Shown here piece after piece: positions 1 to 64,000 of a stretch of 64,000 nucleotides of DNA. Numbering within the stretch: position 1 is the first letter of the stretch; every line of letters starts with the position of its first letter. A model generated the notes under the pieces. That model saw nothing but the letters and a program-made list of their open reading frames with translations. It had not been told where the DNA came from and ran no database searches. Made by a program: the position numbers and the translations under genes. The DNA comes from Maribacter arenosus (lineage in GTDB: Bacteria; Bacteroidota; Bacteroidia; Flavobacteriales; Flavobacteriaceae), in assembly GCF_014610845.1 (NCBI RefSeq), contig NZ_JABTCG010000001.1:248001-312000 (forward strand). The letters run 5' to 3'.

Positions 1-198
1 TTGCCATTGGGGATTGGCCTTTGCGATATGACTCACTAAAATGTCATTTCCGTCTTCGTCTTCATCTAATTCCAGCGGAATGTGAGTAGCCCAAGGTTTT
101 CCTTTTACTTGGTTTATCAAAATACCAAAGCTGTTTTTCTTAAGAAAGTCTTTTACCTCCTCGATATTCTCGTTTTTATATTTATGGGGTATGTACAT
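1..198 (-). CDS. PaiB-like FMN-binding negative transcriptional regulator (partial, N-terminal part)
   Basis: The gene runs off the left edge; only its first 66 codons are present. The product begins MYIPHKYKNENIEEVKDF and continues with a KNSFGILI segment and THIPLELDEDED, the usual opening of the PaiB / FMN-binding split-barrel family, described as negative transcriptional regulators or pyridoxamine-oxidase-like proteins. The ATG at 196-198 overlaps the TAA of the phosphohydrolase gene before it (TAATG), so the two are probably translationally coupled. A general flavin-binding split-barrel protein is the alternative. Confidence 0.7.
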   Translation of the reverse strand, partial: MYIPHKYKNENIEEVKDFLKKNSFGILINQVKGKPWATHIPLELDEDEDGNDILVSHIAKANPQWQ

Positions 199-1040
199 TA
201 TTCTTGTTTTTGTAGGCTAGCGAGTACCGGTAAATGATCTGAAATATGTTTATTATTCTCCATACGGTCATCAATATGAATATACGATAGTACTTTGAAA
301 CTCTTGACAAAGATATAATCGATTCTTCGGTCTAATTTCATTTGGGCGTCAAAACCATTGAAAGTACCTTCTGGTCCATAAAAGCTTTTATGGGTAATGT
401 CCTTGCCATCATCCAAATTCATTTTTATGTATTGGATAGGCGCTTCTTCGGGACCGAGATTTAAATCTCCCATGAGTACCACAGGATATTGCTTATCATT
501 GATTTCCTTGATTTTCTCAAGGATCAATTGGGCTGAATTTTGCCTGGCCAGATTTCCAATATGATCAAAATGTGTGTTAAAAACATAAAACTTTTGTTGG
601 TTTGAGACATCCTCAAAAAGGGTGTAGGTACAAATGCGCTCCATGGCAGCATCCCAGCCGACCGATACTTTTGCTGGAGTGGGGGAAAGCCAGAAGGTAG
701 TACTTTGCAACACCTTTAATTTTGTATGGTCATAATGAATAGGCGAGTACTCTCCTTTTTGTCGCCCATCGTCGCGACCTACGCCCACATAGGAGTATTT
801 CAAGAGTGCACTATCGATATACATCACTTGATGATGCAAGGCCTCTTGTGTACCGATAATCGTCGGGTTATAATGTTGAATCAATTTCAGCATACTTTCC
901 TTGCGATCGTTCCAATTATTTACAGTATCATTAATGTTATCATACTTGATATTATAGGTCATTATTTTGAGGTCCTGACTTTGAACCCCTTGGGCGAACA
1001 TAAAAAGGAATACGAGTATACTTAGGTTTGATTTAAACAT
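198..1040 (-). CDS. Secreted endonuclease/exonuclease/phosphatase (EEP) family protein
   Basis: A 280-residue protein with an N-terminal signal peptide ending near VQSQ, so it is probably exported. It has the EEP fold signatures in order: MTYNIKYDN near the mature N terminus, GTQEAL (metal-binding Glu), NTHFDHIG, GDLNLGPEE, IDYIFV and a final SDHLPV. These carry the catalytic Asp, Asn and His residues of Mg-dependent phosphodiesterases. The substrate (nucleic acid, sugar phosphate or phospholipid) cannot be told from sequence. Secreted members of this size are common in Bacteroidota. The stop codon overlaps the start of the PaiB-like gene. Confidence 0.85.
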   Translation of the reverse strand: MFKSNLSILVFLFMFAQGVQSQDLKIMTYNIKYDNINDTVNNWNDRKESMLKLIQHYNPTIIGTQEALHHQVMYIDSALLKYSYVGVGRDDGRQKGEYSPIHYDHTKLKVLQSTTFWLSPTPAKVSVGWDAAMERICTYTLFEDVSNQQKFYVFNTHFDHIGNLARQNSAQLILEKIKEINDKQYPVVLMGDLNLGPEEAPIQYIKMNLDDGKDITHKSFYGPEGTFNGFDAQMKLDRRIDYIFVKSFKVLSYIHIDDRMENNKHISDHLPVLASLQKQE

Positions 1041-1102
1041 GCGTACTTTTATTTTTTTGTAAATTAAACCACAAGATAATTATATATGGGCAAACCAAAA
1101 CT

Positions 1103-1483
1103 ATGAAAGGGTATTTGCATCAAATACATCCGGTGCTTCCGGTACGAAATGTGGTCGACGCATTGGATTTCTATGTAAACCGCCTTGGGTTTAAGATTGC
1201 CTTTGCTGATGATAGTAAGAAACCCACCTATGCTGGAATAATCCGTGATGGCATTGAAATACATTTGCAATGGCATGATGAAAAGGAATGGGAGGTCAAA
1301 AGTGATAGACCGATGCTCCGGATTGTTACCCAGAATATTGAGGCCCTTTATGAGGAATATTCCAAAAAAGATGTCTTCCAATCCCACACCCTTTTAAGGG
1401 AGACCGCTTGGGGCACTCGCGAGTTCGGTTTTTTCGACCCTGATAAAAATGGATTAACGTTTTATAGGGACAAAAAAGAATGA
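1103..1483 (+). CDS. VOC (glyoxalase/bleomycin-resistance-like) family protein
   Basis: A 126-residue cytosolic protein with one vicinal-oxygen-chelate domain: HQIHPVLPVRNVVDALDFYV at the start, a central EIHLQWHD strand, and the closing AWGTREFGFFDPDKNGLTF typical of bleomycin-resistance-like members. The His, Glu and Glu positions could bind metal, but many of these proteins bind drugs or have no known ligand. It is divergent from the EEP gene across 62 bp and stands alone. Confidence 0.8.
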   Translation: MKGYLHQIHPVLPVRNVVDALDFYVNRLGFKIAFADDSKKPTYAGIIRDGIEIHLQWHDEKEWEVKSDRPMLRIVTQNIEALYEEYSKKDVFQSHTLLRETAWGTREFGFFDPDKNGLTFYRDKKE

Positions 1484-1809
1484 CAAACAACTAACGAAGC
1501 CATAACCGAACTAAAATGTTTAAGAGTAATTAATAAGAACTCTTCGATCTAAGCCCAATCATAACTATGGCGTTCAATGGGAATTTTAACGTTTCAAAAG
1601 TTTTTTGGAGGCAAACGGTATTTATATTTTCAACCTAATCCCAATAGTGCTCTTCATTTACCTAACTTGGTTTTCAAGATTTACTTTGCTAATAGTATGT
1701 ATTAAGGTTTCTACCTTTTGGGAATCTTTGTGGTTTTGGTTGCAACTCGATATGAATATTGATCTAAATAGTTTAATCGCGCCAAGAACCGTTAATTGTG
1801 TTGACTTCA
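1484..1809. other. Gap with no convincing gene
   Basis: The stretch between the VOC gene and the convergent membrane protein gene shows no protein I recognise. A 74-codon open frame at 1605-1829 begins with TTG and has no family-like features. It may be decayed sequence. No clear terminator hairpin was seen. Confidence 0.4.
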
Positions 1810-2445
1810 TTATTGAAATATCAGGTTAAATATAATTTGGTGTACTACCCAGGTTGTCAGTATTAGAAGGTAGGGTTGATATTTTTTACTATTTCTACGA
1901 TCATAATAAATCAGTCCAATTAGAATCAAATAGATTATTGCGTATTGTACATTTTGGGTTACAGTCTCTGACCAATCTAAAAAATGTGGCCCGATTCGAC
2001 CAATGGTAGGCCCGAGAAAAACGGTGGCGGTCCCTATGATGTATCTCATATGTTTGGAAGCATTTCTTCGATGAAACATGGCCAAGGAATAAAACAAGAT
2101 CAACAGCACACTATCGGCTAACGGGAAGAATAAAAATTGTGGTGCATCTGACTGTATTATCCGAATCATTTGGGGCACAAAGGATAAAATCAACAATGGG
2201 AATATGATATAGGATAGCTTCCCAATTTTTCTATGCAATTTGTTTTTTCTATTTCGGATGAGAAGGGGTTGAAGAATGAGGAGTAGTATCCAAATAGAGG
2301 CAATAAAAGCATGAAGATGAATAAATATAGTTATGTTATCTTCAAAATTTGGAAATTGAACAAAGTAGGTTTTATAAAACCCAAAAAAAGCCAAGGGTAG
2401 TAATAGTAGTAAAAAGTAACCTAAATTTTTATAAGCCTTTTCCAT
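1810..2445 (-). CDS. Multi-pass membrane protein, DUF2306-like
   Basis: A 211-residue protein dominated by about six hydrophobic helices. After the first helix comes HLHAFIASIWILLLILQP and then NKLHRKIGKLSYI. This His plus HRKIGK arrangement is seen in DUF2306-like and other small haem-protein-like membrane proteins of Bacteroidota. Function is unknown; haem or quinone binding through the helix histidines would be a guess. It stands alone, convergent with the VOC gene and with no obvious partner. Confidence 0.6.
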   Translation of the reverse strand: MEKAYKNLGYFLLLLLPLAFFGFYKTYFVQFPNFEDNITIFIHLHAFIASIWILLLILQPLLIRNRKNKLHRKIGKLSYIIFPLLILSFVPQMIRIIQSDAPQFLFFPLADSVLLILFYSLAMFHRRNASKHMRYIIGTATVFLGPTIGRIGPHFLDWSETVTQNVQYAIIYLILIGLIYYDRRNSKKYQPYLLILTTWVVHQIIFNLIFQ

Positions 2446-2575
2446 AATCTTGAATTCTTTTTATTGCCACAAGCGTTTCCGATAAGAGGCGTGGTTGGCA
2501 GCGCATTGACTTGATATGGCGGCTTGACTGCCAGGCATGATCGACATATCGATTGTTGTACTTTCGTTATTTATT

Positions 2576-2749
2576 TTATCTCTTAATCTCGTTCCCATTT
2601 TTTAGTTGTAACGCAATCAAAATTCCGATGACCACAAGGAAAATTTCGCCAAGGGTATGAAGTAAGTATTTACTGTACCTGCCTGCCGACAAGGCAGGTT
2701 TGTTTTCAGTTAACAGTTGTTTTCCAATGCGCCTGAAGAATTTTATCAT
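2576..2749 (-). pseudogene. Truncated DUF6090-type gene carrying an in-frame palindromic repeat
   Basis: Reading the minus strand from the ATG at 2747-2749 gives 57 residues: MIKFFRRIGKQLLTENK, then PALSAGR, then YSKYLLHTLGEIFLVVIGIL and IALQLKNGNEIKR before TAA. The MIKFFR...GEIxLVVIGILIALQ pattern is the diagnostic start of a membrane-anchored Bacteroidota family (DUF6090-like) normally well over 200 residues long. Only the head remains, so this looks like a decayed copy. The PALSAGR residues are encoded by the palindrome at 2677-2699, which sits where the family normally has a short loop. Confidence 0.65.
2677..2699. repeat. REP-like palindrome (CCTGCCTGCCGACAAGGCAGG type)
   Basis: Arms of 8 bp (ACCTGCCT / AGGCAGGT) flank a 7-bp loop. 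This GC-rich palindrome is unlike the AT-rich surroundings and resembles the short dispersed repeats common in Flavobacteriia. It lies inside the DUF6090-type remnant and keeps the reading frame (PALSAGR). Confidence 0.6.
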
Positions 2750-2802
2750 TGATTAAATTGAATTCATGGCGAATCTGTTGTAGAAATCAATAAAGGAGGA
2801 CC

Positions 2803-3207
2803 TTAATAAAGTATATTGTCCAATATTCGATCAAGGTTACGCTCCATTCGATTGAATTTTTTGTCTGAAAAGAAAACCGCATTAACTTCTTTTCGAAACT
2901 CGATAAGTTCCATATTGGAGAAATAGTGCAAGTGTACATTTTGTTGAATTTTTTCGAGACTTTCATCCTCCGTATCCCCGCTAAACTCCTTGTACATTTT
3001 TTTGAAGGTTTTGGGATCGGTTTTCGATTTTATTAAATTAATTTCTTCTTCAGTTTCTATTGAATCTGCATTTGCACAGAGCAACAAAACATAAATTTGT
3101 AGTTCAGCCTTATTCCAAGGGTTTTTAGGTGTTTTCATAGTTATAGATTTGTTATACAAATTATCTTCATTTTTAATGGGAATGTCAAGGGTCAGCGTCC
3201 TATTCAT
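2803..3207 (-). CDS. Small helical protein, possibly TerB-like
   Basis: A 134-residue acidic, all-helical protein with no signal peptide. The segment LQIYVLLLCANADSIETEEE followed by an FKKMYKEF helix and a charged C-terminal helix resembles the acidic helix pair of TerB-like domains, which are implicated in metal or tellurite stress in other bacteria. This is a weak fold-level resemblance. A second ATG at 3136-3138 (MKTPKNPWNKAEL) may be the true start, giving 111 residues; the first 23 residues are not family-like. Confidence 0.5.
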   Translation of the reverse strand: MNRTLTLDIPIKNEDNLYNKSITMKTPKNPWNKAELQIYVLLLCANADSIETEEEINLIKSKTDPKTFKKMYKEFSGDTEDESLEKIQQNVHLHYFSNMELIEFRKEVNAVFFSDKKFNRMERNLDRILDNILY

Positions 3208-3420
3208 TCCCTCTAAGGTTCCAACGACAATTTTAGGCTAATTTTTTCACATTAATTTTATTATTTCACTTTTTGAATTTTAAAAGAATGCCAGCGAAGG
3301 TAAATTGGTTATGGCACGTCTATATCCTACATATCGTGACCTACTTTTTAGAGAAATGCCCTAAGGCTTTACATTGGATAAGGGAATCAAATCTATACAA
3401 GCACAAAATACATGTAAAAA

Positions 3421-3448
3421 GTAAAACCCGGTATTGACCGGGTTTTAC
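3421..3448 (-). terminator. Rho-independent terminator after the secreted protein gene
   Basis: A 12-bp perfect stem (GTAAAACCCGGT / ACCGGGTTTTAC) with a 4-base loop. On the minus strand it is followed by TTTTTACATG. It lies downstream of the stop at 3490 and closes the 3.4-10.1 kb minus-strand cluster. Confidence 0.75.
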
Positions 3449-3489
3449 AAGCATCGGTCAGTAGGTGTGTAGTACTAATTCAAATTCGA

Positions 3490-4260
3490 TTACTGACGGG
3501 TCGCTGCGATGATCTCTCCCGTGTTTCCACTAAGATCTTTTCTGAACGCCCATATTTCGGAAGAATATTTGCCATGGGTAATTTCTCCCCATTCTTTTAA
3601 AAAGGTCGCAAAACTCCCTTCGCCATGAACTTCACTATACTTTTGTGCGAATGTACTATCTTGACCGAGCCAAGCAGATTTCTCAAAAAAAGAAACAAAG
3701 GCAAGGTCTTTGGTATTTGTCATGCTAGAGAATTCGTTTGTATACATGCCAAAGATTTCATCCGGAAATTTTTCCGTCATGGTCTTATGGACCTTTTTCA
3801 TCAGTTCCTCCATTTTTTCACCACTGAAACGCTTTAGGTCATAGACATCTACCAAAACTTTGTTTAGGGTAAAATTCTTTGAAAAATTTGACAGGCTGGT
3901 TTCAAATTTCCAATAATTTACATCTACTTCACCCGTTAGGTGGGGTACAACGTTGGCTTCCCAGTCCGCATCGTGTCCGTTTTCATCCGTTGGTCTTCCA
4001 TCCATGGCACTCCATGGCAATGGTCCCATATTCCACATATATTTACCGGCATTCACTCCGCTGCCGATACTATAAACCAGCGCCTGATAGGGACCTTCAG
4101 CATGATACTTTTTGTTATGGGAGGCAAGACCTTTTTCAAATGCTTGGGTATGGCCTGGCAATACCGTTAGCATTACGTTCTGCAATACCAAGGATTCCTG
4201 ATTCTCTTGAGATAATAGTAAAAAAGGTAATAGTAATAGTGTGTAAAATAACTTTTTCAT
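3490..4260 (-). CDS. Secreted protein of about 255 residues, probable tandem alpha/beta-barrel halves
   Basis: A 256-residue protein with a clear signal peptide (MKKLFYTLLLLPFLLLSQEN). The mature part reads as two similar halves: NVMLTVLPGHTQAFEKGL with a later YSIGSGVNAGKYMWNMGPL, then KVLVDVYDLK with an EIFGMYTNEFSS segment. The strand-helix-strand order and length suggest two ferredoxin-like halves as in antibiotic-biosynthesis-monooxygenase-type proteins; this is inference. Proteins of the same size and apparent layout occur at 8772 and 16073. It is the last gene before the terminator. No enzyme activity can be assigned. Confidence 0.6.
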   Translation of the reverse strand: MKKLFYTLLLLPFLLLSQENQESLVLQNVMLTVLPGHTQAFEKGLASHNKKYHAEGPYQALVYSIGSGVNAGKYMWNMGPLPWSAMDGRPTDENGHDADWEANVVPHLTGEVDVNYWKFETSLSNFSKNFTLNKVLVDVYDLKRFSGEKMEELMKKVHKTMTEKFPDEIFGMYTNEFSSMTNTKDLAFVSFFEKSAWLGQDSTFAQKYSEVHGEGSFATFLKEWGEITHGKYSSEIWAFRKDLSGNTGEIIAATRQ

Positions 4261-4365
4261 TTGTTCTATATTTAATTGGTTAATATTCTATTTTATGTTT
4301 TCCATCCTACATTTTCTGTCAGGATCGGAGTTTAATTCTACGCTGTCCCTATTAGTTTTGATTGA

Positions 4366-5244
4366 TTATTGCTTTACATGATGTGCTTCTGGCCTTGCAT
4401 TTAGTCCAAAATCCTGTTCCACGGCTATGTACCATTCTTCATCACTGCACGCATTCCAATCTACCCATTGTTCATCGGTCATGGAAGCTCTCCATTGTAT
4501 AAAGGGTTCAGCATCGGGACCTACTGGATGCCTTAATTTCCACGAATTGCTTTCCGCCACTTCCAAAATCTTGTCCGCTACAAGGGTAGGGGATGTTGGT
4601 GTTTGAAGCGATGCCGTAAACAGACCGGCAAAACGTTTTGAATGTGGATATATCGATTGGCCATCGACCGCTATATCAGAGGCCATTTGTGTATTGATAA
4701 TCCCAGGTTCTACAATAGCAACCTTGATATTAAAAGGTTTAACTTCCTGTGCCAAGGCTTCACTTATGGCTTCGACTGCATGTTTGCTAGCGGCATAACC
4801 ACCTAAAGGACTATTGGCAATATGCCCGGCGACAGATGCTATATTAATGATACAGCCCTTTTTGTTTTTCCGCATTTGGGGCAATATTGCTTTTGTACAA
4901 CGAATCACACCCAGATAATTGGTGTTCATAATGGCTTGGAAATCGTCCATAGACATCTCCTCGATAGAGCCATGACGTTCAATTCCAGCATTATTGACCA
5001 AAACATCTATCGTTTCGTGTTGATCCAATAAAGCATCCATACATCGCTTGACCGAAGTATCGGAGTCCACATCCATTTTTGAAATCGTGATGTCCAAGGA
5101 TTCCTCCTTGATTTTTTGTTTAAAATCGGAAGCGTTTTCCGGATTTCGCATCGTCGCGAAGACTTTATAGCCGGCGCGCCCAAATGCCAATGCGGTCTCA
5201 AGGCCAATGCCTTTGCTGGTTCCTGTAATCAGTACTGTTTTCAT
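4366..5244 (-). CDS. Short-chain dehydrogenase/reductase (SDR)
   Basis: A 292-residue classical SDR: the nucleotide-binding TGTSKGIG near residue 7, NNAGIERHG, an IASVAGH strand carrying the catalytic Ser, and YAASKHAVEA with the Tyr and Lys. It should use NAD(P)H to reduce or oxidise a small alcohol or ketone in the cytosol. The long C-terminal extension (QWRASMTDEQWVDW...) is beyond the minimal SDR core and may shape the substrate site. It sits 42 bp after the small barrel gene at 5287 and within a cluster of SnoaL/EthD-type genes, so a shared small-molecule pathway is plausible. Confidence 0.9.
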   Translation of the reverse strand: MKTVLITGTSKGIGLETALAFGRAGYKVFATMRNPENASDFKQKIKEESLDITISKMDVDSDTSVKRCMDALLDQHETIDVLVNNAGIERHGSIEEMSMDDFQAIMNTNYLGVIRCTKAILPQMRKNKKGCIINIASVAGHIANSPLGGYAASKHAVEAISEALAQEVKPFNIKVAIVEPGIINTQMASDIAVDGQSIYPHSKRFAGLFTASLQTPTSPTLVADKILEVAESNSWKLRHPVGPDAEPFIQWRASMTDEQWVDWNACSDEEWYIAVEQDFGLNARPEAHHVKQ

Positions 5245-5286
5245 AGTAAATTGTCTTTAGGTTTAATATCATCAATGTTCTAAAAC

Positions 5287-5556
5287 TTAAACTTTAACGG
5301 GCATAGACACGGTTATGGGTTCCAATACCGTGTGTTTCTTTTTTAAGGCCTCAGTGGATGGATCATTTAAAATCGCTTGAAACTTATCCATATCGGTTAC
5401 CTCCATAACCAAAACCACAGAATTTGAATCGTCTGTATCCTGAAATGTTTTGAGGTCTGTTATGGCAGGTGCAAATACATCAAGTCTGTCTTGGTGTCCT
5501 TTCAACCAAGTATCAAAATTTCCAACTTTGTGACGGATTACGATTATCTTCTTCAT
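5287..5556 (-). CDS. Small dimeric alpha/beta-barrel-like protein
   Basis: An 89-residue cytosolic protein beginning MKKIIVIRHKVGNFDTWLKG. It has a strand, a helix with HQDRLDVF, the VVLVMEVTDMDKFQAIL strand-helix, and a LEPITVSMPV end strand. This is the pattern of single-domain dimeric alpha/beta-barrel proteins that act as cyclases, monooxygenases or stress proteins. No catalytic residue can be named with confidence. It lies between the EthD-type and SDR genes on the same strand. Confidence 0.55.
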   Translation of the reverse strand: MKKIIVIRHKVGNFDTWLKGHQDRLDVFAPAITDLKTFQDTDDSNSVVLVMEVTDMDKFQAILNDPSTEALKKKHTVLEPITVSMPVKV

Positions 5557-5675
5557 TTTAAATTATGTGTTTATTCTGCCTACTCTAGACGGTTTTCGGC
5601 TGCTCCGTTATTGTAATTGGCCACTATTTTATCTACCTGTTCTATTAATCCCAATAGATTGGCGCATAACCGAAA

Positions 5676-5981
5676 TTATTCCTCAACAACTCCTACCAAA
5701 AGGGTAGCGCCACCTGTTGCAAAATTGGAGAGATCTGCGGCGGTATTCTGACCTTCCGGTGATTCCATGGTTGTTTTCATCGTTTCGGGACTTGAAAACC
5801 AAAATTCGGCCATACGGTGATAATCAGGTTTGCTGCCATCCGGGGTACTTAGAAATTTTGTGAGTTCGAGTTTGGTATGGCCCTTCATCTTCGCTGTTTT
5901 GGGCAAATGCGTGTTGGCATAGTATTCCTCAAAAGCTGTAACATCCGTTGGATGACCGTAAAGTACTGTTAGTTTTATCAT
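5676..5981 (-). CDS. EthD family protein
   Basis: A 101-residue protein with the EthD pattern: LTVLYGHPTDVTAFEEYYAN, then THLPKTAKMKGHTKLEL, HRMAEFWF and a C-terminal VGVVEE. EthD-type proteins are dimeric alpha/beta barrels first seen with ether-degradation operons, and later found widely as small reductase or cyclase-like proteins with no settled reaction. There is no signal peptide. Its start lies 11 bp after the stop of the lipoprotein RidA gene at 5993, so the two are very likely co-transcribed. Confidence 0.8.
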   Translation of the reverse strand: MIKLTVLYGHPTDVTAFEEYYANTHLPKTAKMKGHTKLELTKFLSTPDGSKPDYHRMAEFWFSSPETMKTTMESPEGQNTAADLSNFATGGATLLVGVVEE

Positions 5982-5992
5982 GCTATTTAATT

Positions 5993-6502
5993 TTATTCCG
6001 TTTTATAAACCTCTAATTCAATTTCGATTAAAAATTCAGGTAATGCCAATTCCTTTACGCCAAGCCAAGACCCTGTGGGGAATTGTTTTTTGTAGATTTC
6101 ATTTCTATAGGCGGAAACTTCAAGAAATTTTGGCATGTTGGTAGTAAACACATTTTCCACGATCACATCATCAAAGGTGCACCCATAGTGGTTCAATACT
6201 TTTTCAAGATCTGAATAACAGTTTTTCATTTGTTGTTCAATATCGCCTATTGCTGTTGGGTTGCCTTCATCATCCATACTCACGGCCCCTGATATTTTAA
6301 TATCGTTACCGATTTTTACGGCATGCGAATAGCCATAAGCTTTCTCGACTTCAGGACGGAGCAGAAAATATTCAGGGGTTTCCTTTTCGACTAGTATTGC
6401 TGTTTGTTCGGTGGGTTTCTGGTTGGTTTGTTCTTTGCAGCTTGAGAATGAAATTGCGGCGATTAAGGCAATTCCGAGGGTATTGAATTTTGTTGCTTTC
6501 AT
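5993..6502 (-). CDS. RidA (YjgF/UK114) family lipoprotein
   Basis: A 169-residue protein whose C-terminal two thirds is a RidA domain: YSHAVKIGNDIKISGAVSMD, IEQQMKNCYSDLEKVL, VENVFTTNMPKF, AYRNEIYKKQFPTGSWLGV and IEIELEVYKTE. RidA proteins deaminate reactive enamine/imine intermediates in the cytosol. Here an N-terminal lipobox (ISFSSCKEQ) predicts export and lipid anchoring, which is unusual for the family. The classical RidA arginine is not obvious at the expected GPxxR position, where the sequence has WLGVKEL, so the deaminase reaction may be absent. It sits 15 bp after the SnoaL-cupin gene. Confidence 0.8.
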   Translation of the reverse strand: MKATKFNTLGIALIAAISFSSCKEQTNQKPTEQTAILVEKETPEYFLLRPEVEKAYGYSHAVKIGNDIKISGAVSMDDEGNPTAIGDIEQQMKNCYSDLEKVLNHYGCTFDDVIVENVFTTNMPKFLEVSAYRNEIYKKQFPTGSWLGVKELALPEFLIEIELEVYKTE

Positions 6503-6516
6503 TCTAAATCGATTTT

Positions 6517-7554
6517 TTATTGCTTCAGCTCAACCCGAATGAGTCGAATCGGTTTGGTTGGACTCAAATTTTCAACCGAATGTGGTGCTTCCGGGTCCTT
6601 CCACATGGTCATCGGAAATTCCAATGGCGATGGCAGTTGTCGGGTATCCAATATGGTATTTCCTTCACCATCACGGTCAATAAACGCTCCGGCCTCCATG
6701 ACATAAAGTACACTTGGCCATTGGTGGTGATGAACAGGTTCCAATTCATTGGGTGAAAGTGTCACTTCCAAAACCCGTACATGGTCATTTTCCATCAGAA
6801 TTTTATGATTGTTGGGTGCAGATACCACAGCGTCTTGATTTTTGGGCCAATCTTTCGGATTACCCGTTTTATAAAGCAGCTTTTGATTGGATTTTTGATT
6901 TCCGCTATTGAAAGCATCATCCAGTTGCTTGGTATCTACATACTGCTGAAATGCCGTAACCATACCATTTTTAAGGGTCCAAAGGTGTGCTGCTTGCACG
7001 TCATACTCAGCTCCATTATGCTTGTATTTGGCATCGTAGCGCAAAGTGGCGAACACCTGGTTATTGCTCATCTCGTGAAGCACTATTTCCTTCAAATTAA
7101 AATACTCGTGCTGTTCACCAATACGGGCGAAAACACCATTTAAGACGGCATCAGGTCCTAGATAAGGGTTGCCATCAGCCAAGGCATTACCCTCGGCCTC
7201 GTTCCAAACTACATTGGGGTCTAGCTTACTAAGTACCGTTGGAATATCACCTACGGCAAAAGCCTTATACGCACTATCGATAACACCCAAATTCTTAGGA
7301 TTGGACCGCAGGCCCAATGGTTGCCCAATCAAAGTTTTGTCTTCAATACCTACAAAAGATTGGGAATTGACAACCCCGGTAATGTTTTGAGCGAAATTTG
7401 TTTCCTTGATCAGACTGACCTGTGGTTCATTGACAATATCATCCCAAACTTGGGAATACATTTGAATGTCCTCTTTAATATTTATGTTTTTTTGGGCGAA
7501 TGCTGTTGAAAAACATAGAAAAGCAATAATGAATGGAAATATACTTTTTTTCAT
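6517..7554 (-). CDS. Secreted SnoaL-like plus cupin two-domain protein
   Basis: A 345-residue exported protein (signal peptide ending in FSTAFAQ). Residues about 90-215 form an NTF2/SnoaL-like domain (IDSAYKAFAVGDIPTVLSKL, LDPNVVWNEAEGN, a GPDAVLNGVF helix, HLWTLKNGMVTAFQQYVDT). Residues about 245-345 form a cupin (DHVRVLEVTLSPNELEPVHHH, then PSVLYVMEAGAF and APHSVENLSP) with the His-rich metal-binding motif. A short ester-cyclase-like segment at 30-75 looks like a truncated further SnoaL unit. SnoaL proteins act as cyclases, isomerases or binding proteins; the fused cupin suggests an extracytoplasmic small-molecule enzyme. It is in line with the RidA gene. Confidence 0.75.
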   Translation of the reverse strand: MKKSIFPFIIAFLCFSTAFAQKNINIKEDIQMYSQVWDDIVNEPQVSLIKETNFAQNITGVVNSQSFVGIEDKTLIGQPLGLRSNPKNLGVIDSAYKAFAVGDIPTVLSKLDPNVVWNEAEGNALADGNPYLGPDAVLNGVFARIGEQHEYFNLKEIVLHEMSNNQVFATLRYDAKYKHNGAEYDVQAAHLWTLKNGMVTAFQQYVDTKQLDDAFNSGNQKSNQKLLYKTGNPKDWPKNQDAVVSAPNNHKILMENDHVRVLEVTLSPNELEPVHHHQWPSVLYVMEAGAFIDRDGEGNTILDTRQLPSPLEFPMTMWKDPEAPHSVENLSPTKPIRLIRVELKQ

Positions 7555-7669
7555 GATTTGATATTTTATGTCGTTTATCCCTCACTGAAGGGAATCTTTT
7601 TAAGTCTAATTTATGTATACTTTGAACTTTCTTGCTTAGGGGAGAGGAGGGAAACTGTTTGTGTTTAAA

Positions 7670-7698
7670 ACCTACAGGGTTCATAAAACCCTGCAGGT
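7670..7698. repeat. Imperfect palindrome, ACCTGCAGGGTT type
   Basis: Arms ACCTACAGGGTT and AACCCTGCAGGT with one mismatch and a 5-base loop. This AACCCTGCAGGT palindrome is a dispersed repeat type in Flavobacteriia. It lies between the genes starting at 8696 and 7554. On the minus strand the right arm is followed by TTTTAAACAC, so it may also act as a terminator for the gene ending at 7776. Confidence 0.55.
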
Positions 7699-7775
7699 CT
7701 GGTAATCCTAACAGGATCCATCTATAGTTCCCCCGAAATACAAAATGGACCGCTCTGCTAGGTTTAATGTGAATC

Positions 7776-8696
7776 TTATTGCGTAGGTGGTGTAATACCT
7801 AATTGGTTAAATACGACCAAATTGTCATAAAATGCATCTTCCTGCACGCATTTACCTTCGGGATCAAATGTCCAGACACTAAAACCATGGGTTTCTATTT
7901 TCTTATTGGTGGGTTCATTTTCCATAAAATTTCCGGTATTCGTTCCCGTGCATGTCCAGTAGATGTATGCTGTATTCCCAAAAATGGTGGATTTATCGAT
8001 TTTCACTTTAAAGTCGGGAAATGCACTATGATATACATCCATAAAATCCCCATAATCTGATTGTTTTTTAGCGATTATGGCACCATTGGCAGTTCTTTTA
8101 ACATTGTTGACCATATTGGCATACATTAAATTTTTGTCATTGGAGTTCCATGCTTTTGTAATATTATCAATAGTCGTTTTAATGGCCTTTTCATCTGCCG
8201 ACATGTTATTGGACCTCTCTACTTCCTGTAACGCAAGTAACACCTGTGATGGATCCCACATACCGACTTCGCGAACTACTTTCCCATCTACAAACTGATA
8301 CGTCAGGTGTATCGGTACGGTGACTTCTTGATTGTTTGCCGCTAGGGTACCTTTCCACTCTAACCAGCAATTCACCCAGGTTTCCCCATCATCGGTCACA
8401 ACCATTTCATACTCCGGATCATTATCGGTAAAGCTTCTACTGGAGTATAGCTCATCATTCGCTTTGTGGTATGCTACGGTTTCATCCGGTGACATGAATT
8501 TGTCCTTGGAAGAGGAATTAAAGAACGTTTTTGCCGTATCGGCATAGATACTTGTATCATAGGCTTTGTCATTGTAATTCTTGATCGCCGTTTTGACGAT
8601 GTCAATTTCCTTGGATTGTTGTGTATAACGTTTTTCTTGGTTTTCACATGCTGTGAATAGGACGATGACGAGTCCTAATAAAATGAATTTTTTCAT
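7776..8696 (-). CDS. Lipoprotein with two SnoaL-like domains
   Basis: A 306-residue lipoprotein (LFTACENQEK lipobox, so outside the cytoplasm). Residues about 25-155 form a first NTF2-like unit (IDIVKTAIKNYNDKAYDTSI, ETWVNCWLEWKGTL, VPIHLTYQFVDGKVVREVG). Residues about 165-300 form a second unit of the SnoaL ester-cyclase type (TTIDNITKAWNSNDKNLMYA, FMDVYHSAFPDFKVKIDKST, YIYWTCTGTNTGNF, WTFDPEGKCVQEDAFYDN). Ester cyclases of this type close polyketide rings, but the Bacteroidota lipoproteins have no known substrate. The second domain resembles the single-domain protein at 9609. Confidence 0.75.
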   Translation of the reverse strand: MKKFILLGLVIVLFTACENQEKRYTQQSKEIDIVKTAIKNYNDKAYDTSIYADTAKTFFNSSSKDKFMSPDETVAYHKANDELYSSRSFTDNDPEYEMVVTDDGETWVNCWLEWKGTLAANNQEVTVPIHLTYQFVDGKVVREVGMWDPSQVLLALQEVERSNNMSADEKAIKTTIDNITKAWNSNDKNLMYANMVNNVKRTANGAIIAKKQSDYGDFMDVYHSAFPDFKVKIDKSTIFGNTAYIYWTCTGTNTGNFMENEPTNKKIETHGFSVWTFDPEGKCVQEDAFYDNLVVFNQLGITPPTQ

Positions 8697-8731
8697 GGTA
8701 TTTCTTTAATTAAGTGAGTAAGAGAATAAAA

Positions 8732-8760
8732 ACCTCGATGGGTTTTATAGCCATCGAGGT
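8732..8760 (-). terminator. Rho-independent terminator
   Basis: A perfect 10-bp stem (ACCTCGATGG / CCATCGAGGT) with a 9-base loop. On the minus strand the stem is followed by TTTTTATTC. It lies just after the stop of the secreted protein gene at 8772 and should limit read-through into the SnoaL lipoprotein gene. Confidence 0.7.
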
Positions 8761-8771
8761 AGGTTTGATTA

Positions 8772-9536
8772 TTATTTAGGAGCGTAGCCCATATCTGGTC
8801 GCATGCCTCCTTCAAAGGCCTCATATTTTTTAAGGCTGCTAAAAAAATCGGTATAGGTTTTTTGCCATTCTTCACCCATTGATTCATTGTTCGCTGAGAT
8901 TTTCCCAGAATAATCAGCTGCGTCTTTGGCGGCAATCGCTACCATATAAAAGGCACCTCGGGTACCAAAACCACTGCGATATACCCTATATTCCAATTTA
9001 GACCCTTTGTTTTCGAATAACGTCTTAATGGCTTCCACTTTTTTCTTAACCTCGGCCCGGTTGCTAGGCGTATAGTGGTAATAATGAAATTTTCTATAGT
9101 CTTGCCCTTCTGGTGTTTGGGTTATGCCACTTGGCATATAGGACAGTTCCTTGTCAAGATGTATGATATAATTATGCTCTATATCATAGCATTTATCCAT
9201 TCTATTGAACAAGTCGTCCATTTTTTCCGCACCCATTTTTTCTGACAATGTTTTGAATAAGGGTTTCTCGATATCCGCCATACCGCTAATGGGACTTACC
9301 CATAAATACCTGTTATCCGCCGTATTGCTTACTATAACATTAAATTCCTGGATGTTGTACTTTTTCATGTTGTCGGTAAGCTCTTTACAAATGGACTCGT
9401 ATTGGCCTATCATCGAGGGTTTTACAACATCCTCGTGTACCCAATACGCTTGGGAACTTCCGTTTTGGGCATTGAGTCCGCCCATAAATAAAACGAAGAT
9501 AAATGTGCTTAGAAATGTCAATTTTCGTGTTTTCAT
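8772..9536 (-). CDS. Secreted protein of about 255 residues, second of its kind
   Basis: A 254-residue protein with a signal peptide (FVLFMGGLNAQ cleavage region). Two halves are visible: AYWVHEDVVKPSMIGQYESI with NTADNRYLWVSPISGM, then FHYYHYTPSNRAEVKKKVEA with RSGFGTRGAFYMVAIAAKD. The repeated strand, helix and strand pattern matches the layout of the proteins at 3490 and 16073, and I infer tandem ferredoxin-like halves. No catalytic motif is recognisable. It lies between two SnoaL genes and is followed by a strong terminator. Confidence 0.55.
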   Translation of the reverse strand: MKTRKLTFLSTFIFVLFMGGLNAQNGSSQAYWVHEDVVKPSMIGQYESICKELTDNMKKYNIQEFNVIVSNTADNRYLWVSPISGMADIEKPLFKTLSEKMGAEKMDDLFNRMDKCYDIEHNYIIHLDKELSYMPSGITQTPEGQDYRKFHYYHYTPSNRAEVKKKVEAIKTLFENKGSKLEYRVYRSGFGTRGAFYMVAIAAKDAADYSGKISANNESMGEEWQKTYTDFFSSLKKYEAFEGGMRPDMGYAPK

Positions 9537-9608
9537 TTTCGTGTGAATTTTGGTTATTACTTTTTTATATAGGTCTATAGGATTAGATTTTCAGGAATCA
9601 TCCAATGA

Positions 9609-10127
9609 TTATTCCACTATTGGAGGGATTAATGTAAACCCCATTTGCTGCAAAAATGCCAGTTCATTGTAATAGGTCTTTTCGATTGAAATTTTACCCG
9701 ATGGATCAAAGGTGATTTCGGAATAACCACTTACAACAACGTGTTTACCCGTGGCACGGGATTCGCCAAAAGTGCCCGTATTGGTTCCTTCAAAAGTCCA
9801 TTGGGTGAACAATTGATTGTTTTTGATCGTGCAATGATCTATTGAAAGTACCAAATCGGGAAAACCGGTAAAATAAATATTCAAATTGGCCTCTAGTTCA
9901 TTAAAGTTTTCCGCCACCTTTATTCCGTTGAGCTCCCTACTGTAATTTTCAACCGATATAGATCTTACACTGTCCATATTTCTTCGATTCCAGCCCTGTG
10001 CTATATAGATGTCAAAGTTTTTGGACATGGTATTTTCAAGGGCGATATTCTTTTCATTTGCATCATGTTCCTTGCAACTCGTGCCCAGGAACACCATCAT
10101 TATCAAAATTATTCCCATTCTTCCCAT
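9609..10127 (-). CDS. SnoaL-like lipoprotein (ester-cyclase type)
   Basis: A 172-residue lipoprotein (FLGTSCKEHD lipobox). After a short linker comes one SnoaL domain: FDIYIAQGWNRRNMDSVRSI, LEANLNIYFTGFPDLVLSID, WTFEGTNTGTFGE, VSGYSEITFDPSGKI and a YYNELAFLQQMGF end. It closely parallels the second domain of the lipoprotein at 7776. It is the first gene of the minus-strand cluster and is divergent from the TPR kinase gene, so the intergenic region at 10128-10337 probably drives both. Confidence 0.8.
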   Translation of the reverse strand: MGRMGIILIMMVFLGTSCKEHDANEKNIALENTMSKNFDIYIAQGWNRRNMDSVRSISVENYSRELNGIKVAENFNELEANLNIYFTGFPDLVLSIDHCTIKNNQLFTQWTFEGTNTGTFGESRATGKHVVVSGYSEITFDPSGKISIEKTYYNELAFLQQMGFTLIPPIVE

Positions 10128-10337
10128 AACCCTTTTATGTTAGTGTTATTAGCCCCTTTGCACCACAAGTGTATACTTTTCACTAACTAAAGAATACAAT
10201 TACAACCTAGAATGAAATCGTTTAGGGATGAAATGGCCGAAAAACTGTCCGAACCCCTATTTTTAATTATCGAAGATTTATTTATAAATTGTTGTATATT
10301 TAACAAACTCATTTCCCCCGGTGACAATATTCCTGAA

Positions 10338-12299
10338 ATGAGAAGTCGTACTTTGATCACTATCTTCACAACGACCATTTCTTTTTTGAATGGCTTTATC
10401 GGCATTTCCCAAATAGTGGACCTGGAACGCGAAAAACCTTACAAAAAGGTATTTGTAGAAACTGATAATTTCGGGGCTTCTTACTTAGACATTTTAGAGA
10501 AATCATACCCATTGATTACGACCGATACCATTCAGTTCTCAATGCTGAACGATCTCGCATACTATTGGCATACGCGTAATTTAAAGACGTCGATTGCCCA
10601 TACCCTAAAAGGCCTACAGCTGACCAGGAAAAAAAAGGATACACTTTGGGAAGGTAGGTTTCAGATTACACAAGCCGCTATTTTGTTGCGTATGGAAAAA
10701 CTGGATAGTGCCTTGACCATCTTAACCCAGGCGAAGGAAAAAGTACTGGAAAAGGATTTACCGTTTCTTTATACTCAAATGGGATATGTTTTTGAACGTA
10801 AGGGACAGCTAGATCGTGCGGCGGATTATGCTCTTGATGCATTACGTCTAGGAGAAAAACTTAAGGATAAAAAGGCCATAGCTTTGGCATATAGTGATTT
10901 GAGCAATTTGTTTTGGAAACAATCAAAATTTGCTTCGGGCTTGGAATATGGTTTAAAATCGGTCTCAATCTTTGAGGAACGGGGTATCAATGATCTGGAT
11001 TATGGTTTTACCCTTTATGTTGTTGGTAATAATTATTTGGAATTGAAATCCTATGAAAAGGCTTTGAACTATTATGATCATTCGATCGCTATCGGTGAGC
11101 GCTATGGTTTTTACAACAATCTTAGCGACGTATATATTTCAAAGGTGGATCTCTATACCTATTTAAATGAATTTGAGAAAGCGGAAATAGCATCTGAAAG
11201 TGCGGTGAAATATGCTGAGTTATTGGATAATAATTTTATGTTGATGCGCTCATGGTTATCCATTGGGAAATTACAGAATATTCAAGGAAAGTATGCCTCG
11301 GCCATCGAAAGTTTGAACACGAGCATTGCGATTGCCTCCGAGGATTTTGGAGATGAGTTTTATTTAAGTCAAGCTTATGAAACATTGGGCAAGGCCTTGG
11401 CAGGTAACCATAATTATCAAGAGGCCTATCAGGCTTTTGCCGTATACGACGATCTAAAGGATAAGATTTTCACCGCGGAAGCCGATCAAAGAATATCGCA
11501 ATTGAGAACCGAATTCGATGTTGCCCAGAAAGAGAATATCATTCAATTGCAACAAACACGTATTTCCAAACAACAAACAAGGCAAACATTGATCATAAGC
11601 CTTGTGTTTCTGTTGCTGCTCTATCTACTACTGTTGTACAAAACGTTAAAGATCAATAACAAAAAGAATAAAATGCTCCAAAAACAGAACAAAGAGAATG
11701 AGTTTCTGCTAAAGGAGATTCATCATAGGGTGAAAAACAACCTAGAAATCGTCTCTAGCCTAATTTCCTTACAATCGGCCGAGATCAATGATGAAAAGAT
11801 TGTAGCCGCCATGAAAAATAGCCAGCATAGAATTCAAAGTATGAGTATGGTGCATCAAAAATTGTATCAAGAAAAAAGTCTGTCATCCATTGAAATGAAA
11901 TCCTATTTTTTAGAATTGGCGAATTACGTAGTCAATGTTTTTGATGCCCAAGATAGAATCGATGTGCATTTGGAAATGGATGAGATCGAGTTGGACGTGG
12001 ATACCGCTATACCCATTGGGCTTATTGTAAATGAACTATTGACAAATTCGATGAAATACGCGTTTCCCCACAGGGCCACCGGTGGTCTCACCATTAAATT
12101 GCAAAAAACGGATTCCCAATTGTTCTTGTTTGTTTCAGATAATGGTATTGGTAATAACGCAATAAAAGAACAGATAGGTACCGGGTTTGGAACTAAATTA
12201 ATTAAATTATTAACCCGACAATTAGATGGTAAAATGAATTTAGTAGTAGAGAACGGAACGACGGTTTCTTTTGAATTTCAATATAATAAAGCAGCATAA
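10338..12299 (+). CDS. TPR sensor histidine kinase, HisKA_2 type
   Basis: I chose the ATG at 10338 because it opens a signal peptide (MRSRTLITIFTTTISFLNGF); an in-frame ATG at 10212 would put 42 non-signal residues before it. The mature protein has tetratricopeptide-like helical repeats to about residue 390, a coiled coil (VAQKENIIQLQQTRI), one transmembrane helix (LIISLVFLLLLYLLLLY) and a cytoplasmic kinase. The kinase is of the HisKA_2/HWE group: LLKEIHHRVKNNLEIVSSL with the acceptor His at 462/463, NELLTNSMKYAF, and DNGIGNNAIKE. The TPRs probably sense a periplasmic ligand or partner. It is followed 2 bases later by its LytTR response regulator. Confidence 0.88.
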   Translation: MRSRTLITIFTTTISFLNGFIGISQIVDLEREKPYKKVFVETDNFGASYLDILEKSYPLITTDTIQFSMLNDLAYYWHTRNLKTSIAHTLKGLQLTRKKKDTLWEGRFQITQAAILLRMEKLDSALTILTQAKEKVLEKDLPFLYTQMGYVFERKGQLDRAADYALDALRLGEKLKDKKAIALAYSDLSNLFWKQSKFASGLEYGLKSVSIFEERGINDLDYGFTLYVVGNNYLELKSYEKALNYYDHSIAIGERYGFYNNLSDVYISKVDLYTYLNEFEKAEIASESAVKYAELLDNNFMLMRSWLSIGKLQNIQGKYASAIESLNTSIAIASEDFGDEFYLSQAYETLGKALAGNHNYQEAYQAFAVYDDLKDKIFTAEADQRISQLRTEFDVAQKENIIQLQQTRISKQQTRQTLIISLVFLLLLYLLLLYKTLKINNKKNKMLQKQNKENEFLLKEIHHRVKNNLEIVSSLISLQSAEINDEKIVAAMKNSQHRIQSMSMVHQKLYQEKSLSSIEMKSYFLELANYVVNVFDAQDRIDVHLEMDEIELDVDTAIPIGLIVNELLTNSMKYAFPHRATGGLTIKLQKTDSQLFLFVSDNGIGNNAIKEQIGTGFGTKLIKLLTRQLDGKMNLVVENGTTVSFEFQYNKAA

Positions 12300-12301
12300 A
12301 A

Positions 12302-13036
12302 ATGGAAGATAAAGTTAGGGTTTTGGTAGTTGAAGATGATATGATCATCGCCGCGAACATTAGTTTACAGTTGACCAAACTGGGATACGAAGTAACTGGG
12401 ATAGAGACTAGGGGGGAGGAGGCCATAATTCATGCAGAGGCAAACAGTCCGGATATTATTCTTATGGATGTTAATTTAAAAGGCGAATTAGACGGTATAG
12501 AAACAGCCCAATGTATACATGAGGCAATGAACATCCCAATTATATACCTTACGGCGAATACGGATGAAAATTCCTTTAATAGAGCGAAGGAGACGCATCC
12601 ATTTGCTTTTATTCCCAAACCATTGAACAGCTTACAATTACAGCGCACCTTCGATTTAGTGGTACAGCAAATTAAATTGAAAAAGGAAAAGAATGAAACA
12701 GGTAGCTCATCAATGAAAGTTTTGGAAGACCGTATTTTCATACGCCATAAGGGTCATATGAATAAATTATTATTAGCGGATATCCTTTATATTGAGGCGG
12801 ATAGGAATTATTGTAAGGTCGTAACGACGGTAAGCCAGTATTTGTTGGCTACTACCCTAAAAACCATGGAAGAGAAGCTGCCTGCAACCATGTTCGTAAG
12901 GGTTCATAGGTCGTATATGGTGAATATTGGCAAACTCGATGTTGTTGCCGATGGGCATTTAGAGATTGGAAGAAAGGTAATCCCCTTTGGAAAATCGCAC
13001 AAAGAACCGTTGCTAAATCGTATACAAACGATTTAA
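12302..13036 (+). CDS. LytTR-family response regulator
   Basis: A 244-residue regulator with a receiver domain (VLVVEDD, phospho-acceptor Asp56 in LMDVNLKGELDG, Thr84, Lys106 in IPKPL) and a C-terminal LytTR DNA-binding domain (IFIRHKGHMNKLLLADILYI, FVRVHRSYMVN). It should be phosphorylated by the kinase immediately upstream and bind promoter DNA. Natural candidate targets are the divergent SnoaL cluster and the nearby TonB receptor, but no operator was identified. Confidence 0.9.
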   Translation: MEDKVRVLVVEDDMIIAANISLQLTKLGYEVTGIETRGEEAIIHAEANSPDIILMDVNLKGELDGIETAQCIHEAMNIPIIYLTANTDENSFNRAKETHPFAFIPKPLNSLQLQRTFDLVVQQIKLKKEKNETGSSSMKVLEDRIFIRHKGHMNKLLLADILYIEADRNYCKVVTTVSQYLLATTLKTMEEKLPATMFVRVHRSYMVNIGKLDVVADGHLEIGRKVIPFGKSHKEPLLNRIQTI

Positions 13037-13157
13037 TGTAGGTTGGTCCTTCATTTACCAAAAAACCTACTTCTGATGATCTATGGCCCATTTCAACAAC
13101 GAGCTGCAGTTATTTCTTCTTGCTCAACCCGTTGGGGTATTGCACATATTCCGCTCC

Positions 13158-15605
13158 TTAATTGACCCTTGATTTTTCTTCCTCGGCCCCTGTACCTCTT
13201 TTCCGGGCGGATTTAAGTTTGCTATTTCCAAAACTTCTAGAATAAGTTAATATAAGGGTGCGATTAAAGAAATCAACGCTATTTTTAGTATTCAGGTTTT
13301 GTTCAGGAATATTCGTTAATACGGTCCATTTCAAGGAATCTAACAAATCATTGACCTTAAGCCCAAGCGTGCCCCAACGATCACCAAATTTCTTTTGGAT
13401 ACCTATATTGATACTATAATATTCTTGGAGTACCGCTGCGCCTAAAAAGCTAATAATCGAAGGGCTGTTATAATTTACATTGATTTCCGAAGTTAGGTTT
13501 TTTGCTATTGTGAACGATTGTGTGCTGTTTATATTGAAGGTGTTCTGTTCCAAGGCTAAAAGTGATCCGTTCACTGTGTTTGTAACCTTGGTGTTTAGGT
13601 ATGTAAAGTTGTTCTGCATTTTCCACCAGTTGGTGATGGTAATGGGGAGCCCAAAGGTCAATGAAAATGTTTTGGTTTGATCCATATTAGAGGCCCCAAA
13701 GATGAGTCTTTCGTTTTCTTCATCAAACTGGGAATTATACCTTGAAATGGTACCGTCCTCAACGGAATACTGGGCCGAAAGTATAGTAGACCTATAGTTG
13801 AGATCAAATTTGACCGAGTTGGAAATAGCAGGTTGAACAGCCGGGTTTCCTGCAAAAAATGTAGTGGGATCAATAAATATGACGAAAGGGGCCATATCAT
13901 TGAAGGTAGGTCGGGTAATGCGTCTTGAGTAGGAAAGATTAAAACTCAGGGTATCGTTTACCTTCTGGGCAAAATATACGGTCGGAAAGAGTTCACCAAA
14001 GGACCTATCAACCACTTTGCCTTGTTTTTCGGAAACCAGGTCTGAGTTGGTATGTTCATAACGTAAGCCTAATTGAACACTGGTTTTATCGCTTATGGTG
14101 TATTCCAAGCTGCCATACCCAGCCAATATGCGTTCCTTTAGGGTACTGACATCGGTAAGATCAGGATCTTCAAGGAAATTTTCATCCTGAAAAGTTCCTA
14201 CGGCCACATCGTTATCAAAATTGCTGAAAGCCCCTTTTAGACCCATATCCAATGTAATCTTATCGCTGAAACGGTTGCTATAATCGATTTTACCTACCGT
14301 AATGTTAATTGGGGTTGATTTATCGCTTGTGGTGAGTTCCTCCCTTATAAAGTTGTTGTTGGCGTCAAAAAAGCTATTGGTATACATCGTTGGATTTTCG
14401 AGCTTATATCTCAGATAATCCAAATCAAAGCTCACAAACCCATCCTTCTTAAAATCATGTTTGATATTAATATTCGACCCAAAATGTTGTAATTGATTTC
14501 TTTCCGTGTTCAAAAGTTCGACAAAAGAACTCGGCATATCATTTTCAGTCTCTTGACTCTGATTTACCGCATCCATCGTCCACTTGTTATCATTTGCCCA
14601 CAATAACAACCCTATGATAGTTTTATCGGATGTTTGATAATCCAGTCCCGTTCTAATATTGTGATTGCGCTGAATGGGATCCCGGTCCGAAACTGTCGAT
14701 ATGTTTACGGGAATGCCATCCCCATCAATAAAACTCCTATCAAAGGTGAATACCTGCGCTTGCGCATTCCTTAAAAAAGAATAATTACCAAAAAAGTTAA
14801 GTCGGTTTTTTCTATAATTGAAGTTGATGTTGTCAGAGGTTGTATTGCCATTTCCTACCCCTGCTAAAAGTGAATAGGCACCATTAAGTCCGACATCGGT
14901 CTGTTCTTTTAAGACAATATTAATAAAACCGGCATTGCCTTCAGCATCGAAATTGGCCGGAGGAGTGGTAATCAATTCAATAGTTTCGACATTGTTCGCG
15001 CTCATTCCTTCCAGCATTTGTACAAGACTTGATGCCGGCATATAACTCTGTTTACCATTGATCATCACCAAAACACCACTTTTCCCTACTAGTGAAATAG
15101 TACTGTTCTGTCGGTCTACCAAGACCCCGGGCGAACGTTCTAATATTTCGAGCGCAGATGAACCTGCAGATAAAATACTGCTGGCAACATTGATGACCAT
15201 TCGGTCGATTTTTTGGACGAATAGGTTTTTTTTGGAAGTGACCACGACTTCATCCAAAGCAACTCCTTGGGAAAGTGATATTGTGGGTATAGTCATTTTT
15301 GAGCTCCCATCGAAATCGAATTGTTCGGTTGATATGGATTCGAATCCGACCATACTTGCCGATATGGTGTACTTTCCCCTAGGAATGTTTTTCAATAGGA
15401 ATAGACCTGTTTCCTCGGTAATCGCACCCTTGATCAATGTTGAATCACTTGTTTTAAGCAATAAAACGTTTGCAAAGGATAGTGGCACCCCAGTATCGTC
15501 TACAACCTTGCCTGAAATGTCGTTTTGGGCTTGGGAAAATTGCATCATAAAGATCGAGAAAATCAGAAAAATCAATGAATTAAGGCACTTAGGCAGAAGT
15601 TTCAT
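13158..15605 (-). CDS. TonB-dependent outer-membrane receptor with carboxypeptidase-like N-domain
   Basis: An 815-residue protein when started at the ATG at 15603-15605, which gives a normal signal peptide (FLIFSIFMMQFSQAQ); the frame stays open further upstream but without signal character. Order: carboxypeptidase-regulatory-like domain (ISGKVVDDTGVPLSFANVLL), plug (LEILERSPGVLVDR, GKSGVLVMINGK, IELITTPPANFDAEGNAG), and a long beta-barrel of the OMP_b-brl type ending in RTLILTYSRSFG. It lacks a SusD partner, so it may import a small ligand or act as a signalling receptor. It is convergent with the LytTR regulator gene. Confidence 0.88.
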   Translation of the reverse strand: MKLLPKCLNSLIFLIFSIFMMQFSQAQNDISGKVVDDTGVPLSFANVLLLKTSDSTLIKGAITEETGLFLLKNIPRGKYTISASMVGFESISTEQFDFDGSSKMTIPTISLSQGVALDEVVVTSKKNLFVQKIDRMVINVASSILSAGSSALEILERSPGVLVDRQNSTISLVGKSGVLVMINGKQSYMPASSLVQMLEGMSANNVETIELITTPPANFDAEGNAGFINIVLKEQTDVGLNGAYSLLAGVGNGNTTSDNINFNYRKNRLNFFGNYSFLRNAQAQVFTFDRSFIDGDGIPVNISTVSDRDPIQRNHNIRTGLDYQTSDKTIIGLLLWANDNKWTMDAVNQSQETENDMPSSFVELLNTERNQLQHFGSNINIKHDFKKDGFVSFDLDYLRYKLENPTMYTNSFFDANNNFIREELTTSDKSTPINITVGKIDYSNRFSDKITLDMGLKGAFSNFDNDVAVGTFQDENFLEDPDLTDVSTLKERILAGYGSLEYTISDKTSVQLGLRYEHTNSDLVSEKQGKVVDRSFGELFPTVYFAQKVNDTLSFNLSYSRRITRPTFNDMAPFVIFIDPTTFFAGNPAVQPAISNSVKFDLNYRSTILSAQYSVEDGTISRYNSQFDEENERLIFGASNMDQTKTFSLTFGLPITITNWWKMQNNFTYLNTKVTNTVNGSLLALEQNTFNINSTQSFTIAKNLTSEINVNYNSPSIISFLGAAVLQEYYSINIGIQKKFGDRWGTLGLKVNDLLDSLKWTVLTNIPEQNLNTKNSVDFFNRTLILTYSRSFGNSKLKSARKRGTGAEEEKSRVN

Positions 15606-16072
15606 TTTTTTTTGATTGGATAAATGATGGTTACAAATATTTAACTCCTCCTCAGATGAATGGAAAATGGAATCATTTTTTAAAAATATTAGGGAAACTG
15701 GCTGTGAGTGATATGCAAAAATGTCCAGTTTATAGCTTATGGGCAACTTAACTAGGATGAACTGTAGCAAATCGTGTCCGGGCATACCCATTTACTTATC
15801 AAGAGGCTATTTAAAATTAGCTATACTCAATATTAGCCTGGTCTCATTCATACCTTTTGAAAATTTGCATTTTGGCCCCTGATAAATTAAAGTATTGTTT
15901 TGGACACTTAAAGTATAGCTTGGTCCTTGTTTCAATTCTTAAATCGATAAAATAAATTACTATTATATATTGGTTCGGGGGAGCCATAAATTGGAATTCG
16001 AATTTGGGCTATGGGTAAATTGTCAAAGTTCATAGCCCAAACGAATTCTGCAAACCAATAAAATATAAGAAC
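15606..16072. other. Divergent intergenic region
   Basis: This 467-bp region lies between the divergent TonB receptor gene and the secreted protein gene at 16073. No protein was seen. It must hold both promoters. Its notable content is the long inverted repeat at 15994-16048. Confidence 0.5.
15994..16048. promoter_or_regulatory. Long inverted repeat before the secreted protein gene
   Basis: The left arm (15994-16013) contains GAATTCG then TTTGGGCTATG; the right arm (16031-16048) contains CATAGCCCAAACGAATTC. The arms pair over about 18 bp with a 2-base bulge in the left arm, around a 17-base loop, and end 24 bp before the ATG at 16073. There is no T-run, so it is not a typical terminator. It could be an operator or an RNA hairpin in the leader. 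Confidence 0.5.
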
Positions 16073-16852
16073 ATGAAAAAGCTTGTACTTATTACCGCAT
16101 TGATGCTGTTCGGTGTAATGGCCAATGCACAGGAAAAATTATATCTGGTTTTCGAATTTATGAAAGTGGATAATGAACAAGAAAATGCTTATGCCGATAC
16201 AGAAGCTTTTTGGGAGAAGATACATGAACAACGTGTCAAGAATGGGGATATTATAGGATGGGATTTGTGGGCTTTGGGTCCCGGAGGGGAGAATCAAGGC
16301 TTTCAATACCTGACCGTAACCCTTTTTAACGATCCAGTAAAAATGTTCGAAGGCGAAGGATTTGAGGAAGCTCTAAATGCAGCTTACCCTAACATGTCTG
16401 AACAGGCACTTGATGAAAAATTCAATGAAACTTCAAAATCGAGGGATTTGGCGGTAAGAATATTTGCCAATGAAATTGCCAATACGTCCCCAGAATTCGA
16501 CATGCCTTTAGGATGCGTTGCCCAAATAGATTTGATGAAAGTTGATCTAAATGACTATTACAAATATGAGAAGGCGGAAAAAGAAGTCTTTCAACCATTG
16601 CACCAAAAGGCCGTGGATGATGGTACTAAGGCCAACTGGGGGCTGATTCGGTTTATGTCGCCCATAGGAAGTGATACTTACGCTTCGCATATGACTGTAA
16701 GCATGTTCAAGGACATGAAGCAAATGCTTAATCAAAACATTGATTTCAACGAAGGTAATACACCAGCACAAACAAAAGCTATGAACGACGGGATTGCTTT
16801 AAGGGACATGAAATATGTTTATACGGCAAGATTGATTCGTAAGGTACGTTAG
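16073..16852 (+). CDS. Secreted protein of about 255 residues, third of its kind
   Basis: A 259-residue protein with a signal peptide (MLFGVMANAQ). Two halves are visible: LYLVFEFMKVDNEQENAYAD with a QGFQYLTVTLFNDPVKMF segment, then VAQIDLMKVDLNDYYKYEKA with an ASHMTVSMFKDMKQML segment. Each half has the strand, long helix, strand and strand pattern expected for a ferredoxin-like fold, as in the proteins at 3490 and 8772. Function unknown. The gene is preceded by the large inverted repeat and ends at a strong terminator. Confidence 0.6.
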   Translation: MKKLVLITALMLFGVMANAQEKLYLVFEFMKVDNEQENAYADTEAFWEKIHEQRVKNGDIIGWDLWALGPGGENQGFQYLTVTLFNDPVKMFEGEGFEEALNAAYPNMSEQALDEKFNETSKSRDLAVRIFANEIANTSPEFDMPLGCVAQIDLMKVDLNDYYKYEKAEKEVFQPLHQKAVDDGTKANWGLIRFMSPIGSDTYASHMTVSMFKDMKQMLNQNIDFNEGNTPAQTKAMNDGIALRDMKYVYTARLIRKVR

Positions 16853-16892
16853 CCGAAGGCAATCGATACACATCCGTTTGAGTATATACAAA

Positions 16893-16918
16893 AAACCACG
16901 GTCCTAGCACCGTGGTTT
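16893..16918. terminator. Bidirectional terminator
   Basis: A 10-bp stem (AAACCACGGT / ACCGTGGTTT) with a 6-base loop, A-rich on the left and TTTTATTTAG on the right. It lies between the convergent genes ending at 16852 and 16933 and can serve both. Confidence 0.75.
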
Positions 16919-16932
16919 TATTTAGTTAAATT

Positions 16933-17958
16933 TTACTCCACCAAATCACAGTCATAAAAGGGGTACGTAGTATTTTCCAATATAGTCTCCAAATGATTCC
17001 CGTTATTGTCTGTCCTTACCAATCTGGTAAATTCCCCACAAATGGTTCTTGAAAAGTATAGTTGCTCAGAATTCTTGGTCCATCGGGGAAGTCCGTTGGC
17101 ATTATCGTCCTTTATCACATCTGTGGTCAATTGGGTTTCAAAATTGTATTTTCGAATGGCCCACTTACCAATTAAACAATGTAAGAGATTCCATTGGCTC
17201 TCAAAGGCAATTTCCTTGCCATTTGGTGACCAATAAGGGTCGTGGTCCCTTTGGTCATCATCGGTGAGCTGTATCTCATTAGTACCATCCTTATCCATCA
17301 CATGAATTTCCAGATTGAAAAAATTCACGGGATTACCTACATAATCCACGGGATAGGCCGTATAAACGATTTTTTGGCCATCAGGGGACCAACTGGGATC
17401 GGCAAAAAGACTATTTCTTTGGCTTATTTTTCTCGGGTTGGATCCATCGTTAGCGGTAATATAGATATGCCAAAAACCACTTTCATCGATAACTGCCATA
17501 ACAAGTTCGGTTCCAGCTGGCGACCAATCGGCAACACCCTGGGCAGACCAGTTGTAATCACTTAAATCAATGACTTTTTCCGGATTGGATCCATCTATAT
17601 TGGCCATCCATAATTCAGCATCGTCATAATTGTTAAACTCATCACTCGAAGCAACGTTTATGGGTGATTTGTACCAGAGTATTTTCTGCTTGTCAGGAGA
17701 AACCCGAACCCACCAATCATGATGGTCATTATCGACGATAATAGGGGTTTCAATACCTTCTTTGTCTGTTTTAAAAATATTGATTATACCATTTCGTTTG
17801 CTGTAATAGTAGATTTCAATTTCAGAATCGATCGATTCTTGAGGGTCGTCCCCTATATTTTCTTTTATGGGGTCATTTTCAGAGTCTGTACTGCAGGATA
17901 CGAATGAAAAAATTGAGATTAAAAGCAGCACCCTTGTGGCTAATTTTATCATTTTCAT
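16933..17958 (-). CDS. TolB-like beta-propeller lipoprotein
   Basis: A 341-residue lipoprotein (FSFVSCSTDS lipobox) made of WD40-like PD40 repeats: DWSPAGTELVMAV, ADPSWSPDGQKIVYTA, HDPYWSPNGKEIAFES and PRWTKNSEQLYFS, with intervening ANIDGSNPEKVI-type loops. It forms a periplasmic or surface propeller like the C-terminal part of TolB but without the TolB N-domain. Such proteins bind partners or carbohydrates. The alternative in-frame ATG two codons in would make no functional difference. Confidence 0.8.
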   Translation of the reverse strand: MKMIKLATRVLLLISIFSFVSCSTDSENDPIKENIGDDPQESIDSEIEIYYYSKRNGIINIFKTDKEGIETPIIVDNDHHDWWVRVSPDKQKILWYKSPINVASSDEFNNYDDAELWMANIDGSNPEKVIDLSDYNWSAQGVADWSPAGTELVMAVIDESGFWHIYITANDGSNPRKISQRNSLFADPSWSPDGQKIVYTAYPVDYVGNPVNFFNLEIHVMDKDGTNEIQLTDDDQRDHDPYWSPNGKEIAFESQWNLLHCLIGKWAIRKYNFETQLTTDVIKDDNANGLPRWTKNSEQLYFSRTICGEFTRLVRTDNNGNHLETILENTTYPFYDCDLVE

Positions 17959-18041
17959 TTTGATTTTGGTTGATGTAATGAAAAATCAATTATTATGCCA
18001 AATATACTGACAAATAGGAATGCAGTTAACTGTTAAATGTT

Positions 18042-19325
18042 TTACCGAGGATTATTTCGATTATTACTTCGACGGTTGTTTTTGTTGCCTCCCCTATAAT
18101 TCGAGTTTCTTTGGGATTGGGAATTAGACCTGTTCTGGTTTCTAGATCTTCCATGCCGTTGCGGGGTTTCGGTAATTTCTTCAGGATCTTCGCCCATAAA
18201 AGGATGTTCTCCCATGCGCGGAACATCTTGTTTGATCAATTTTTCGATATCCCGTAAAAAGGCCCGCTCTTCGGTATCACAAAAGGATAGGGCTATGCCA
18301 CTAGCACTTGCCCTGCCTGTTCTACCGATCCTATGCACATAGGTTTCCGGTACGTTGGGTAGGTCATAATTAATAACCAATGAAAGATCATCTACATCGA
18401 TACCGCGAGCTGCAATATCGGTCGCAATCAAAACTTTCAACTTTCCATCTTTAAAATCGCCCAAAGCTTTTTGCCGTGCCGTTTGTGATTTGTTGCCATG
18501 TATGGCGGCGGATTCTATGGATGCCTTGCCCAAAACCTTGACTATTTTATTGGCTCCGTGTTTCGTACGTGAAAACACAAGAACAGAACTATCGGGTTGT
18601 TCACCCAATAAATGCACAAGCAATTTAGGCTTGTTCTTTTTACTAACAAAATAAGCCCCCTGTTCAACTTTTTCTGCGGTGGCCTGTTGGGGTTTTACCG
18701 AGATTTGTTCAAAATCGCCTAGAATAGTCCTGGAAAGTGCTACAATATCTTTGGGCATAGTGGCTGAAAAGAAAAGGGATTGTCGTTTTGGCGGTAGCTT
18801 CGCTATTATTTTGCGAATATCATGTATAAACCCCATATCCAACATCTGGTCAGCCTCATCCAATACGGCATATTCAACATCCCTAAGTGAAATGTACCCC
18901 TGGTTCATTAAATCCAACAAGCGTCCCGGTGTGGCAATCAATATATCGACACCATTACGAAGTGCCTGGGTTTGCTTGCCCTGTTTCACGCCTCCAAAAA
19001 TTACCGTATTTCGAATTCCCGTGAATTTGCCATACGCTGTAAAACTTTCACCTATTTGAATGGCCAACTCCCGGGTTGGGGTTACCACTAATGATTTTAT
19101 TTTACGCGGGCCCTTATTCCGCTGTCCATCGTTGTATAAATGTTGTATAATGGGAACGGCAAATGCCGCTGTTTTACCCGTTCCGGTCTGTGCACAGCCC
19201 AAGAGGTCCTTCCCGCCTAAAAGAATAGGTATGGCCTGCTCTTGAATTGGGGTTGGTTGTGTATATCCTTCCTGCTCAAGAGCTTTGAGAATGGGTTCTA
19301 TAATACCTAAATCTTTGAATGTCAT
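18042..19325 (-). CDS. DEAD-box ATP-dependent RNA helicase
   Basis: A 427-residue helicase with the full motif set: Q motif ([14 protein letters not shown]), I (AQTGTGKT), Ia (PTRELA), Ib (TPGRLLD), II (DEAD), III (SAT), IV-V ([18 protein letters not shown]) and VI (HRIGRTGRA). It belongs to the RhlE-like group. The C-terminal 50 residues are a basic, Arg/Asn/Ser/Gly-rich tail ([17 protein letters not shown]), typical of helicases that bind structured RNA in ribosome assembly or cold response. It lies 59 bp after the FAD-dependent oxidoreductase gene on the same strand. Confidence 0.95.
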
Positions 19326-19384
19326 GTATTTGAATAATAAGCGGCAAAGGTAACCTATTAATTTGGATATTAGTGATAAGCGAA

Positions 19385-20947
19385 TTAATTGGGTATTAGT
19401 CCTTTAATCGCGGCCTCTGCGCAACGTTCCCCATCCATGGCTGCGGAAACAATGCCACCGGCATAGCCCCCACCTTCACCACAAGGAAACAAACCTTCTA
19501 TCCCTATATGTTCCAGGTTCTCCTTTCTTGGGATGGTAACAGGGGAGGAGGTTCTTGATTCAACACCAACTATGTTGGCTTCAGCCGTATAATACCCATG
19601 CATTTTCTTGCCGAATTCCGTAAATCCAGCTCTAAGTCGACTACCAATCAATTTGGGAAGTAATGAATGCAAGGGGGCGGATTTCAAACCTGGTTGATAA
19701 GAGGAAGGGTTCAGGTCCTGGGATAATTTTCCTTCTACGAAATCTGTTAGGCGTTGTGCCGGGGCGGTTTGACAGCGTCCTCCTGCGGTAAATGCCAAAC
19801 GTTCCAGGTTTTTTTGATATTCCAATCCTTTTAAATCACCGAACTTTTCATACTTGTGAATATCTTGGTCCACATTGATTTCTACAACAATACCAGAATT
19901 GGCAAAAAGATTATTGCGTTTAGAGGGTGACATTCCGTTGACTACCACCTCACCAGGAGCAGTAGCTGCCGGGACGATAAAGCCGCCAGGACACATACAG
20001 AAGGAATATACCCCTCTGTTGTAAACCTGCTGCACCAAACTATACGCAGCCGGAGGAAGCAATTCGTTTCTTTCCCTTTTGCAATGATATTGAATCGAAT
20101 CTATAATGTGTTGTGGATGTTCTACCCGAACCCCCATCGCAAAGGATTTTGCCTTTATGGCGATCTTCTTGTCCTGCAGTAAATGAAATATATCCCGTGC
20201 GGAATGCCCCGTCGCGAGGATTACGCGGTCAACAGGTATTTCTTGTCCATTTTGCAATAGCAAGGCCACCAGTTTATTGTTCTTGATCGTAAAATCGGTA
20301 ACACGACTTTCAAAATATATTTCACCCCCATGCGATAAAATCGTCTGACGTATGTTTTGAACGATTTTCGGGAGTTTGTTGGTACCAATATGCGGGTGTG
20401 CATCCACCAGAATCTGGTCTGTAGCCCCATGGTATACCAAATTTTCAAAAATACGGCGTACGTCACCTCTTTTTAAGCTTCTTGTATAAAGTTTGCCATC
20501 GGAATAAGTACCTGCTCCCCCTTCACCAAAGCAATAATTGGAATCTTCATTTACGATATGATCTTGATTAATGGCCTTTAAATCACGGCGACGATCCTGT
20601 ACTTTTTTCCCACGTTCGAACACCACGGGTTTAAATCCCAATTCCAAACATCGTAATGCTGCCCACATTCCCGCAGGACCAAAACCTATGATATGAATTT
20701 TCTTGGCTTTGGAAACATCTTTGTAGTCAAAAGTGTACTCGGTATTTTCTTTGGGTTGTTCCCGAATGTAAACCTCCATTTTATAATTAAAATAGATGGT
20801 CGGTTTCCGCGCATCGATTGACTTACGCAGCACTTTTATAGTAAGATCATTTTCAGGTTCCCCCAAATAGGTAGCTACTTTTTTAAGCAGGATGCCTTTT
20901 CGGGATTCTTCCTTCAAGGAAACCCGTAATTGAATTTGTCTGACCAT
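19385..20947 (-). CDS. FAD-dependent oxidoreductase (COG2509-like)
   Basis: A 520-residue flavoprotein with a small N-terminal domain (about 1-85, [18 protein letters not shown]) followed by a dinucleotide-binding site ([26 protein letters not shown]). Later signatures are [38 protein letters not shown] and the FAD-closing [20 protein letters not shown]. It matches the conserved group of uncharacterised FAD-dependent dehydrogenases found widely in bacteria, with no proven substrate. Length is normal for the group. Confidence 0.88.
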
Positions 20948-21088
20948 AGGGTAAAATTAGGGCAATTTCGAGAATAACTTAAATTATCCCTGAATTTCGA
21001 TGAAATTCCACGGTAGACGTCTAGAATTGTTTTTTTTCGGAATCCTTTATAAGGCAACAAATTCTATTACTTGGTCGACTGCCTTATT

Positions 21089-22129
21089 TTATTCCAACAC
21101 CTCATATGCAGTAAGGGTTTGCGCCTTGTTCTTCATCGTGATGTCGCCTATTTTTTTACATTTAAAGGCTTCTTTGACCATTTCATAACAGTTTTGGGAA
21201 ATCAAGATTTGATTGGGTTGGGCCGCGTCCTGTAGCCGGGCCGCCGTATTCACGGTATCACCGATCACGGTATAGTCCAAACGCCTTAAACTGGCAGATC
21301 CAATATTTCCGGAAATCATTTCCCCGCTTTTAATCCCAATCGAAACTTTCGGTTTATAGCCCGCTATATCCTTTGATTCTGGCATGGCGTTGATTTGTTG
21401 CCGAACGGCCAAGGCCGCATCTATGGCCCTATCGAGGTGATATTCCCCTCGAAAAACCGCCATGATGGCATCGCCGATAAACTTGTCTACATGGCCCTCT
21501 TGTGAGATAATCTCTTTCACCATCACATCAAAATACGTGTTGAGCATCTTCACCACTTCATCAGGGGGCGTGGTTTCGCTAATAGCTGTAAAGCCACAGA
21601 CGTCGATGAACATCACCGTCGCTTCCAAATTCTCATTGGCCATAATGGTCGACTCATATTCTTGGCCTCCCATAAAGTTGAGTACGTTTTCGTCTACATA
21701 CATCTTTAGGATGTTGTTCTCTTTGATGGCCTTAAGGGTCTCCTTGAGCTGTTGTGCATGTTTCAATGTCTTTTCAACTGTTATGGTCAGGTCTTCAAAG
21801 TTAATCGGTTTGGTGATAAAATCGAATGCACCACGGTTCATTGCGGTACGAATATTCTCCATATCACCATAGGCCGAAACAATGACCGATTTCAGCAACG
21901 GATTTAGTTCGCTGATTTTGGAGAGCAATGTGAGCCCATCCATTTCTGGCATATTGATATCACTAAGTACGATATCGGTATCAGTTTCGGTCAGGAGTTT
22001 TTCCAAGGCATCCTTTCCATTTATTGCAAAAACAAATTCGTACTCATTTTGCCGAATCTGTTTTCGGAATTTTTGCTTAATGAGTACCTCCAAATCGGTC
22101 TCATCATCCACTACAAGTATCTTAGCCAT
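21089..22129 (-). CDS. Response regulator with class III adenylate cyclase output
   Basis: A 346-residue fusion. Residues 1-120 are a receiver (VVDDE, phospho-acceptor Asp57 in [11 protein letters not shown], Ser85, Lys107). After a helix linker ([18 protein letters not shown]) comes a class III nucleotide cyclase domain. All catalytic positions are present: metal ligands Asp176 (FIDVCGFT) and Asp220, adenine-specifying Lys216 ([13 protein letters not shown]) and Asp285 ([16 protein letters not shown]), and transition-state Asn294 and Arg298. It should make cAMP when phosphorylated. It is the last gene of the kinase operon, and its ATG overlaps the preceding stop (TAATG). Confidence 0.93.
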
Positions 22130-22503
22130 TATTTAAGAGTTGTTAATTTGCTTTTCAATAGTGCAAAATCCAAAGGTTTGGTTAAAAAATCGTCGGCTCC
22201 CAGTCGTTTTGCCGTATTTCGGTTTTCCTCGTCACCGTATGCCGTAACCATCATGACCAATGGTGGCGGTTGTTCAAAGTCTTTTCTGATTTTTTCCAAT
22301 AAGTCAAGACCGCTCATGCCGGGCATATTGATATCCGATAAAATCAATACCGCTTCCTGCTCCATGGTCTTCATAATATCCAATGCTTCCTCTCCCGAAA
22401 ATGCAAAAACAAAATTCAGTACCCCGGTTCTGATTTCTTTTCGAAATCGCTGCTGGAAAAGCAATTGAACATCTTTTTCGTCGTCTACTACTAATATTTT
22501 CAT
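22129..22503 (-). CDS. Single-domain response regulator (receiver only)
   Basis: A 124-residue stand-alone receiver: VVDDEKD acidic pair, Asp57 in [11 protein letters not shown], Thr87 and Lys109 in FLTKPL. It has no output domain, so it probably acts as a phosphate shuttle, sink or protein-protein regulator. It resembles the receiver of the next gene (the cyclase), including the NxxF-x-FAF/I-xG-x-(E/D)AL segment, so they probably arose by duplication. It lies 22 bp after the kinase at 22526. Confidence 0.93.
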
Positions 22504-22525
22504 ACTATATGTGTTTTAATCCTTA

Positions 22526-23830
22526 CTATTTCTTAGTGATTTCTGTATTAGGTAAAATGATGGTGAATTCGGTACCCATTCCTTCATGGGTCTCCACTTT
22601 GAGTTCACCCCCGTGCGCCTTCACGATATCATAACTTAAACTCAACCCCAGGCCGGTGCCTTCCCCACTTGGTTTGGTGGTGAAGAAAGGCTGGAAGATC
22701 TTTTCTTTTATGGCTAGGGGAATTCCGTTGCCATTATCCTTAACGCTAATGGTAATGGTATCCTTTTTCTTTTTAGTGTATACCGACACGGTAGGCTCAT
22801 AACCTTCTTTTTGTTGCTCCTTTTTCTTTTTCACTACATAAAAGGCATTGGTAATTAAGTTTAGTATGACACGACCAATATCTTGCGCAACAATATTTAC
22901 ACTACCTAATGATTTATCAAAATCAGTTTCCAATTTGGCATTAAAGGATTTATCCTTCGCTCTAAGTCCATGGTAGGACAATCTTAGGTATTCATCTGCC
23001 AGTGCATTAATATTGGTTGCTTCCTTATCACTAGTATTATTCCGGCTGTGTTGTAACATCCCTTTCACAATCGCATCAGCCCTTCTGCCATGATGGTTGA
23101 TTTTTTTCTGATTTTCTTTTATATCATCGGAGATGGAAATGGCCTCTTCCGTATTTCCCGCTTTAAGTTCTTCCTGCATTTCTTCAATCAATTCGGTATT
23201 CACCTCGGAAAAGTTGTTGACAAAGTTCAAGGGATTCTGGATCTCGTGGGCGATACCGGCCGTTAACTCCCCAAGACTGGCCATTTTTTCAGATTGAATA
23301 AGCTGGGATTGAGTGGCTTTTAGGTTTTCAAGGGATTTTTTTAGCTTGGCAGTTTGTTCATCAACCAGTTTCTGTAGTCGCTCTTTTTCACATTGCCATT
23401 CATTTTGATGCCATGTATCGCCGTCAGTTTTTACACCAAGCGAACCGTGCCAATGGGTCACTTTCCATTGCTCATCATAATAAAAAACAGTGCTAATTCT
23501 AAGGGGTAACAAGGTTTCATTCCGATCGATTGAATAGCTTACGTTTATTTCCGCTATAATGACTGCCGCATCGCTCTTTTTCGAAATTTGTTTTTTTACG
23601 ATTTCTAAATCATACCTATAATTATCAAATAATCGTCTTTGTTGCCGCCCAATTTCAATTATGTTCTTAACCGCTTCCCTTCCAAAAATCTTTTCGTCTT
23701 GGGTAGTGCCATAACCCATAATATCATGTGAGAGGATACTATCCAATTCATCTAAGGATGAATCTTCCATAAACGATGCTACCCAATATTGATGGGTTTG
23801 TAGTAATTCTTTTTCTTTGGCTGTATCCAT
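22526..23830 (-). CDS. Soluble histidine kinase with N-terminal SnoaL-like domain
   Basis: Started at the ATG at 23828-23830, one base after the stop of the propeller kinase gene, giving 434 residues; an in-frame upstream codon would overlap that gene. Residues about 1-125 are an NTF2/SnoaL_3-like domain ([60 protein letters not shown]). A coiled coil follows ([15 protein letters not shown]), then HisKA with His195 ([15 protein letters not shown]), the N box ([13 protein letters not shown]), DNGNGIPL, and [16 protein letters not shown]. No membrane segment is seen, so it is cytosolic. It immediately precedes the receiver genes. Confidence 0.9.
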
Positions 23831-23831
23831 T

Positions 23832-26800
23832 TTAAATAGATTCAATTGGCAATGAAATCTTAAAAACTGTTCCCTCGTTTTCTTTGGTTTCCACCTTTAA
23901 TTCCCCCCCATGAACTTTCACAATATCATAGCTTAACGATAATCCCAAACCTGTACCTTTTCCTGATGGTTTTGTGGTAAAAAATGGCTGAAATATTTTG
24001 TTCAACACTTCCTTAGGTATCCCATTCCCATTATCTTGTACCGATACCAATACCATGTTCCCTTGCTTCTTGGTACTCACGGTTACCGTTGGCTCGTACC
24101 CCTTGGTATTTTGGTCTTTCTTCTCTTTTACCACATAAAATGCATTGGTAATCAGGTTTAAAATAACCCTTCCAATATCTTGGGGAACAATATTTATTTT
24201 ACCAATGGTGTCGTCAAAGTCGGTATTCAAAGTGGCATTGAATGATTTATCCTTGGCCCGTAATCCATGATAGGCAAGGCGGAGATATTCATCAGCTAGG
24301 GTATTTATATCCGTAGGCTCTTTTTGTCCGCTACTGCTTCTGCTATGCTGTAGCATGCCTTTGACAATGCCATCGGCCCGTTTTCCGTGAAAGATTATCT
24401 TATCCTCATTTTCGGCAACATCTTTGGCAAGGGCTTTGACTTCATCAAAATTTCCTTTTTTGATTTCTTCATCCATCTCTTGTAGCAGTTCCTTATTTAC
24501 TTCAGAGAAATTATTGACAAAGTTCAAAGGGTTCTGTATTTCATGGGCTATACCGGCAGTCAATTCGCCTAGGGAAGCCATTTTTTCGGATTGAACCAAT
24601 TGCGATTGAGTATTTTTTAATTCGGAATAGGCCTTTTCTATTTCCTTTGCCTGCGCCAATTCCTTATCACGTGATCGCTCACGTTCTTTTTGTTTTATTC
24701 TATTTCGCATGAAACGATCTACGATCAAAAATCCTATGATCAAGACGGAAGCGTATAATACATAGGCCCATATAGAGCGCCACCATGGCGGGGAAATGGT
24801 GATGGACAAGGTTTTACCTTCCTCGTTCCAAATGCCATAGGCATTGGATGCCCTTATCGCAATTTCATAGTTGCCAGGATCAAGGTTGGTGTAGGAAGCA
24901 AAGTTTCTATTATCATAGATCCAATCTTCATCATAACCAATCAACTTGTGTGCATATTGGTTCTTATTAGGATTGGCAAAATGCAATGCCGCAAATTCAA
25001 AACTCAAGTTGTTTTGCTCGTGTGATAGGCTAATATTTTCGGTGTTCAGCAAACTATTTGTTAAAGGATTATCCTCTCCCATATCGAGTACCGACTTATT
25101 GGAAATCAGCAAATCCGAAATAATCAACGCAGGCGGAACATTATTAGCCGTAACGCTGCTGAATGTTGTGAGTCCATGATCCCCACCAAAGTAAAATCGG
25201 CCATCGGTTGCACGGGTCGCCGCAAGGGACAAAAAAATATCCCCGCCCAGGCCATCGGAAGCATTGTAATTGATAAAGGTTACTTTACCCAAATTTTCAT
25301 TGTTCACCATTTGGGAGAGTCCGTTTTGGGTAGCGATCCACATTTCGCCATTATCGCCTTCGAGAATCGCTTCGGTAAGGTTTGTGGGCAATCCATCTAC
25401 TTCCGAGTAGCGGGTAAATTTTTCGGTTCCGGGATCTAGTTTGTTGATTCCTTCGGTTGTTGCTAACCAGATCATACCGCGACTATCCTCAAAAATGTCA
25501 AAAACGGTGTTACTACTTAGCGAATTTTTGTTATCAGGTTCGTAAATGAAATACTTTACCGTCTTGGCGACAGGATCTATTCTATTGATTCCTTGGCCAT
25601 TGGCACTCACCCAAATATACGTATCGGTAATTTCAATATCCGCTATATTATTTCCACTGATGACCAGTTCCTGTTGGTTATTCGAAAACTGGCTTTCAAA
25701 TGACATTGATTGATTACCATCGCTGGGTTTGATCAAGACGATACCGTAGAGCGAGGTATGTTCAGGAGGGTCGGAATTCCATTTATCATAGGCGTGGCTA
25801 TCGTCCGTTTTATAGCGTAACGCGTAAGAACCTGGTTGTAAGGTTATGGGGGCAATTATAATCCTGTTTTTATAGGCTCCACCGGCATAAAAAGAATCCT
25901 CGAAATCCCCGAAATCCCAAATAGTGTCCTTTGCGGCGTTTTCAATCCAACCCCAATCTGCCATACTGGCTTCATCACCTTCCCCTACTGACATAACCCA
26001 ATAGGTGCCGGCAGTCTCTATCTCTATTGGCAATGATCGATTCTCAAAATCCTTTACCTGATCAATAATCCCGATTTTTTGATCGGTAAGGGAAAGCTGT
26101 TCGATTTCCTCTATCAGATCTTGGGGATATACTTTTGTGGCTTTACTTACGACTCGTTGAAATTTACCTGTTTTGGGATCTAGGATATTAAGACCATTGT
26201 TGGTGCCCACCCATAACTTACCTTCTTGGTCTGGTTTTATAGCGCGTACTTGATTATTCGATATAGTATTGGATGTATAGGGTTCATATTTGTACCTTTT
26301 TAATTCCCGATAGTTTTGATCCAATTTTATCAGTCCGTCGCCCCATGTTCCCAACCACAAAGAGCCGTCTTCATCCTCCGCAATGCTTCTTACCGATCCG
26401 CCGAACATATCATCCACCACTTTGTAAGACACTTTTTCAAAAGTTTGTTTTTTTGGGTCGAAAATATTGAGCCCTCCACCACGTGTTCCTACATAAACAA
26501 AGCCGGGCTTCTTCTTTGATGCCGAAATTCCATAGACATTATTGAGACTGATGCTAAAGGGGTCGTCGTCGTCATGGGCCAAGTGCATGAAAGGTTTATT
26601 AATCGGATCGTATTTTAAAAGTCCTGCCTCCGCACTGCCAAACCAAAATATCCCACTCCTATCGATCATGAAATCGGTTATGGTAATATTCCAGCCGTGG
26701 CCTCGCATTTGTACTTTTCCGGCAATGGTGATTTGCTTATAGCTATCGGAAGTTCCTTCGAACTTCAGCATTCCACGAAAATTGTTGCCTATCCAAATGT

Positions 26801-27671
26801 TGCCTTGATGATCGGATAGGATCCTGTTCCAATTGTTCCATGGGCTTTGGGCATCTTCGTCATATTCCTTGATGGTTTTTAAACCACCCGATTTGAGATC
26901 ATATTTGTAAACACCTGTACGTGTTGTTATCCAAAGGGTATCGTTTGCATCGGTAAATAATGACGTAATGGAATTTTCGGGATTCACAAAGTCAAAATCT
27001 CCCCATTGTTCAGAGGTTACCGGCCGAAAAGCGGTTTCGTTTTTGGCCATATGCATTAAGCCGTACACGGTTGATCCAAACCAAATTCCACCTTCAGCGT
27101 CCTCTGTTATCGCAATTGACATACCATAATGGACTGGCTCTTCAACATTCGGAATCACATAAGGTGCGAATTTCCATTGATCTGTAATAGGATCATAGAC
27201 CAATAACTCCATGAATTGTGAAGTTGCCCAAAGACGTTGTTCAGAATCTTTAAAAATATTGAATACACGGCCACCATTAGGGGGGATATTGAAAATTTCA
27301 CCGAACGGATAATTGATAAACCCATTTTTTTTTCGGTCGTATTTAGAAATACCGAAGTCACTAGCTACCCAAATATTGTGATCGGCATCTTCCTCAAGCC
27401 CCCAAGCGTTATTGTTCATCAAACTAGTTGCCTCCCCTGGAATAGTCTTAAAGGTCTCGAAGCGATATCCATCATACTTTTGAACCCCATTGGTCGTTGC
27501 GATCCAAATAAGGCCATAACTGTCTTGCATTACATCCTGTACATTTGGTGATGCCAAACCTTCAGATATCGAGAGGTAGGATGGATCGATCTGTTGGGTG
27601 CCACTTTGGGAAAACGCCATTAGGGTACTTAAACCTATCGAAGCAATGAGAAGTATTGGTTTAATTCGCAT
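23832..27671 (-). CDS. Membrane histidine kinase with Reg_prop/Y_Y_Y extracellular sensor
   Basis: A 1279-residue protein with signal peptide (ASIGLSTLMAFSQ). Residues about 30-860 are two-component regulator propeller repeats (DSYGLIWIATTNGVQKYDG, EDGSLWLGTWGDGLIKLD, DSRGMIWLATTEGINKLDP). A Y_Y_Y domain follows (HKLIGYDEDWIYDNRNFASY), then a transmembrane helix at about 963-985 and a kinase core with His1043, [20 protein letters not shown] and GTGLGLSLS. Unlike classic hybrid two-component systems it has no C-terminal receiver or AraC domain. A non-propeller segment at about 512-675 is inserted between blades. It is transcribed with its neighbours: 57 bp after the TPR kinase gene. Confidence 0.92.
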   Translation of the reverse strand: MRIKPILLIASIGLSTLMAFSQSGTQQIDPSYLSISEGLASPNVQDVMQDSYGLIWIATTNGVQKYDGYRFETFKTIPGEATSLMNNNAWGLEEDADHNIWVASDFGISKYDRKKNGFINYPFGEIFNIPPNGGRVFNIFKDSEQRLWATSQFMELLVYDPITDQWKFAPYVIPNVEEPVHYGMSIAITEDAEGGIWFGSTVYGLMHMAKNETAFRPVTSEQWGDFDFVNPENSITSLFTDANDTLWITTRTGVYKYDLKSGGLKTIKEYDEDAQSPWNNWNRILSDHQGNIWIGNNFRGMLKFEGTSDSYKQITIAGKVQMRGHGWNITITDFMIDRSGIFWFGSAEAGLLKYDPINKPFMHLAHDDDDPFSISLNNVYGISASKKKPGFVYVGTRGGGLNIFDPKKQTFEKVSYKVVDDMFGGSVRSIAEDEDGSLWLGTWGDGLIKLDQNYRELKRYKYEPYTSNTISNNQVRAIKPDQEGKLWVGTNNGLNILDPKTGKFQRVVSKATKVYPQDLIEEIEQLSLTDQKIGIIDQVKDFENRSLPIEIETAGTYWVMSVGEGDEASMADWGWIENAAKDTIWDFGDFEDSFYAGGAYKNRIIIAPITLQPGSYALRYKTDDSHAYDKWNSDPPEHTSLYGIVLIKPSDGNQSMSFESQFSNNQQELVISGNNIADIEITDTYIWVSANGQGINRIDPVAKTVKYFIYEPDNKNSLSSNTVFDIFEDSRGMIWLATTEGINKLDPGTEKFTRYSEVDGLPTNLTEAILEGDNGEMWIATQNGLSQMVNNENLGKVTFINYNASDGLGGDIFLSLAATRATDGRFYFGGDHGLTTFSSVTANNVPPALIISDLLISNKSVLDMGEDNPLTNSLLNTENISLSHEQNNLSFEFAALHFANPNKNQYAHKLIGYDEDWIYDNRNFASYTNLDPGNYEIAIRASNAYGIWNEEGKTLSITISPPWWRSIWAYVLYASVLIIGFLIVDRFMRNRIKQKERERSRDKELAQAKEIEKAYSELKNTQSQLVQSEKMASLGELTAGIAHEIQNPLNFVNNFSEVNKELLQEMDEEIKKGNFDEVKALAKDVAENEDKIIFHGKRADGIVKGMLQHSRSSSGQKEPTDINTLADEYLRLAYHGLRAKDKSFNATLNTDFDDTIGKINIVPQDIGRVILNLITNAFYVVKEKKDQNTKGYEPTVTVSTKKQGNMVLVSVQDNGNGIPKEVLNKIFQPFFTTKPSGKGTGLGLSLSYDIVKVHGGELKVETKENEGTVFKISLPIESI

Positions 27672-27728
27672 GTAGTCAAATTTGTTTGGTCAATAGTAAA
27701 TATACTGTTTAAAGCAAAATAAGCAATA

Positions 27729-30233
27729 TTAGGCCATTGGTAATTCAATTATAAATATTGTTCCTTCGCCTTCCTTGGTCTCTACCTTCAGTTCCCCGCC
27801 ATGCCCTTTAGTGATGATGTCATAACTCATGCTCAGGCCCAGGCCGGTGCCTTGTCCGGTTGGTTTGGTCGTGAAAAAGGGTTGAAAGATCTTGTCGAGA
27901 ACATTTTGTGGGATCCCGTTCCCGTTGTCCTTAACAGAGATTTCTACTTTGCCATCTTTCTTTTTCGAACGTATTGAAACGGTAGGCTCATAGCTTTCGA
28001 TCCCTGACTTTTTCTTTTCATCGACCACATAAAATGCATTTGTTATTAAATTGAGGATGACCCTGCCGATATCCTGCGGAACCACCTTGATCTTCCCAAT
28101 GGTGTCGTCAAAATCGGTGTTCATAGTGGCGTTGAAACCCTTGTCCTTCGCCCGTAAACCATGATAGGCCAAGCGAAGATATTCATCGGCCAGGGCATTG
28201 ATGTCCGTGGGTTCTTTTACCCCACTGCTGCTACGGCTGTGCTGCAACATGCCCTTTACAATGGCATCGGCCCGTTTGCCGTGGTGGAGAATCTTCTCAA
28301 GGTTTTGTTTGACATCTTTAGCGATGGCTTTGGTTTCCTTATAATCCCCTTTTTCGATTTCCTCGTTCATCTCATCGATCAGCTCGTTGCTCACTTCCGA
28401 GAAATTATTCACGAAGTTCAACGGATTTTGGATCTCATGGGCAATGCCGGCCGTCAGCTCCCCTAGACTGGCCATTTTCTCGGATTGGATAAGTTGGGAT
28501 TGGGTGGCTTCCAATTGTTTCAATGTTGTCTGTATTTCTTCTTTTTGTTCACTTAGGACTTTATTTGCTTTTTGTTTGTTTTTGTTATTTCTAAACAGGA
28601 TAAAACTTAGCAATAAGGCTGATAAAAGGGCTCCAGCAATGCTGAAGATCCAAATTTTTTGAACTTTGTTTGCCTGATCTGCCATAAGGCTTTCTTGTTC
28701 CGCTGCATCAATCTTTCTTTGGCTTTTTTCCAAGATGTCTCTAATTTCAGCATCTGCCAGACGATTTGCTGCATCTAATTTGTCATTTTCAGCTCTAATT
28801 TCCTCATATCTTTTGAGGTATTGAAACGCTTTATCTTTTTGCCCAAGCTTTTCATAAATTTCAGATAACATCAAACTTAGTTCGCTTTCTACTTTTGTTC
28901 GAGGTAAGTTTGTATCCTTTTCCATTTGTAAAGCAAGCAGCGCATGTTCTAATGCCTTTTTGTAATCTCCCATTTCCTGATAACATTCAGCCGTGTACAT
29001 AGCCATAAAAGGATTCCCATTTTTTTTACCCAAATCAATATAACTTGCCAATGCTTTTTGAAAATAGGGGATAGCGGCTGAAAATTGTTGTTTGTCTTTT
29101 AGTATTTGACCCTCCAGGCTATTTTGGCGCGCCAAATAATAGTTACGGGTTTGTTCGTTGGGCTCCTCGAGGGACAGAACCATATATTCCCTGGCTTTGT
29201 CATATTTTTTTATATAGTAATTTGAGAAAGAAGCTTGGTTATAGACATTGAATATATTAGTCGAATCCTTTTGTTGCATTAAGAGCGGGATTAATTTTTC
29301 ATAGATAGCAGCGGCCTTATCATACATTACAAGATTTCTATATGAAGTTCCAATACTTTCATAGGCATCGGCCAGCATGGTAACATCACCATTTTGCTCA
29401 AATATTGCAATACTTTTTAAATAGTATTCAATAGCAAGTGCATATCTTCCAGCACCGCTATATCCTTGAGCCATAGATGCTATAATCAATCCATAGGTGT
29501 TTTCATTTTCATTTTGGGTAATGAATTCAATCATTTCTGCTTCCAGTTTTTTGATATCATCTTCCCTTCCCAATTTTTTTAAATTATACATTTTACCAGC
29601 AGTAGCTGCAAATATCGGATACACCTGACCCAATTCCTTCCAGATCTTAATGGCCGTTTCTTGTGTTTGCAACGATGCCTCAAAATCGCCCAGCATAAAT
29701 TGAAAATAGTTAAGGTTATATAGGATATTTGCTTGAATCTCTTTGTCATCAAGCTTTTCAAAGTATTGATATGTGTCAGTGGCAACATTCCTTAGATTTT
29801 CCCAATCTTGCCCGTTACTATAAACTATATTTGGAAGCGTCTCATAGTATTTTCCTAAATCTTGGTCTGGGTCTTTTGAAAGCCATTCGGCTTGCTTCCT
29901 ATAATAATTTGCCATCGAACCAGAACCATGAAATGATGATAAGGTCTGGTAATACATGATTTTTCCACCTTTGAATTTAATTTTTTCAGAAAGTAACCGC
30001 GCTTCCCGAGTTGCTATTAAACCCTTTTTAAATAATTCCAAATCATAAAAACAAGCCCTAGCGTATTGATTGAGGAGGCGTACTTTTTCTTCGTCATTTT
30101 TAGGATGCGAATCTACAAGATGTAGTATACTGTCAATTTTAGATAGATTGACGAGCTGTATATCCTGGGCACTGATTGTAACATTTGTAAAACATATCAG
30201 CATCAAATTGAATATCATTTGACTTGTTTTCAT
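27729..30233 (-). CDS. TPR-containing membrane histidine kinase
   Basis: An 834-residue protein with a signal peptide (NLMLICFTNVTISAQ). Residues about 30-500 form TPR-like helical repeats (LADAYESIGTSYRNLVMYDK, KGLIAT..., GDYKKALEHALLAL), then one transmembrane helix at about 523-545 (IFSIAGALLSALLLSFILF), a coiled coil and the kinase core: His599 ([15 protein letters not shown]), [22 protein letters not shown] and GTGLGLSMS. Its kinase region shares a 530-bp stretch (27758-28287) with no difference seen with the giant kinase gene just upstream. It lies 45 bp after that gene. Confidence 0.92.
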   Translation of the reverse strand: MKTSQMIFNLMLICFTNVTISAQDIQLVNLSKIDSILHLVDSHPKNDEEKVRLLNQYARACFYDLELFKKGLIATREARLLSEKIKFKGGKIMYYQTLSSFHGSGSMANYYRKQAEWLSKDPDQDLGKYYETLPNIVYSNGQDWENLRNVATDTYQYFEKLDDKEIQANILYNLNYFQFMLGDFEASLQTQETAIKIWKELGQVYPIFAATAGKMYNLKKLGREDDIKKLEAEMIEFITQNENENTYGLIIASMAQGYSGAGRYALAIEYYLKSIAIFEQNGDVTMLADAYESIGTSYRNLVMYDKAAAIYEKLIPLLMQQKDSTNIFNVYNQASFSNYYIKKYDKAREYMVLSLEEPNEQTRNYYLARQNSLEGQILKDKQQFSAAIPYFQKALASYIDLGKKNGNPFMAMYTAECYQEMGDYKKALEHALLALQMEKDTNLPRTKVESELSLMLSEIYEKLGQKDKAFQYLKRYEEIRAENDKLDAANRLADAEIRDILEKSQRKIDAAEQESLMADQANKVQKIWIFSIAGALLSALLLSFILFRNNKNKQKANKVLSEQKEEIQTTLKQLEATQSQLIQSEKMASLGELTAGIAHEIQNPLNFVNNFSEVSNELIDEMNEEIEKGDYKETKAIAKDVKQNLEKILHHGKRADAIVKGMLQHSRSSSGVKEPTDINALADEYLRLAYHGLRAKDKGFNATMNTDFDDTIGKIKVVPQDIGRVILNLITNAFYVVDEKKKSGIESYEPTVSIRSKKKDGKVEISVKDNGNGIPQNVLDKIFQPFFTTKPTGQGTGLGLSMSYDIITKGHGGELKVETKEGEGTIFIIELPMA
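27758..28287. repeat. 530-bp direct repeat, copy 1 (kinase core)
   Basis: Reading both copies base by base, I see no difference between this block and 30311-30840 (constant offset of 2553). It covers most of the ATPase domain and the end of the phospho-acceptor domain. A second identical block follows in each gene (28357-28451 and 30910-31004), with a divergent stretch between. This points to recent duplication or gene conversion. Confidence 0.9.
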
Positions 30234-30278
30234 ATAGTTTTAATTGTTGATAAAATATTGGTTTCATAAATTTTAGAA

Positions 30279-33200
30279 TTATCCTTGATTTGGTAGACTA
30301 AATGCAAATGTTGTTCCTTCGCCTTCCTTGGTCTCTACCTTCAGTTCCCCGCCATGCCCTTTAGTGATGATGTCATAACTCATGCTCAGGCCCAGGCCGG
30401 TGCCTTGTCCGGTTGGTTTGGTCGTGAAAAAGGGTTGAAAGATCTTGTCGAGAACATTTTGTGGGATCCCGTTCCCGTTGTCCTTAACAGAGATTTCTAC
30501 TTTGCCATCTTTCTTTTTCGAACGTATTGAAACGGTAGGCTCATAGCTTTCGATCCCTGACTTTTTCTTTTCATCGACCACATAAAATGCATTTGTTATT
30601 AAATTGAGGATGACCCTGCCGATATCCTGCGGAACCACCTTGATCTTCCCAATGGTGTCGTCAAAATCGGTGTTCATAGTGGCGTTGAAACCCTTGTCCT
30701 TCGCCCGTAAACCATGATAGGCCAAGCGAAGATATTCATCGGCCAGGGCATTGATGTCCGTGGGTTCTTTTACCCCACTGCTGCTACGGCTGTGCTGCAA
30801 CATGCCCTTTACAATGGCATCGGCCCGTTTGCCGTGGTGGTTTATTTTTTCAAGGTTTTGTTTTATGTCATCGGCAATCGCTTTTGCCTCATCCAGATCC
30901 CCTTTGGCTATTTCCTCGTTCATCTCATCGATCAGCTCGTTGCTCACTTCCGAGAAATTATTCACGAAGTTCAACGGATTTTGGATCTCATGGGCAATGC
31001 CGGCGGTAAGTTCTCCAAGGGAAGCCATTTTCTCGGATTGGACCAACTGATTCTGAGTGGCCTTTAGTTCGCTCAAGGTGATTTCGACGCTTTGTTTCGC
31101 TTTCTCCAATTTGGTAAAGTCTTCATATCGGGCATAGGCAATGGCAAAGGCATCTGCCAAAGATTGTACCAATTCGATTTGTTCAACATTCAAGGGATTC
31201 TCGCTGCCAACGTAAAGCATGCCTTGGGTGAAAGGAATGAAATGGAGATTTAAGGAATCCGGTGGATTTACTGCTCCTTGATAGGTGGCTTTATCAGAGA
31301 TTTGCCCCCGTTCCATCAAGGATTGTGTCCAACTTAAAAATTCTTCCCGGTTCCAATGTTCTTTAAAAATTTTTCCTTTCCTCCAATGGGCCACTGTATT
31401 TTCAGTAAATGGGTCGGCATTGAATTGAAGATGCAACACCCCTAGGGAATGCCCATTTGGAGCTGATAAATAGACCTCTACATTTTGGGTAGGTTCATCA
31501 ATGATAAAAACGCCGCAACGGATAAAAGGCACCCCCATGGTAGTCAATTCATTCCATAACAGCGGGGTAATGCGATCTAGATCGGCTGTTGATCGCATAC
31601 TGGCAATTTGCCCGCGCACCCGGTCTAAAGATGCTTGTTTGGTTGCTTCCCTGGCTTGCGCCTCGGCTTTTTGAAGGTCGAGGAATCGTGTATAGGTCTG
31701 TTCGAAGACTTTGGCAAAACGTTTGAATATTTCATGGGCATCCGGTACGGGTTCATAAGTAATGAACATTAAATATCCATGAGGGAAATAAACGATATGG
31801 AATATTTGAAAAGTGGGCAATGATAAGCCCGCCTTGATAAGCTCTTCCAAAATTTTACCCACTTTAGGCAGGGTACGCATAAAGTCGTAATGCTTTACCA
31901 GCGCATCGCCACCCAATTCCTCTACATAAAAAGTTTCCCCGCTTTGCAGAGGGTCATAAAAATTATAGCCTTCACCAATGGTCGGTAAAATAAATGAATT
32001 TTGAATTTCCCCTTCACTACTCATATTGCAGGAAGCCGTTTTTTTGTCCTCATTTTCCCAGATGCAATACCCTGCACTCCATGCGGGGATCCCTAATTCC
32101 TGTACCTGTAAAAACAAGTTGTTAGCAGCTTCCGGCAATTCATGACTTTGCTGCATGGCCATGGTACGGCTACGTACTTTTTCTAAAGCGTTTTCTATCT
32201 GTGCTTCCCTTGCTTGTGCTTCCGCCTTTTGTAGATCGAGGAATCGAGTGTATGATTGTTCAAAAACATGTGCGAACCTTTTAAAAATTGCGTTTTCCTC
32301 ATCCCTAAATGGGATAGCGCGGTAATTACCAACATACAGGTCAATATTCTTCAACAAGAAACTTGAACGTGCAAAGCCAGGAGCATTCAGAATATAATCT
32401 TTTATTTTTTCAGGGAAATGTTTTAGATCTGAATATTTGATCAGATGCTCATGCCACTCCTTGTTTACTTTAGCGGAAAAAACATCTGCTAAAAAAGTAA
32501 TTCCTTCTTTTTGGGCTTTATAAATTCCTTTTAGTATTGGGCTGTCAAATGTTGGCACTTCCATAAGTATTGGCATGGGTTGCCCCTTAGAAGTTATCCA
32601 AAAGGTGAAGTCACCTTCTTGGTTATTCTTTGCGAAACTAACGGTATCAAAATTTAAATTCAACTGCTGCAACTGCTCGGAGACAACACCGATCACTTCC
32701 AGCATTTCTTTACTTTTATGCATAGCCATCGTACGGCTTCTTACTTTTTCCAAGGCAGCTTCTATCTGTGCCTCCCTTGCCTGTGCTTCTGCTTTTTGAA
32801 GGTCCATAAAACGTATATAGGCCTGTTCAAAAACTTTGGCGAAACGTTTCATGATGTCGGCATCGCTTTCAGAAGGTATTGCACCAGTAAGCGAAGGAAT
32901 TAAAATTGCAGAATTTTTAGACCAAGCGGCAGAAAGTCTATGTTTATCAGCTTGAAGCACATATTGTTTATAGTCTTCCGGCATGTGTTTATAATCACTT
33001 TGTTCAAAGGCTTGTTCAAAAAAATCGTTTTTCGCTTCTACAGGAAATTCTTTAGAGAAATAGGTGTCTCCTCCAATTTTTGAATCCCAAGCTTCATTAA
33101 AAATAGGGTTATCAAAATAGGGCACTAAATATCTTCCCGAAGTTGAAAAGTCGTCAACGGCAATCCAATGCACAACATCTTTATTGTCTGGGAAGTAGGT

Positions 33201-36200
33201 GCAAAGAATCACACCTCCTGCGTCATATATAACTCCTAATTCTTTTAATTTTTCAGCAACAACAGCAACTACTTCCTGAAGTTCATCAGGTTTGTGCATT
33301 GCCAAAGACCGGGACCGCACTTTTTCTAAAGCAGCTTCAATCTGTGCTTCTCTCGTTTGCGCCTCAGCTTTTTGCAAATCTTCAAAACGTTTATAGGCTA
33401 AATCAAATGCACCTCCCATTTTGGTTAAAATGGTTTCCATTTCATCTGAAGGTGGATTTAATAAATCGATAACTAATTTCCCGTTATTTAGTTTTTTTAC
33501 TGTATGATGCAGACGTTCTAATTTTGTGGTTTCAGTATACTCTTTAACTTCATCGGCAATTTTATCTTGATTGTTTTCCCGCAACCATTCGATTATTCTC
33601 TTAAGGTCTTTTCCTTCTTGTACTTCTATAAAGTAATTTTCAGGATTTTCCCAAACCCGTTTCACATATAAATTTGGATCTCTTTTTTTGAGCTTAAACG
33701 TAATATCGAAGGGAATTTGATAGCCATTGTTATCTTTTTCAAGCGTAGAGAGATCCCACATTCTTACTTTATCATCGCCTTCATTTAAGAAAATAGTCGC
33801 AGCAACGACATCTGGAATGTCTAATGCCATAACTTCTTCTTTAAGTTTGGCAACAACTTCCATAATTTCTTCAGATTTGTGCATGGCTAAAGCTTTAGCT
33901 CGCACGCGTTCAACAGCGAGATTTATTTGCGCTTCCCTGGCTTGCGCCTCAGCCTTTTCTAGATCGAGGAAGCGTGCATAAGTCTGTTCAAACACCCTTG
34001 TAAACCGAGCTAGCAAAGCCTCTTCTTCTTCTTCAAGGTGAGAACCCGCAACTAAGTGCAAGTATCCATGTGAAAAATTAAAGCAATAAAATACAGTTGG
34101 ATCAGGAAACTGATTACGCACCATTTCTTCAGCTTCTTTAGAATTAAAGGTGGTAATGGCATATTCAAGATGTTTTCGTCGCTCTTTACCTGCAACGGTT
34201 TGGTGGAATACCGTCTGTTGTTTTTTCCATGCCTCGTAACGTTCGTTAAAATAGACATCTCCAGTTAAAGGAAGATAAAACAACCCTAAAGAGTCTCCGC
34301 CCGGACTTGTGACCCAAGTGGATTGTAATTGGGTTTCCTCATTTATTTCTACATACCCGCAAGTTGCAAAGTTGGTAACACCAAGTGCTATTAATTCTTT
34401 GTATAAAAGGACTACGACATCTTGAAGCTCTATACCTTTTTGCATAGCCATGGTTCGGCTTCTTACCTTTTCTAAAGCTGCCTCGATTTGCGCTTCCCTT
34501 GTTTGTGCTTCGGCTTTTTGGAGGTCCATAAAACGGATATAGGCTTGTTCAAATACCTTGGCAAAGCGTTTCAGCAGCTCATTTTCTTGTACAGTGTAGG
34601 GTTCATTGGTATATCGTGCTATTTGAATCCCGGAATTCTTGGCGAAAGCAAGGGAGGTAGAAAAAGCGGAGGAGTTGACCATCTTATTTTTCAGGTTCTT
34701 TGGAAAATCGCCATGTTTAAGTAACTGGTGTATGTATTCCTCTTTGGTCTTACCTGTATAGGTCCTTGCAAACAGTTCGGCCCGTTCTTTGATCGCCTTA
34801 TTATAATCGCGTTGTACTTTGGTGGTTTTATTATAAGGAATCCGGAGGGCCTTGCCCATAGGTACCCCACCTATCCAGACATCATAATCTTGCTTTTCTT
34901 CTATGATACCGCTCATCCCAACGGCATCCATCACTAACCCTAATTCCTTCAGTTGGTCATAAACGGCATTGGCCACCTGCTGCATTTCGTCCGAGGAGTG
35001 CATGGCTAAAGATTGGGAACGTACTTTTTCAAGAGCCGTTTCAATCTGTGCTTCTCTTGCCTGCGCTTCTGCTTTTTGCAGATCGAGGAAACGAGTGTAG
35101 GTGCGCTGAAATTCCTTGGAAAAACGATTTAATATTTTTTTTTCATCGTCATCAAGCTGCCGTTTTATCATAATACCAAAGCAACCATAGTCCATATAGG
35201 CATCTATATAGTACAATCCATCTGGAAATAGTTCTGGTTTAAATTTATCAACGCCATCTAGCAGTTCAGACCATGTGGAAAAGTAGTCTTCAACTTCATC
35301 TGGCTGGACAGTGTTTACATGCACAGTTTCTTCACTTTCCCAGGCTAAATAACAAGCTTTAATGGAGGGTTCACTCTTGTCTAAAGGGAAAGTAACCGCT
35401 TTATTCTTGTAAATGGTTTTACTCTTCTTGCGTTCACTCCAAGTTGCCCAAAACTTATGATTATTTTCAGTTTCGTCAGGTAGCCATAAATAGGAAAATT
35501 CAGAATCTATACCCAGTAATTGTAGTTGTTCATGAAAAACTTGCGCCGTTGTATTTAACTCATTGGAGTGTTGCATAAGCATACTTTGGGTTCGCGTGCG
35601 TTCTAAGGCTGCTTCAATTTGTGCTTCCCTTGCTTGTGCTTCTGCTTTTTGAAGGTCTAAAAATCGCGTATAGGTTTGCTCGAAAACCTTTGCGAAACGT
35701 TTGAAAATATCATAGGCATCCGGCACATGCTCTTTAGTAATGAACAATAAATAGCCATATTTAAAATATACGACATGGTCTATTTGATAGGTTGGAAAAC
35801 CGTCATTTGTTTCCTTTAGTTGTTTAAGAACATCACCAATAACAGGTAATGTGCTCATATATTCGTAATGATCTATACAGGCTTTACCTGAAAATTCCTG
35901 AATGAAGATGGATTCTCCCTTTTGCCCTTTTTCGTAATATTCCTTAAAAATACCTTTTCTTGGAACTGAATAAGTTGGAAGAATGCCCGCTTCATTCCCA
36001 AACCATTCAGTGGATTCTTTGTCACCATAAATATTAAAAGCACAACCCCAAGTTTTAACACCTAAAGCTCTTACTTGTTCATCTAACAAGTAAGAAGCTT
36101 CTTGTAATTCATCGCTATGTTGCATTGCCATGGTTCGTGCGCGGACTCTTTCCAATGCCAATTCAATTTCTGATTCTCTGGCTTGGGCTTCTGCTTTTTG

Positions 36201-37805
36201 TAAATCTAAAAATCTGGTATACGTTTGTTCGAAAACTTTAGCGAATCGTATAAAAATATCGTGTGCATTTGGTACAGGTTCATGTGTAATAAACATGAGA
36301 TACCCTTCCTTAAAATAGGCACAATGAATAATTTGAAAAGTTGGAAACGAAAGTCCAGCTTTAGCTAATGCTTTCACCTCAGGAATAGAAACCAAATACT
36401 TGTAATGGTCTTCTAGTACCTTACCTTCCTGCTCTAAAACAAATAAAGCGTCTCCTCTTTTTTCTGCTTCGCGAAAAAGTAGATACACGTCTTCACTAGA
36501 ATTTGTTCTAAATGGTGGCTGAAGTCTATCTTTACCTGCCATCCAAGCCGTAGCAAATTTCTTGTCTTTATCCCAAATATTAAAACCACAAGCAAAGGAA
36601 TTTATGCCTAGTTCCTCAACTTGTTGAAATAGAAGCAAAGCGGTATCTCTTAATTCATCACTTCGCTGCATACCCATAGTTCGGCTTCGTACTTTTTCTA
36701 ATGCCAATTCTATTTGAACCTCTCGTGCTTGTTTTTCTGCTTTTTGTAAGTCCAAGAAACGTCTATGTGCTAAATCAAACGCACTCGCAAATTGTATTAA
36801 AATATCTATATCCTCAGCAGGTGGTTTTTTTACAACGCCAGGTAAACTATAACCAATTTCTCCGTGTGTAGTACGTGCCATGACAAATGTTAATCCACCA
36901 ATATGTTTTATATCCTCATGGGTTGGTGCTTGAGGATCTATATTCTGAAAATCGCCCAAGTTGACCATTTTATCTACATAATCAATAGCTTCTTTTGCGT
37001 TCATGGCGTACACCACAGTTGCATTATTGCTTTTTTCCCATTTAGCTAATAATGGAATGTCACCATGCATATGTCTTGGCAATTCCATTACAAAACCAAT
37101 TTTACTTCCATCACCAGAAGTCATGGCTTTTTCATAGGTTTCTGGCAGCCACATCATGTGCCAGAAATAATGCGCTTCGTGACCTAATTTGGTAAATTCA
37201 TTGCGCATCGTCACTACAATATCGAGTAGGTCAGAAGATTGTTGCATGGCAACGGCTTGAGCTCGAATACGTTCTAAAGCTCCTTCGATTTCTAGTTCTC
37301 GGTTTTTCGCCTCTAGCTCAACCGTTCGTCGTTTTATAGCTTCTCTTAATTCTTGGTTTTCCTCATTTACTTTATCGAAACCTATGGATTCCCCTTCATC
37401 TGTTTTGCTATCGGCTATAGAGAAATGCTGATAGATAAACTTCCAGCCTTCTTTTTTTTCTATTAAGACTGACGAAAATCTAAAACGGCCATAATAGGTC
37501 CAATCGGTGCCGTTTATAAACCAAGCATCAAAAATATGAGTTATAAAAATAAGGTCGTCAAAAGCTTCAATTGTAGTCGTTTCATTTCGAAGGTCTGTTT
37601 TACCAGAGAATTGCTCCGCCGTTTCCTTAAAAAATTGAGTGGTATCTTTTCGGTTTAGAAATTCTTCATTATCGGTAGAACCGATAAAGTGGTATTCATC
37701 AGCAAAATAGCTATCATAAGTAATAACATCACCATTTAAGTAACTATGCATCCAAGTGTCATAGATCTTTAATATTTCTTCTTTCTTTTTGTTGGTGAGT
37801 TTCAT
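30279..37805 (-). CDS. Giant soluble histidine kinase with eleven tandem sensory modules
   Basis: A 2508-residue protein with no signal peptide or membrane helix. Residues about 1-130 are an NTF2/SnoaL-like domain (ILKIYDTWMHSYLNGDVITY, FRFSSVLIEKKEGWKFIYQH). A coiled coil leads to eleven modules of about 182-195 residues starting near 175, 367, 549, 732, 923, 1109, 1296, 1491, 1683, 1872 and 2058. Each opens with a helix like ALEKVRSRTMAMQKSDEL and closes with RFAKVFEQTYTRFLDLQKAE plus AQAREAQIE; the body looks GAF-like (inference). The kinase core follows: His2272, [31 protein letters not shown]. It is the first gene of the six-gene operon and is far longer than usual kinases. Confidence 0.93.
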   Translation of the reverse strand: MKLTNKKKEEILKIYDTWMHSYLNGDVITYDSYFADEYHFIGSTDNEEFLNRKDTTQFFKETAEQFSGKTDLRNETTTIEAFDDLIFITHIFDAWFINGTDWTYYGRFRFSSVLIEKKEGWKFIYQHFSIADSKTDEGESIGFDKVNEENQELREAIKRRTVELEAKNRELEIEGALERIRAQAVAMQQSSDLLDIVVTMRNEFTKLGHEAHYFWHMMWLPETYEKAMTSGDGSKIGFVMELPRHMHGDIPLLAKWEKSNNATVVYAMNAKEAIDYVDKMVNLGDFQNIDPQAPTHEDIKHIGGLTFVMARTTHGEIGYSLPGVVKKPPAEDIDILIQFASAFDLAHRRFLDLQKAEKQAREVQIELALEKVRSRTMGMQRSDELRDTALLLFQQVEELGINSFACGFNIWDKDKKFATAWMAGKDRLQPPFRTNSSEDVYLLFREAEKRGDALFVLEQEGKVLEDHYKYLVSIPEVKALAKAGLSFPTFQIIHCAYFKEGYLMFITHEPVPNAHDIFIRFAKVFEQTYTRFLDLQKAEAQARESEIELALERVRARTMAMQHSDELQEASYLLDEQVRALGVKTWGCAFNIYGDKESTEWFGNEAGILPTYSVPRKGIFKEYYEKGQKGESIFIQEFSGKACIDHYEYMSTLPVIGDVLKQLKETNDGFPTYQIDHVVYFKYGYLLFITKEHVPDAYDIFKRFAKVFEQTYTRFLDLQKAEAQAREAQIEAALERTRTQSMLMQHSNELNTTAQVFHEQLQLLGIDSEFSYLWLPDETENNHKFWATWSERKKSKTIYKNKAVTFPLDKSEPSIKACYLAWESEETVHVNTVQPDEVEDYFSTWSELLDGVDKFKPELFPDGLYYIDAYMDYGCFGIMIKRQLDDDEKKILNRFSKEFQRTYTRFLDLQKAEAQAREAQIETALEKVRSQSLAMHSSDEMQQVANAVYDQLKELGLVMDAVGMSGIIEEKQDYDVWIGGVPMGKALRIPYNKTTKVQRDYNKAIKERAELFARTYTGKTKEEYIHQLLKHGDFPKNLKNKMVNSSAFSTSLAFAKNSGIQIARYTNEPYTVQENELLKRFAKVFEQAYIRFMDLQKAEAQTREAQIEAALEKVRSRTMAMQKGIELQDVVVLLYKELIALGVTNFATCGYVEINEETQLQSTWVTSPGGDSLGLFYLPLTGDVYFNERYEAWKKQQTVFHQTVAGKERRKHLEYAITTFNSKEAEEMVRNQFPDPTVFYCFNFSHGYLHLVAGSHLEEEEEALLARFTRVFEQTYARFLDLEKAEAQAREAQINLAVERVRAKALAMHKSEEIMEVVAKLKEEVMALDIPDVVAATIFLNEGDDKVRMWDLSTLEKDNNGYQIPFDITFKLKKRDPNLYVKRVWENPENYFIEVQEGKDLKRIIEWLRENNQDKIADEVKEYTETTKLERLHHTVKKLNNGKLVIDLLNPPSDEMETILTKMGGAFDLAYKRFEDLQKAEAQTREAQIEAALEKVRSRSLAMHKPDELQEVVAVVAEKLKELGVIYDAGGVILCTYFPDNKDVVHWIAVDDFSTSGRYLVPYFDNPIFNEAWDSKIGGDTYFSKEFPVEAKNDFFEQAFEQSDYKHMPEDYKQYVLQADKHRLSAAWSKNSAILIPSLTGAIPSESDADIMKRFAKVFEQAYIRFMDLQKAEAQAREAQIEAALEKVRSRTMAMHKSKEMLEVIGVVSEQLQQLNLNFDTVSFAKNNQEGDFTFWITSKGQPMPILMEVPTFDSPILKGIYKAQKEGITFLADVFSAKVNKEWHEHLIKYSDLKHFPEKIKDYILNAPGFARSSFLLKNIDLYVGNYRAIPFRDEENAIFKRFAHVFEQSYTRFLDLQKAEAQAREAQIENALEKVRSRTMAMQQSHELPEAANNLFLQVQELGIPAWSAGYCIWENEDKKTASCNMSSEGEIQNSFILPTIGEGYNFYDPLQSGETFYVEELGGDALVKHYDFMRTLPKVGKILEELIKAGLSLPTFQIFHIVYFPHGYLMFITYEPVPDAHEIFKRFAKVFEQTYTRFLDLQKAEAQAREATKQASLDRVRGQIASMRSTADLDRITPLLWNELTTMGVPFIRCGVFIIDEPTQNVEVYLSAPNGHSLGVLHLQFNADPFTENTVAHWRKGKIFKEHWNREEFLSWTQSLMERGQISDKATYQGAVNPPDSLNLHFIPFTQGMLYVGSENPLNVEQIELVQSLADAFAIAYARYEDFTKLEKAKQSVEITLSELKATQNQLVQSEKMASLGELTAGIAHEIQNPLNFVNNFSEVSNELIDEMNEEIAKGDLDEAKAIADDIKQNLEKINHHGKRADAIVKGMLQHSRSSSGVKEPTDINALADEYLRLAYHGLRAKDKGFNATMNTDFDDTIGKIKVVPQDIGRVILNLITNAFYVVDEKKKSGIESYEPTVSIRSKKKDGKVEISVKDNGNGIPQNVLDKIFQPFFTTKPTGQGTGLGLSMSYDIITKGHGGELKVETKEGEGTTFAFSLPNQG
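30311..30840. repeat. 530-bp direct repeat, copy 2 (kinase core)
   Basis: The partner of 27758-28287, inside the giant kinase gene. The two kinase ends diverge only after the block, in their final codons and in the helix region around 28288-28356 / 30841-30909. Confidence 0.9.
31071..37283 (-). repeat. Eleven-unit tandem protein-coding repeat with homogenised linkers
   Basis: Unit edges on the DNA are about 37283, 36707, 36161, 35612, 35039, 34481, 33920, 33335, 32759, 32192, 31634 and 31071. The linker of about 45 residues is nearly constant, while bodies diverge into recognisable subtypes: units 2, 3 and 10 (with FPTFQI...YFKxGYLxFIT), units 5, 8 and 9 (with FPxxxKxx(M/I) and a late RFAKVFEQ), units 6 and 11 (SLG(L/V)xxLxL), and units 1 and 7 (AFDLAxxRFxDLQKAE). 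Unit 4 stands apart. Confidence 0.85.
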
Positions 37806-38021
37806 GGATTGATAGTTGTTGGTAAAGGGATAATAAAACTTGAACCTTCCCTTTCTGGCGTTTCTATGTTTGATTTAAAACAAAATGCAGTATCAAAACT
37901 AGTAGGTGTTGATAAACTTTTTCTCGAGTTATGCCCAGTTGATTTGGAGGAATAATAGGACTGGGGTATTTTATCATGTGCTTTCTGTGGGTCTGTGATT
38001 CTGAAGTTTTCGAAAGAAATA

Positions 38022-38051
38022 AAATCCCCCATTTCACAAATTGGGGGATTT
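38022..38051. terminator. Terminator-like hairpin
   Basis: A 10-bp stem (AAATCCCCCA / TGGGGGATTT) with a 10-base loop, followed on the plus strand by TTTGTTTTT. No complete gene ends here, so it may be a relic or protect the kinase operon from read-through. Confidence 0.5.
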
Positions 38052-38468
38052 TTTGTTTTTGAGCCAATAATTGCCATTGGCCGAAGGCAATAAAAAGTAA
38101 TATCAACTAAGAATACCTTTGCGGTTTTAGTATCATCAACTTTTGTATGTATTAGTGTCATCAAAAAAAACCGGTCGGTTATAATTTCATTTATTTCAAT
38201 TGTTAATGTACGATTTTTTCAATTATGGTACGTTTCTGAAAAAATAACTGATTAGCAATTATAAATCGTAAAACCACGCTTTTTTTTACCGCCTTGTTGA
38301 AGTCTCTTTTTTAAAGGGGTCTAACTCGAATTTTAAAACTCTACCCTTGATAAAACTAGGTATGGAATACACTTGTTTTATATGATACTGGAACAACAGA
38401 AACCCTACATTACACAGTGGGCTATTCATGAAGGTTCTTATCCTTTCTTTGGATTATAGCTCAATGTT

Positions 38469-38500
38469 ACAATCCATCCTAAAATAGTGACAACTCGGTA
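38469..38500 (+). promoter_or_regulatory. Shared 32-bp element, copy 1 (candidate LytTR operator)
   Basis: The element starts ACAATCCATCCT, then an A-rich spacer, then AGTGACAA and ends GGTA. It matches 40970-41001 at 28 of 32 positions by direct alignment. It ends 68 bp before the ATG of the DUF2141 gene. The equal placement in front of two operons encoding a LytS-type kinase and a LytTR regulator makes it a strong candidate binding site. Confidence 0.7.
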
Positions 38501-38568
38501 TTTCTTTTTTCCTATCATGGGGGTAAAGCATCAAATTAGCCCCAGTAAATAATCTAACACCAAAAAAG

Positions 38569-38991
38569 ATGAATAAAAGGTTACTATTTCTGTTGGCAGT
38601 GTTTTGCACTTTGGCCAACAATGCGCAAGAGAACAAAAGTGGAACCATCGAAATTGAAATCACGGATATTGAACATTCAAAGGGAAAATTGATGATAGGA
38701 TTGTATCAGGAGGAATCCAATTGGCTTAAAAAACCATTTAAGGGTACAATAGGTATAATAGAAGGGGGTAAATGTAAAGTGGTTTTTGATGATATTCCAT
38801 CAGGTACATATGCCATTTCATTATTTCACGATGAGAACGATAATAATGAACTCGATATGTTTCTGGGATTTTATCCAAAAGAAAGCACAGCTTGTTCAAA
38901 CAATGCACCGGCCAGATTCGGGCCACCATCATGGGAGGACGCCAAATTCGAAGTGAACGGAAAAACAATTAAACAAACCATAAAATTATAG
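38569..38991 (+). CDS. Secreted DUF2141 protein
   Basis: A 140-residue protein with a signal peptide (LAVFCTLANNAQ). The mature part has the DUF2141 pattern: GTIEIEITDIEHSKGKLMIG, then GTYAISLFHDENDNNELDMF with a Ca-binding-like DENDNNELD loop, GFYPKES, SNNAPARFGPPSWEDAKFEV. Function of the family is unknown; a single beta-sandwich domain is expected in the periplasm or outside. It is the first gene of the kinase operon, 3 bases before the next gene. Confidence 0.85.
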   Translation: MNKRLLFLLAVFCTLANNAQENKSGTIEIEITDIEHSKGKLMIGLYQEESNWLKKPFKGTIGIIEGGKCKVVFDDIPSGTYAISLFHDENDNNELDMFLGFYPKESTACSNNAPARFGPPSWEDAKFEVNGKTIKQTIKL

Positions 38992-38994
38992 ATC

Positions 38995-39624
38995 ATGAAA
39001 AAATTAATCGCAATTACACTTTTACTAATCGGAATCACGGCAACAGCCCAAGACAAATACACTACTGGAATGCAAGAGGCCTTTCAACTCTGGGGCGAAG
39101 GCAAAATATCGGAAGCTTCGAATATGTTCGAGCGAATTTCCTCTGCTGAACTCGATAATTGGTTGCCTGCCTATTATGGCGCACAGGTAAATACAGTGGC
39201 TTCTTTCGGGGAGAAGGATAAGGAAAAATTGACCCAACAATTGGAAAAAGCCCAGGAATTGATCGATTTAGCCAAGGCAATCTCCCCCGACAACCCTGAA
39301 ATAATCGTGCAGCAGGCTATGATCTACACGGCATGGGTCGCTTTTGATGGAGCAACCTATGGCATGACGCTTTCAGGTAAAGTAGCTGCATTATACCAAA
39401 AAGCCTTACAATTGGCTCCGGAAAATCCGAGGGTCGTTTTTTCTAAAGCAGAATGGGACATGGGGTCGGCAAGGTTTTTCGGGCAAGATACCACACCCTT
39501 TTGCAAAGATGTTGAACGCGCCTTGGAACTTTTTGCTAAATTTAAGCCAGAGTCGCCTTTTCATCCCAATTGGGGAAAAGATAGGGCAGAACAAATAGTT
39601 AAGGATTGTAAAGAAGCCAAGTAA
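38995..39624 (+). CDS. Secreted TPR-like protein
   Basis: A 209-residue protein with a signal peptide (ITLLLIGITATAQ). The mature part is helical with TPR-like units: EAFQLWGEGKISEASNMFER, LEKAQELIDLAKAISPDNPE, LYQKALQLAPENPRVVFSKA. A conserved-looking Cys pair (FCKDVERAL and IVKDCKEAK) may form a disulfide. It probably binds a partner in the periplasm; no enzyme is suggested. It sits between DUF2141 and the LytS-type kinase with 3-base gaps on both sides, so it is surely co-transcribed. Confidence 0.75.
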   Translation: MKKLIAITLLLIGITATAQDKYTTGMQEAFQLWGEGKISEASNMFERISSAELDNWLPAYYGAQVNTVASFGEKDKEKLTQQLEKAQELIDLAKAISPDNPEIIVQQAMIYTAWVAFDGATYGMTLSGKVAALYQKALQLAPENPRVVFSKAEWDMGSARFFGQDTTPFCKDVERALELFAKFKPESPFHPNWGKDRAEQIVKDCKEAK

Positions 39625-39627
39625 TTA

Positions 39628-40965
39628 ATGACACGTTTTTTTAAACATTTAATCAGGGCAATTCTAATAGGTACTATAATCTATTTCATTTTTCTTGTCG
39701 CATTCTTTTTTATGGGCAGGTTTAATGAGGGGTTCAGTTATCATTCGGCATGGACCGAATACTATCAAAACATGATATTCGCGGTGATCCTTTATATGGT
39801 CAATGCCTATTGGATTCAGTATCTTGTTATTACCTATAAAGAGCATCTTTTTTCTTTAAAAAGATTTATAATTGGTATTTCGGGGAATATCCTTGTTTCA
39901 ATACTTGGGATCTTCCTATCCCGTATTGTTCTTGTGGTTATATTGGGGAAAATGCCACTTATCGACTTCCTGACCAATGAAAGGCCAGAATATTATCAGT
40001 TTTCATTGATTATTGCCATATGTATTTCGCTTATCTTTTATGCCATTTGGTATTATAAATATCGGCAGGAAACCAAGGTTAAGGAACAAAAAATAATCGC
40101 AGGTACCGCTTCGGCCAAATTCGATGCCCTTAAAAACCAATTAGACCCCCATTTCCTCTTTAATAGCTTAAACGTGCTGACCAGCCTGATTGAGGAAGAT
40201 CCTTATCAGGCCCAAAAGTTTACGACTTCCCTTTCAAAAGTGTATCGATATGTGTTGGAGCAAAAGAATAAAGACCTCGTTTCAGTAGACGAGGAGCTAC
40301 AGTTCGCCAAGACCTATGTAAAACTGTTAAAGATGCGATTTGAGGATAGTATCCATTTAGAAATTCCGGAACAAAGTAGTAACCCGGAGGCTAAAATTGT
40401 ACCCCTATCATTGCAATTATTGCTCGAAAACGCCGTAAAACATAATGTGGTTACCGCTTCGAAACCATTGTATATAAAGGTTTATGAGAAAGATGGGCTG
40501 TTGGTGGTAGAAAATAACCTACAAGCAAAACAAGTGGTAAAAAAGAGTAGCGGCGTGGGACTTCAAAACATAAAACAACGCTATGGTATCTTAACCGATC
40601 GTCAAGTGGAAATCTCTAAATCGGAGAATGATTTTAGCGTAAAATTGCCTATGCTCACAAAACAAATATCAGTGATGGAAACACAACAGACCTATATAGA
40701 CGATAAGCGGTATGCAAAGGCCAAAGAGCATGTAGAAAAACTTAAAGGGTTTTATGGCAATCTTCTGGCATATTGTATCGTAATCCCTTGTTTGGCTATC
40801 CTAAACTACAACACCACAGGTTTCCCATGGATAATATTCCCAGCCCTAGGGTGGGGATTCGGGGTTACAATGCATGGCATGGAGGTCTTTGGGTACAATC
40901 CCCTTTGGGGAAAACGATGGGAAGAACGTAAGCTTAGAAAGTTTATGGATGATGACAGGTTCTGA
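39628..40965 (+). CDS. LytS-type histidine kinase with C-terminal 2TM domain
   Basis: A 445-residue protein. Four membrane helices lie in the first 150 residues (IRAILIGTIIYFIFLVAFFF, MIFAVILYMVNAYWIQYLVI, NILVSILGIFLSRIVLVVIL, LIIAICISLIFYAIWYY). Then comes a LytS-family kinase: LDPHFLFNSLNVLTSLIEED with His175, the N box LQLLLENAVKHNVV, and GVGLQNIKQRYGI. After residue about 350 a full 2TM domain is fused: KAKEHVEKLKGFYGNLLAYC, GWGFGVTMHGMEVFGYNP, WEERKLRKFMDDD. The kinase is thus held between two membrane parts. It is in line with the five 2TM proteins downstream. Confidence 0.9.
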   Translation: MTRFFKHLIRAILIGTIIYFIFLVAFFFMGRFNEGFSYHSAWTEYYQNMIFAVILYMVNAYWIQYLVITYKEHLFSLKRFIIGISGNILVSILGIFLSRIVLVVILGKMPLIDFLTNERPEYYQFSLIIAICISLIFYAIWYYKYRQETKVKEQKIIAGTASAKFDALKNQLDPHFLFNSLNVLTSLIEEDPYQAQKFTTSLSKVYRYVLEQKNKDLVSVDEELQFAKTYVKLLKMRFEDSIHLEIPEQSSNPEAKIVPLSLQLLLENAVKHNVVTASKPLYIKVYEKDGLLVVENNLQAKQVVKKSSGVGLQNIKQRYGILTDRQVEISKSENDFSVKLPMLTKQISVMETQQTYIDDKRYAKAKEHVEKLKGFYGNLLAYCIVIPCLAILNYNTTGFPWIIFPALGWGFGVTMHGMEVFGYNPLWGKRWEERKLRKFMDDDRF

Positions 40966-40969
40966 TCGA

Positions 40970-41001
40970 ACAATCCATCCTCAAAAAGTGACAATTGGGT
41001 A
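40970..41001 (+). promoter_or_regulatory. Shared 32-bp element, copy 2 (candidate LytTR operator)
   Basis: The partner of 38469-38500 with only four differences. It begins 5 bases after the kinase stop codon and ends 67 bp before the ATG of the first 2TM gene, nearly the same distance as copy 1. It argues that the 2TM genes have their own promoter, coregulated with the DUF2141 operon. Confidence 0.7.
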
Positions 41002-41068
41002 ATGAAAATTTAGTGCAATGTGATTAACCCCATATTTTTATCCTATAAATTAAATAAACCAACAAGAA

Positions 41069-41371
41069 ATGGAAACTTCAGAAAAAGACAAAAAGTATTT
41101 TAGGGCAAAAGATAGGGTAGAAAACATAAAGAAATTCTACACAAACCTAATATCCTATATATTCTTTATAGCCCTCTTGGCAGGAATAAACTATTGGACC
41201 GATGAATGGCGCTACCCTTGGTTCCTTTGGGCGGCTTTTGGATGGGGTATTGGTGTGGTCTTCCAGGCCATCAAGACATTTAGCTTAAATCCTTTTTTTG
41301 GAAGGGATTGGGAAGAGCGTAAGATCAAAGAATTTATGCAGGACGATGAAAAACAACGAAGATGGAAGTAA
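41069..41371 (+). CDS. 2TM-domain protein 1
   Basis: A 100-residue protein consisting of one 2TM domain: a charged N-terminal helix (AKDRVENIKKFYTNL), helix 1 (LISYIFFIALLAGINYW), helix 2 (PWFLWAAFGWGIGVVFQAIK), the FSLNPFFGRDWEERKIKEFM signature and an acidic/basic tail. Function of the domain is unknown; it is often found next to or fused with LytS-type kinases. Its sequence is closest to the 2TM domain fused to the kinase just upstream. Confidence 0.85.
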   Translation: METSEKDKKYFRAKDRVENIKKFYTNLISYIFFIALLAGINYWTDEWRYPWFLWAAFGWGIGVVFQAIKTFSLNPFFGRDWEERKIKEFMQDDEKQRRWK

Positions 41372-41700
41372 TGGAAAATAGAAACGATGAAAAAATGAAA
41401 CGGGCCAAAAAGCGCGTTGAAGAACTCAAGGGATTTTATATTCACCTTACCGTGTATATCTTGATAAACACCTTTATCTCTACGATGAAGATCATACGGG
41501 ATTTAGGAAATGGGGAGAGTTTTGGAGAAGCATTTTGGGATTTTGGCACTTTCGCCGTTTGGTTTTTTTGGGGCATAGGAGTGTTTTTCCATGGGGTAAA
41601 GGTCTTTTCGTACAATCCGTTTTTTGGTAAGGATTGGGAACGAAGACAGATTCAGAAATATATGGACAAGGATAAAAAAGAAGCCGAAAAATACCGCTAA
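41371..41700 (+). CDS. 2TM-domain protein 2
   Basis: A 109-residue 2TM protein starting at the ATG that overlaps the previous stop (TAATG at 41369-41373); an upstream in-frame ATG at 41362 is less likely. Features: KKRVEELKGFYIHLTVYILI, a long first-to-second helix linker with a GNGESFGEAFWDF loop, FWGIGVFFHGVKVFSYNPFF and WERRQIQKYMDKDKKEAEKY. It resembles protein 4 of the set more than protein 1. Confidence 0.85.
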   Translation: MENRNDEKMKRAKKRVEELKGFYIHLTVYILINTFISTMKIIRDLGNGESFGEAFWDFGTFAVWFFWGIGVFFHGVKVFSYNPFFGKDWERRQIQKYMDKDKKEAEKYR

Positions 41701-42023
41701 TGGAAACCAACATGAACGAAGTAGAGAAATATAGAAAAGCGAAAAAGCGTATTGAAGATATAAAGCGATTATATGCACATGTCGTTCTATTCATTATAGC
41801 CACAATAGTATTATGGGTATTCAAAGGAAGGATAATCAACTACTTGCTGTCTAAAGGCATAACCGATGAAGGCTTTTTACACTGGGTAGAGCTTAACTTT
41901 ATTTTGCTGCCCCTCATTTGGGCTATCGTTTTGATAATAGTTGGAATTTATTTGCTAAGGTTCAAACCAGGTTTTATAAAGAATTGGGAAAATCGCAAGT
42001 TGAAGGAGTTCTTAGACGAGTAG
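41700..42023 (+). CDS. 2TM-domain protein 3 (divergent)
   Basis: A 107-residue protein with start overlapping the previous stop (TAATG). It keeps the N-terminal helix (KAKKRIEDIKRLYAHVVLFI) and the C-terminal NWENRKLKEFLDE, but the membrane helices (IIATIVLWVF and LPLIWAIVLIIVGIYLLRF) lack the GxGxxFHxxKVF motif found in its siblings. It may have a changed role, for example as a partner subunit. Confidence 0.75.
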   Translation: METNMNEVEKYRKAKKRIEDIKRLYAHVVLFIIATIVLWVFKGRIINYLLSKGITDEGFLHWVELNFILLPLIWAIVLIIVGIYLLRFKPGFIKNWENRKLKEFLDE

Positions 42024-42132
42024 ATTAAAATCATAGGATAATGATAAAAAATAGTATTATCCACCCAGTGGATCGCAATGTAATGGTTTATAGATAACCG
42101 CAGACCTTGATTTGACAGAAAAGACCTTAATT

Positions 42133-42462
42133 ATGGAAACGAATAGTGTGGATAAAATTACCAAAGCGAAAAAAAGGGTTAAGGAACTCAAGGGCTTCTA
42201 TACGCATTTGACAATATATATATTTATCAACCTCTTTCTAATGGTTGCTAAACTAGTGGGTTCTCATTTCTACGGAAATGCTTTTATGGGCCCTTTTTGG
42301 CATTTCAGTACCTTTGCAACCCCTTTCTTTTGGGGGATAGGGTTGTCCTTCCATGCCTTAAAGGTGTTTCGTAAGAATCCTTTTTTCAGTAAGAAATGGG
42401 AATCACGCCAAATACGAAAGTATATGGAAAAAGACCGAAAAGAAGCTGAAAAGTATAAGTAA
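42133..42462 (+). CDS. 2TM-domain protein 4
   Basis: A 109-residue 2TM protein. I chose the ATG at 42133 (METNSVDKITKAKKR), which resembles the METN start of protein 3; an in-frame upstream start at 42112 adds seven atypical residues. Signature segments: KKRVKELKGFYTHLTIYIFI, FFWGIGLSFHALKVFRKNPF, WESRQIRKYMEKDRKEAEKY. An 88-bp gap to protein 3 carries a small ATCCACCCAGTGGAT palindrome. Confidence 0.85.
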   Translation: METNSVDKITKAKKRVKELKGFYTHLTIYIFINLFLMVAKLVGSHFYGNAFMGPFWHFSTFATPFFWGIGLSFHALKVFRKNPFFSKKWESRQIRKYMEKDRKEAEKYK

Positions 42463-42469
42463 ATGGGTC

Positions 42470-42808
42470 GTGGATATGAAAAGTAAAGAACGTTACAAAT
42501 TAGAAAGGGCTCATCGTAGGGTAGGCCAGATAAGGGGGTTTTATAAGCACATTGGCATCTTTATCGTCATTAATACCGCTTTATTGCTTTTGAAGGATAA
42601 AATGACCATCGCGTTTTTAGGTAATGAGGCAATGAACTATCCCGATGCTATGGACTGGATATATTGGAATGCCTATGTTTGGGGGGGCATCCTTGCTATA
42701 CACGCACTTTTGGTTTTTGGCAAAATCCCTTTTTTCGTTAAGAAATGGGAAGATCGTCAAATAGAGCGAATTTTGAAGGAGGAACAAAAAAGTGAAAAAT
42801 ACGAATAG
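42470..42808 (+). CDS. 2TM-domain protein 5
   Basis: A 112-residue 2TM protein, 7 bases after protein 4. It reads KERYKLERAHRRVGQIRGFY, KHIGIFIVINTALLLL, YVWGGILAIHALLVFGKIPF, WEDRQIERILKEEQKSEKYE. The AIHALLVF segment corresponds to the FHxxKVF motif of the siblings. It is followed 27 bp later by the LytTR regulator. Confidence 0.82.
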   Translation: MDMKSKERYKLERAHRRVGQIRGFYKHIGIFIVINTALLLLKDKMTIAFLGNEAMNYPDAMDWIYWNAYVWGGILAIHALLVFGKIPFFVKKWEDRQIERILKEEQKSEKYE

Positions 42809-42835
42809 GGAATACAACAATATTATAATAAGTAT

Positions 42836-43591
42836 ATGAACGTAATTATCATAGAAGACGAGAAACCTGCCGCACGACGATTGGCCCGTTTATTGTCTGA
42901 ATTGGACGTTGAAGTATCCACGATGCTCCATTCTGTCGAAGAGTCTATCGAATGGTTCCAAAATAACCCGCATCCTGAACTCATTTTTTTGGATATTCAA
43001 TTGTCAGACGGACTCTCTTTTGAGATTTTCGATGTGGTCGATGTGCAAAGTTCTATAATCTTTACCACCGCATATGACGAATATGCACTTCAGGCTTTCA
43101 AATTGAATAGTATTGACTATTTATTGAAACCTATAGATGATGAAGAATTAGAAAATGCGGTAAAGAAGTATAAGATGGTAAAACCATCGACCCAAAAATT
43201 ATCGCTTGATTTTGAGGATATAAAAAAGCTCTTGGTCAATCCTTTGGAGCGGGAATACAAAAAAAGATTTACCACTAAGGTGGGACAGCACTTGAAAATT
43301 TTAAATGCCGATGAGGTCGAATGTTTTTACAGTGAAAATAAAGGAACCTATGCCGCGACATCCGATGGTCGGAATTATTTACTGGACACCACTTTGGAAA
43401 ATTTGGAATCTGAATTGCATCCCGAAAAATTCTTTCGGGTTAGCCGCAAATATTATGTGAACATCTCGCACATTAAGGACATCATTTCTTATACCAATTC
43501 ACGTTTGAAAATCAAGTTGAACCGTTATACGGACCAAGAGATTATCGTAAGTAGGGAACGGGTCAAGGACTTCAAGTTATGGTTAGAATAA
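42836..43591 (+). CDS. LytTR-family response regulator
   Basis: A 251-residue regulator with a receiver (VIIIEDEKPAARRLARLLSE, Asp53 in FLDIQLSDGL, Thr78, Lys98 in YLLKPI) and a C-terminal LytTR DNA-binding domain (FTTKVGQHLKILNADEVECF, FFRVSRKYYVNISHIKDI). It is the last gene of the 2TM operon and the natural partner of the LytS-2TM kinase at 39628. The 32-bp element before both operons is its best candidate site, implying autoregulation. Confidence 0.93.
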   Translation: MNVIIIEDEKPAARRLARLLSELDVEVSTMLHSVEESIEWFQNNPHPELIFLDIQLSDGLSFEIFDVVDVQSSIIFTTAYDEYALQAFKLNSIDYLLKPIDDEELENAVKKYKMVKPSTQKLSLDFEDIKKLLVNPLEREYKKRFTTKVGQHLKILNADEVECFYSENKGTYAATSDGRNYLLDTTLENLESELHPEKFFRVSRKYYVNISHIKDIISYTNSRLKIKLNRYTDQEIIVSRERVKDFKLWLE

Positions 43592-43671
43592 TAGGGTTTA
43601 ATATATTGATATAAAATATATTAACCGCTATAATAGATATTTCTTATAATAGTTAATTTGTAAGAAAAAGG

Positions 43672-44862
43672 CTATTTTTTGTCTACTCTATTTTCATCGA
43701 AAGAAGACGGAAGAAGCGTGGGGATCAACTTGATGAAAATAGGCAATAAAACGGCTCCGCCAGGTAACATAAAAATGGCAAGGGAGGGGATGCTTTTAAA
43801 AATATCCAACAATTGACTTTGAACTTTTTTCTTCTCTTCAGGACTAAGATCTTTGATGGTTGATTTGGATAATAACGCGACCAATTCCTTACTTTCGGAA
43901 AGTTCTTTTTGAAGTCGTTTACTGTTTCTTAAAATAAGTTTATTTACCACCTTTGACATGCTATCATAAAATTTGAAAGCCAAGTTGTGATCTTTCAAGT
44001 GCGGAATTATTTTGGAATTCTTATTGAAAAAGACCGCAATTTCTTCCAAGGTGCTAGCGACTTCATTTTTGGCAAACCCAAGATCCTTTCCAAAATTATA
44101 AATGAATTCTGACTCCATATAATCGATAGAGTGATCCTCCCAAATGGCCAATGCGGCCAGATCCATTAAGTATTGGTTTTCAATTTTGGACAAGTCCTTC
44201 TGTAGTTTATCGCGATAATTGACATCAAAAGTTTGGGTATCACTATCGATAAAGGTCAGTGACGCTTCGAACAGACGGGCCAGTTTATGGTCGTTCTTAT
44301 TCGTTTCCTTGGAATTTAAAGCATGATAGATAACATTCATTGCGGTGTTTTCCAAATTCTCAGCAAACACTGCGATATTGTGGGTACCTTGTAAATACCT
44401 TTTAAAGGTTAACACATCGATGTAAAGTAATGAATTTGTGATAATACTATTAAAGGTCTTGCTGATTACATTATCCTCTAAATAGACCCTAGTATCCAAT
44501 AATTTTTCGAGCTGATCGGAGGTCTTACTACCGACGAACAATTTATTTAAAAATGAGATTTGGTTTAGGCCCAGATCTTGGTAAAACTGGAATACCAGAT
44601 GCAAAAAGGCTTTAAAATCAGTACTTTTTCTTTCAAATCTATAGGTGAAGTACAGCGATGCCAAGAGATTTATCTTCGCTTTTTCATCTTCTGAAAGTTT
44701 ATGCTCAGGAGTTATGAATCTTGGAATTTTTATGTTTAGCCCATATACAAACCCCGTATTCCTTAAGGCCTTGTAAAGGTCGTTAAAATCCTTGTAACTG
44801 TCTTCTTGATCTTTGGTAAGGTATCCAAATTTATCAATCCAACCTGAGGAAGATGGGTTCAT
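43672..44862 (-). CDS. LETM1-related protein
   Basis: A 396-residue mostly helical protein with no signal peptide. The C-terminal part carries LSPEEKKKVQSQLLDIFKSI and PSLAIFMLPGGAVLLPIFIK, a hydrophobic membrane-like hairpin resembling the LETM1 ribosome-binding/membrane region. In Flavobacteriaceae a group of this length is annotated as LETM1-related and linked with biofilm, but function is unproven. The gene is convergent with the LytTR regulator gene and has its own promoter region upstream at 44863. Confidence 0.75.
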   Translation of the reverse strand: MNPSSSGWIDKFGYLTKDQEDSYKDFNDLYKALRNTGFVYGLNIKIPRFITPEHKLSEDEKAKINLLASLYFTYRFERKSTDFKAFLHLVFQFYQDLGLNQISFLNKLFVGSKTSDQLEKLLDTRVYLEDNVISKTFNSIITNSLLYIDVLTFKRYLQGTHNIAVFAENLENTAMNVIYHALNSKETNKNDHKLARLFEASLTFIDSDTQTFDVNYRDKLQKDLSKIENQYLMDLAALAIWEDHSIDYMESEFIYNFGKDLGFAKNEVASTLEEIAVFFNKNSKIIPHLKDHNLAFKFYDSMSKVVNKLILRNSKRLQKELSESKELVALLSKSTIKDLSPEEKKKVQSQLLDIFKSIPSLAIFMLPGGAVLLPIFIKLIPTLLPSSFDENRVDKK

Positions 44863-44986
44863 TTTTGGGTTTATTAGGGGTCAAAGTAAAGCAAAACAAG
44901 TAACCTTACGAAAGACAAGAGACATTTTTTTAAGCACAGGCCATTAACCTGACTTTACAGGGGCAATACTCGAGGATGGTACCAAT

Positions 44987-45014
44987 AAAGAGGGCGCGCC
45001 CAAACACCCTCTTT
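44987..45014 (-). terminator. Rho-independent terminator after sodC
   Basis: An 8-bp stem (AAAGAGGG / CCCTCTTT) around a 12-base GC-rich loop, just downstream of the SodC stop at 45032 on the minus strand. Confidence 0.6.
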
Positions 45015-45031
45015 CTTTTATCTTAACTAAT

Positions 45032-45610
45032 TTATTGAATTATACCTGTACAACTAATGCGGGCTCCCGCGTCACCACTAGGCTGAGAGACAAAATCATC
45101 TACCCCTTGGTGAACGATTACAGCCTTGCCCACAATATTCATGTTTTCATCATCACATCCAATACACCATTGGTCTGTAGAAAAATTCAATGTGGCGTTA
45201 CCTTCTTCATCAGCGACCAAGTTTCCGATATCCCCTTTATGGTAGCCTTCGGCAGCCCCCCATTCTCCGTGTGGCTCGTGTGTAGGATTCCAATGGCCAC
45301 CTGTAGATTTACCGTCGTCGGAAGTGCAATCGGCCTTTTCATGCAAATGAATAGCATGTTCACCAGGTGTTAGTCCAGAAAAAGTAGCGGTCATTGTTAC
45401 TTTACCATTTTCCTGTGTAAAGGTTACATCGCCTTTAACATTACTATCGCTCTTAGGTTCCATGGAAAACGAAATGACCTCTACGTCTTCGGTTTCCATA
45501 ATTTCCTCGGTTGCCTCCTCTGTTACTTCCTTAGTTTCTTTTTTGGCTTCTTTACAACTGTATCCTGCCACTAGAACTAGGGCCAAAGCCACTAATTTTA
45601 TTCTTTTCAT
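45032..45610 (-). CDS. sodC: Cu/Zn superoxide dismutase lipoprotein
   Basis: A 192-residue lipoprotein when started at the ATG at 45608-45610 (lipobox VAGYSCKEA); the frame extends further upstream without signal character. After a Glu/Lys/Thr-rich spacer (KKETKEVTEEATEEIMETED) comes the SodC domain: GEHAIHLHEKADCTSDDG, GGHWNPTHEPHGEWGAAEGY, HKGDIGNLVADEEGNA, VHQGVDDF and GDAGARISCTGI. The His ligands for Cu and Zn, the Cys pair and the electrostatic-loop region are present. It removes extracytoplasmic superoxide. Confidence 0.93.
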   Translation of the reverse strand: MKRIKLVALALVLVAGYSCKEAKKETKEVTEEATEEIMETEDVEVISFSMEPKSDSNVKGDVTFTQENGKVTMTATFSGLTPGEHAIHLHEKADCTSDDGKSTGGHWNPTHEPHGEWGAAEGYHKGDIGNLVADEEGNATLNFSTDQWCIGCDDENMNIVGKAVIVHQGVDDFVSQPSGDAGARISCTGIIQ

Positions 45611-45730
45611 TTGTCTTTGTTTTTTTAAATTTAGATTTAAAGTTAAATAATATTTTACGTTAGGCAATATTCCGGCCAATTGTATGAAATTATTCATAGA
45701 CCGAGTATGGTCGTTATTTTCGGTCTGCTT

Positions 45731-46948
45731 TTAAGGAAGAAGCTCGCTAATTATTTGGGCTTCACCACTAAGGGTCTTATGAACAGGGCATTTATCCGCA
45801 ATTTGGAGCAATCGTTTCAGTTGCTTATCATCAAAATTCCCGGTAATCTTGATCTGCCTTTCAAAAGTATCGACTTTCGACGTTGATGATTCACAATCCT
45901 CGCAATCCAAAGCATGGATTTTACGATGTGACGTATGTACCTCAACATTTTCGATGTGCCAATTTTTACGCTTTGAGTACATTTGAAGCGTCATCGCCGT
46001 ACAAGCCGAAAGACTAGCCGAAATCAAATCATAGGGGGAAGAGCCAAAGTCATTTCCACCGAAATTGAGAGGCTCATCTGCAATGATGGTATGGTTGCCT
46101 ACCTTCATTTGGGTAGTAAAACCATCATCGAAATCTAAACTTGCCACTACGTGATGTTTTGTATTGGGTAATTGCACCGCATCATCGAACTTCAAGTATC
46201 TTCTTGCCCAACCTGAAATGACCTCACCCACGTAGATGGAGTCTTTTTTGTTCATCAACAAATGATCAGCCCCATCCAATGAAATGAAACTCTTGGGATG
46301 ATGTGCTGCTTTATATATCTCTTCGGCATTTTTTATTCCCACGATCCTGTCAAGTGGTGAATGCATAATAAGCAGGGGTTTACGCAAATTTTTAACGGTG
46401 GTCAAAAGTGATTTTTGTTCCAAATCATCCAAAAACTGTTTTTTAATGGTAAAATCCCTCCCGCCGATATTCACACGGGCTTTTCCGTTTTGTTCAATTT
46501 CTTCAATGCTACTGCGTAAAAGATGCTTAACATGTTCAGGGTCTGATGGAGCCGCTATGGTGGTTATCGCCTGTATGGAATCGATTTTGGCAGCGGCAAA
46601 AATAGCCGCGGCACCACCCAAGGAATGTCCGATCAATAGGGTAGGAGCCTGGTAGTTCGAAGTTAAATAGTCCGATGCAGCAATCAGGTCCTCTACGTTA
46701 CCGGAAAAGTTGGCATCACTGAACTCCCCTTCACTTTCCCCCAATCCGGTAAAATCAAAGCGCAACACTCCAAATCCGTTGGCAGAAAGCGTTCTGCCTA
46801 TATTCTTGATTGCGGTTAGGTTTTTATTGCAAGTGAAGCAATGTGCGAATATGGCGTAACTATGTGGATGTTGATTCGCGGGAAGCTCTAATGTGCCGAC
46901 CAAGGTCTGCCCTTTTTTGTTTTTGAAAATTACTTTTTGAAGGTTCAT
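45731..46948 (-). CDS. Alpha/beta hydrolase fused to OsmC domain
   Basis: A 405-residue two-domain protein started at the ATG at 46946-46948; a further upstream start would be TTG. Residues about 1-250 are an alpha/beta hydrolase (FAHCFTCNKNLTAI oxyanion region, nucleophile Ser in IGHSLGGAAA, Asp in HSPLDRIVG, His in DGADHLL). Residues about 265-405 are OsmC-like (FGSSPYDLISASLSACTAMT and IADKCPVHKTLSGEA with the peroxidatic and resolving Cys). The pair is known as a natural fusion in bacteria. It may remove organic hydroperoxides after ester cleavage. Confidence 0.92.
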   Translation of the reverse strand: MNLQKVIFKNKKGQTLVGTLELPANQHPHSYAIFAHCFTCNKNLTAIKNIGRTLSANGFGVLRFDFTGLGESEGEFSDANFSGNVEDLIAASDYLTSNYQAPTLLIGHSLGGAAAIFAAAKIDSIQAITTIAAPSDPEHVKHLLRSSIEEIEQNGKARVNIGGRDFTIKKQFLDDLEQKSLLTTVKNLRKPLLIMHSPLDRIVGIKNAEEIYKAAHHPKSFISLDGADHLLMNKKDSIYVGEVISGWARRYLKFDDAVQLPNTKHHVVASLDFDDGFTTQMKVGNHTIIADEPLNFGGNDFGSSPYDLISASLSACTAMTLQMYSKRKNWHIENVEVHTSHRKIHALDCEDCESSTSKVDTFERQIKITGNFDDKQLKRLLQIADKCPVHKTLSGEAQIISELLP

Positions 46949-47013
46949 TCTATTCAAGTGTTAAAGATGTTCAAGATAGGTCGAAAAACAACTCTAAACC
47001 TTAATTCGAACTT

Positions 47014-47682
47014 CTATCCGGTTTTTTGTTTTTTTCTTAAATCGGTATCGAACGAAATGCCTATGCGCAGCAAATCATAGTTGGTCGAGGAAAAATGGTT
47101 TTTTAAATACCCCAGTTCCAATTTAAATCTTGGGCCAAAGGAATACCCAATCCCCATCTGCAGCCTATTCTGGTTGAATATGGATTCTTGCAGATTTATA
47201 AAAATCTCATCAAAGACCATTACGTAGAACTTGTCGATAAGTGGATGGGATAGTTGCAAGCGATATCTCATTCTATTCGAAAAATCAGTGCTCCCCATCT
47301 TGTTTATCCACCTATGTTCTATTCGGTAACGATGCGAGATACTTAGGTTCCTGAATTTGTTTTTTAGGGTTATTTCCTCGTAAACCCTGTTTTCCGAAAA
47401 GCTGATATTGGATTTTGTTTTGGAGTATTGGTGAATATAGCCGGCGGTTACCGATAATCCTGGGTCGATTCGATAGTTAAGGCCTGTTCGCACAAATTGG
47501 TTATCCAAGTCTTTGAATACCTCATAATCGTGTAACCTGAATTCAGTGATTATATCAAAGTCATCGGAGATTTTGTTGGTGCCGTAAAGCATAATCCATG
47601 ATCCCCACTCATTTTCGATGGGAACTTGGGAGTTTAATGGGATTACAAAGAGTAGTGAAATGATTAGAATTACCCTCATCAT
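47014..47682 (-). CDS. DUF2490 outer-membrane protein
   Basis: A 222-residue protein with signal peptide (LLFVIPLNSQ). The mature part is a series of amphipathic strands ending in an aromatic-bearing strand: NEWGSWIMLYGTNKISDDFD, LSVTAGYIHQYSK, ISHRYRIEHRWI, MRYRLQLSHPL, LELGYLKNHFSSTNYDLLRI, GISFDTDLRKK. It fits DUF2490, a family of small outer-membrane beta-barrels with unknown cargo. Confidence 0.8.
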   Translation of the reverse strand: MMRVILIISLLFVIPLNSQVPIENEWGSWIMLYGTNKISDDFDIITEFRLHDYEVFKDLDNQFVRTGLNYRIDPGLSVTAGYIHQYSKTKSNISFSENRVYEEITLKNKFRNLSISHRYRIEHRWINKMGSTDFSNRMRYRLQLSHPLIDKFYVMVFDEIFINLQESIFNQNRLQMGIGYSFGPRFKLELGYLKNHFSSTNYDLLRIGISFDTDLRKKQKTG

Positions 47683-47889
47683 TTAGTTTGGTTTAGTATT
47701 GTTGGTATTTCCCGTGTCGACTATCAAATAAACTGATGAATTCGGAATAAGCCAGGACAAATGTACTTTCGTATACTATGGTAAAACCTGATATATGTCA
47801 AGTTTAATAATAGTATTTACTTATTAGCTCTTTTATTATTATAAACTATAACCAGAACCATTCAACGAGCGATTAGAGGATAATAAAAA

Positions 47890-47923
47890 AACCTTCCTTT
47901 GATCGATTGATCAAAGGAAGGTT
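47890..47923 (-). terminator. Strong rho-independent terminator
   Basis: A perfect 15-bp stem (AACCTTCCTTTGATC / GATCAAAGGAAGGTT) with a 4-base loop. On the minus strand it is followed by TTTTTATTA. It closes the propeller gene at 47946. Confidence 0.85.
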
Positions 47924-47945
47924 GGTTTTTTATTGGATATCTTTT

Positions 47946-50900
47946 TTAGTTTAAATTAAATTTTTTTGTTTCCTTAAATGGTGAAACCTCCTGTTTTTCA
48001 ATGTCTTCCCTATAGGCTTTCCATTTTTCGTCAAAGAATGCATTGGTTTTTTGCAATGCACTTTTCAAATCCTCTTCCGCAAACTGGATCAATCGTTTTT
48101 CCGTGGCCGTTATTCCTGTTTTACGGGTACGGGTATAAAAGCTGGCATTGCCTATACGTTGCATGACAGTGACTTCGGGATTCCTGGTGATACCTTGCCT
48201 TTTATCTTCCTTGCCGAGATAAAGGGCGATTACCGAATCTAGCTGTTTAACAATTTCTTTGGAGGCCTTTATTTGCGCCTCATATTTGTCCTCATCCAAT
48301 GCTTTAAGCTCCTTTTGGTATTTAGTGGCAACATCCTTGCTTTCGACCAATTGTTTCACGGCATCAGCGGCGGTTTGGGTGAAAGCCTCCAGTTTTTTTG
48401 ATGTTTCATAAACTTCATTGATTGAAGCCATGGACACTTCCAACCTCGGATCCGATTTAACTTCGACCATTGTTTCATCTGTCATTTCACCAAAAAACAT
48501 TTTTATCTTGTAGGTTCCAGGTTTTACATCAATACCACCCCGTTCATTCTTGTTTTTTGATATCTTTCTTGAAGGTCTGTCCGGCCCTTTTTCATCCATA
48601 CCCCAATACATACGATGGAAACCGGCCTTTTCCGGTGTTTTTACCTTTATGGTCCTAATCAATCTGTCACCGTCATAGAACTGGAACATAACGGAATCTT
48701 TTTTCTGTACTCCTGATAATTCTCCTTTTTTAGTAGGAACCATGGTAGAATCGTTCTCCATTTCCGGTTCCTTTTCGTCCGCATCTTTGTCCTCTTTTTT
48801 CTCTGGCGATTTTTTCTTGCCCTCTTTTAAAAAATAAGTGATCATAGCGCCAGACTTTCTATTTTCTGCATTAAAAAGGGCGTCTGCCCCAAATCGACTT
48901 CCTGTAGGCTGTTGATATGCCGCCTGGTAAGCGGTAGGTGGGGTAAAGACTTTTATATCTTTATCCAGAACGGACATATCGTTAGCAACTGCACGTAACG
49001 GACGAATATCATCCAAGACCCAAGCGGCACGTCCAAAAGTACCTATAACTAAATCATTTTCCCTAGGATGAATGACCAGATCCTTGGTAGGGACCGTCGG
49101 AAATCCTTCCGTCCATTTTTGCCATTTCACCCCTGCATTAAAAGAAATATATAGTCCGTCATCGGTACCCAAAAACATTAGATTCGGATTTTCTATATCC
49201 TCAACAATCGAGAGGGTGTAACTCTCCACATCGGTGCCATCAACGATCCGCTCCCAGGTTTTGCCATAATTTTTAGTTCTATAGGCATAGGGGGTATAGT
49301 TGAATCTTCTATAGTCATTTGCGATTAAAAGGGCTTCTCCTTTATTTTTATTCGATGGTTTAATTTGAGGCACCCAACTGCCTCTAGGTAAGCCTTTTAT
49401 GTTCTGGGTTACCTCGATCCAATTGGCACCCCCATTTTGGGTATAATGCACTCGACCGTCATCAGTACCCACCCAAAGCATATCTTTTTCCACGGGGGAT
49501 GGTTCAATGACCAGGATGGTGCAATGGTTCTCTGCACCTGTCGCATCCATCGTAAGCCCACCGCTTTCCGCTTGTTTTTGTTTTTCCGGATCATTAGTGG
49601 TTAAATCAGCCGAAATCACTTTCCATGTAAGGCCTTTGTCCGTGCTTTTATGTACAAATTGACTGCCAAAATATACCGTGCTATTGTCAAATGGATCTTG
49701 GCCAATGGCAGCATTCCAATTAAAACGGAGTTTAGTTTCGGCATCAGGCGGGGTAGGTCTAACAATATAATTATTACCGGTGATATGGTCGTAACGTTGC
49801 ACGAAGCCCTGTTGACTCATAGTATATCCGTATCTGGAGTCGTCAAGGTCGGGAACTACATCAAAGCCATCACCAAAACTGATTTCTTGCCAATAACTAT
49901 TGCGTATGCCTTGGTCTTTCCACACATAGGCAGGACCACGCCATGATCCATTATCCTGCATGCCCCCGTAAACATTATAGGGAAACTCATTATCCGTATT
50001 GATATGGTAGAATTGGGCAACGGGCAAATTGCCAATGAATCGCCATGTTTGCCCTCCATCCTTGGTAATGTTCAATCCGCCATCATTGCCATTTAACATA
50101 AACTGGCCATTATTAGGGTGGATCCACCACGCATGGTGATCGGGATGTACCCCGTTGTTTACCCCATAGGCCGGCATTAGCTGGGAAAAACTCTTACCTC
50201 CATCCTGTGAAACATTAACATAGGTAAAAACAGAGTAGACCCGATTTTCATTTAGGGGATCGACATAGATTTCTGAATAATAAAAAGGGCGATTTCCTAT
50301 ATCTTCCTTGTCATTGACCTTCTTCCATTTAAAACCCCCATCTTCCGATTTGTAAAGTGCATTCTTTTTAGCTTCCACCAAGGCATAGACGATATTGGGC
50401 TTGCTCGGCGCTATAGCAACACCTATCCGTCCCAGTTCCCCTTTGGGAAGACCATCCTCCTCGGTTAATTTTTTCCAATTTTTCCCACCATCATGGGTCA
50501 TATAGATTCCACTACCTTCACCTCCTGAGTTAAAGAACCAAGGATCTCTTTTATGCTCCCACATGGCCGCAATCAATTTATTGGGATTCGTAGGATCCAT
50601 GATCAAATCGGCAACTCCTGTTTTGTTGTTCACGAAGAGTATCTTTTCCCAGGTCTCACCACCATTTGTGGTCTTATAGACCCCTCTTTCAGGATGCTCG
50701 CCCCAAGGCGAACCGATGGCCCCTACATAGACCGTATTGGGATCCATAGGGTCTATTTTAATGCGATGGATGTGGCGTGTTTTTTCCAAGCCCATGGACT
50801 TCCAAGATTTACCCCCATCCAAGGATTTGTAGATTCCATATCCGCCGTTAAGGCTGTTTCTTGGGTTGCCTTCACCCGTACCGACCCAGATTACCGAGGG

Positions 50901-51191
50901 ATTGGATTGTTGAATGGCTACCGCACCGATCGAGGCCGTTACTTCCTTATCAAAAATCGGGTCCCATTTAATTCCGCCAGAGGTAGATTTCCATAGTCCG
51001 CCCGAAGCTGTACCCACATACATGATATCGGGTGCGTTATGCACCACATCGATTGCGGTAACACGACCGCTCATACCCCCGGGACCTATATTTCTGGGTT
51101 TAAGGTCTTGAATTAGATCCATTTTAAAATCTTGGGCAAAAAACGAAAATGATGCAAATAGCATCACTAGGGGAAGTAATTTTTTAATCAT
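47946..51191 (-). CDS. Secreted sortilin/VPS10-like beta-propeller protein
   Basis: A 1081-residue exported protein (LLPLVMLFASFSFFAQ signal). About ten Asp-box-type motifs mark propeller blades: YKSLDGGKSWKS, YKTTNGGETWEK, YMTHDGGKNWKK, YKSEDGGFKWKK, NVSQDGGKSF, NITKDGGQTWRF, HKSTDKGLTWKV, HYTQNGGANWIE. A charged Lys/Glu-rich linker (KKKSPEKKEDKDADEKE) leads to a C-terminal domain near 840-1081 with helices at the end. Often labelled glycosyl hydrolase or VPS10-like; no catalytic residues are evident. Surface binding or peptidase-associated role is a guess. Confidence 0.85.
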   Translation of the reverse strand: MIKKLLPLVMLFASFSFFAQDFKMDLIQDLKPRNIGPGGMSGRVTAIDVVHNAPDIMYVGTASGGLWKSTSGGIKWDPIFDKEVTASIGAVAIQQSNPSVIWVGTGEGNPRNSLNGGYGIYKSLDGGKSWKSMGLEKTRHIHRIKIDPMDPNTVYVGAIGSPWGEHPERGVYKTTNGGETWEKILFVNNKTGVADLIMDPTNPNKLIAAMWEHKRDPWFFNSGGEGSGIYMTHDGGKNWKKLTEEDGLPKGELGRIGVAIAPSKPNIVYALVEAKKNALYKSEDGGFKWKKVNDKEDIGNRPFYYSEIYVDPLNENRVYSVFTYVNVSQDGGKSFSQLMPAYGVNNGVHPDHHAWWIHPNNGQFMLNGNDGGLNITKDGGQTWRFIGNLPVAQFYHINTDNEFPYNVYGGMQDNGSWRGPAYVWKDQGIRNSYWQEISFGDGFDVVPDLDDSRYGYTMSQQGFVQRYDHITGNNYIVRPTPPDAETKLRFNWNAAIGQDPFDNSTVYFGSQFVHKSTDKGLTWKVISADLTTNDPEKQKQAESGGLTMDATGAENHCTILVIEPSPVEKDMLWVGTDDGRVHYTQNGGANWIEVTQNIKGLPRGSWVPQIKPSNKNKGEALLIANDYRRFNYTPYAYRTKNYGKTWERIVDGTDVESYTLSIVEDIENPNLMFLGTDDGLYISFNAGVKWQKWTEGFPTVPTKDLVIHPRENDLVIGTFGRAAWVLDDIRPLRAVANDMSVLDKDIKVFTPPTAYQAAYQQPTGSRFGADALFNAENRKSGAMITYFLKEGKKKSPEKKEDKDADEKEPEMENDSTMVPTKKGELSGVQKKDSVMFQFYDGDRLIRTIKVKTPEKAGFHRMYWGMDEKGPDRPSRKISKNKNERGGIDVKPGTYKIKMFFGEMTDETMVEVKSDPRLEVSMASINEVYETSKKLEAFTQTAADAVKQLVESKDVATKYQKELKALDEDKYEAQIKASKEIVKQLDSVIALYLGKEDKRQGITRNPEVTVMQRIGNASFYTRTRKTGITATEKRLIQFAEEDLKSALQKTNAFFDEKWKAYREDIEKQEVSPFKETKKFNLN

Positions 51192-51348
51192 TTGAAGTTT
51201 AGGTTAATTAGTCGCCTAAATATACAAAAACTAAGGGTAGATTATTTTAAAGGAGTGTTAATGGGGATAAAAGCAATACTTGTTTTTTTGATTTGTAACA
51301 ATCCAGATGAAAACATGACCAATAGTCAATCAATTAAAAATAACCATC

Positions 51349-51885
51349 ATGAAACTATCACTTAGACTTCGTAGACTACTGACTACAATAGTTACCTTAT
51401 TGATCTGGAGTCAATTAGCTTGGGATTACTTTCATGGTGGCGTACCCACCCATTATCTTTTACACGATGACCGTTTTCCGGGAATACCCAATTGGTGGGG
51501 TGCTGCAATACTTCCATTTTTTACTTGGTTCTTGTTGTATCGTATACATAAAAGAATAGATGGGCGTGGAATGTTGGTTGCTTCTGAAAATCTTCGAAAT
51601 ATTGTACTTCGATTTCTTTCAGGTGTTTTGGTTGCTGTAGCTATAGCGGTTTGCTTCATGAACGGTATTGAGGTGACGGATTATATTATGGGTTCGTTGT
51701 TTGTTTTGGCATTCTTTTTTCCGCTATACAAATCCGAATATTTATTGGGGTGGGTTCTAGGAGCTGCCTTTACTTTTGGAGCTATCTTACCCATGGGATT
51801 TGGCAGCCTTCTTGCCCTTATCTTTTTCGTATTTTATCAATTGGGAAAAGCAGTGGGTGGTTTTATTCGCCCTAAGACGACATAG
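51349..51885 (+). CDS. Membrane protein of unknown function
   Basis: A 178-residue protein with about five hydrophobic helices (LTTIVTLLIWSQLAWDYF, GAAILPFFTWFLLYRI, RFLSGVLVAVAIAVCFM, GSLFVLAFFFPLYK, LGWVLGAAFTFGAILPM) and a cytoplasmic or periplasmic HKRIDGRGML loop. I do not recognise a family. It stands alone between the propeller gene and the amidohydrolase gene. Confidence 0.7.
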   Translation: MKLSLRLRRLLTTIVTLLIWSQLAWDYFHGGVPTHYLLHDDRFPGIPNWWGAAILPFFTWFLLYRIHKRIDGRGMLVASENLRNIVLRFLSGVLVAVAIAVCFMNGIEVTDYIMGSLFVLAFFFPLYKSEYLLGWVLGAAFTFGAILPMGFGSLLALIFFVFYQLGKAVGGFIRPKTT

Positions 51886-52009
51886 AAGTCGCTATTGCTT
51901 GTTAAATATCCCCTAGAGGGAAAAATATTCGTCACAAAAGCGGGCATAGCGGTCCTCCCAGAAGGGTTATAAGGGTATGGATTAATATGGGGTATTCCAT
52001 TTTATTATA

Positions 52010-53731
52010 TTATTTCATCCGAATCCATACTTCATTGTAGGTAGTGTTCAAGCCGGTTTGTATGATGGTATCACCTTTTACTTCCAACTTTGCCTTCAGG
52101 GTATTATCCAATAAATATTGGCTACCGTTATTGGCAAAGGTGATGGTCTCTATGTATTCATCCCCCTCCAATTTGTAACGACCGCCATGATAATACGCCA
52201 ATTTATTGGTTAAAATATTCATTTCGGTCATAGACCAGTAGGCATTGGAAATGGTTTTAAGGCGTTCAAAGGTTGCGACTGGTGCAGGTTTTTTCCCTTT
52301 TTCACTATAGTATTTCCATGTACCCTGTAACTGATCCGCAATGCTATTCGTTTCCGATTCGTTTTCCGAGGGTTCTGAATTTTTTGCTGCCATTGCCGCC
52401 AATCGATTATTTATCGATGCTTTTGGAATAAATCGACCCTTTTTAAAGACGCCTACCAGGTCCTGCAGATTATCCATGTTTTCCAATGGATTGGCATTCA
52501 GCAAAACCAGATCGGCTTCGAGACCTTCCTTGACTTGACCGAAAACATCGGTCATACCAATGTATTTGGCCGGATTTATAGTGCCCGATTGAATAATTTG
52601 CAATGGAGTGAGGCCAGCAGCCTCTAAGCCATCAATTTCATGATGTATGGAAAAACCCGGTACATTGAAAACTTGTGGGGCATCGGAACCCAATAGCATA
52701 CCGTGACCCCCATCTTGAAGTTTCTTTATCAGTTGTTTGCGAATGGCGTCGAATTGTTTCCATTGATGTGCGGTAAAACCAGTAGATGGATCAATAGAAG
52801 CCTCTTTTCGTTCCTTCCAATTGGCGAGCGTGGTAGGCGGCATGTACTGCATTTCAGCTTGCTGTAAAAGTTCATCGGCAGCAATAGGGGCGAACCATCG
52901 TTCAAAAAGACTTTGGGTGGGTACGACCCAAACCTCGTTTTCTTTTGCCAGCTGTACCAGTCCATCGATTTTTGAGACATCGACCAAAGGGGTGAAGGCA
53001 AATCCAAAAAAACCGTTGTCTTCAGGATTTACGTTGGCCGTTTCGGGCACCAATCCCTCCAGAAATCCGTCTACATGATCGATAGATGCATATTTACTCC
53101 GCAACGCATGTTCAATCCCAACATCGACTGGAACATGCCCGGCAAAACGAATATCAACCTCGTTCGCCGTTTTTACAATCTGATCGAAAACTTCTCGTTT
53201 TATACCCGGGTGTATTTTTAAAAAATCATACCCATCTTTTTTATAAGCGGTCAACATAGAAATAGCCTGCTCAACCGAGGTCACGGAATTGCCATTCAAT
53301 GATGGACTCGAAGTAAAAATACGTGGGCTTAGGATATTCCCATTTTCAACATTACTTTTCAAAGCTAAATGGGCCGGGTGCCCCAACATACCGCGAATGG
53401 TCGTTATTCCATTGGCGAGATACAAAAAGAGGACATCTTCAATTTGTTCGCTATTTGTTGACGGTGGGGGAATGTGGGCATGCATTTCGGCCAGGCCGGG
53501 CATTAAGTATTTTCCTGCCCCACTCACCATCAATTCATGGACTAAGGGTTTTCCTTGATGTTTTGCAATGGTTTTTATCTTTCCAGAATCGATGACGACA
53601 TCCCTATGTTCCAAAATAGTACCGGTAGATACATCGACAATATTCACATCGATGATCATCGTGCCTTTTTCAGGCTCAGCCGTACAAGCAAATAGCAATA
53701 GTGCCACACCCAACAGTCCTAACTTTTTCAT
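52010..53731 (-). CDS. Amidohydrolase-family lipoprotein
   Basis: A 573-residue lipoprotein (LLLFACTAEP lipobox). The metal-dependent hydrolase core has MPGLAEMHAHIPPPS (HxH pair), a GYDFLKIHPGIKREVF segment likely holding the bridging residue, RFAGHVPVD and SIDHVDGF His positions, and LLGSDAPQVFNVPGFS with the catalytic Asp. It is closest to the imidazolonepropionase/dipeptidase-like secreted group. An extra C-terminal domain of about 110 residues (LQGTWKYYSEKGKKPAPVAT to the end) has lipocalin-like character. Confidence 0.88.
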   Translation of the reverse strand: MKKLGLLGVALLLFACTAEPEKGTMIIDVNIVDVSTGTILEHRDVVIDSGKIKTIAKHQGKPLVHELMVSGAGKYLMPGLAEMHAHIPPPSTNSEQIEDVLFLYLANGITTIRGMLGHPAHLALKSNVENGNILSPRIFTSSPSLNGNSVTSVEQAISMLTAYKKDGYDFLKIHPGIKREVFDQIVKTANEVDIRFAGHVPVDVGIEHALRSKYASIDHVDGFLEGLVPETANVNPEDNGFFGFAFTPLVDVSKIDGLVQLAKENEVWVVPTQSLFERWFAPIAADELLQQAEMQYMPPTTLANWKERKEASIDPSTGFTAHQWKQFDAIRKQLIKKLQDGGHGMLLGSDAPQVFNVPGFSIHHEIDGLEAAGLTPLQIIQSGTINPAKYIGMTDVFGQVKEGLEADLVLLNANPLENMDNLQDLVGVFKKGRFIPKASINNRLAAMAAKNSEPSENESETNSIADQLQGTWKYYSEKGKKPAPVATFERLKTISNAYWSMTEMNILTNKLAYYHGGRYKLEGDEYIETITFANNGSQYLLDNTLKAKLEVKGDTIIQTGLNTTYNEVWIRMK

Positions 53732-53840
53732 GACCCTAAATTAAGGGTTCTTTGATTGAATTTAGTAGTATGGGACGATTTTTTCCAGACTGGTTAAATC
53801 CATTTTTATATCCAAAAGAATGAGATAAGCCAGAAAGGAT

Positions 53841-54626
53841 TTATCGGTTGATAAAAATACGAACAGGAACAACTACAAAAATAAGTAAGGAGTATAAGGC
53901 GAAAAAGGGAATAACATAATTAGCTAGATTAAATACCAGCATAATCGCAATGATCAACAGCTGAAATCCTAGTCCGAAAAACGACACGCAGGTCATGAAC
54001 CAGTTGGGTAAATTATGGGCATTTACCGCATTACGATCCAATTGGTGGATAATCTTGTCGAATAACCCATAAAACAAGCGGTAAAGTCTAAAGAGCATAT
54101 CCACATGGCTTTGTTTTTCCCCATTCAAAGCTAAAGGTGCCTTATCTTCAAAGATGCGACTTGTGGTATCCCCATCATACTTGTTTCGCAAAATGACATA
54201 ATAATAATTATACAGGGTGCCTTGTAATTGAATGCCGATAAAGGCTAGAAAGGCGTATAGTAGTGAATCTTGTGTCACAACCCAGAGGGTAAGGATGAAA
54301 AGCACATTTAGGAGAAAATCAGATACGGAGTCAAAATACCGACCCGTATACGATGGGGTGTTCTTGAGTCTTGCCAATTCCCCATCCGCGGCATCCAGTA
54401 TCGACTTCAACACCAAAAAAAAGGCCGCTGTCCAATACTGATGGGACAGAATACAGACAATGGCCAACAATCCCGAAATTATAAAACCTATGGTAACATG
54501 AATAGGGGTTACCGATGTCTTAATAAGTGAGTTTGCAATAATCCGGGCAATAGGTCGGCCATAATCGGAAACATCATAAAATTGGTGTTCTTTAGGTAAT
54601 TTAGGCATTACGTCGGCATTGAACAT
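53841..54626 (-). CDS. CDP-alcohol phosphatidyltransferase family protein
   Basis: A 261-residue membrane enzyme with the diagnostic motif ILDAADGELARLKNTPSYTG followed by RYFDSVSDF, matching DGxxAR(x8)Gx3Dx3D for the two-metal site. Six hydrophobic helices surround it (VTIGFIISGLLAIVCILS, LLNVLFILTLWVVTQ, LYAFLAFIGIQLQGTLYNYY). It transfers a phospho-alcohol group between CDP-linked donor and an acceptor; the exact lipid cannot be told. A second ATG 18 bases in (MPKLPKEHQF) may be the true start. Confidence 0.88.
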   Translation of the reverse strand: MFNADVMPKLPKEHQFYDVSDYGRPIARIIANSLIKTSVTPIHVTIGFIISGLLAIVCILSHQYWTAAFFLVLKSILDAADGELARLKNTPSYTGRYFDSVSDFLLNVLFILTLWVVTQDSLLYAFLAFIGIQLQGTLYNYYYVILRNKYDGDTTSRIFEDKAPLALNGEKQSHVDMLFRLYRLFYGLFDKIIHQLDRNAVNAHNLPNWFMTCVSFFGLGFQLLIIAIMLVFNLANYVIPFFALYSLLIFVVVPVRIFINR

Positions 54627-54720
54627 TTAACGACTAAGAACGAGAACACGCTAGCTTAGTAATAATGGCACAGAGGCCTCACAAATGTAGTGTTATATTT
54701 TCATTTGGTGAGCCATGTAT

Positions 54721-55290
54721 TCACTGCCCCAGTTTCTTGTTGGCTTTGCAGAGCCGAATGATTTCGGCAATTCGTTTTTCTCGTGTTTCCGGCCGTTTTG
54801 CTTGATTAAGCCAGTAAAGGAAGCTTTTTTGTTGACTAAATGTAAAACTTTGGAAGTTGAAAAACGCCTTGGGATGTTTTTCAAACTCCTTTTCAAGTCC
54901 TTCAGGAATGATACCATTTTCCACATCGTCTAACAATGTCCACGAACCGTCTTTTTGGGCGGCCTTTATTTTTTTCATCCCGCTTTCGTGCATCAGGCCT
55001 TGATCAATCAATTCCTTGATATAGGTCTTATTGAGCTTGCTCCATGTGCTTTTTGGTTTGCGCGGGCAAAAATATTGTTGTCTTTTTCCTTGGCCAAGAC
55101 TTTTAACGGTACTATCGATCCAACCGTAGCAGAGGGCCACACGCACAGCTTCTTCCCATCGCATACTTTCATTTTCGTGCTCTACTTTGTAGAAAATGAG
55201 ATAAATCCCCTTTTCTTTTGAATGGTTTTCATGTAGCCAATTACGCCATTCTTCATCATTTTTGAAATAGTGATGACAAATTCCACTCAT
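54721..55290 (-). CDS. YdeI/OmpD-associated family protein
   Basis: A 189-residue soluble protein. It has the YdeI pattern: EEWRNWLHENHSKEKGIYLI, EEAVRVALCYGWIDSTVKSL, PRKPKSTWSKLNKTYIKELI, and a C-terminal SQQKSFLYWLNQAKRPETRE with EKRIAEIIRLCKANKK. The family is linked to stress and peptide (bacteriocin) protection in other bacteria. It is divergent from the large PQQ fusion gene at 55400. Confidence 0.85.
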   Translation of the reverse strand: MSGICHHYFKNDEEWRNWLHENHSKEKGIYLIFYKVEHENESMRWEEAVRVALCYGWIDSTVKSLGQGKRQQYFCPRKPKSTWSKLNKTYIKELIDQGLMHESGMKKIKAAQKDGSWTLLDDVENGIIPEGLEKEFEKHPKAFFNFQSFTFSQQKSFLYWLNQAKRPETREKRIAEIIRLCKANKKLGQ

Positions 55291-55335
55291 TTTTCACTCC
55301 ATTTTTTAAATTATACGATGAATTTAAAATTGCAT

Positions 55336-55367
55336 TTGGCAATTGCCCATTTCTATGGCTATATTTA
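55336..55367 (+). promoter_or_regulatory. Candidate Bacteroidota-type promoter
   Basis: TTG at 55336-55338 and TATATTTA at 55360-55367, spaced by 21 bp, fit the Bacteroidota primary sigma pattern TTG-N19-23-TAnnTTTG with one mismatch in the -7 box. The ATG of the PQQ fusion gene begins at 55400. Confidence 0.35.
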
Positions 55368-55399
55368 GCCTTTCAGGTATGAACCAAAGGTAGTATTTA

Positions 55400-58300
55400 A
55401 TGAATAAAAAACTCTTATTCCTACTGGTCACATTAGTATTGATAACCGCTAGTTGTAGCAATAAAAGAGATGGTGAGCCAAAGATCTTGGTATTTTCAAA
55501 AACCATGGGTTACAAACACGCTTCCATTCCTAAGGGGATTGCGGCCATTCAAAAATTAGGCAATGAAAATGGGTTCGAGGTCGATAGCACCCAAAATGCC
55601 ACCCTTTTTACGGACGAATATCTTAAGGAATATTCGTGCATCGTATTTTTAAGTACCACAGGAAATGTATTGGATCATTATCAAGAAGCCGCTTTTGAAC
55701 GTTACATACAATCGGGTGGGGGGTTTGTGGGCATTCATGCGGCTACGGACACCGAATATGATTGGGGATGGTATACGAGAATGGTAGGCGGTCAATTTTT
55801 GAGCCACCCTGCAGGCACACCCAACTCAGATTTTATTATCAAGGATAATTCGTTCATTGCCACCAAGCATTTTAAGGATACGATATGGAATCGGGATGAT
55901 GAACTCTACAATTTCAAAAAGTTGAATAAGGATGTCAACGTCTTGATTACTGTGGATGAAAATACGTATGAAGGAGGGGAGAATGGGGATTTCCACCCTA
56001 TGAGCTGGTACCATGAATATGATGGGGGTAGGGCCTTTTATACGGCCGCAGGCCATACCGATGAAAGCTTTTCTGAAGAAAAATTCGTTGCACACCTCTT
56101 GGGTGGCATTCAATATGCCATAGGGAAGAACTTACAATTGGATTATGGGAAGGCAACCACCCAGATTCCACCTGAAATCGACCGTTTTTCAAAAGTGACC
56201 TTGACTTCCGGGCAATTTTTCGAACCTACCGAAATGGCGGTTTTACCTAATAACGATGTGTTGATAGCCCAGCGTAGGGGCGAAATACTATTATACGATG
56301 CAAGCAAGGAAGAACTTAAGGAAATTGCCAAACTCGATGTTTACCATAGGGCCCTGAATACTCCTGGTGTGAATGCCGAAGAAGGCTTAATGGGGTTGCA
56401 AAAAGACCCTAATTTTGAAGAGAACCATTGGATCTATCTGTATTACAGCCCTACTGGTGACAAATGGGCGAATCGCTTGTCACGATTTAAATTCAGAGAA
56501 GGGATTTTTGAATTGGATTCCGAACAACTGATCATGGAAGTCGGCACCCAGCGCGAAATCTGTTGTCATACAGGAGGGTCAATAGCATTTGGTCCTGACG
56601 GTTTGTTGTATCTATCAACGGGTGATAATACGACGCCTTTTGATGAAAAAGGGGCAAAATATGTAACCAGTGGATATGCCCCCTTAAACGATATTTCGGG
56701 AAAGGAGCAATTTGATGCCCGCCGTTCGTCCGGAAATACGAATGACTTAAGAGGCAAAATATTGCGGATCAAGGTAAATGACGATGGCACGTATGATATA
56801 CCCGAAGGCAACCTTTTCCCTGTGGGCACTGAAAAGACCCGCCCTGAGATTTATACCATGGGGCATAGGAACCCATATCGAATTTCGGTGGACATGAAAA
56901 AGGGATATTTATATTGGGGGGATGTGGGCCCTGATGCCAATGAAGATGACCTTGCCCATCGCGGACCAAGGGGTTATGACGAGTTGAACCAAGCCCGTAA
57001 GGCTGGAAATTTCGGTTGGCCCTTTTTTGTGGCCAACAACAAACCCTATAGGGATTATGACTATTTGGAGGGTACTTCCGGGGAAGCTTTTGACCCGAAC
57101 AAACCTATCAATGATTCAAAGAACAATACAGGCCTCCAAGAATTACCTCCGGCCCACGGTGCCTTGGTATATTACCCATATGCAGCGTCTCAGGATTTTC
57201 CTCAAGTAGCGACTGGGGGAAGAAATGCTATGGCAGGGCCTACCTATTATTCGGATCTTTATCCCAATGGGGGTGGCCTACCTTCGTATTATGATGATAA
57301 AGTACTGGTCTATGATTGGATGCGGGGTTGGATGAAGGCCATCACCCTTTTTGAAGATGGTACATTCAATAAAATGGAACCGTTCGCATCGGATATTGAA
57401 CTCAATAACCTCATCGATATGGAGATGGGTCCAGACGGACGCGTTTATCTTTTGGAATACGGGAGTGGATGGTTTCAGCAAAACAAGGATTCGGGATTGG
57501 GATACATTGAATATAATGGTGGCAATAGGCCCCCCTTGATTACCAATTTTACCAGTGATAAGACTTCTGGGAGGTTGCCCCTTACCGTTACTTTGAAGGT
57601 CGAAGCCACGGATCGGGAAAACGACGCGATACGGTATAAATGGGATTTTGGTAACGGAGAGACATTAACAACCGATACCCCAGAGCTTTCGCATACCTTT
57701 AGGGAACCAGGGGAATACAAGATGACTGTTGAGGTGCAGGATGAAGGGAATAAATCGGCAAGGAGTGAAATTATTGCCATAGTTGCCGGCAATACAAGAC
57801 CAGAGGTTACCATTGACCTAAATGGAGGTAATTCTACTTTCTTTTTTAAAGGGGTGCCAGTGAAGTATAAGGTTCAGGTAACCGATGAGGATGGGGGGGC
57901 AATCAGCACTTCCAATATTTTCGTATCCGTCGATTATTTAGCCGGAATGGATAAGGTGAATATGTCCCAAGGACATCAACAAGTTTCAGCAACGGTAATG
58001 GGCAAGGCCTTGACGCAGACAATGGACTGTAAGGCTTGCCATAAGGAAATAGGGATTTCCATTGGTCCTGAATACAAAGCAGTGGCAGAAAAATATAAGG
58101 ATGATCCCAAAGCAATGGGGTATTTGCAAAAAAAGATTTTATCAGGAGGTTCCGGGGTATGGGGTGAGGTCGTGATGCCGGCCCACCCGAATATCACGGA
58201 AGATGAGACGCGCCAAATAGTGCAATACATCCAATCCTTGGTGACAGGGAGCGAAAGAAGTAAATCCTTACCTCCATCGGGCAGTATTTACCCTAATCCC

Positions 58301-58807
58301 TCGATCGATGATAACGTAATGGTGATTACTGGAAGCTATACCGATGAAGGTGAAGAAAATGTATCACCTTTGACAGGTTCAAGTTCGGTGGTCCTCCAGA
58401 GTAATACAGTACCCTTTTCAACCAAAACCAAGACCAAAGGATTCAATCCTATTAGCTATGGAGGTCAAAATTTATTGATGACCCCAAAGGATGAAGGCTG
58501 GTTTATTCTTGAGAATATAGATTTAAAAGGGATAAAGAGGGTTTATATAACTGCCGGTTGGCAAGAACCACCAAAGGCTCCTGTACATTTTGAAATGCGA
58601 TTAAATGCAGTGGACGGAAACCTATTGGGAACAGGTACCCTTTCAATTCCGGAATCAGGACAATCCGGTGCTGAAATAACCATTCCCATGATTGCACCCA
58701 TAGATGTCAAGGCAGATGAAATCTATTTCATTCATAAGCCCAAAGATGGTGAGGATAGGGGGGAAGCCCCATTCGTATTGACCAACGTAAGGTTCGATGG
58801 AAAATAA
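55400..58807 (+). CDS. ThuA - PQQ sugar dehydrogenase - PKD - cytochrome c fusion lipoprotein
   Basis: A 1135-residue lipoprotein (VLITASCSNKR lipobox). Residues about 28-245 are ThuA-like (VFSKTMGYKHASIPKGI, GGGFVGIHAATDTEYDWGWY, GGRAFYTAAGHTDESF). About 255-690 is a PQQ-dependent soluble glucose-dehydrogenase-like propeller (NDVLIAQRRGEILLYDASKE, CCHTGGSIAFGPDGLLYLST, MGHRNPYRISVDMKKGYLYW). About 705-800 is a PKD domain (YKWDFGNGETLTTD). About 865-955 is a cytochrome c (CxxCH at 877-881, Met926 likely axial). The last 150 residues form a beta-sandwich like a carbohydrate-binding module. It probably oxidises a sugar at the cell surface and passes electrons to the haem. Confidence 0.9.
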   Translation: MNKKLLFLLVTLVLITASCSNKRDGEPKILVFSKTMGYKHASIPKGIAAIQKLGNENGFEVDSTQNATLFTDEYLKEYSCIVFLSTTGNVLDHYQEAAFERYIQSGGGFVGIHAATDTEYDWGWYTRMVGGQFLSHPAGTPNSDFIIKDNSFIATKHFKDTIWNRDDELYNFKKLNKDVNVLITVDENTYEGGENGDFHPMSWYHEYDGGRAFYTAAGHTDESFSEEKFVAHLLGGIQYAIGKNLQLDYGKATTQIPPEIDRFSKVTLTSGQFFEPTEMAVLPNNDVLIAQRRGEILLYDASKEELKEIAKLDVYHRALNTPGVNAEEGLMGLQKDPNFEENHWIYLYYSPTGDKWANRLSRFKFREGIFELDSEQLIMEVGTQREICCHTGGSIAFGPDGLLYLSTGDNTTPFDEKGAKYVTSGYAPLNDISGKEQFDARRSSGNTNDLRGKILRIKVNDDGTYDIPEGNLFPVGTEKTRPEIYTMGHRNPYRISVDMKKGYLYWGDVGPDANEDDLAHRGPRGYDELNQARKAGNFGWPFFVANNKPYRDYDYLEGTSGEAFDPNKPINDSKNNTGLQELPPAHGALVYYPYAASQDFPQVATGGRNAMAGPTYYSDLYPNGGGLPSYYDDKVLVYDWMRGWMKAITLFEDGTFNKMEPFASDIELNNLIDMEMGPDGRVYLLEYGSGWFQQNKDSGLGYIEYNGGNRPPLITNFTSDKTSGRLPLTVTLKVEATDRENDAIRYKWDFGNGETLTTDTPELSHTFREPGEYKMTVEVQDEGNKSARSEIIAIVAGNTRPEVTIDLNGGNSTFFFKGVPVKYKVQVTDEDGGAISTSNIFVSVDYLAGMDKVNMSQGHQQVSATVMGKALTQTMDCKACHKEIGISIGPEYKAVAEKYKDDPKAMGYLQKKILSGGSGVWGEVVMPAHPNITEDETRQIVQYIQSLVTGSERSKSLPPSGSIYPNPSIDDNVMVITGSYTDEGEENVSPLTGSSSVVLQSNTVPFSTKTKTKGFNPISYGGQNLLMTPKDEGWFILENIDLKGIKRVYITAGWQEPPKAPVHFEMRLNAVDGNLLGTGTLSIPESGQSGAEITIPMIAPIDVKADEIYFIHKPKDGEDRGEAPFVLTNVRFDGK

Positions 58808-58823
58808 TGAACAGATATCATTG

Positions 58824-58860
58824 AAAAAAGGGAAGATACCCAAGTGTCATCCCTTTTTTT
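58824..58860. terminator. Bidirectional terminator
   Basis: Arms AAAAAAGGGA and TCCCTTTTTTT flank a short loop between the convergent PQQ fusion and VOC genes. It provides T-runs in both directions. Confidence 0.65.
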
Positions 58861-59287
58861 ATTTGCTTTCAATCGTATTGCCGCTTTCGTCTAGGTTTAG
58901 GTAGGGATTAAAGGCGATTTCCCAAAGATTATCATCAAGATCCGCAATGTAACCACTATAACCTCCCCAGAACACCTCTTCGGGGGCTTTGATAATCTTT
59001 ACACCATGTTGCCTGTAGTATTCGAACAAGGTGTCAACTTCTTCCTTACTTCTGGTATTATATGCAAGTGTGAAGCCCTTGAATCCACTTCCTTCTGGGC
59101 TAACCTGAGCGTCTTCGGCAAGTTTTTCCCTGGGATAAAGGGATAAAAGAAATCCATTTAATTGAAAGAATGAAATGAATTCGTTGCTAGAATCCATTGA
59201 TTTCCATCCAAACTTATCGATGTAGAAATTGGTCGATGCCTGGAGATCCTTGACCCCAAGACCTATAATCGTCGCTCTCTGTTCCAT
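58859..59287 (-). CDS. VOC family protein
   Basis: A 142-residue protein with two beta-alpha-beta-beta-beta units: RATIIGLGVKDLQASTNFYI, WKSMDSSNEFISFF, GFTLAYNTRSKEEVDTLFEY and a GGYSGYIADLDDNLWEIAFN end containing the typical metal-ligand Glu. It is a glyoxalase/dioxygenase superfamily member of unknown substrate. Its start lies 18 bp after the stop of the SRPBCC gene at 59306, so the pair is probably co-transcribed. Confidence 0.85.
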   Translation of the reverse strand: MEQRATIIGLGVKDLQASTNFYIDKFGWKSMDSSNEFISFFQLNGFLLSLYPREKLAEDAQVSPEGSGFKGFTLAYNTRSKEEVDTLFEYYRQHGVKIIKAPEEVFWGGYSGYIADLDDNLWEIAFNPYLNLDESGNTIESK

Positions 59288-59305
59288 AGAAATGGGTATT
59301 AAAAT

Positions 59306-59743
59306 TCAGTTATTTTCAAGATACTCCCTAAGCGATTTTCCCAAAAGATAATTCCAGCCCTCGACCGCACTTTCCCTAGCAAATTCAGGAATATCATCGG
59401 GAAAATCCTCTAGAACCGTCGTGCTTAGCCGCAATAGGTTGCTATTCCCTTTTTCTAAAAGTTTAAATACTACCAATGAATCACCGGGATATTCTTTATA
59501 GCGCCATTTATATTCTAGCTTTTCAAAGGGGACCACCTTCGTGATTTCCCATAGGTGGGTGAACGTTCTATCTTCTGACTGAACGGCAAAACTGGTCTTA
59601 AAACCGACCTTGGGTTCAAATTCTGGGATATTCCCAAAAAACCATTCCCGCATCTTATGGACATTGGTAATGGCCGACCACACTTTTTCTACACTGCATT
59701 TAAAGGAATTATCTACGACTATGGGGTCATCTGAAACGTTCAT
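59306..59743 (-). CDS. SRPBCC (AHSA1-like) domain protein
   Basis: A 145-residue START/Bet v1-like protein: PIVVDNSFKCSVEKVWSAIT, VHKMREWFFGNIPEFEPKVG, FTHLWEITKVVPFEKLEYKW and a C-terminal helix ESAVEGWNYLLGKSLREYL. The family forms a hydrophobic cavity that binds lipids or helps proteins fold (AHSA1 stimulates Hsp90); a bacterial client is unknown. It sits 26 bp after the GH88 gene. Confidence 0.85.
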   Translation of the reverse strand: MNVSDDPIVVDNSFKCSVEKVWSAITNVHKMREWFFGNIPEFEPKVGFKTSFAVQSEDRTFTHLWEITKVVPFEKLEYKWRYKEYPGDSLVVFKLLEKGNSNLLRLSTTVLEDFPDDIPEFARESAVEGWNYLLGKSLREYLENN

Positions 59744-59769
59744 TCGTCTTGCTTTAATGTTGCTTTGTA

Positions 59770-60882
59770 CTATTTACCTCCATACAACTTATAAACCTCC
59801 GAACCTGCACTTAGGAAAGCCCCAGTACCATAAACTTCTGATTTATCGGGCCAGGCATTACCCGGTGCGGCCCCTATCGGTTGTACATAGCCCAACATAC
59901 CGTCGTCGGTAACATGACCCACCAAAGCGTTCCATCCTTTTTCAACTGCCGCACCATATGTTTTTTTATCAAGAACCCCTTTGTTTATTCCCCAAGCCAA
60001 GCCATAGGTGTAAAATGAGGAACCGCTAGTCTCCGGAGTGGGGTAATATTCTTGGCCCAATAAGCTCATGGCCCAATGCCCTTGGGGAGTTTGAATTTGA
60101 AGCAATTTTTTGGCCATTTTTTTGTAAATCTTCAGAAAATACTTGTATTCTTTGCTATTTGGATCTAACTCATCCATAATATTCGAAAGTCCAGCAAAGA
60201 CCCACCCATTACCCCTAGACCAGAAAATTTTGGTACCATGGTCCAATTTGCCCATGAAACTTTGGTCACGGTAATAGAGGTGTTCCTTTTCATCGAAAAG
60301 AAAATCTGTTGTGGCTTTAAATTCCTTCACCATAAAATCCAGGTACCTTTTATCGCCCGACAAGTTGTACAATTTCGCCCATACCGGTGGGGACATAAAT
60401 AGGGCGTCGCACCAGTTCCAACGCGATTGATTGTCGGGGTTGTCCCAGTCTAACGATGTTCTGGCGGGGTGGTGCATGATGAAATTGAATTGTTCCTTGG
60501 TTGGTTCCAACATTTTTTCATCTTTGTACATCCGATAGAGTTCAATATACATTTGGCCTACGGTATGGTCATCGGCATGGTATTTTCGCCTATGCAATTG
60601 CCAATCATATTTTTCCCCAAGGTCTTTCAACCATAGGTAATAAGTATCATCATCGGCCATCGCGGCCCATTTTACCATACCCACATATAAGGCCCCATTG
60701 GTCCAGTCCAAAGGGTGATGGGGTTCTTTTTGATTGCTGTACAGATCGGAATAATGCGCTATCTGCCAATCGGCCACCCGTTTCATTACCTGTTTTACTT
60801 CTGCCGGTTTAATATCTTGCGCCTGTGATACTATTGTCATTAAAGCGATACCATGGACGATAAAGCGCTGTATTGTTTTCAT
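59770..60882 (-). CDS. GH88/GH105-type unsaturated glucuronyl/rhamnogalacturonyl hydrolase
   Basis: A 370-residue secreted enzyme (IVHGIALMTIVSQAQ signal) with an (alpha/alpha)6-barrel sequence: VKQVMKRVADWQIAHYSD, PLDWTNGALYVGMVKWAAM, KYHADDHTVGQMYIELYRMY with the Asp pair, SRWNWCDALFMSPPVWAKLY with a catalytic Asp, WSRGNGWVFAGL and ETSGSSFYTYGLAWGIN. It fits GH88/GH105, which cleave unsaturated uronic acids released by polysaccharide lyases. It is not in an obvious polysaccharide utilization locus here. Confidence 0.9.
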   Translation of the reverse strand: MKTIQRFIVHGIALMTIVSQAQDIKPAEVKQVMKRVADWQIAHYSDLYSNQKEPHHPLDWTNGALYVGMVKWAAMADDDTYYLWLKDLGEKYDWQLHRRKYHADDHTVGQMYIELYRMYKDEKMLEPTKEQFNFIMHHPARTSLDWDNPDNQSRWNWCDALFMSPPVWAKLYNLSGDKRYLDFMVKEFKATTDFLFDEKEHLYYRDQSFMGKLDHGTKIFWSRGNGWVFAGLSNIMDELDPNSKEYKYFLKIYKKMAKKLLQIQTPQGHWAMSLLGQEYYPTPETSGSSFYTYGLAWGINKGVLDKKTYGAAVEKGWNALVGHVTDDGMLGYVQPIGAAPGNAWPDKSEVYGTGAFLSAGSEVYKLYGGK

Positions 60883-61178
60883 TAGGAATGTATATTTTGG
60901 TTTTTTATGTGTAAGGTACCTCTAAGATAGGGCTCTGAAAATCATTGGAAAATAATTTTATGAAAATAAAATAGCATAGAGCATAGTAGGATTCAAAATT
61001 AAGTGTAGGATTTGAGATTCTAATAAGGCGGACTAAAATGGGTTATAAAAACAACCCTCTGTTCAGTACATCCCTTTGGCATCTATCCAATCGGGATATT
61101 AAAAAATTAAAAAGCATGATAAATGTTAGCTTTTGAGTGGATAATTAACGATAGTTTTGCTATATCAAAAACCAAGTT

Positions 61179-61358
61179 ATGATTACTGAAAAAGCCTGTA
61201 TCGTTTGTAAGAAATCTTCGAGTGAAACCCCGGTGACCAAGTTCTACCATAAGGAAAGTGAATTTTATATCTGTCCCCAACATATCCCTATTTTGATCCA
61301 TAACCCACAGGATTTGGTGGGATTATTGGACGGTGCTGATAAGTTACAGGGCGGGTAG
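61179..61358 (+). CDS. Small zinc-ribbon-like protein of 59 residues
   Basis: An unannotated-size gene read directly: MITEKACIVCKKSSSETPVT then KFYHKESEFYICPQHIPILI and HNPQDLVGLLDGADKLQGG before TAG. Cys7-x2-Cys10 and Cys32-x2-His35 form a plausible zinc site of the treble-clef or ribbon type. The composition and the clean start and stop support a real gene; an overlapping minus-strand frame is its shadow. Function unknown, perhaps a nucleic-acid- or protein-binding adapter. Confidence 0.6.
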   Translation: MITEKACIVCKKSSSETPVTKFYHKESEFYICPQHIPILIHNPQDLVGLLDGADKLQGG

Positions 61359-61568
61359 TCCGTGCACCAGTACGAAAGCTTGACCTGATAAACGTTTTTC
61401 AGATTACGTAATCAATTGTCTTCCATTAGCATCTTTGGCTAATTCGAAATAAGCAACAGCCTCTTTCGATTCATAATCGTCTCCTTGTGTATGATCTGAT
61501 CACTAAGGCACAATAATGAATATGTAAAGGAAAAGAGGTGCATTTTAATGCTCTGACTTTTCGGTTTA

Positions 61569-62444
61569 TCATTCTTTTGTTACCCTAAACTTATTCTCTC
61601 TGTACATTTTATGTTCGATGACTTGAGATGGCATTTCGATTTTATTCTGGTCGAGAATTTGTTTCACATCGGTTATTACCTTACTTCTTATATTATGACC
61701 TAGATAGCTGTCAGGTAATTTTTTATTCACTAAAATATCAACCCAAAATAGAACTTGTAGGTCAGTCGTAAACTCTCCCAATTCAAGAACAATAACATTT
61801 GGCACAGGGTTTTTTAAAATTTGCTTATTACTTCTTAAATAATCGATGATTAAATCACGTGTTCGGTTAATATCGCTCTCTGGAGCAATACCGATCATAA
61901 AGTTTATTCGTAAGTTCCCATCTTTGGTATAGTTGATAAGTGTATTCTTAATAATTGATGAATTTGGTATGTAAATATCTTTACCCTCAACATTTCTTAA
62001 ATGTGTCGTTCTTAAGTCAAGACCTTTCACATTTCCCTTAAATCCATCAATTTCAATAATATCACCTATTTCAAAAGGTCGTTTCAGTGCTAGAATAATT
62101 CCGGCTAAAAAATTCTCACCGATGTCTTTAAATGCAAATCCAAAAATAATGGCGCTTATCCCAGCTCCAGCAATTAAACTACTGGCAACCCCTCCAAATC
62201 CCACAATGTTCAAAGCGATGATGATTCCGAAGATATAGAATGACCATTTGGACGCTTCCGCAATAAAAGTAGAGACAATGCTATCTTTCCATTTTATTTG
62301 AATTCTTTTTCCAATAAAAATGTAAACCAGTTTTCCGAGAATAATAAAAAGTATTAATACTATGATTCCCGTTAGTATATTGGGTATCATAGCGCTGATA
62401 TCCCCGTAAAAGTCATCGAATATTTTACCTAAATCAATTTTCAT
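61569..62444 (-). CDS. MscS-family mechanosensitive channel
   Basis: A 291-residue protein when started at the ATG at 62442-62444; the frame extends upstream only to a TTG. Three membrane helices (PNILTGIIVLILFIILGKLV, FYIFGIIIALNIVGFGGVAS, ISAIIFGFAFKDIGENFLAG) include the TM3 pore helix with its GxGxxxxxxGFAFKDIGEN pattern. Then comes the beta domain (PFEIGDIIEIDGFKGNVKGL, IYIPNSSIIKNTLINYT) and a short alpha/beta end. It releases solutes on osmotic down-shock. Confidence 0.92.
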   Translation of the reverse strand: MKIDLGKIFDDFYGDISAMIPNILTGIIVLILFIILGKLVYIFIGKRIQIKWKDSIVSTFIAEASKWSFYIFGIIIALNIVGFGGVASSLIAGAGISAIIFGFAFKDIGENFLAGIILALKRPFEIGDIIEIDGFKGNVKGLDLRTTHLRNVEGKDIYIPNSSIIKNTLINYTKDGNLRINFMIGIAPESDINRTRDLIIDYLRSNKQILKNPVPNVIVLELGEFTTDLQVLFWVDILVNKKLPDSYLGHNIRSKVITDVKQILDQNKIEMPSQVIEHKMYRENKFRVTKE

Positions 62445-62519
62445 GGATTCGCGTTTGTCAAATTTTACACAAAGTTTCAAAGATACGTTCGTAGAAATAA
62501 CGTTTCTTTACGATTAACC

Positions 62520-62777
62520 TCATTTACATAAATTTGCTTTATGTAAGATACATGGTTTTCCATAAGCGAAAGAGTTTTCAGGGATATCCTGAATTTCGGT
62601 ACTTTCAACACCTATGATTAAATTTTTTTCAATGTTTATATGATCCTTACCCGCAGTCCTAGAACCAATCATAGTATAAGTGAAAATTTCAACAAAACTA
62701 TTTTGAGTTACGCCAGGATTAATCGTCACAAAACCACCGATTTTAAAATGATGACCAATATTCCAATTCCTTTTCAT
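62520..62777 (-). pseudogene. Truncated hexapeptide acyltransferase (NeuD-like C-terminal part)
   Basis: The 85 residues MKRNWNIGHHFKIGGFVTIN, PGVTQNSFVEIFTYTMIGSR and IIGVESTEIQDIPENSFAYG then KPCILHKANLCK have the left-handed beta-helix pattern and the IPENSxAYGKP ending of sugar O-acyltransferases. Full members have about 200 residues with an N-terminal dinucleotide-binding part, absent here: a stop codon lies just upstream in frame. It is most likely a decayed fragment. Confidence 0.6.
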
Positions 62778-62963
62778 AGTAACATAAAATCCAATTTAGG
62801 AACGAGCAGCAATTGTTGTTAAAGGCTTTAACCGCAAACCATAATTCAGCTTTACCGAACTAGAACCATAGGATGTTGGATGTATCAAATATGAAAATTA
62901 CTTATCCTCCCATTGAATCAGTCCTTTAAAAGTGTTATAGACTATAGACCAATTGCTTGTGCC

Positions 62964-63518
62964 CTAAAATGAAATATTGACAAACGGAATCACTGGACTT
63001 GAATAAACACTCTCATCTTCGTTATATAACATATTGAATTTGGCGCCGACTGATATTTTATCCGTAACATTAAATCCTGCCCCTACGAATAATGCTGAAT
63101 CCCAATAGCTATTTTTGCTATCATCGATCTCCGTTTTAGTGGATACCCGTAATTGGGCAAATTCCAGTAATGTCATTATTTTTTGGGACGGTCTATACTG
63201 AAAAAAGGTATTTGCCCCATAAGTTGTTGTGTTCTGAATGTTTTTAATTGAGAGATAATTCCATTGGACCCCTAATCCGAAAGCAACTTTATCGCTAACG
63301 TTATATGTTAAATTTGGAGATAAACCTAATGTCGTTCCTCCAACAAAATTAAGTCCAAATCCACATCCAAATTGTAGTCTTTTTGGTTCTTTTAAAGTTA
63401 AGGTATCTATTTCCCCACTAGTAATGGTATCATTCGTTATTTGTGAAAAAACCACTTGACTGAATACAAATATTCCTACTAAAGCTATCGATTTGGATAT
63501 TAATTTAATTTTCCCCAT
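62964..63518 (-). CDS. Small secreted beta-barrel-like protein
   Basis: A 184-residue exported protein (IALVGIFVFSQVVFSQ signal). The mature part is amphipathic strands: RLQFGCGFGLNFVGGTTLGL, LSPNLTYNVSDKVAFGLGVQ, FFQYRPSQKIMTLLEFAQL, SALFVGAGFNVTDKISVGAK and a final SPVIPFVNISF with C-terminal Phe, the classic outer-membrane insertion signal. It is likely an eight-strand outer-membrane barrel. Some homologues carry an unsupported alpha-ketoglutarate decarboxylase name. Confidence 0.75.
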   Translation of the reverse strand: MGKIKLISKSIALVGIFVFSQVVFSQITNDTITSGEIDTLTLKEPKRLQFGCGFGLNFVGGTTLGLSPNLTYNVSDKVAFGLGVQWNYLSIKNIQNTTTYGANTFFQYRPSQKIMTLLEFAQLRVSTKTEIDDSKNSYWDSALFVGAGFNVTDKISVGAKFNMLYNEDESVYSSPVIPFVNISF

Positions 63519-63948
63519 GTTTATTTTGTGTTTTTTTTATTAATCGTTGTCCATAACGGTTCGGCCATAATCGCACTTTGGACGCCATCTACGGAGCAGT
63601 GGGCGGGTTGGTGCGATTGAATACGGGATTTTTCCACGCGAATTAAAACCAAGGCATAAAAATAAGGATTTCCGTCTAAGAATACCGAAACTTTTACAAA
63701 GGAGTGTCGAACAGGAACAAACTTATGATGCCGGATTAATGTTAAAGTACATATTTGCCGACCATAGCTTTTATAGCATATGGAATGCTATTTGCAAATG
63801 ACAATTTATTTACCTTTTCGAATTGGTTATTTATGATTTAGTTTCGTTTTTCAGTTATTTTACGGTCAGCTGACTGTGTTCAAACTTTTGGTATATGATG
63901 CATGGCCACCTAAGTTATGCGTTCGTGGATAGTCCTAGCAACTTTGTT
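63519..63948. other. Gap with no gene seen
   Basis: This 430-bp stretch upstream of the beta-barrel gene has no recognisable protein or RNA gene. It contains a locally GC-richer patch around 63550-63660. The promoter of the beta-barrel gene must lie at its left end. Confidence 0.4.
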
Positions 63949-64000
63949 TTAATTCGCTGATATCCATAAAGGAGCTCCATCTTCCCATTTATTATGGGTA
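63949..64000 (-). CDS. Possible C-terminal end of a gene that runs off the window
   Basis: Minus-strand reading from the right edge gives THNKWEDGAPLWISAN then TAA. The short length prevents any firm call; the composition is protein-like but no family is recognised. Confidence 0.2.
   Translation of the reverse strand, partial: THNKWEDGAPLWISAN

Follow-up and report, generated by a model that had tools for sequence, protein, structure and literature searches.

A multi-kinase locus of Bacteroidota putatively converging on a receiver-cyclase and cAMP

Cyanobacterial CyaC-type proteins carry a phospho-receiver and a class III adenylate cyclase in a single chain. A six-gene locus of Maribacter arenosus likewise joins a receiver and a class III cyclase in one protein, whereas each of its kinases is a protein of its own; loci often have more than one of them, built on one common core, and with few exceptions among loci a lone receiver adjoins the cyclase. 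Pycsar systems, composed of PycC and PycTM, show a second likeness, as a class III-fold cyclase gene lies beside a PycTM gene in 12 of 16 relatives of the family (Flavobacteriaceae); the present locus differs in that its active site is of the adenine type, its PycC score is weak, its control is presumed to run through a phosphorelay and, in this genome, PycTM is displaced. In the GacS/RetS multikinase network of Pseudomonas, as far as the accessible portion of its description goes, several sensor kinases converge on common outputs, whereas here the core is locus-bound, the kinases are clustered with the output, their number varies and the output is presumably a second messenger. Finally, a Bacteroidota receiver-SpoIIE protein adjoins the cyclase in L139, and its receiver, the only one tested, is 66% identical to the cyclase receiver, but the output of such proteins is a SpoIIE phosphatase domain instead of a cyclase. 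No description of a locus of this kind was found among the titles and abstract openings listed by literature searches.

The window analysed, a 64,000-nt stretch of the M. arenosus genome, carries the locus on the minus strand at 21089–37805. The six ORFs are all present, intact and co-directional, and their Pfam content of four histidine kinases, a lone receiver and a receiver-cyclase agrees with the original prediction, as do gaps of 45, 57, 1 (from the kinase 4 ATG at 23830) and 22 nt and a final 1-nt overlap. Kinase 1 (30279–37805, 2508 aa) combines SnoaL_3 (residues 11–132) with HisKA and HATPase_c; kinase 2 (27729–30233, 834 aa) has TPRs, HisKA and HATPase_c; kinase 3 (23832–27671, 1279 aa) has a Reg_prop propeller, Y_Y_Y and HATPase_c; and kinase 4 (22526–23845, 439 aa from a TTG, its likely start being the ATG at 23830, the sixth codon) has SnoaL_3, HisKA and HATPase_c. 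The lone receiver (22129–22503, 124 aa, Response_reg) and a receiver–helical linker–class III cyclase protein (21089–22129, 346 aa, Response_reg and Guanylate_cyc) complete the set. Genome comparison places the locus, together with a DUF2141 gene (38569–38991), in a stretch (20960–39045) without counterpart in the same-genus genome G032, where about 180 nt separate the flanking matches (window 18064–20959 and 39046–39587). Pattern scans returned promoter-like and terminator-like matches at chance level (54 found against 47.5 expected, and 16 against 17.0, respectively), and a Bacteroidota-type promoter pattern was not enriched in the window (7 against 4.5). An ORF tail 5′ of kinase 1 (37802–38164) appeared kinase-like by eye and was considered as a decayed fifth kinase, but tblastn of 37806–38600 with all domain probes gave a best E of 0.54 and no core match, and the candidate was rejected.

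The cyclase domain matches PF00211 (7.4e-27, Pfam), and K216 and D285 occur exactly as originally claimed, accompanied by D176/D220 and N294/R298. We take these to be the adenine-specifying Lys/Asp pair, the metal-binding Asp residues and the Asn/Arg transition-state pair, respectively. All 37 receiver-cyclases compared have the same catalytic residues, K216/D285 among them. The closest solved structures, CyaB (3r5g) and a photoactivated adenylyl cyclase (5x4t), are both adenylate cyclases, and the alignment with 5x4t runs through the cyclase linker, from residue 127. At the sequence level, the protein has the features expected of a class III adenylate cyclase. A phage defence of the Pycsar kind, in which the cyclase would make a cyclic pyrimidine and the kinases would sense infection, is very unlikely. 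PADLOC models of PycC do match the cyclase (2.5e-26), those of PycTM match the effector (2.4e-26), and the cassette is patchy, being absent from G032; however, with this library a PycC-like protein encoded next to a PycTM gene of G047 reaches 7.2e-98, and the match of the cyclase therefore likely reflects the shared cyclase fold. As PADLOC came without a cut-off here, PycC membership was judged by this comparison, which places the cyclase outside the family. In addition, the invariant residues are those that specify adenine, a pyrimidine-type active site was not found, and the receiver-cyclase keeps 60–90% identity over much of the phylum.

The lone receiver has an intact D57/T87/K109 set, the cyclase receiver has D57/S85/K107, and all 36 lone receivers compared keep the phosphoacceptor Asp. 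Since each of the four kinases keeps its H, N, G1 and G2 boxes, the locus carries the sequence hallmarks of two-component signalling, namely kinases with H, N and G boxes and receivers with a phosphoacceptor Asp; the HisKA match of kinase 3 (22.1 bits) falls under the Pfam cut-off of 26.9. The two receivers of the locus are 51% identical (E 1.9e-26), the lone receiver being the best own-genome receiver among the matches listed. Because only 58 of 120 positions match between the two receiver consensuses, and in the alpha-1 docking helix 8 of 16, with no excess over the average, common docking of both on the same kinases is unsupported by sequence. This half-way agreement would fit an arrangement in which the kinases partner the lone receiver alone, the cyclase receiver responds to a different kinase or to a small phosphodonor, and the genes are neighbours only because they are co-transcribed; so would the presence of cyclase-receiver relatives (53–68% identity) in other proteins of about 380–440 aa, of which that in L139 is a receiver-SpoIIE protein. 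We nevertheless consider such an arrangement improbable, given that 65 of 66 loci have the two receivers side by side and that no kinase of this class occurs outside the locus in any of 16 cassette genomes at the cut-offs given below.

The unit of one or more kinases, a lone receiver and a receiver-cyclase recurs across Bacteroidota. Eighty loci were fetched from named genomes, and the 66 with more than 2.5 kb of upstream sequence were used for gene-order counts. A lone receiver precedes the receiver-cyclase by at most 109 nt in 65 of these, and 64 have one or more kinases of the same core upstream of the cyclase; core kinases were also present in 17 of 20 further loci from the phylum. As well conserved as the cyclase, the lone receiver must, on this comparative evidence, belong to the circuit. 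In all 16 cassette genomes examined, the core is bound to the locus. At E ≤ 1e-30, the four core matches in the M. arenosus genome are all at this locus, the next-best kinase being only 34% identical, and all 40 cores from a further 15 cassette genomes, of which 13 are among the 16 family relatives and 2 are not, map to the cyclase contig, no more than 34 kb away, while the cassette-less G032 has none at that cut-off. Conserved order, a core found only at the locus and invariant catalytic residues thus strengthen the reading of many kinases acting on one receiver-cyclase, and a network of many inputs setting cAMP is well supported, though unproven. The original prediction is in this part supported, with modifications as to the lone receiver, the kinase set and the search for a CRP-type reader. 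Kinase number and type vary among loci, and the four-kinase set therefore appears to be one version of a plug-in array.

Very similar cores behind different sensors had been proposed for the four kinases, and their cores are indeed 71–94% identical at the protein level. The sensor part of kinase 1 consists largely of eleven GAF-like repeats (residues 165–2225; 31131–37313, minus strand) of about 180–196 aa each and linked by a conserved helix, AQAREAQIEAALEKVRSRTMAM. The repeats matched no significant Pfam family (GAF_2 for one of the eleven, at E 0.21), and a PDB profile search with them gave nothing useful. An AF2 model of one repeat (pLDDT 88.9) had four PDB matches at E ≤ 0.001 in a fold search, all of them GAF-containing, with a best E of 1.2e-4 and a modest TM of 0.45–0.55. 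A GAF fold is thereby predicted for the repeats.

The core of kinase 1 (residues 2251–2508, HisKA/HATPase_c, with His2272) is 94% identical in amino acids and 93% in nucleotides to that of kinase 2, including an identical run of 530 nt. That an assembly artefact or a one-off tandem duplication accounts for this near-identity, without ongoing homogenisation, has a small probability in our estimation: the source assembly is a 24-contig draft, and the run far exceeds anything in the other 52 same-genome core pairs (next longest, 99 nt), but both copies lie within one contig between different flanking sensors, and same-genome clusters of cores with unlike sensors occur elsewhere, for example, in G042, G289, G301 and G391. 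For 56 cores in multi-kinase loci, the nearest core was in the same genome in 24 cases and in another genome in 32; in 19 of the 24, the nearest relative of the sensor was in another genome. Sensor class also predicts the nearest core (29 of 68), with class labels partly hand-assigned from length and domain matches and label shuffles that ignore genome relatedness. Within one genome, cores thus tend, as far as sequences indicate, to stay alike while sensors turn over. Homogenisation is not universal, because 32 of the 56 nearest cores are in other genomes and sensor class has predictive value.

As the original prediction stated, no cAMP receptor is found in the window, and the ten PF00027 matches of the genome all lie outside it. 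The genome search for a CRP-like protein that it had proposed as support thus yielded ten cNMP-fold proteins; nine exceed the Pfam cut-off, and none has the canonical cAMP phosphate-binding cassette. The pattern used covers canonical binding only, and the E. coli CRP cassette matches it. A near miss, L027, keeps the GE...LSA ends of the cassette with Leu instead of Arg, and L026 and L030 are weaker near misses. A CRP-type receptor with the canonical cassette was on this basis rejected for the genome.

A candidate receptor overlooked by the original prediction is a short membrane protein of PycTM type, a member of the Pycsar effector family. In M. arenosus its gene, which encodes 194 aa and occupies 550132–550713 of contig C1, lies 280 kb from the locus, adjoining two other, TPR-type cyclases, and none occurs in the window; a search for a PycTM remnant after the cyclase gave a best E of 0.34 over 20960–21088 and of 0.066 on the opposite strand over a slightly longer stretch, and was discarded. 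In the 12 family relatives mentioned above, PycTM is just downstream of the cyclase, and in the sample of the family all 17 cassette genomes have it, compared with 16 of the 132 others (Fisher 1.2e-13, a value that ignores genome relatedness). Because the genomes counted are related, these are not independent events. For at least 28 of the 35 PycTM genes, a class III cyclase, the remnant of a cyclase or a PycC lies no further than about 3 kb away. The count does not extend to the surroundings of the PycTM genes in G099 and G137 and of the two in G106, and at most seven genes lack a cyclase nearby. PycTM follows the cyclase within 300 nt in just 20 of 80 named-genome loci and is adjacent in 1 of 20 further phylum loci, so it cannot be the receptor everywhere.

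It is also conceivable, if rather unlikely, that the array sets cAMP for a CRP/FNR-type transcription factor encoded elsewhere and that PycTM serves the TPR-type cyclases only. The PF00027 proteins and the near-miss cassette of L027 would accord with such a reader, as would the four of 16 family relatives in which PycTM is apart from the receiver-cyclase (next to TPR-type cyclases in G037, G040 and G025) and the absence of an adjacent PycTM in 19 of 20 further and 60 of 80 named loci, some of the latter ending shortly after the cyclase. The canonical pattern, however, fits none of the ten proteins, although it fits the cassette of E. coli CRP, and PycTM is found in all 17 cassette genomes of the family sample.

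We infer that the locus is probably a self-contained, expandable signal-integration module in which sensor kinases act through two receivers on cAMP, which PycTM is proposed to read at least in part. Kinases with different sensors and one common transmitter core would autophosphorylate and pass phosphate to the two co-encoded receivers. The lone receiver may be a phosphate sink, an adaptor or a separate output, whereas phosphorylation of the cyclase receiver would be relayed through the helical linker and set cAMP output, in whichever direction the control acts. Common cores would allow sensors to be gained, lost or swapped with the output unchanged, and in Flavobacteriaceae cAMP would be read, at least in part, by the short PycTM-type membrane protein. 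According to a published account (PMC11224242), cyclic pyrimidines, and not cAMP, activate the known PycTM proteins, and the step from cAMP to PycTM is put forward as a testable proposal. Further-reaching, and doubtful though worth considering, is the possibility that a swappable sensor array with homogenised cores drives the cyclase, whose cAMP opens or reshapes the PycTM-type protein; Pycsar effectors would then serve as a physiological cAMP-gated output, or Pycsar would have been derived from such a circuit.

The module appears to be a widely conserved and easily recognised cAMP-signalling locus of Bacteroidota, with intact chemistry and a candidate receptor. Its array is a natural experiment on how many sensors one output can take. 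If PycTM does bind cAMP, a phage-defence effector family would be linked to ordinary physiology, and with a cAMP-gated PycTM the Pycsar effector family would be more than an anti-phage suicide device.

The minus strand carries six intact ORFs at 21089-37805, spaced as in the original prediction, and Pfam domains bear out the four kinases, receiver and receiver-cyclase proposed there. Kinase 1 (30279-37805; SnoaL_3/HisKA/HATPase_c), kinase 2 (27729-30233; TPR/HisKA/HATPase_c), kinase 3 (23832-27671; Reg_prop/Y_Y_Y/HATPase_c) and kinase 4 (22526-23845; SnoaL_3/HisKA/HATPase_c) are accompanied by a lone receiver (22129-22503; receiver domain) and the receiver-cyclase (21089-22129; receiver and Guanylate_cyc domains). 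All four kinase cores retain the H, N, G1 and G2 boxes. K216 and D285 of the cyclase lie where predicted, together with the remaining catalytic residues, and CyaB (3r5g) and a photoactivated adenylyl cyclase (5x4t) are the nearest solved structures to the cyclase part. Judged from its genes, the locus encodes a two-component phospho-signalling array whose output is a class III cyclase; phosphotransfer and the direction in which it acts, the cyclase product and its receptor, the input signals and what the lone receiver does are inferred. The two receivers resemble each other no more in their docking helices than elsewhere, and the kinases may prefer one of them. A strong hairpin (window 38005-38065, AAAUCCCCCAUUU ... 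AAAUGGGGGAUUU; z -2.6) that precedes kinase 1 by about 200 nt appears terminator-like or regulatory. The plus-strand genes at window 38569-40965, divergent from the array, encode a DUF2141 protein, a protein of 209 aa and a kinase with a His_kinase/2TM domain.

Among 149 family genomes, the receiver-cyclase was found at full length and 70-90% identity in 16 relatives besides the own genome, and as a truncated remnant in G005. In the decayed cassette of that genome (L082), a PycTM gene accompanies the truncated start of a propeller and a fragment from the C-terminal end of the cyclase. Across the phylum, 26 of 395 genomes, own included, hold 27 near-full-length copies at ≥60% identity, two of them in one genome (G266:C95 and G266:C92, each 65% identical to that of the window). 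A scan of named genomes gave at least 516 confirmed relatives, and the best 80 of these, used for the locus counts, belong to Bacteroidota as far as record titles tell, with one labelled Ignavibacteriae; they include Eudoraea, Maribacter, Aequorivita, Gillisia, Winogradskyella, Chitinophagaceae and Cyclobacteriaceae. A genome of the same genus (G032) is collinear with the window, in segments, over 10536-20959 and 39046-50441, but where the window has 20960-39045 it holds just some 180 nt. As a second stretch, near 13.0-16.1 kb, is missing from G032 too, the two genomes also differ in their flanks. Like the array, a TonB-type outer-membrane gene region at 13158-15791 has no counterpart there.

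Architecture was counted in the 66 of the best 80 named loci with more than 2.5 kb of upstream DNA. In 65 of the 66 the lone receiver precedes the cyclase by at most 109 nt (exception, L189), and at least one same-core kinase lies upstream in 64 (exceptions, L236 and L244). One, two, three, four or five kinase ORFs occur in 17, 21, 12, 9 and 5 loci, respectively, counted over at most about 10 kb, with 22 of the 156 ORFs running past an end. The sensors, several classed by eye, include GAF-like repeat giants, propellers, TPRs, 7TM-type regions, SnoaL and classical GAF repeats, as well as small kinases adjoining FIST genes. Core kinases also occur in 17 of 20 further phylum loci, of which L151 carries a second core type; none was found in L138, L139 and L150. 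L139 (G277) encodes consecutively a receiver-SpoIIE protein, a receiver-kinase hybrid and the receiver-cyclase, its receivers being 54-69% identical to the cyclase receiver of the window. An HD-domain gene is present somewhere in 23 of the 80 named loci. In L144, L146 and L147, a protein of about 485 aa that combines HD with a YitT membrane domain (Pfam run on L144), a possible cyclic-nucleotide phosphodiesterase, is encoded beside or near the receiver-cyclase.

A genome search for a CRP-like protein, suggested earlier as support for a cAMP output, did return ten cNMP-fold (PF00027) proteins, nine above the cut-off, but the canonical cAMP cassette was absent from all ten by one uniform pattern, which addresses canonical binding and which the cassette of E. 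coli CRP satisfies. The closest, L027, lacks the Arg.

A candidate receptor is PycTM, a membrane effector family of Pycsar phage defence. A PycTM-type gene of about 190 aa directly follows the cyclase in 12 of the 16 family relatives (two of the 12 confirmed by Pfam, PF18967), with an HD gene in between in G075; among the 80 named loci, 20 have PycTM within 300 nt after the cyclase. Short-type PycTM (E ≤ 1e-10) occurs in 33 of 149 family genomes, namely in 17/17 with the receiver-cyclase versus 16/132 without. Of its 35 genes, 12 adjoin a receiver-cyclase, one its remnant (G005), 14 lie near another class III cyclase and one is beside a PycC-like gene (G047); for the remaining seven no such cyclase was seen nearby, the inspection covering three of these neighbourhoods. 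The own genome encodes an HD-PycTM of 394 aa and, as its second PycTM protein, a 194-aa form (G000:C1:550132-550713, outside the window) adjoining two TPR-type class III cyclases. In that region (L085, 6585-12717) the PycTM gene is divergent, and each cyclase adjoins a small-protein gene (293 and 163 aa). By these co-occurrence and neighbourhood counts, class III cyclases of the family often have PycTM as a partner; here it is a candidate cAMP reader and not a universal component. Characterised PycTM proteins are reported to be activated by cyclic pyrimidines and to disrupt membranes (PMC11224242). The array may share this effector family with Pycsar, whereas its cyclase, by score comparison, falls outside the PycC family and lacks the pyrimidine active site, two features that define Pycsar. 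A locus in G047 (L160), where a PycC-like protein (PADLOC 7.2e-98, without Pfam match) adjoins a PycTM gene, is likely a genuine Pycsar system in the same bacterial family. No such array was found described in the titles and abstract openings searched, and an earlier description may exist outside them.

Within a genome, sensors turn over and cores tend to be homogenised. In a tree of 68 cores, 56 of them from multi-kinase loci, 26 of the 56 have a core of their own genome as nearest neighbour (mean 1.6 and maximum 8 in 2000 label shuffles), and sensor classes differed in 19 of these 26 cases. Sensor class was also predictive, for 29 of the 68 cores (shuffle mean 11, maximum 25), so that inheritance and exchange are both at work. 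By BLAST, the best-matching core was in the same genome for 24 of 56 and in another for 32; for those 24, the best sensor match was in another genome in 19, the same genome in four and absent in one. Gene conversion or sensor exchange inside the locus would explain the likeness of cores. The cores of kinases 1 and 2 share an identical run of 530 nt, next to 99 nt for the second longest among 53 same-genome pairs and a longest run of 38 nt in 500 sampled different-genome pairs; this run may instead be an artefact of the draft assembly. The sensor of kinase 1 combines SnoaL_3 with eleven repeats, each about 180-196 aa long and linked to the next by a conserved helix. No Pfam model matched the repeats significantly (GAF_2 on one of eleven, E 0.21). 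An AlphaFold2 model of a single repeat, from an alignment of the eleven window copies, reached pLDDT 88.9. Four PDB entries matched it at E ≤ 0.001 (TM 0.45-0.55, best E 1.2e-4), three of PDE2A and one of a dual-sensor kinase, all GAF-containing. The description that suits kinase 1 best is a GAF-like sensor array.

The core itself is bound to the locus. In the own genome it occurs only in the four array kinases, the next match being 34% identical, and none was found in the cassette-less G032. A search of 15 cassette genomes (G301, G289 and, with the fragmented G037, G066 and G119 set aside, 13 of the 16 family relatives) gave 40 core matches at E ≤ 1e-30, every one of them on the cyclase contig and within 34 kb. 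Those farther than about 11 kb all belong to G069, whose array (L250, L079), the largest seen, spans about 32 kb with seven core matches, of which one is partial, and includes a 2550-aa kinase. By analogy, the array would work in the same manner as multikinase networks, from which it differs in that its kinases are clustered and have one locus-bound core in common. As the core is confined to cassette loci, the simplest reading is that these bacteria carry a dedicated, insulated kinase network.
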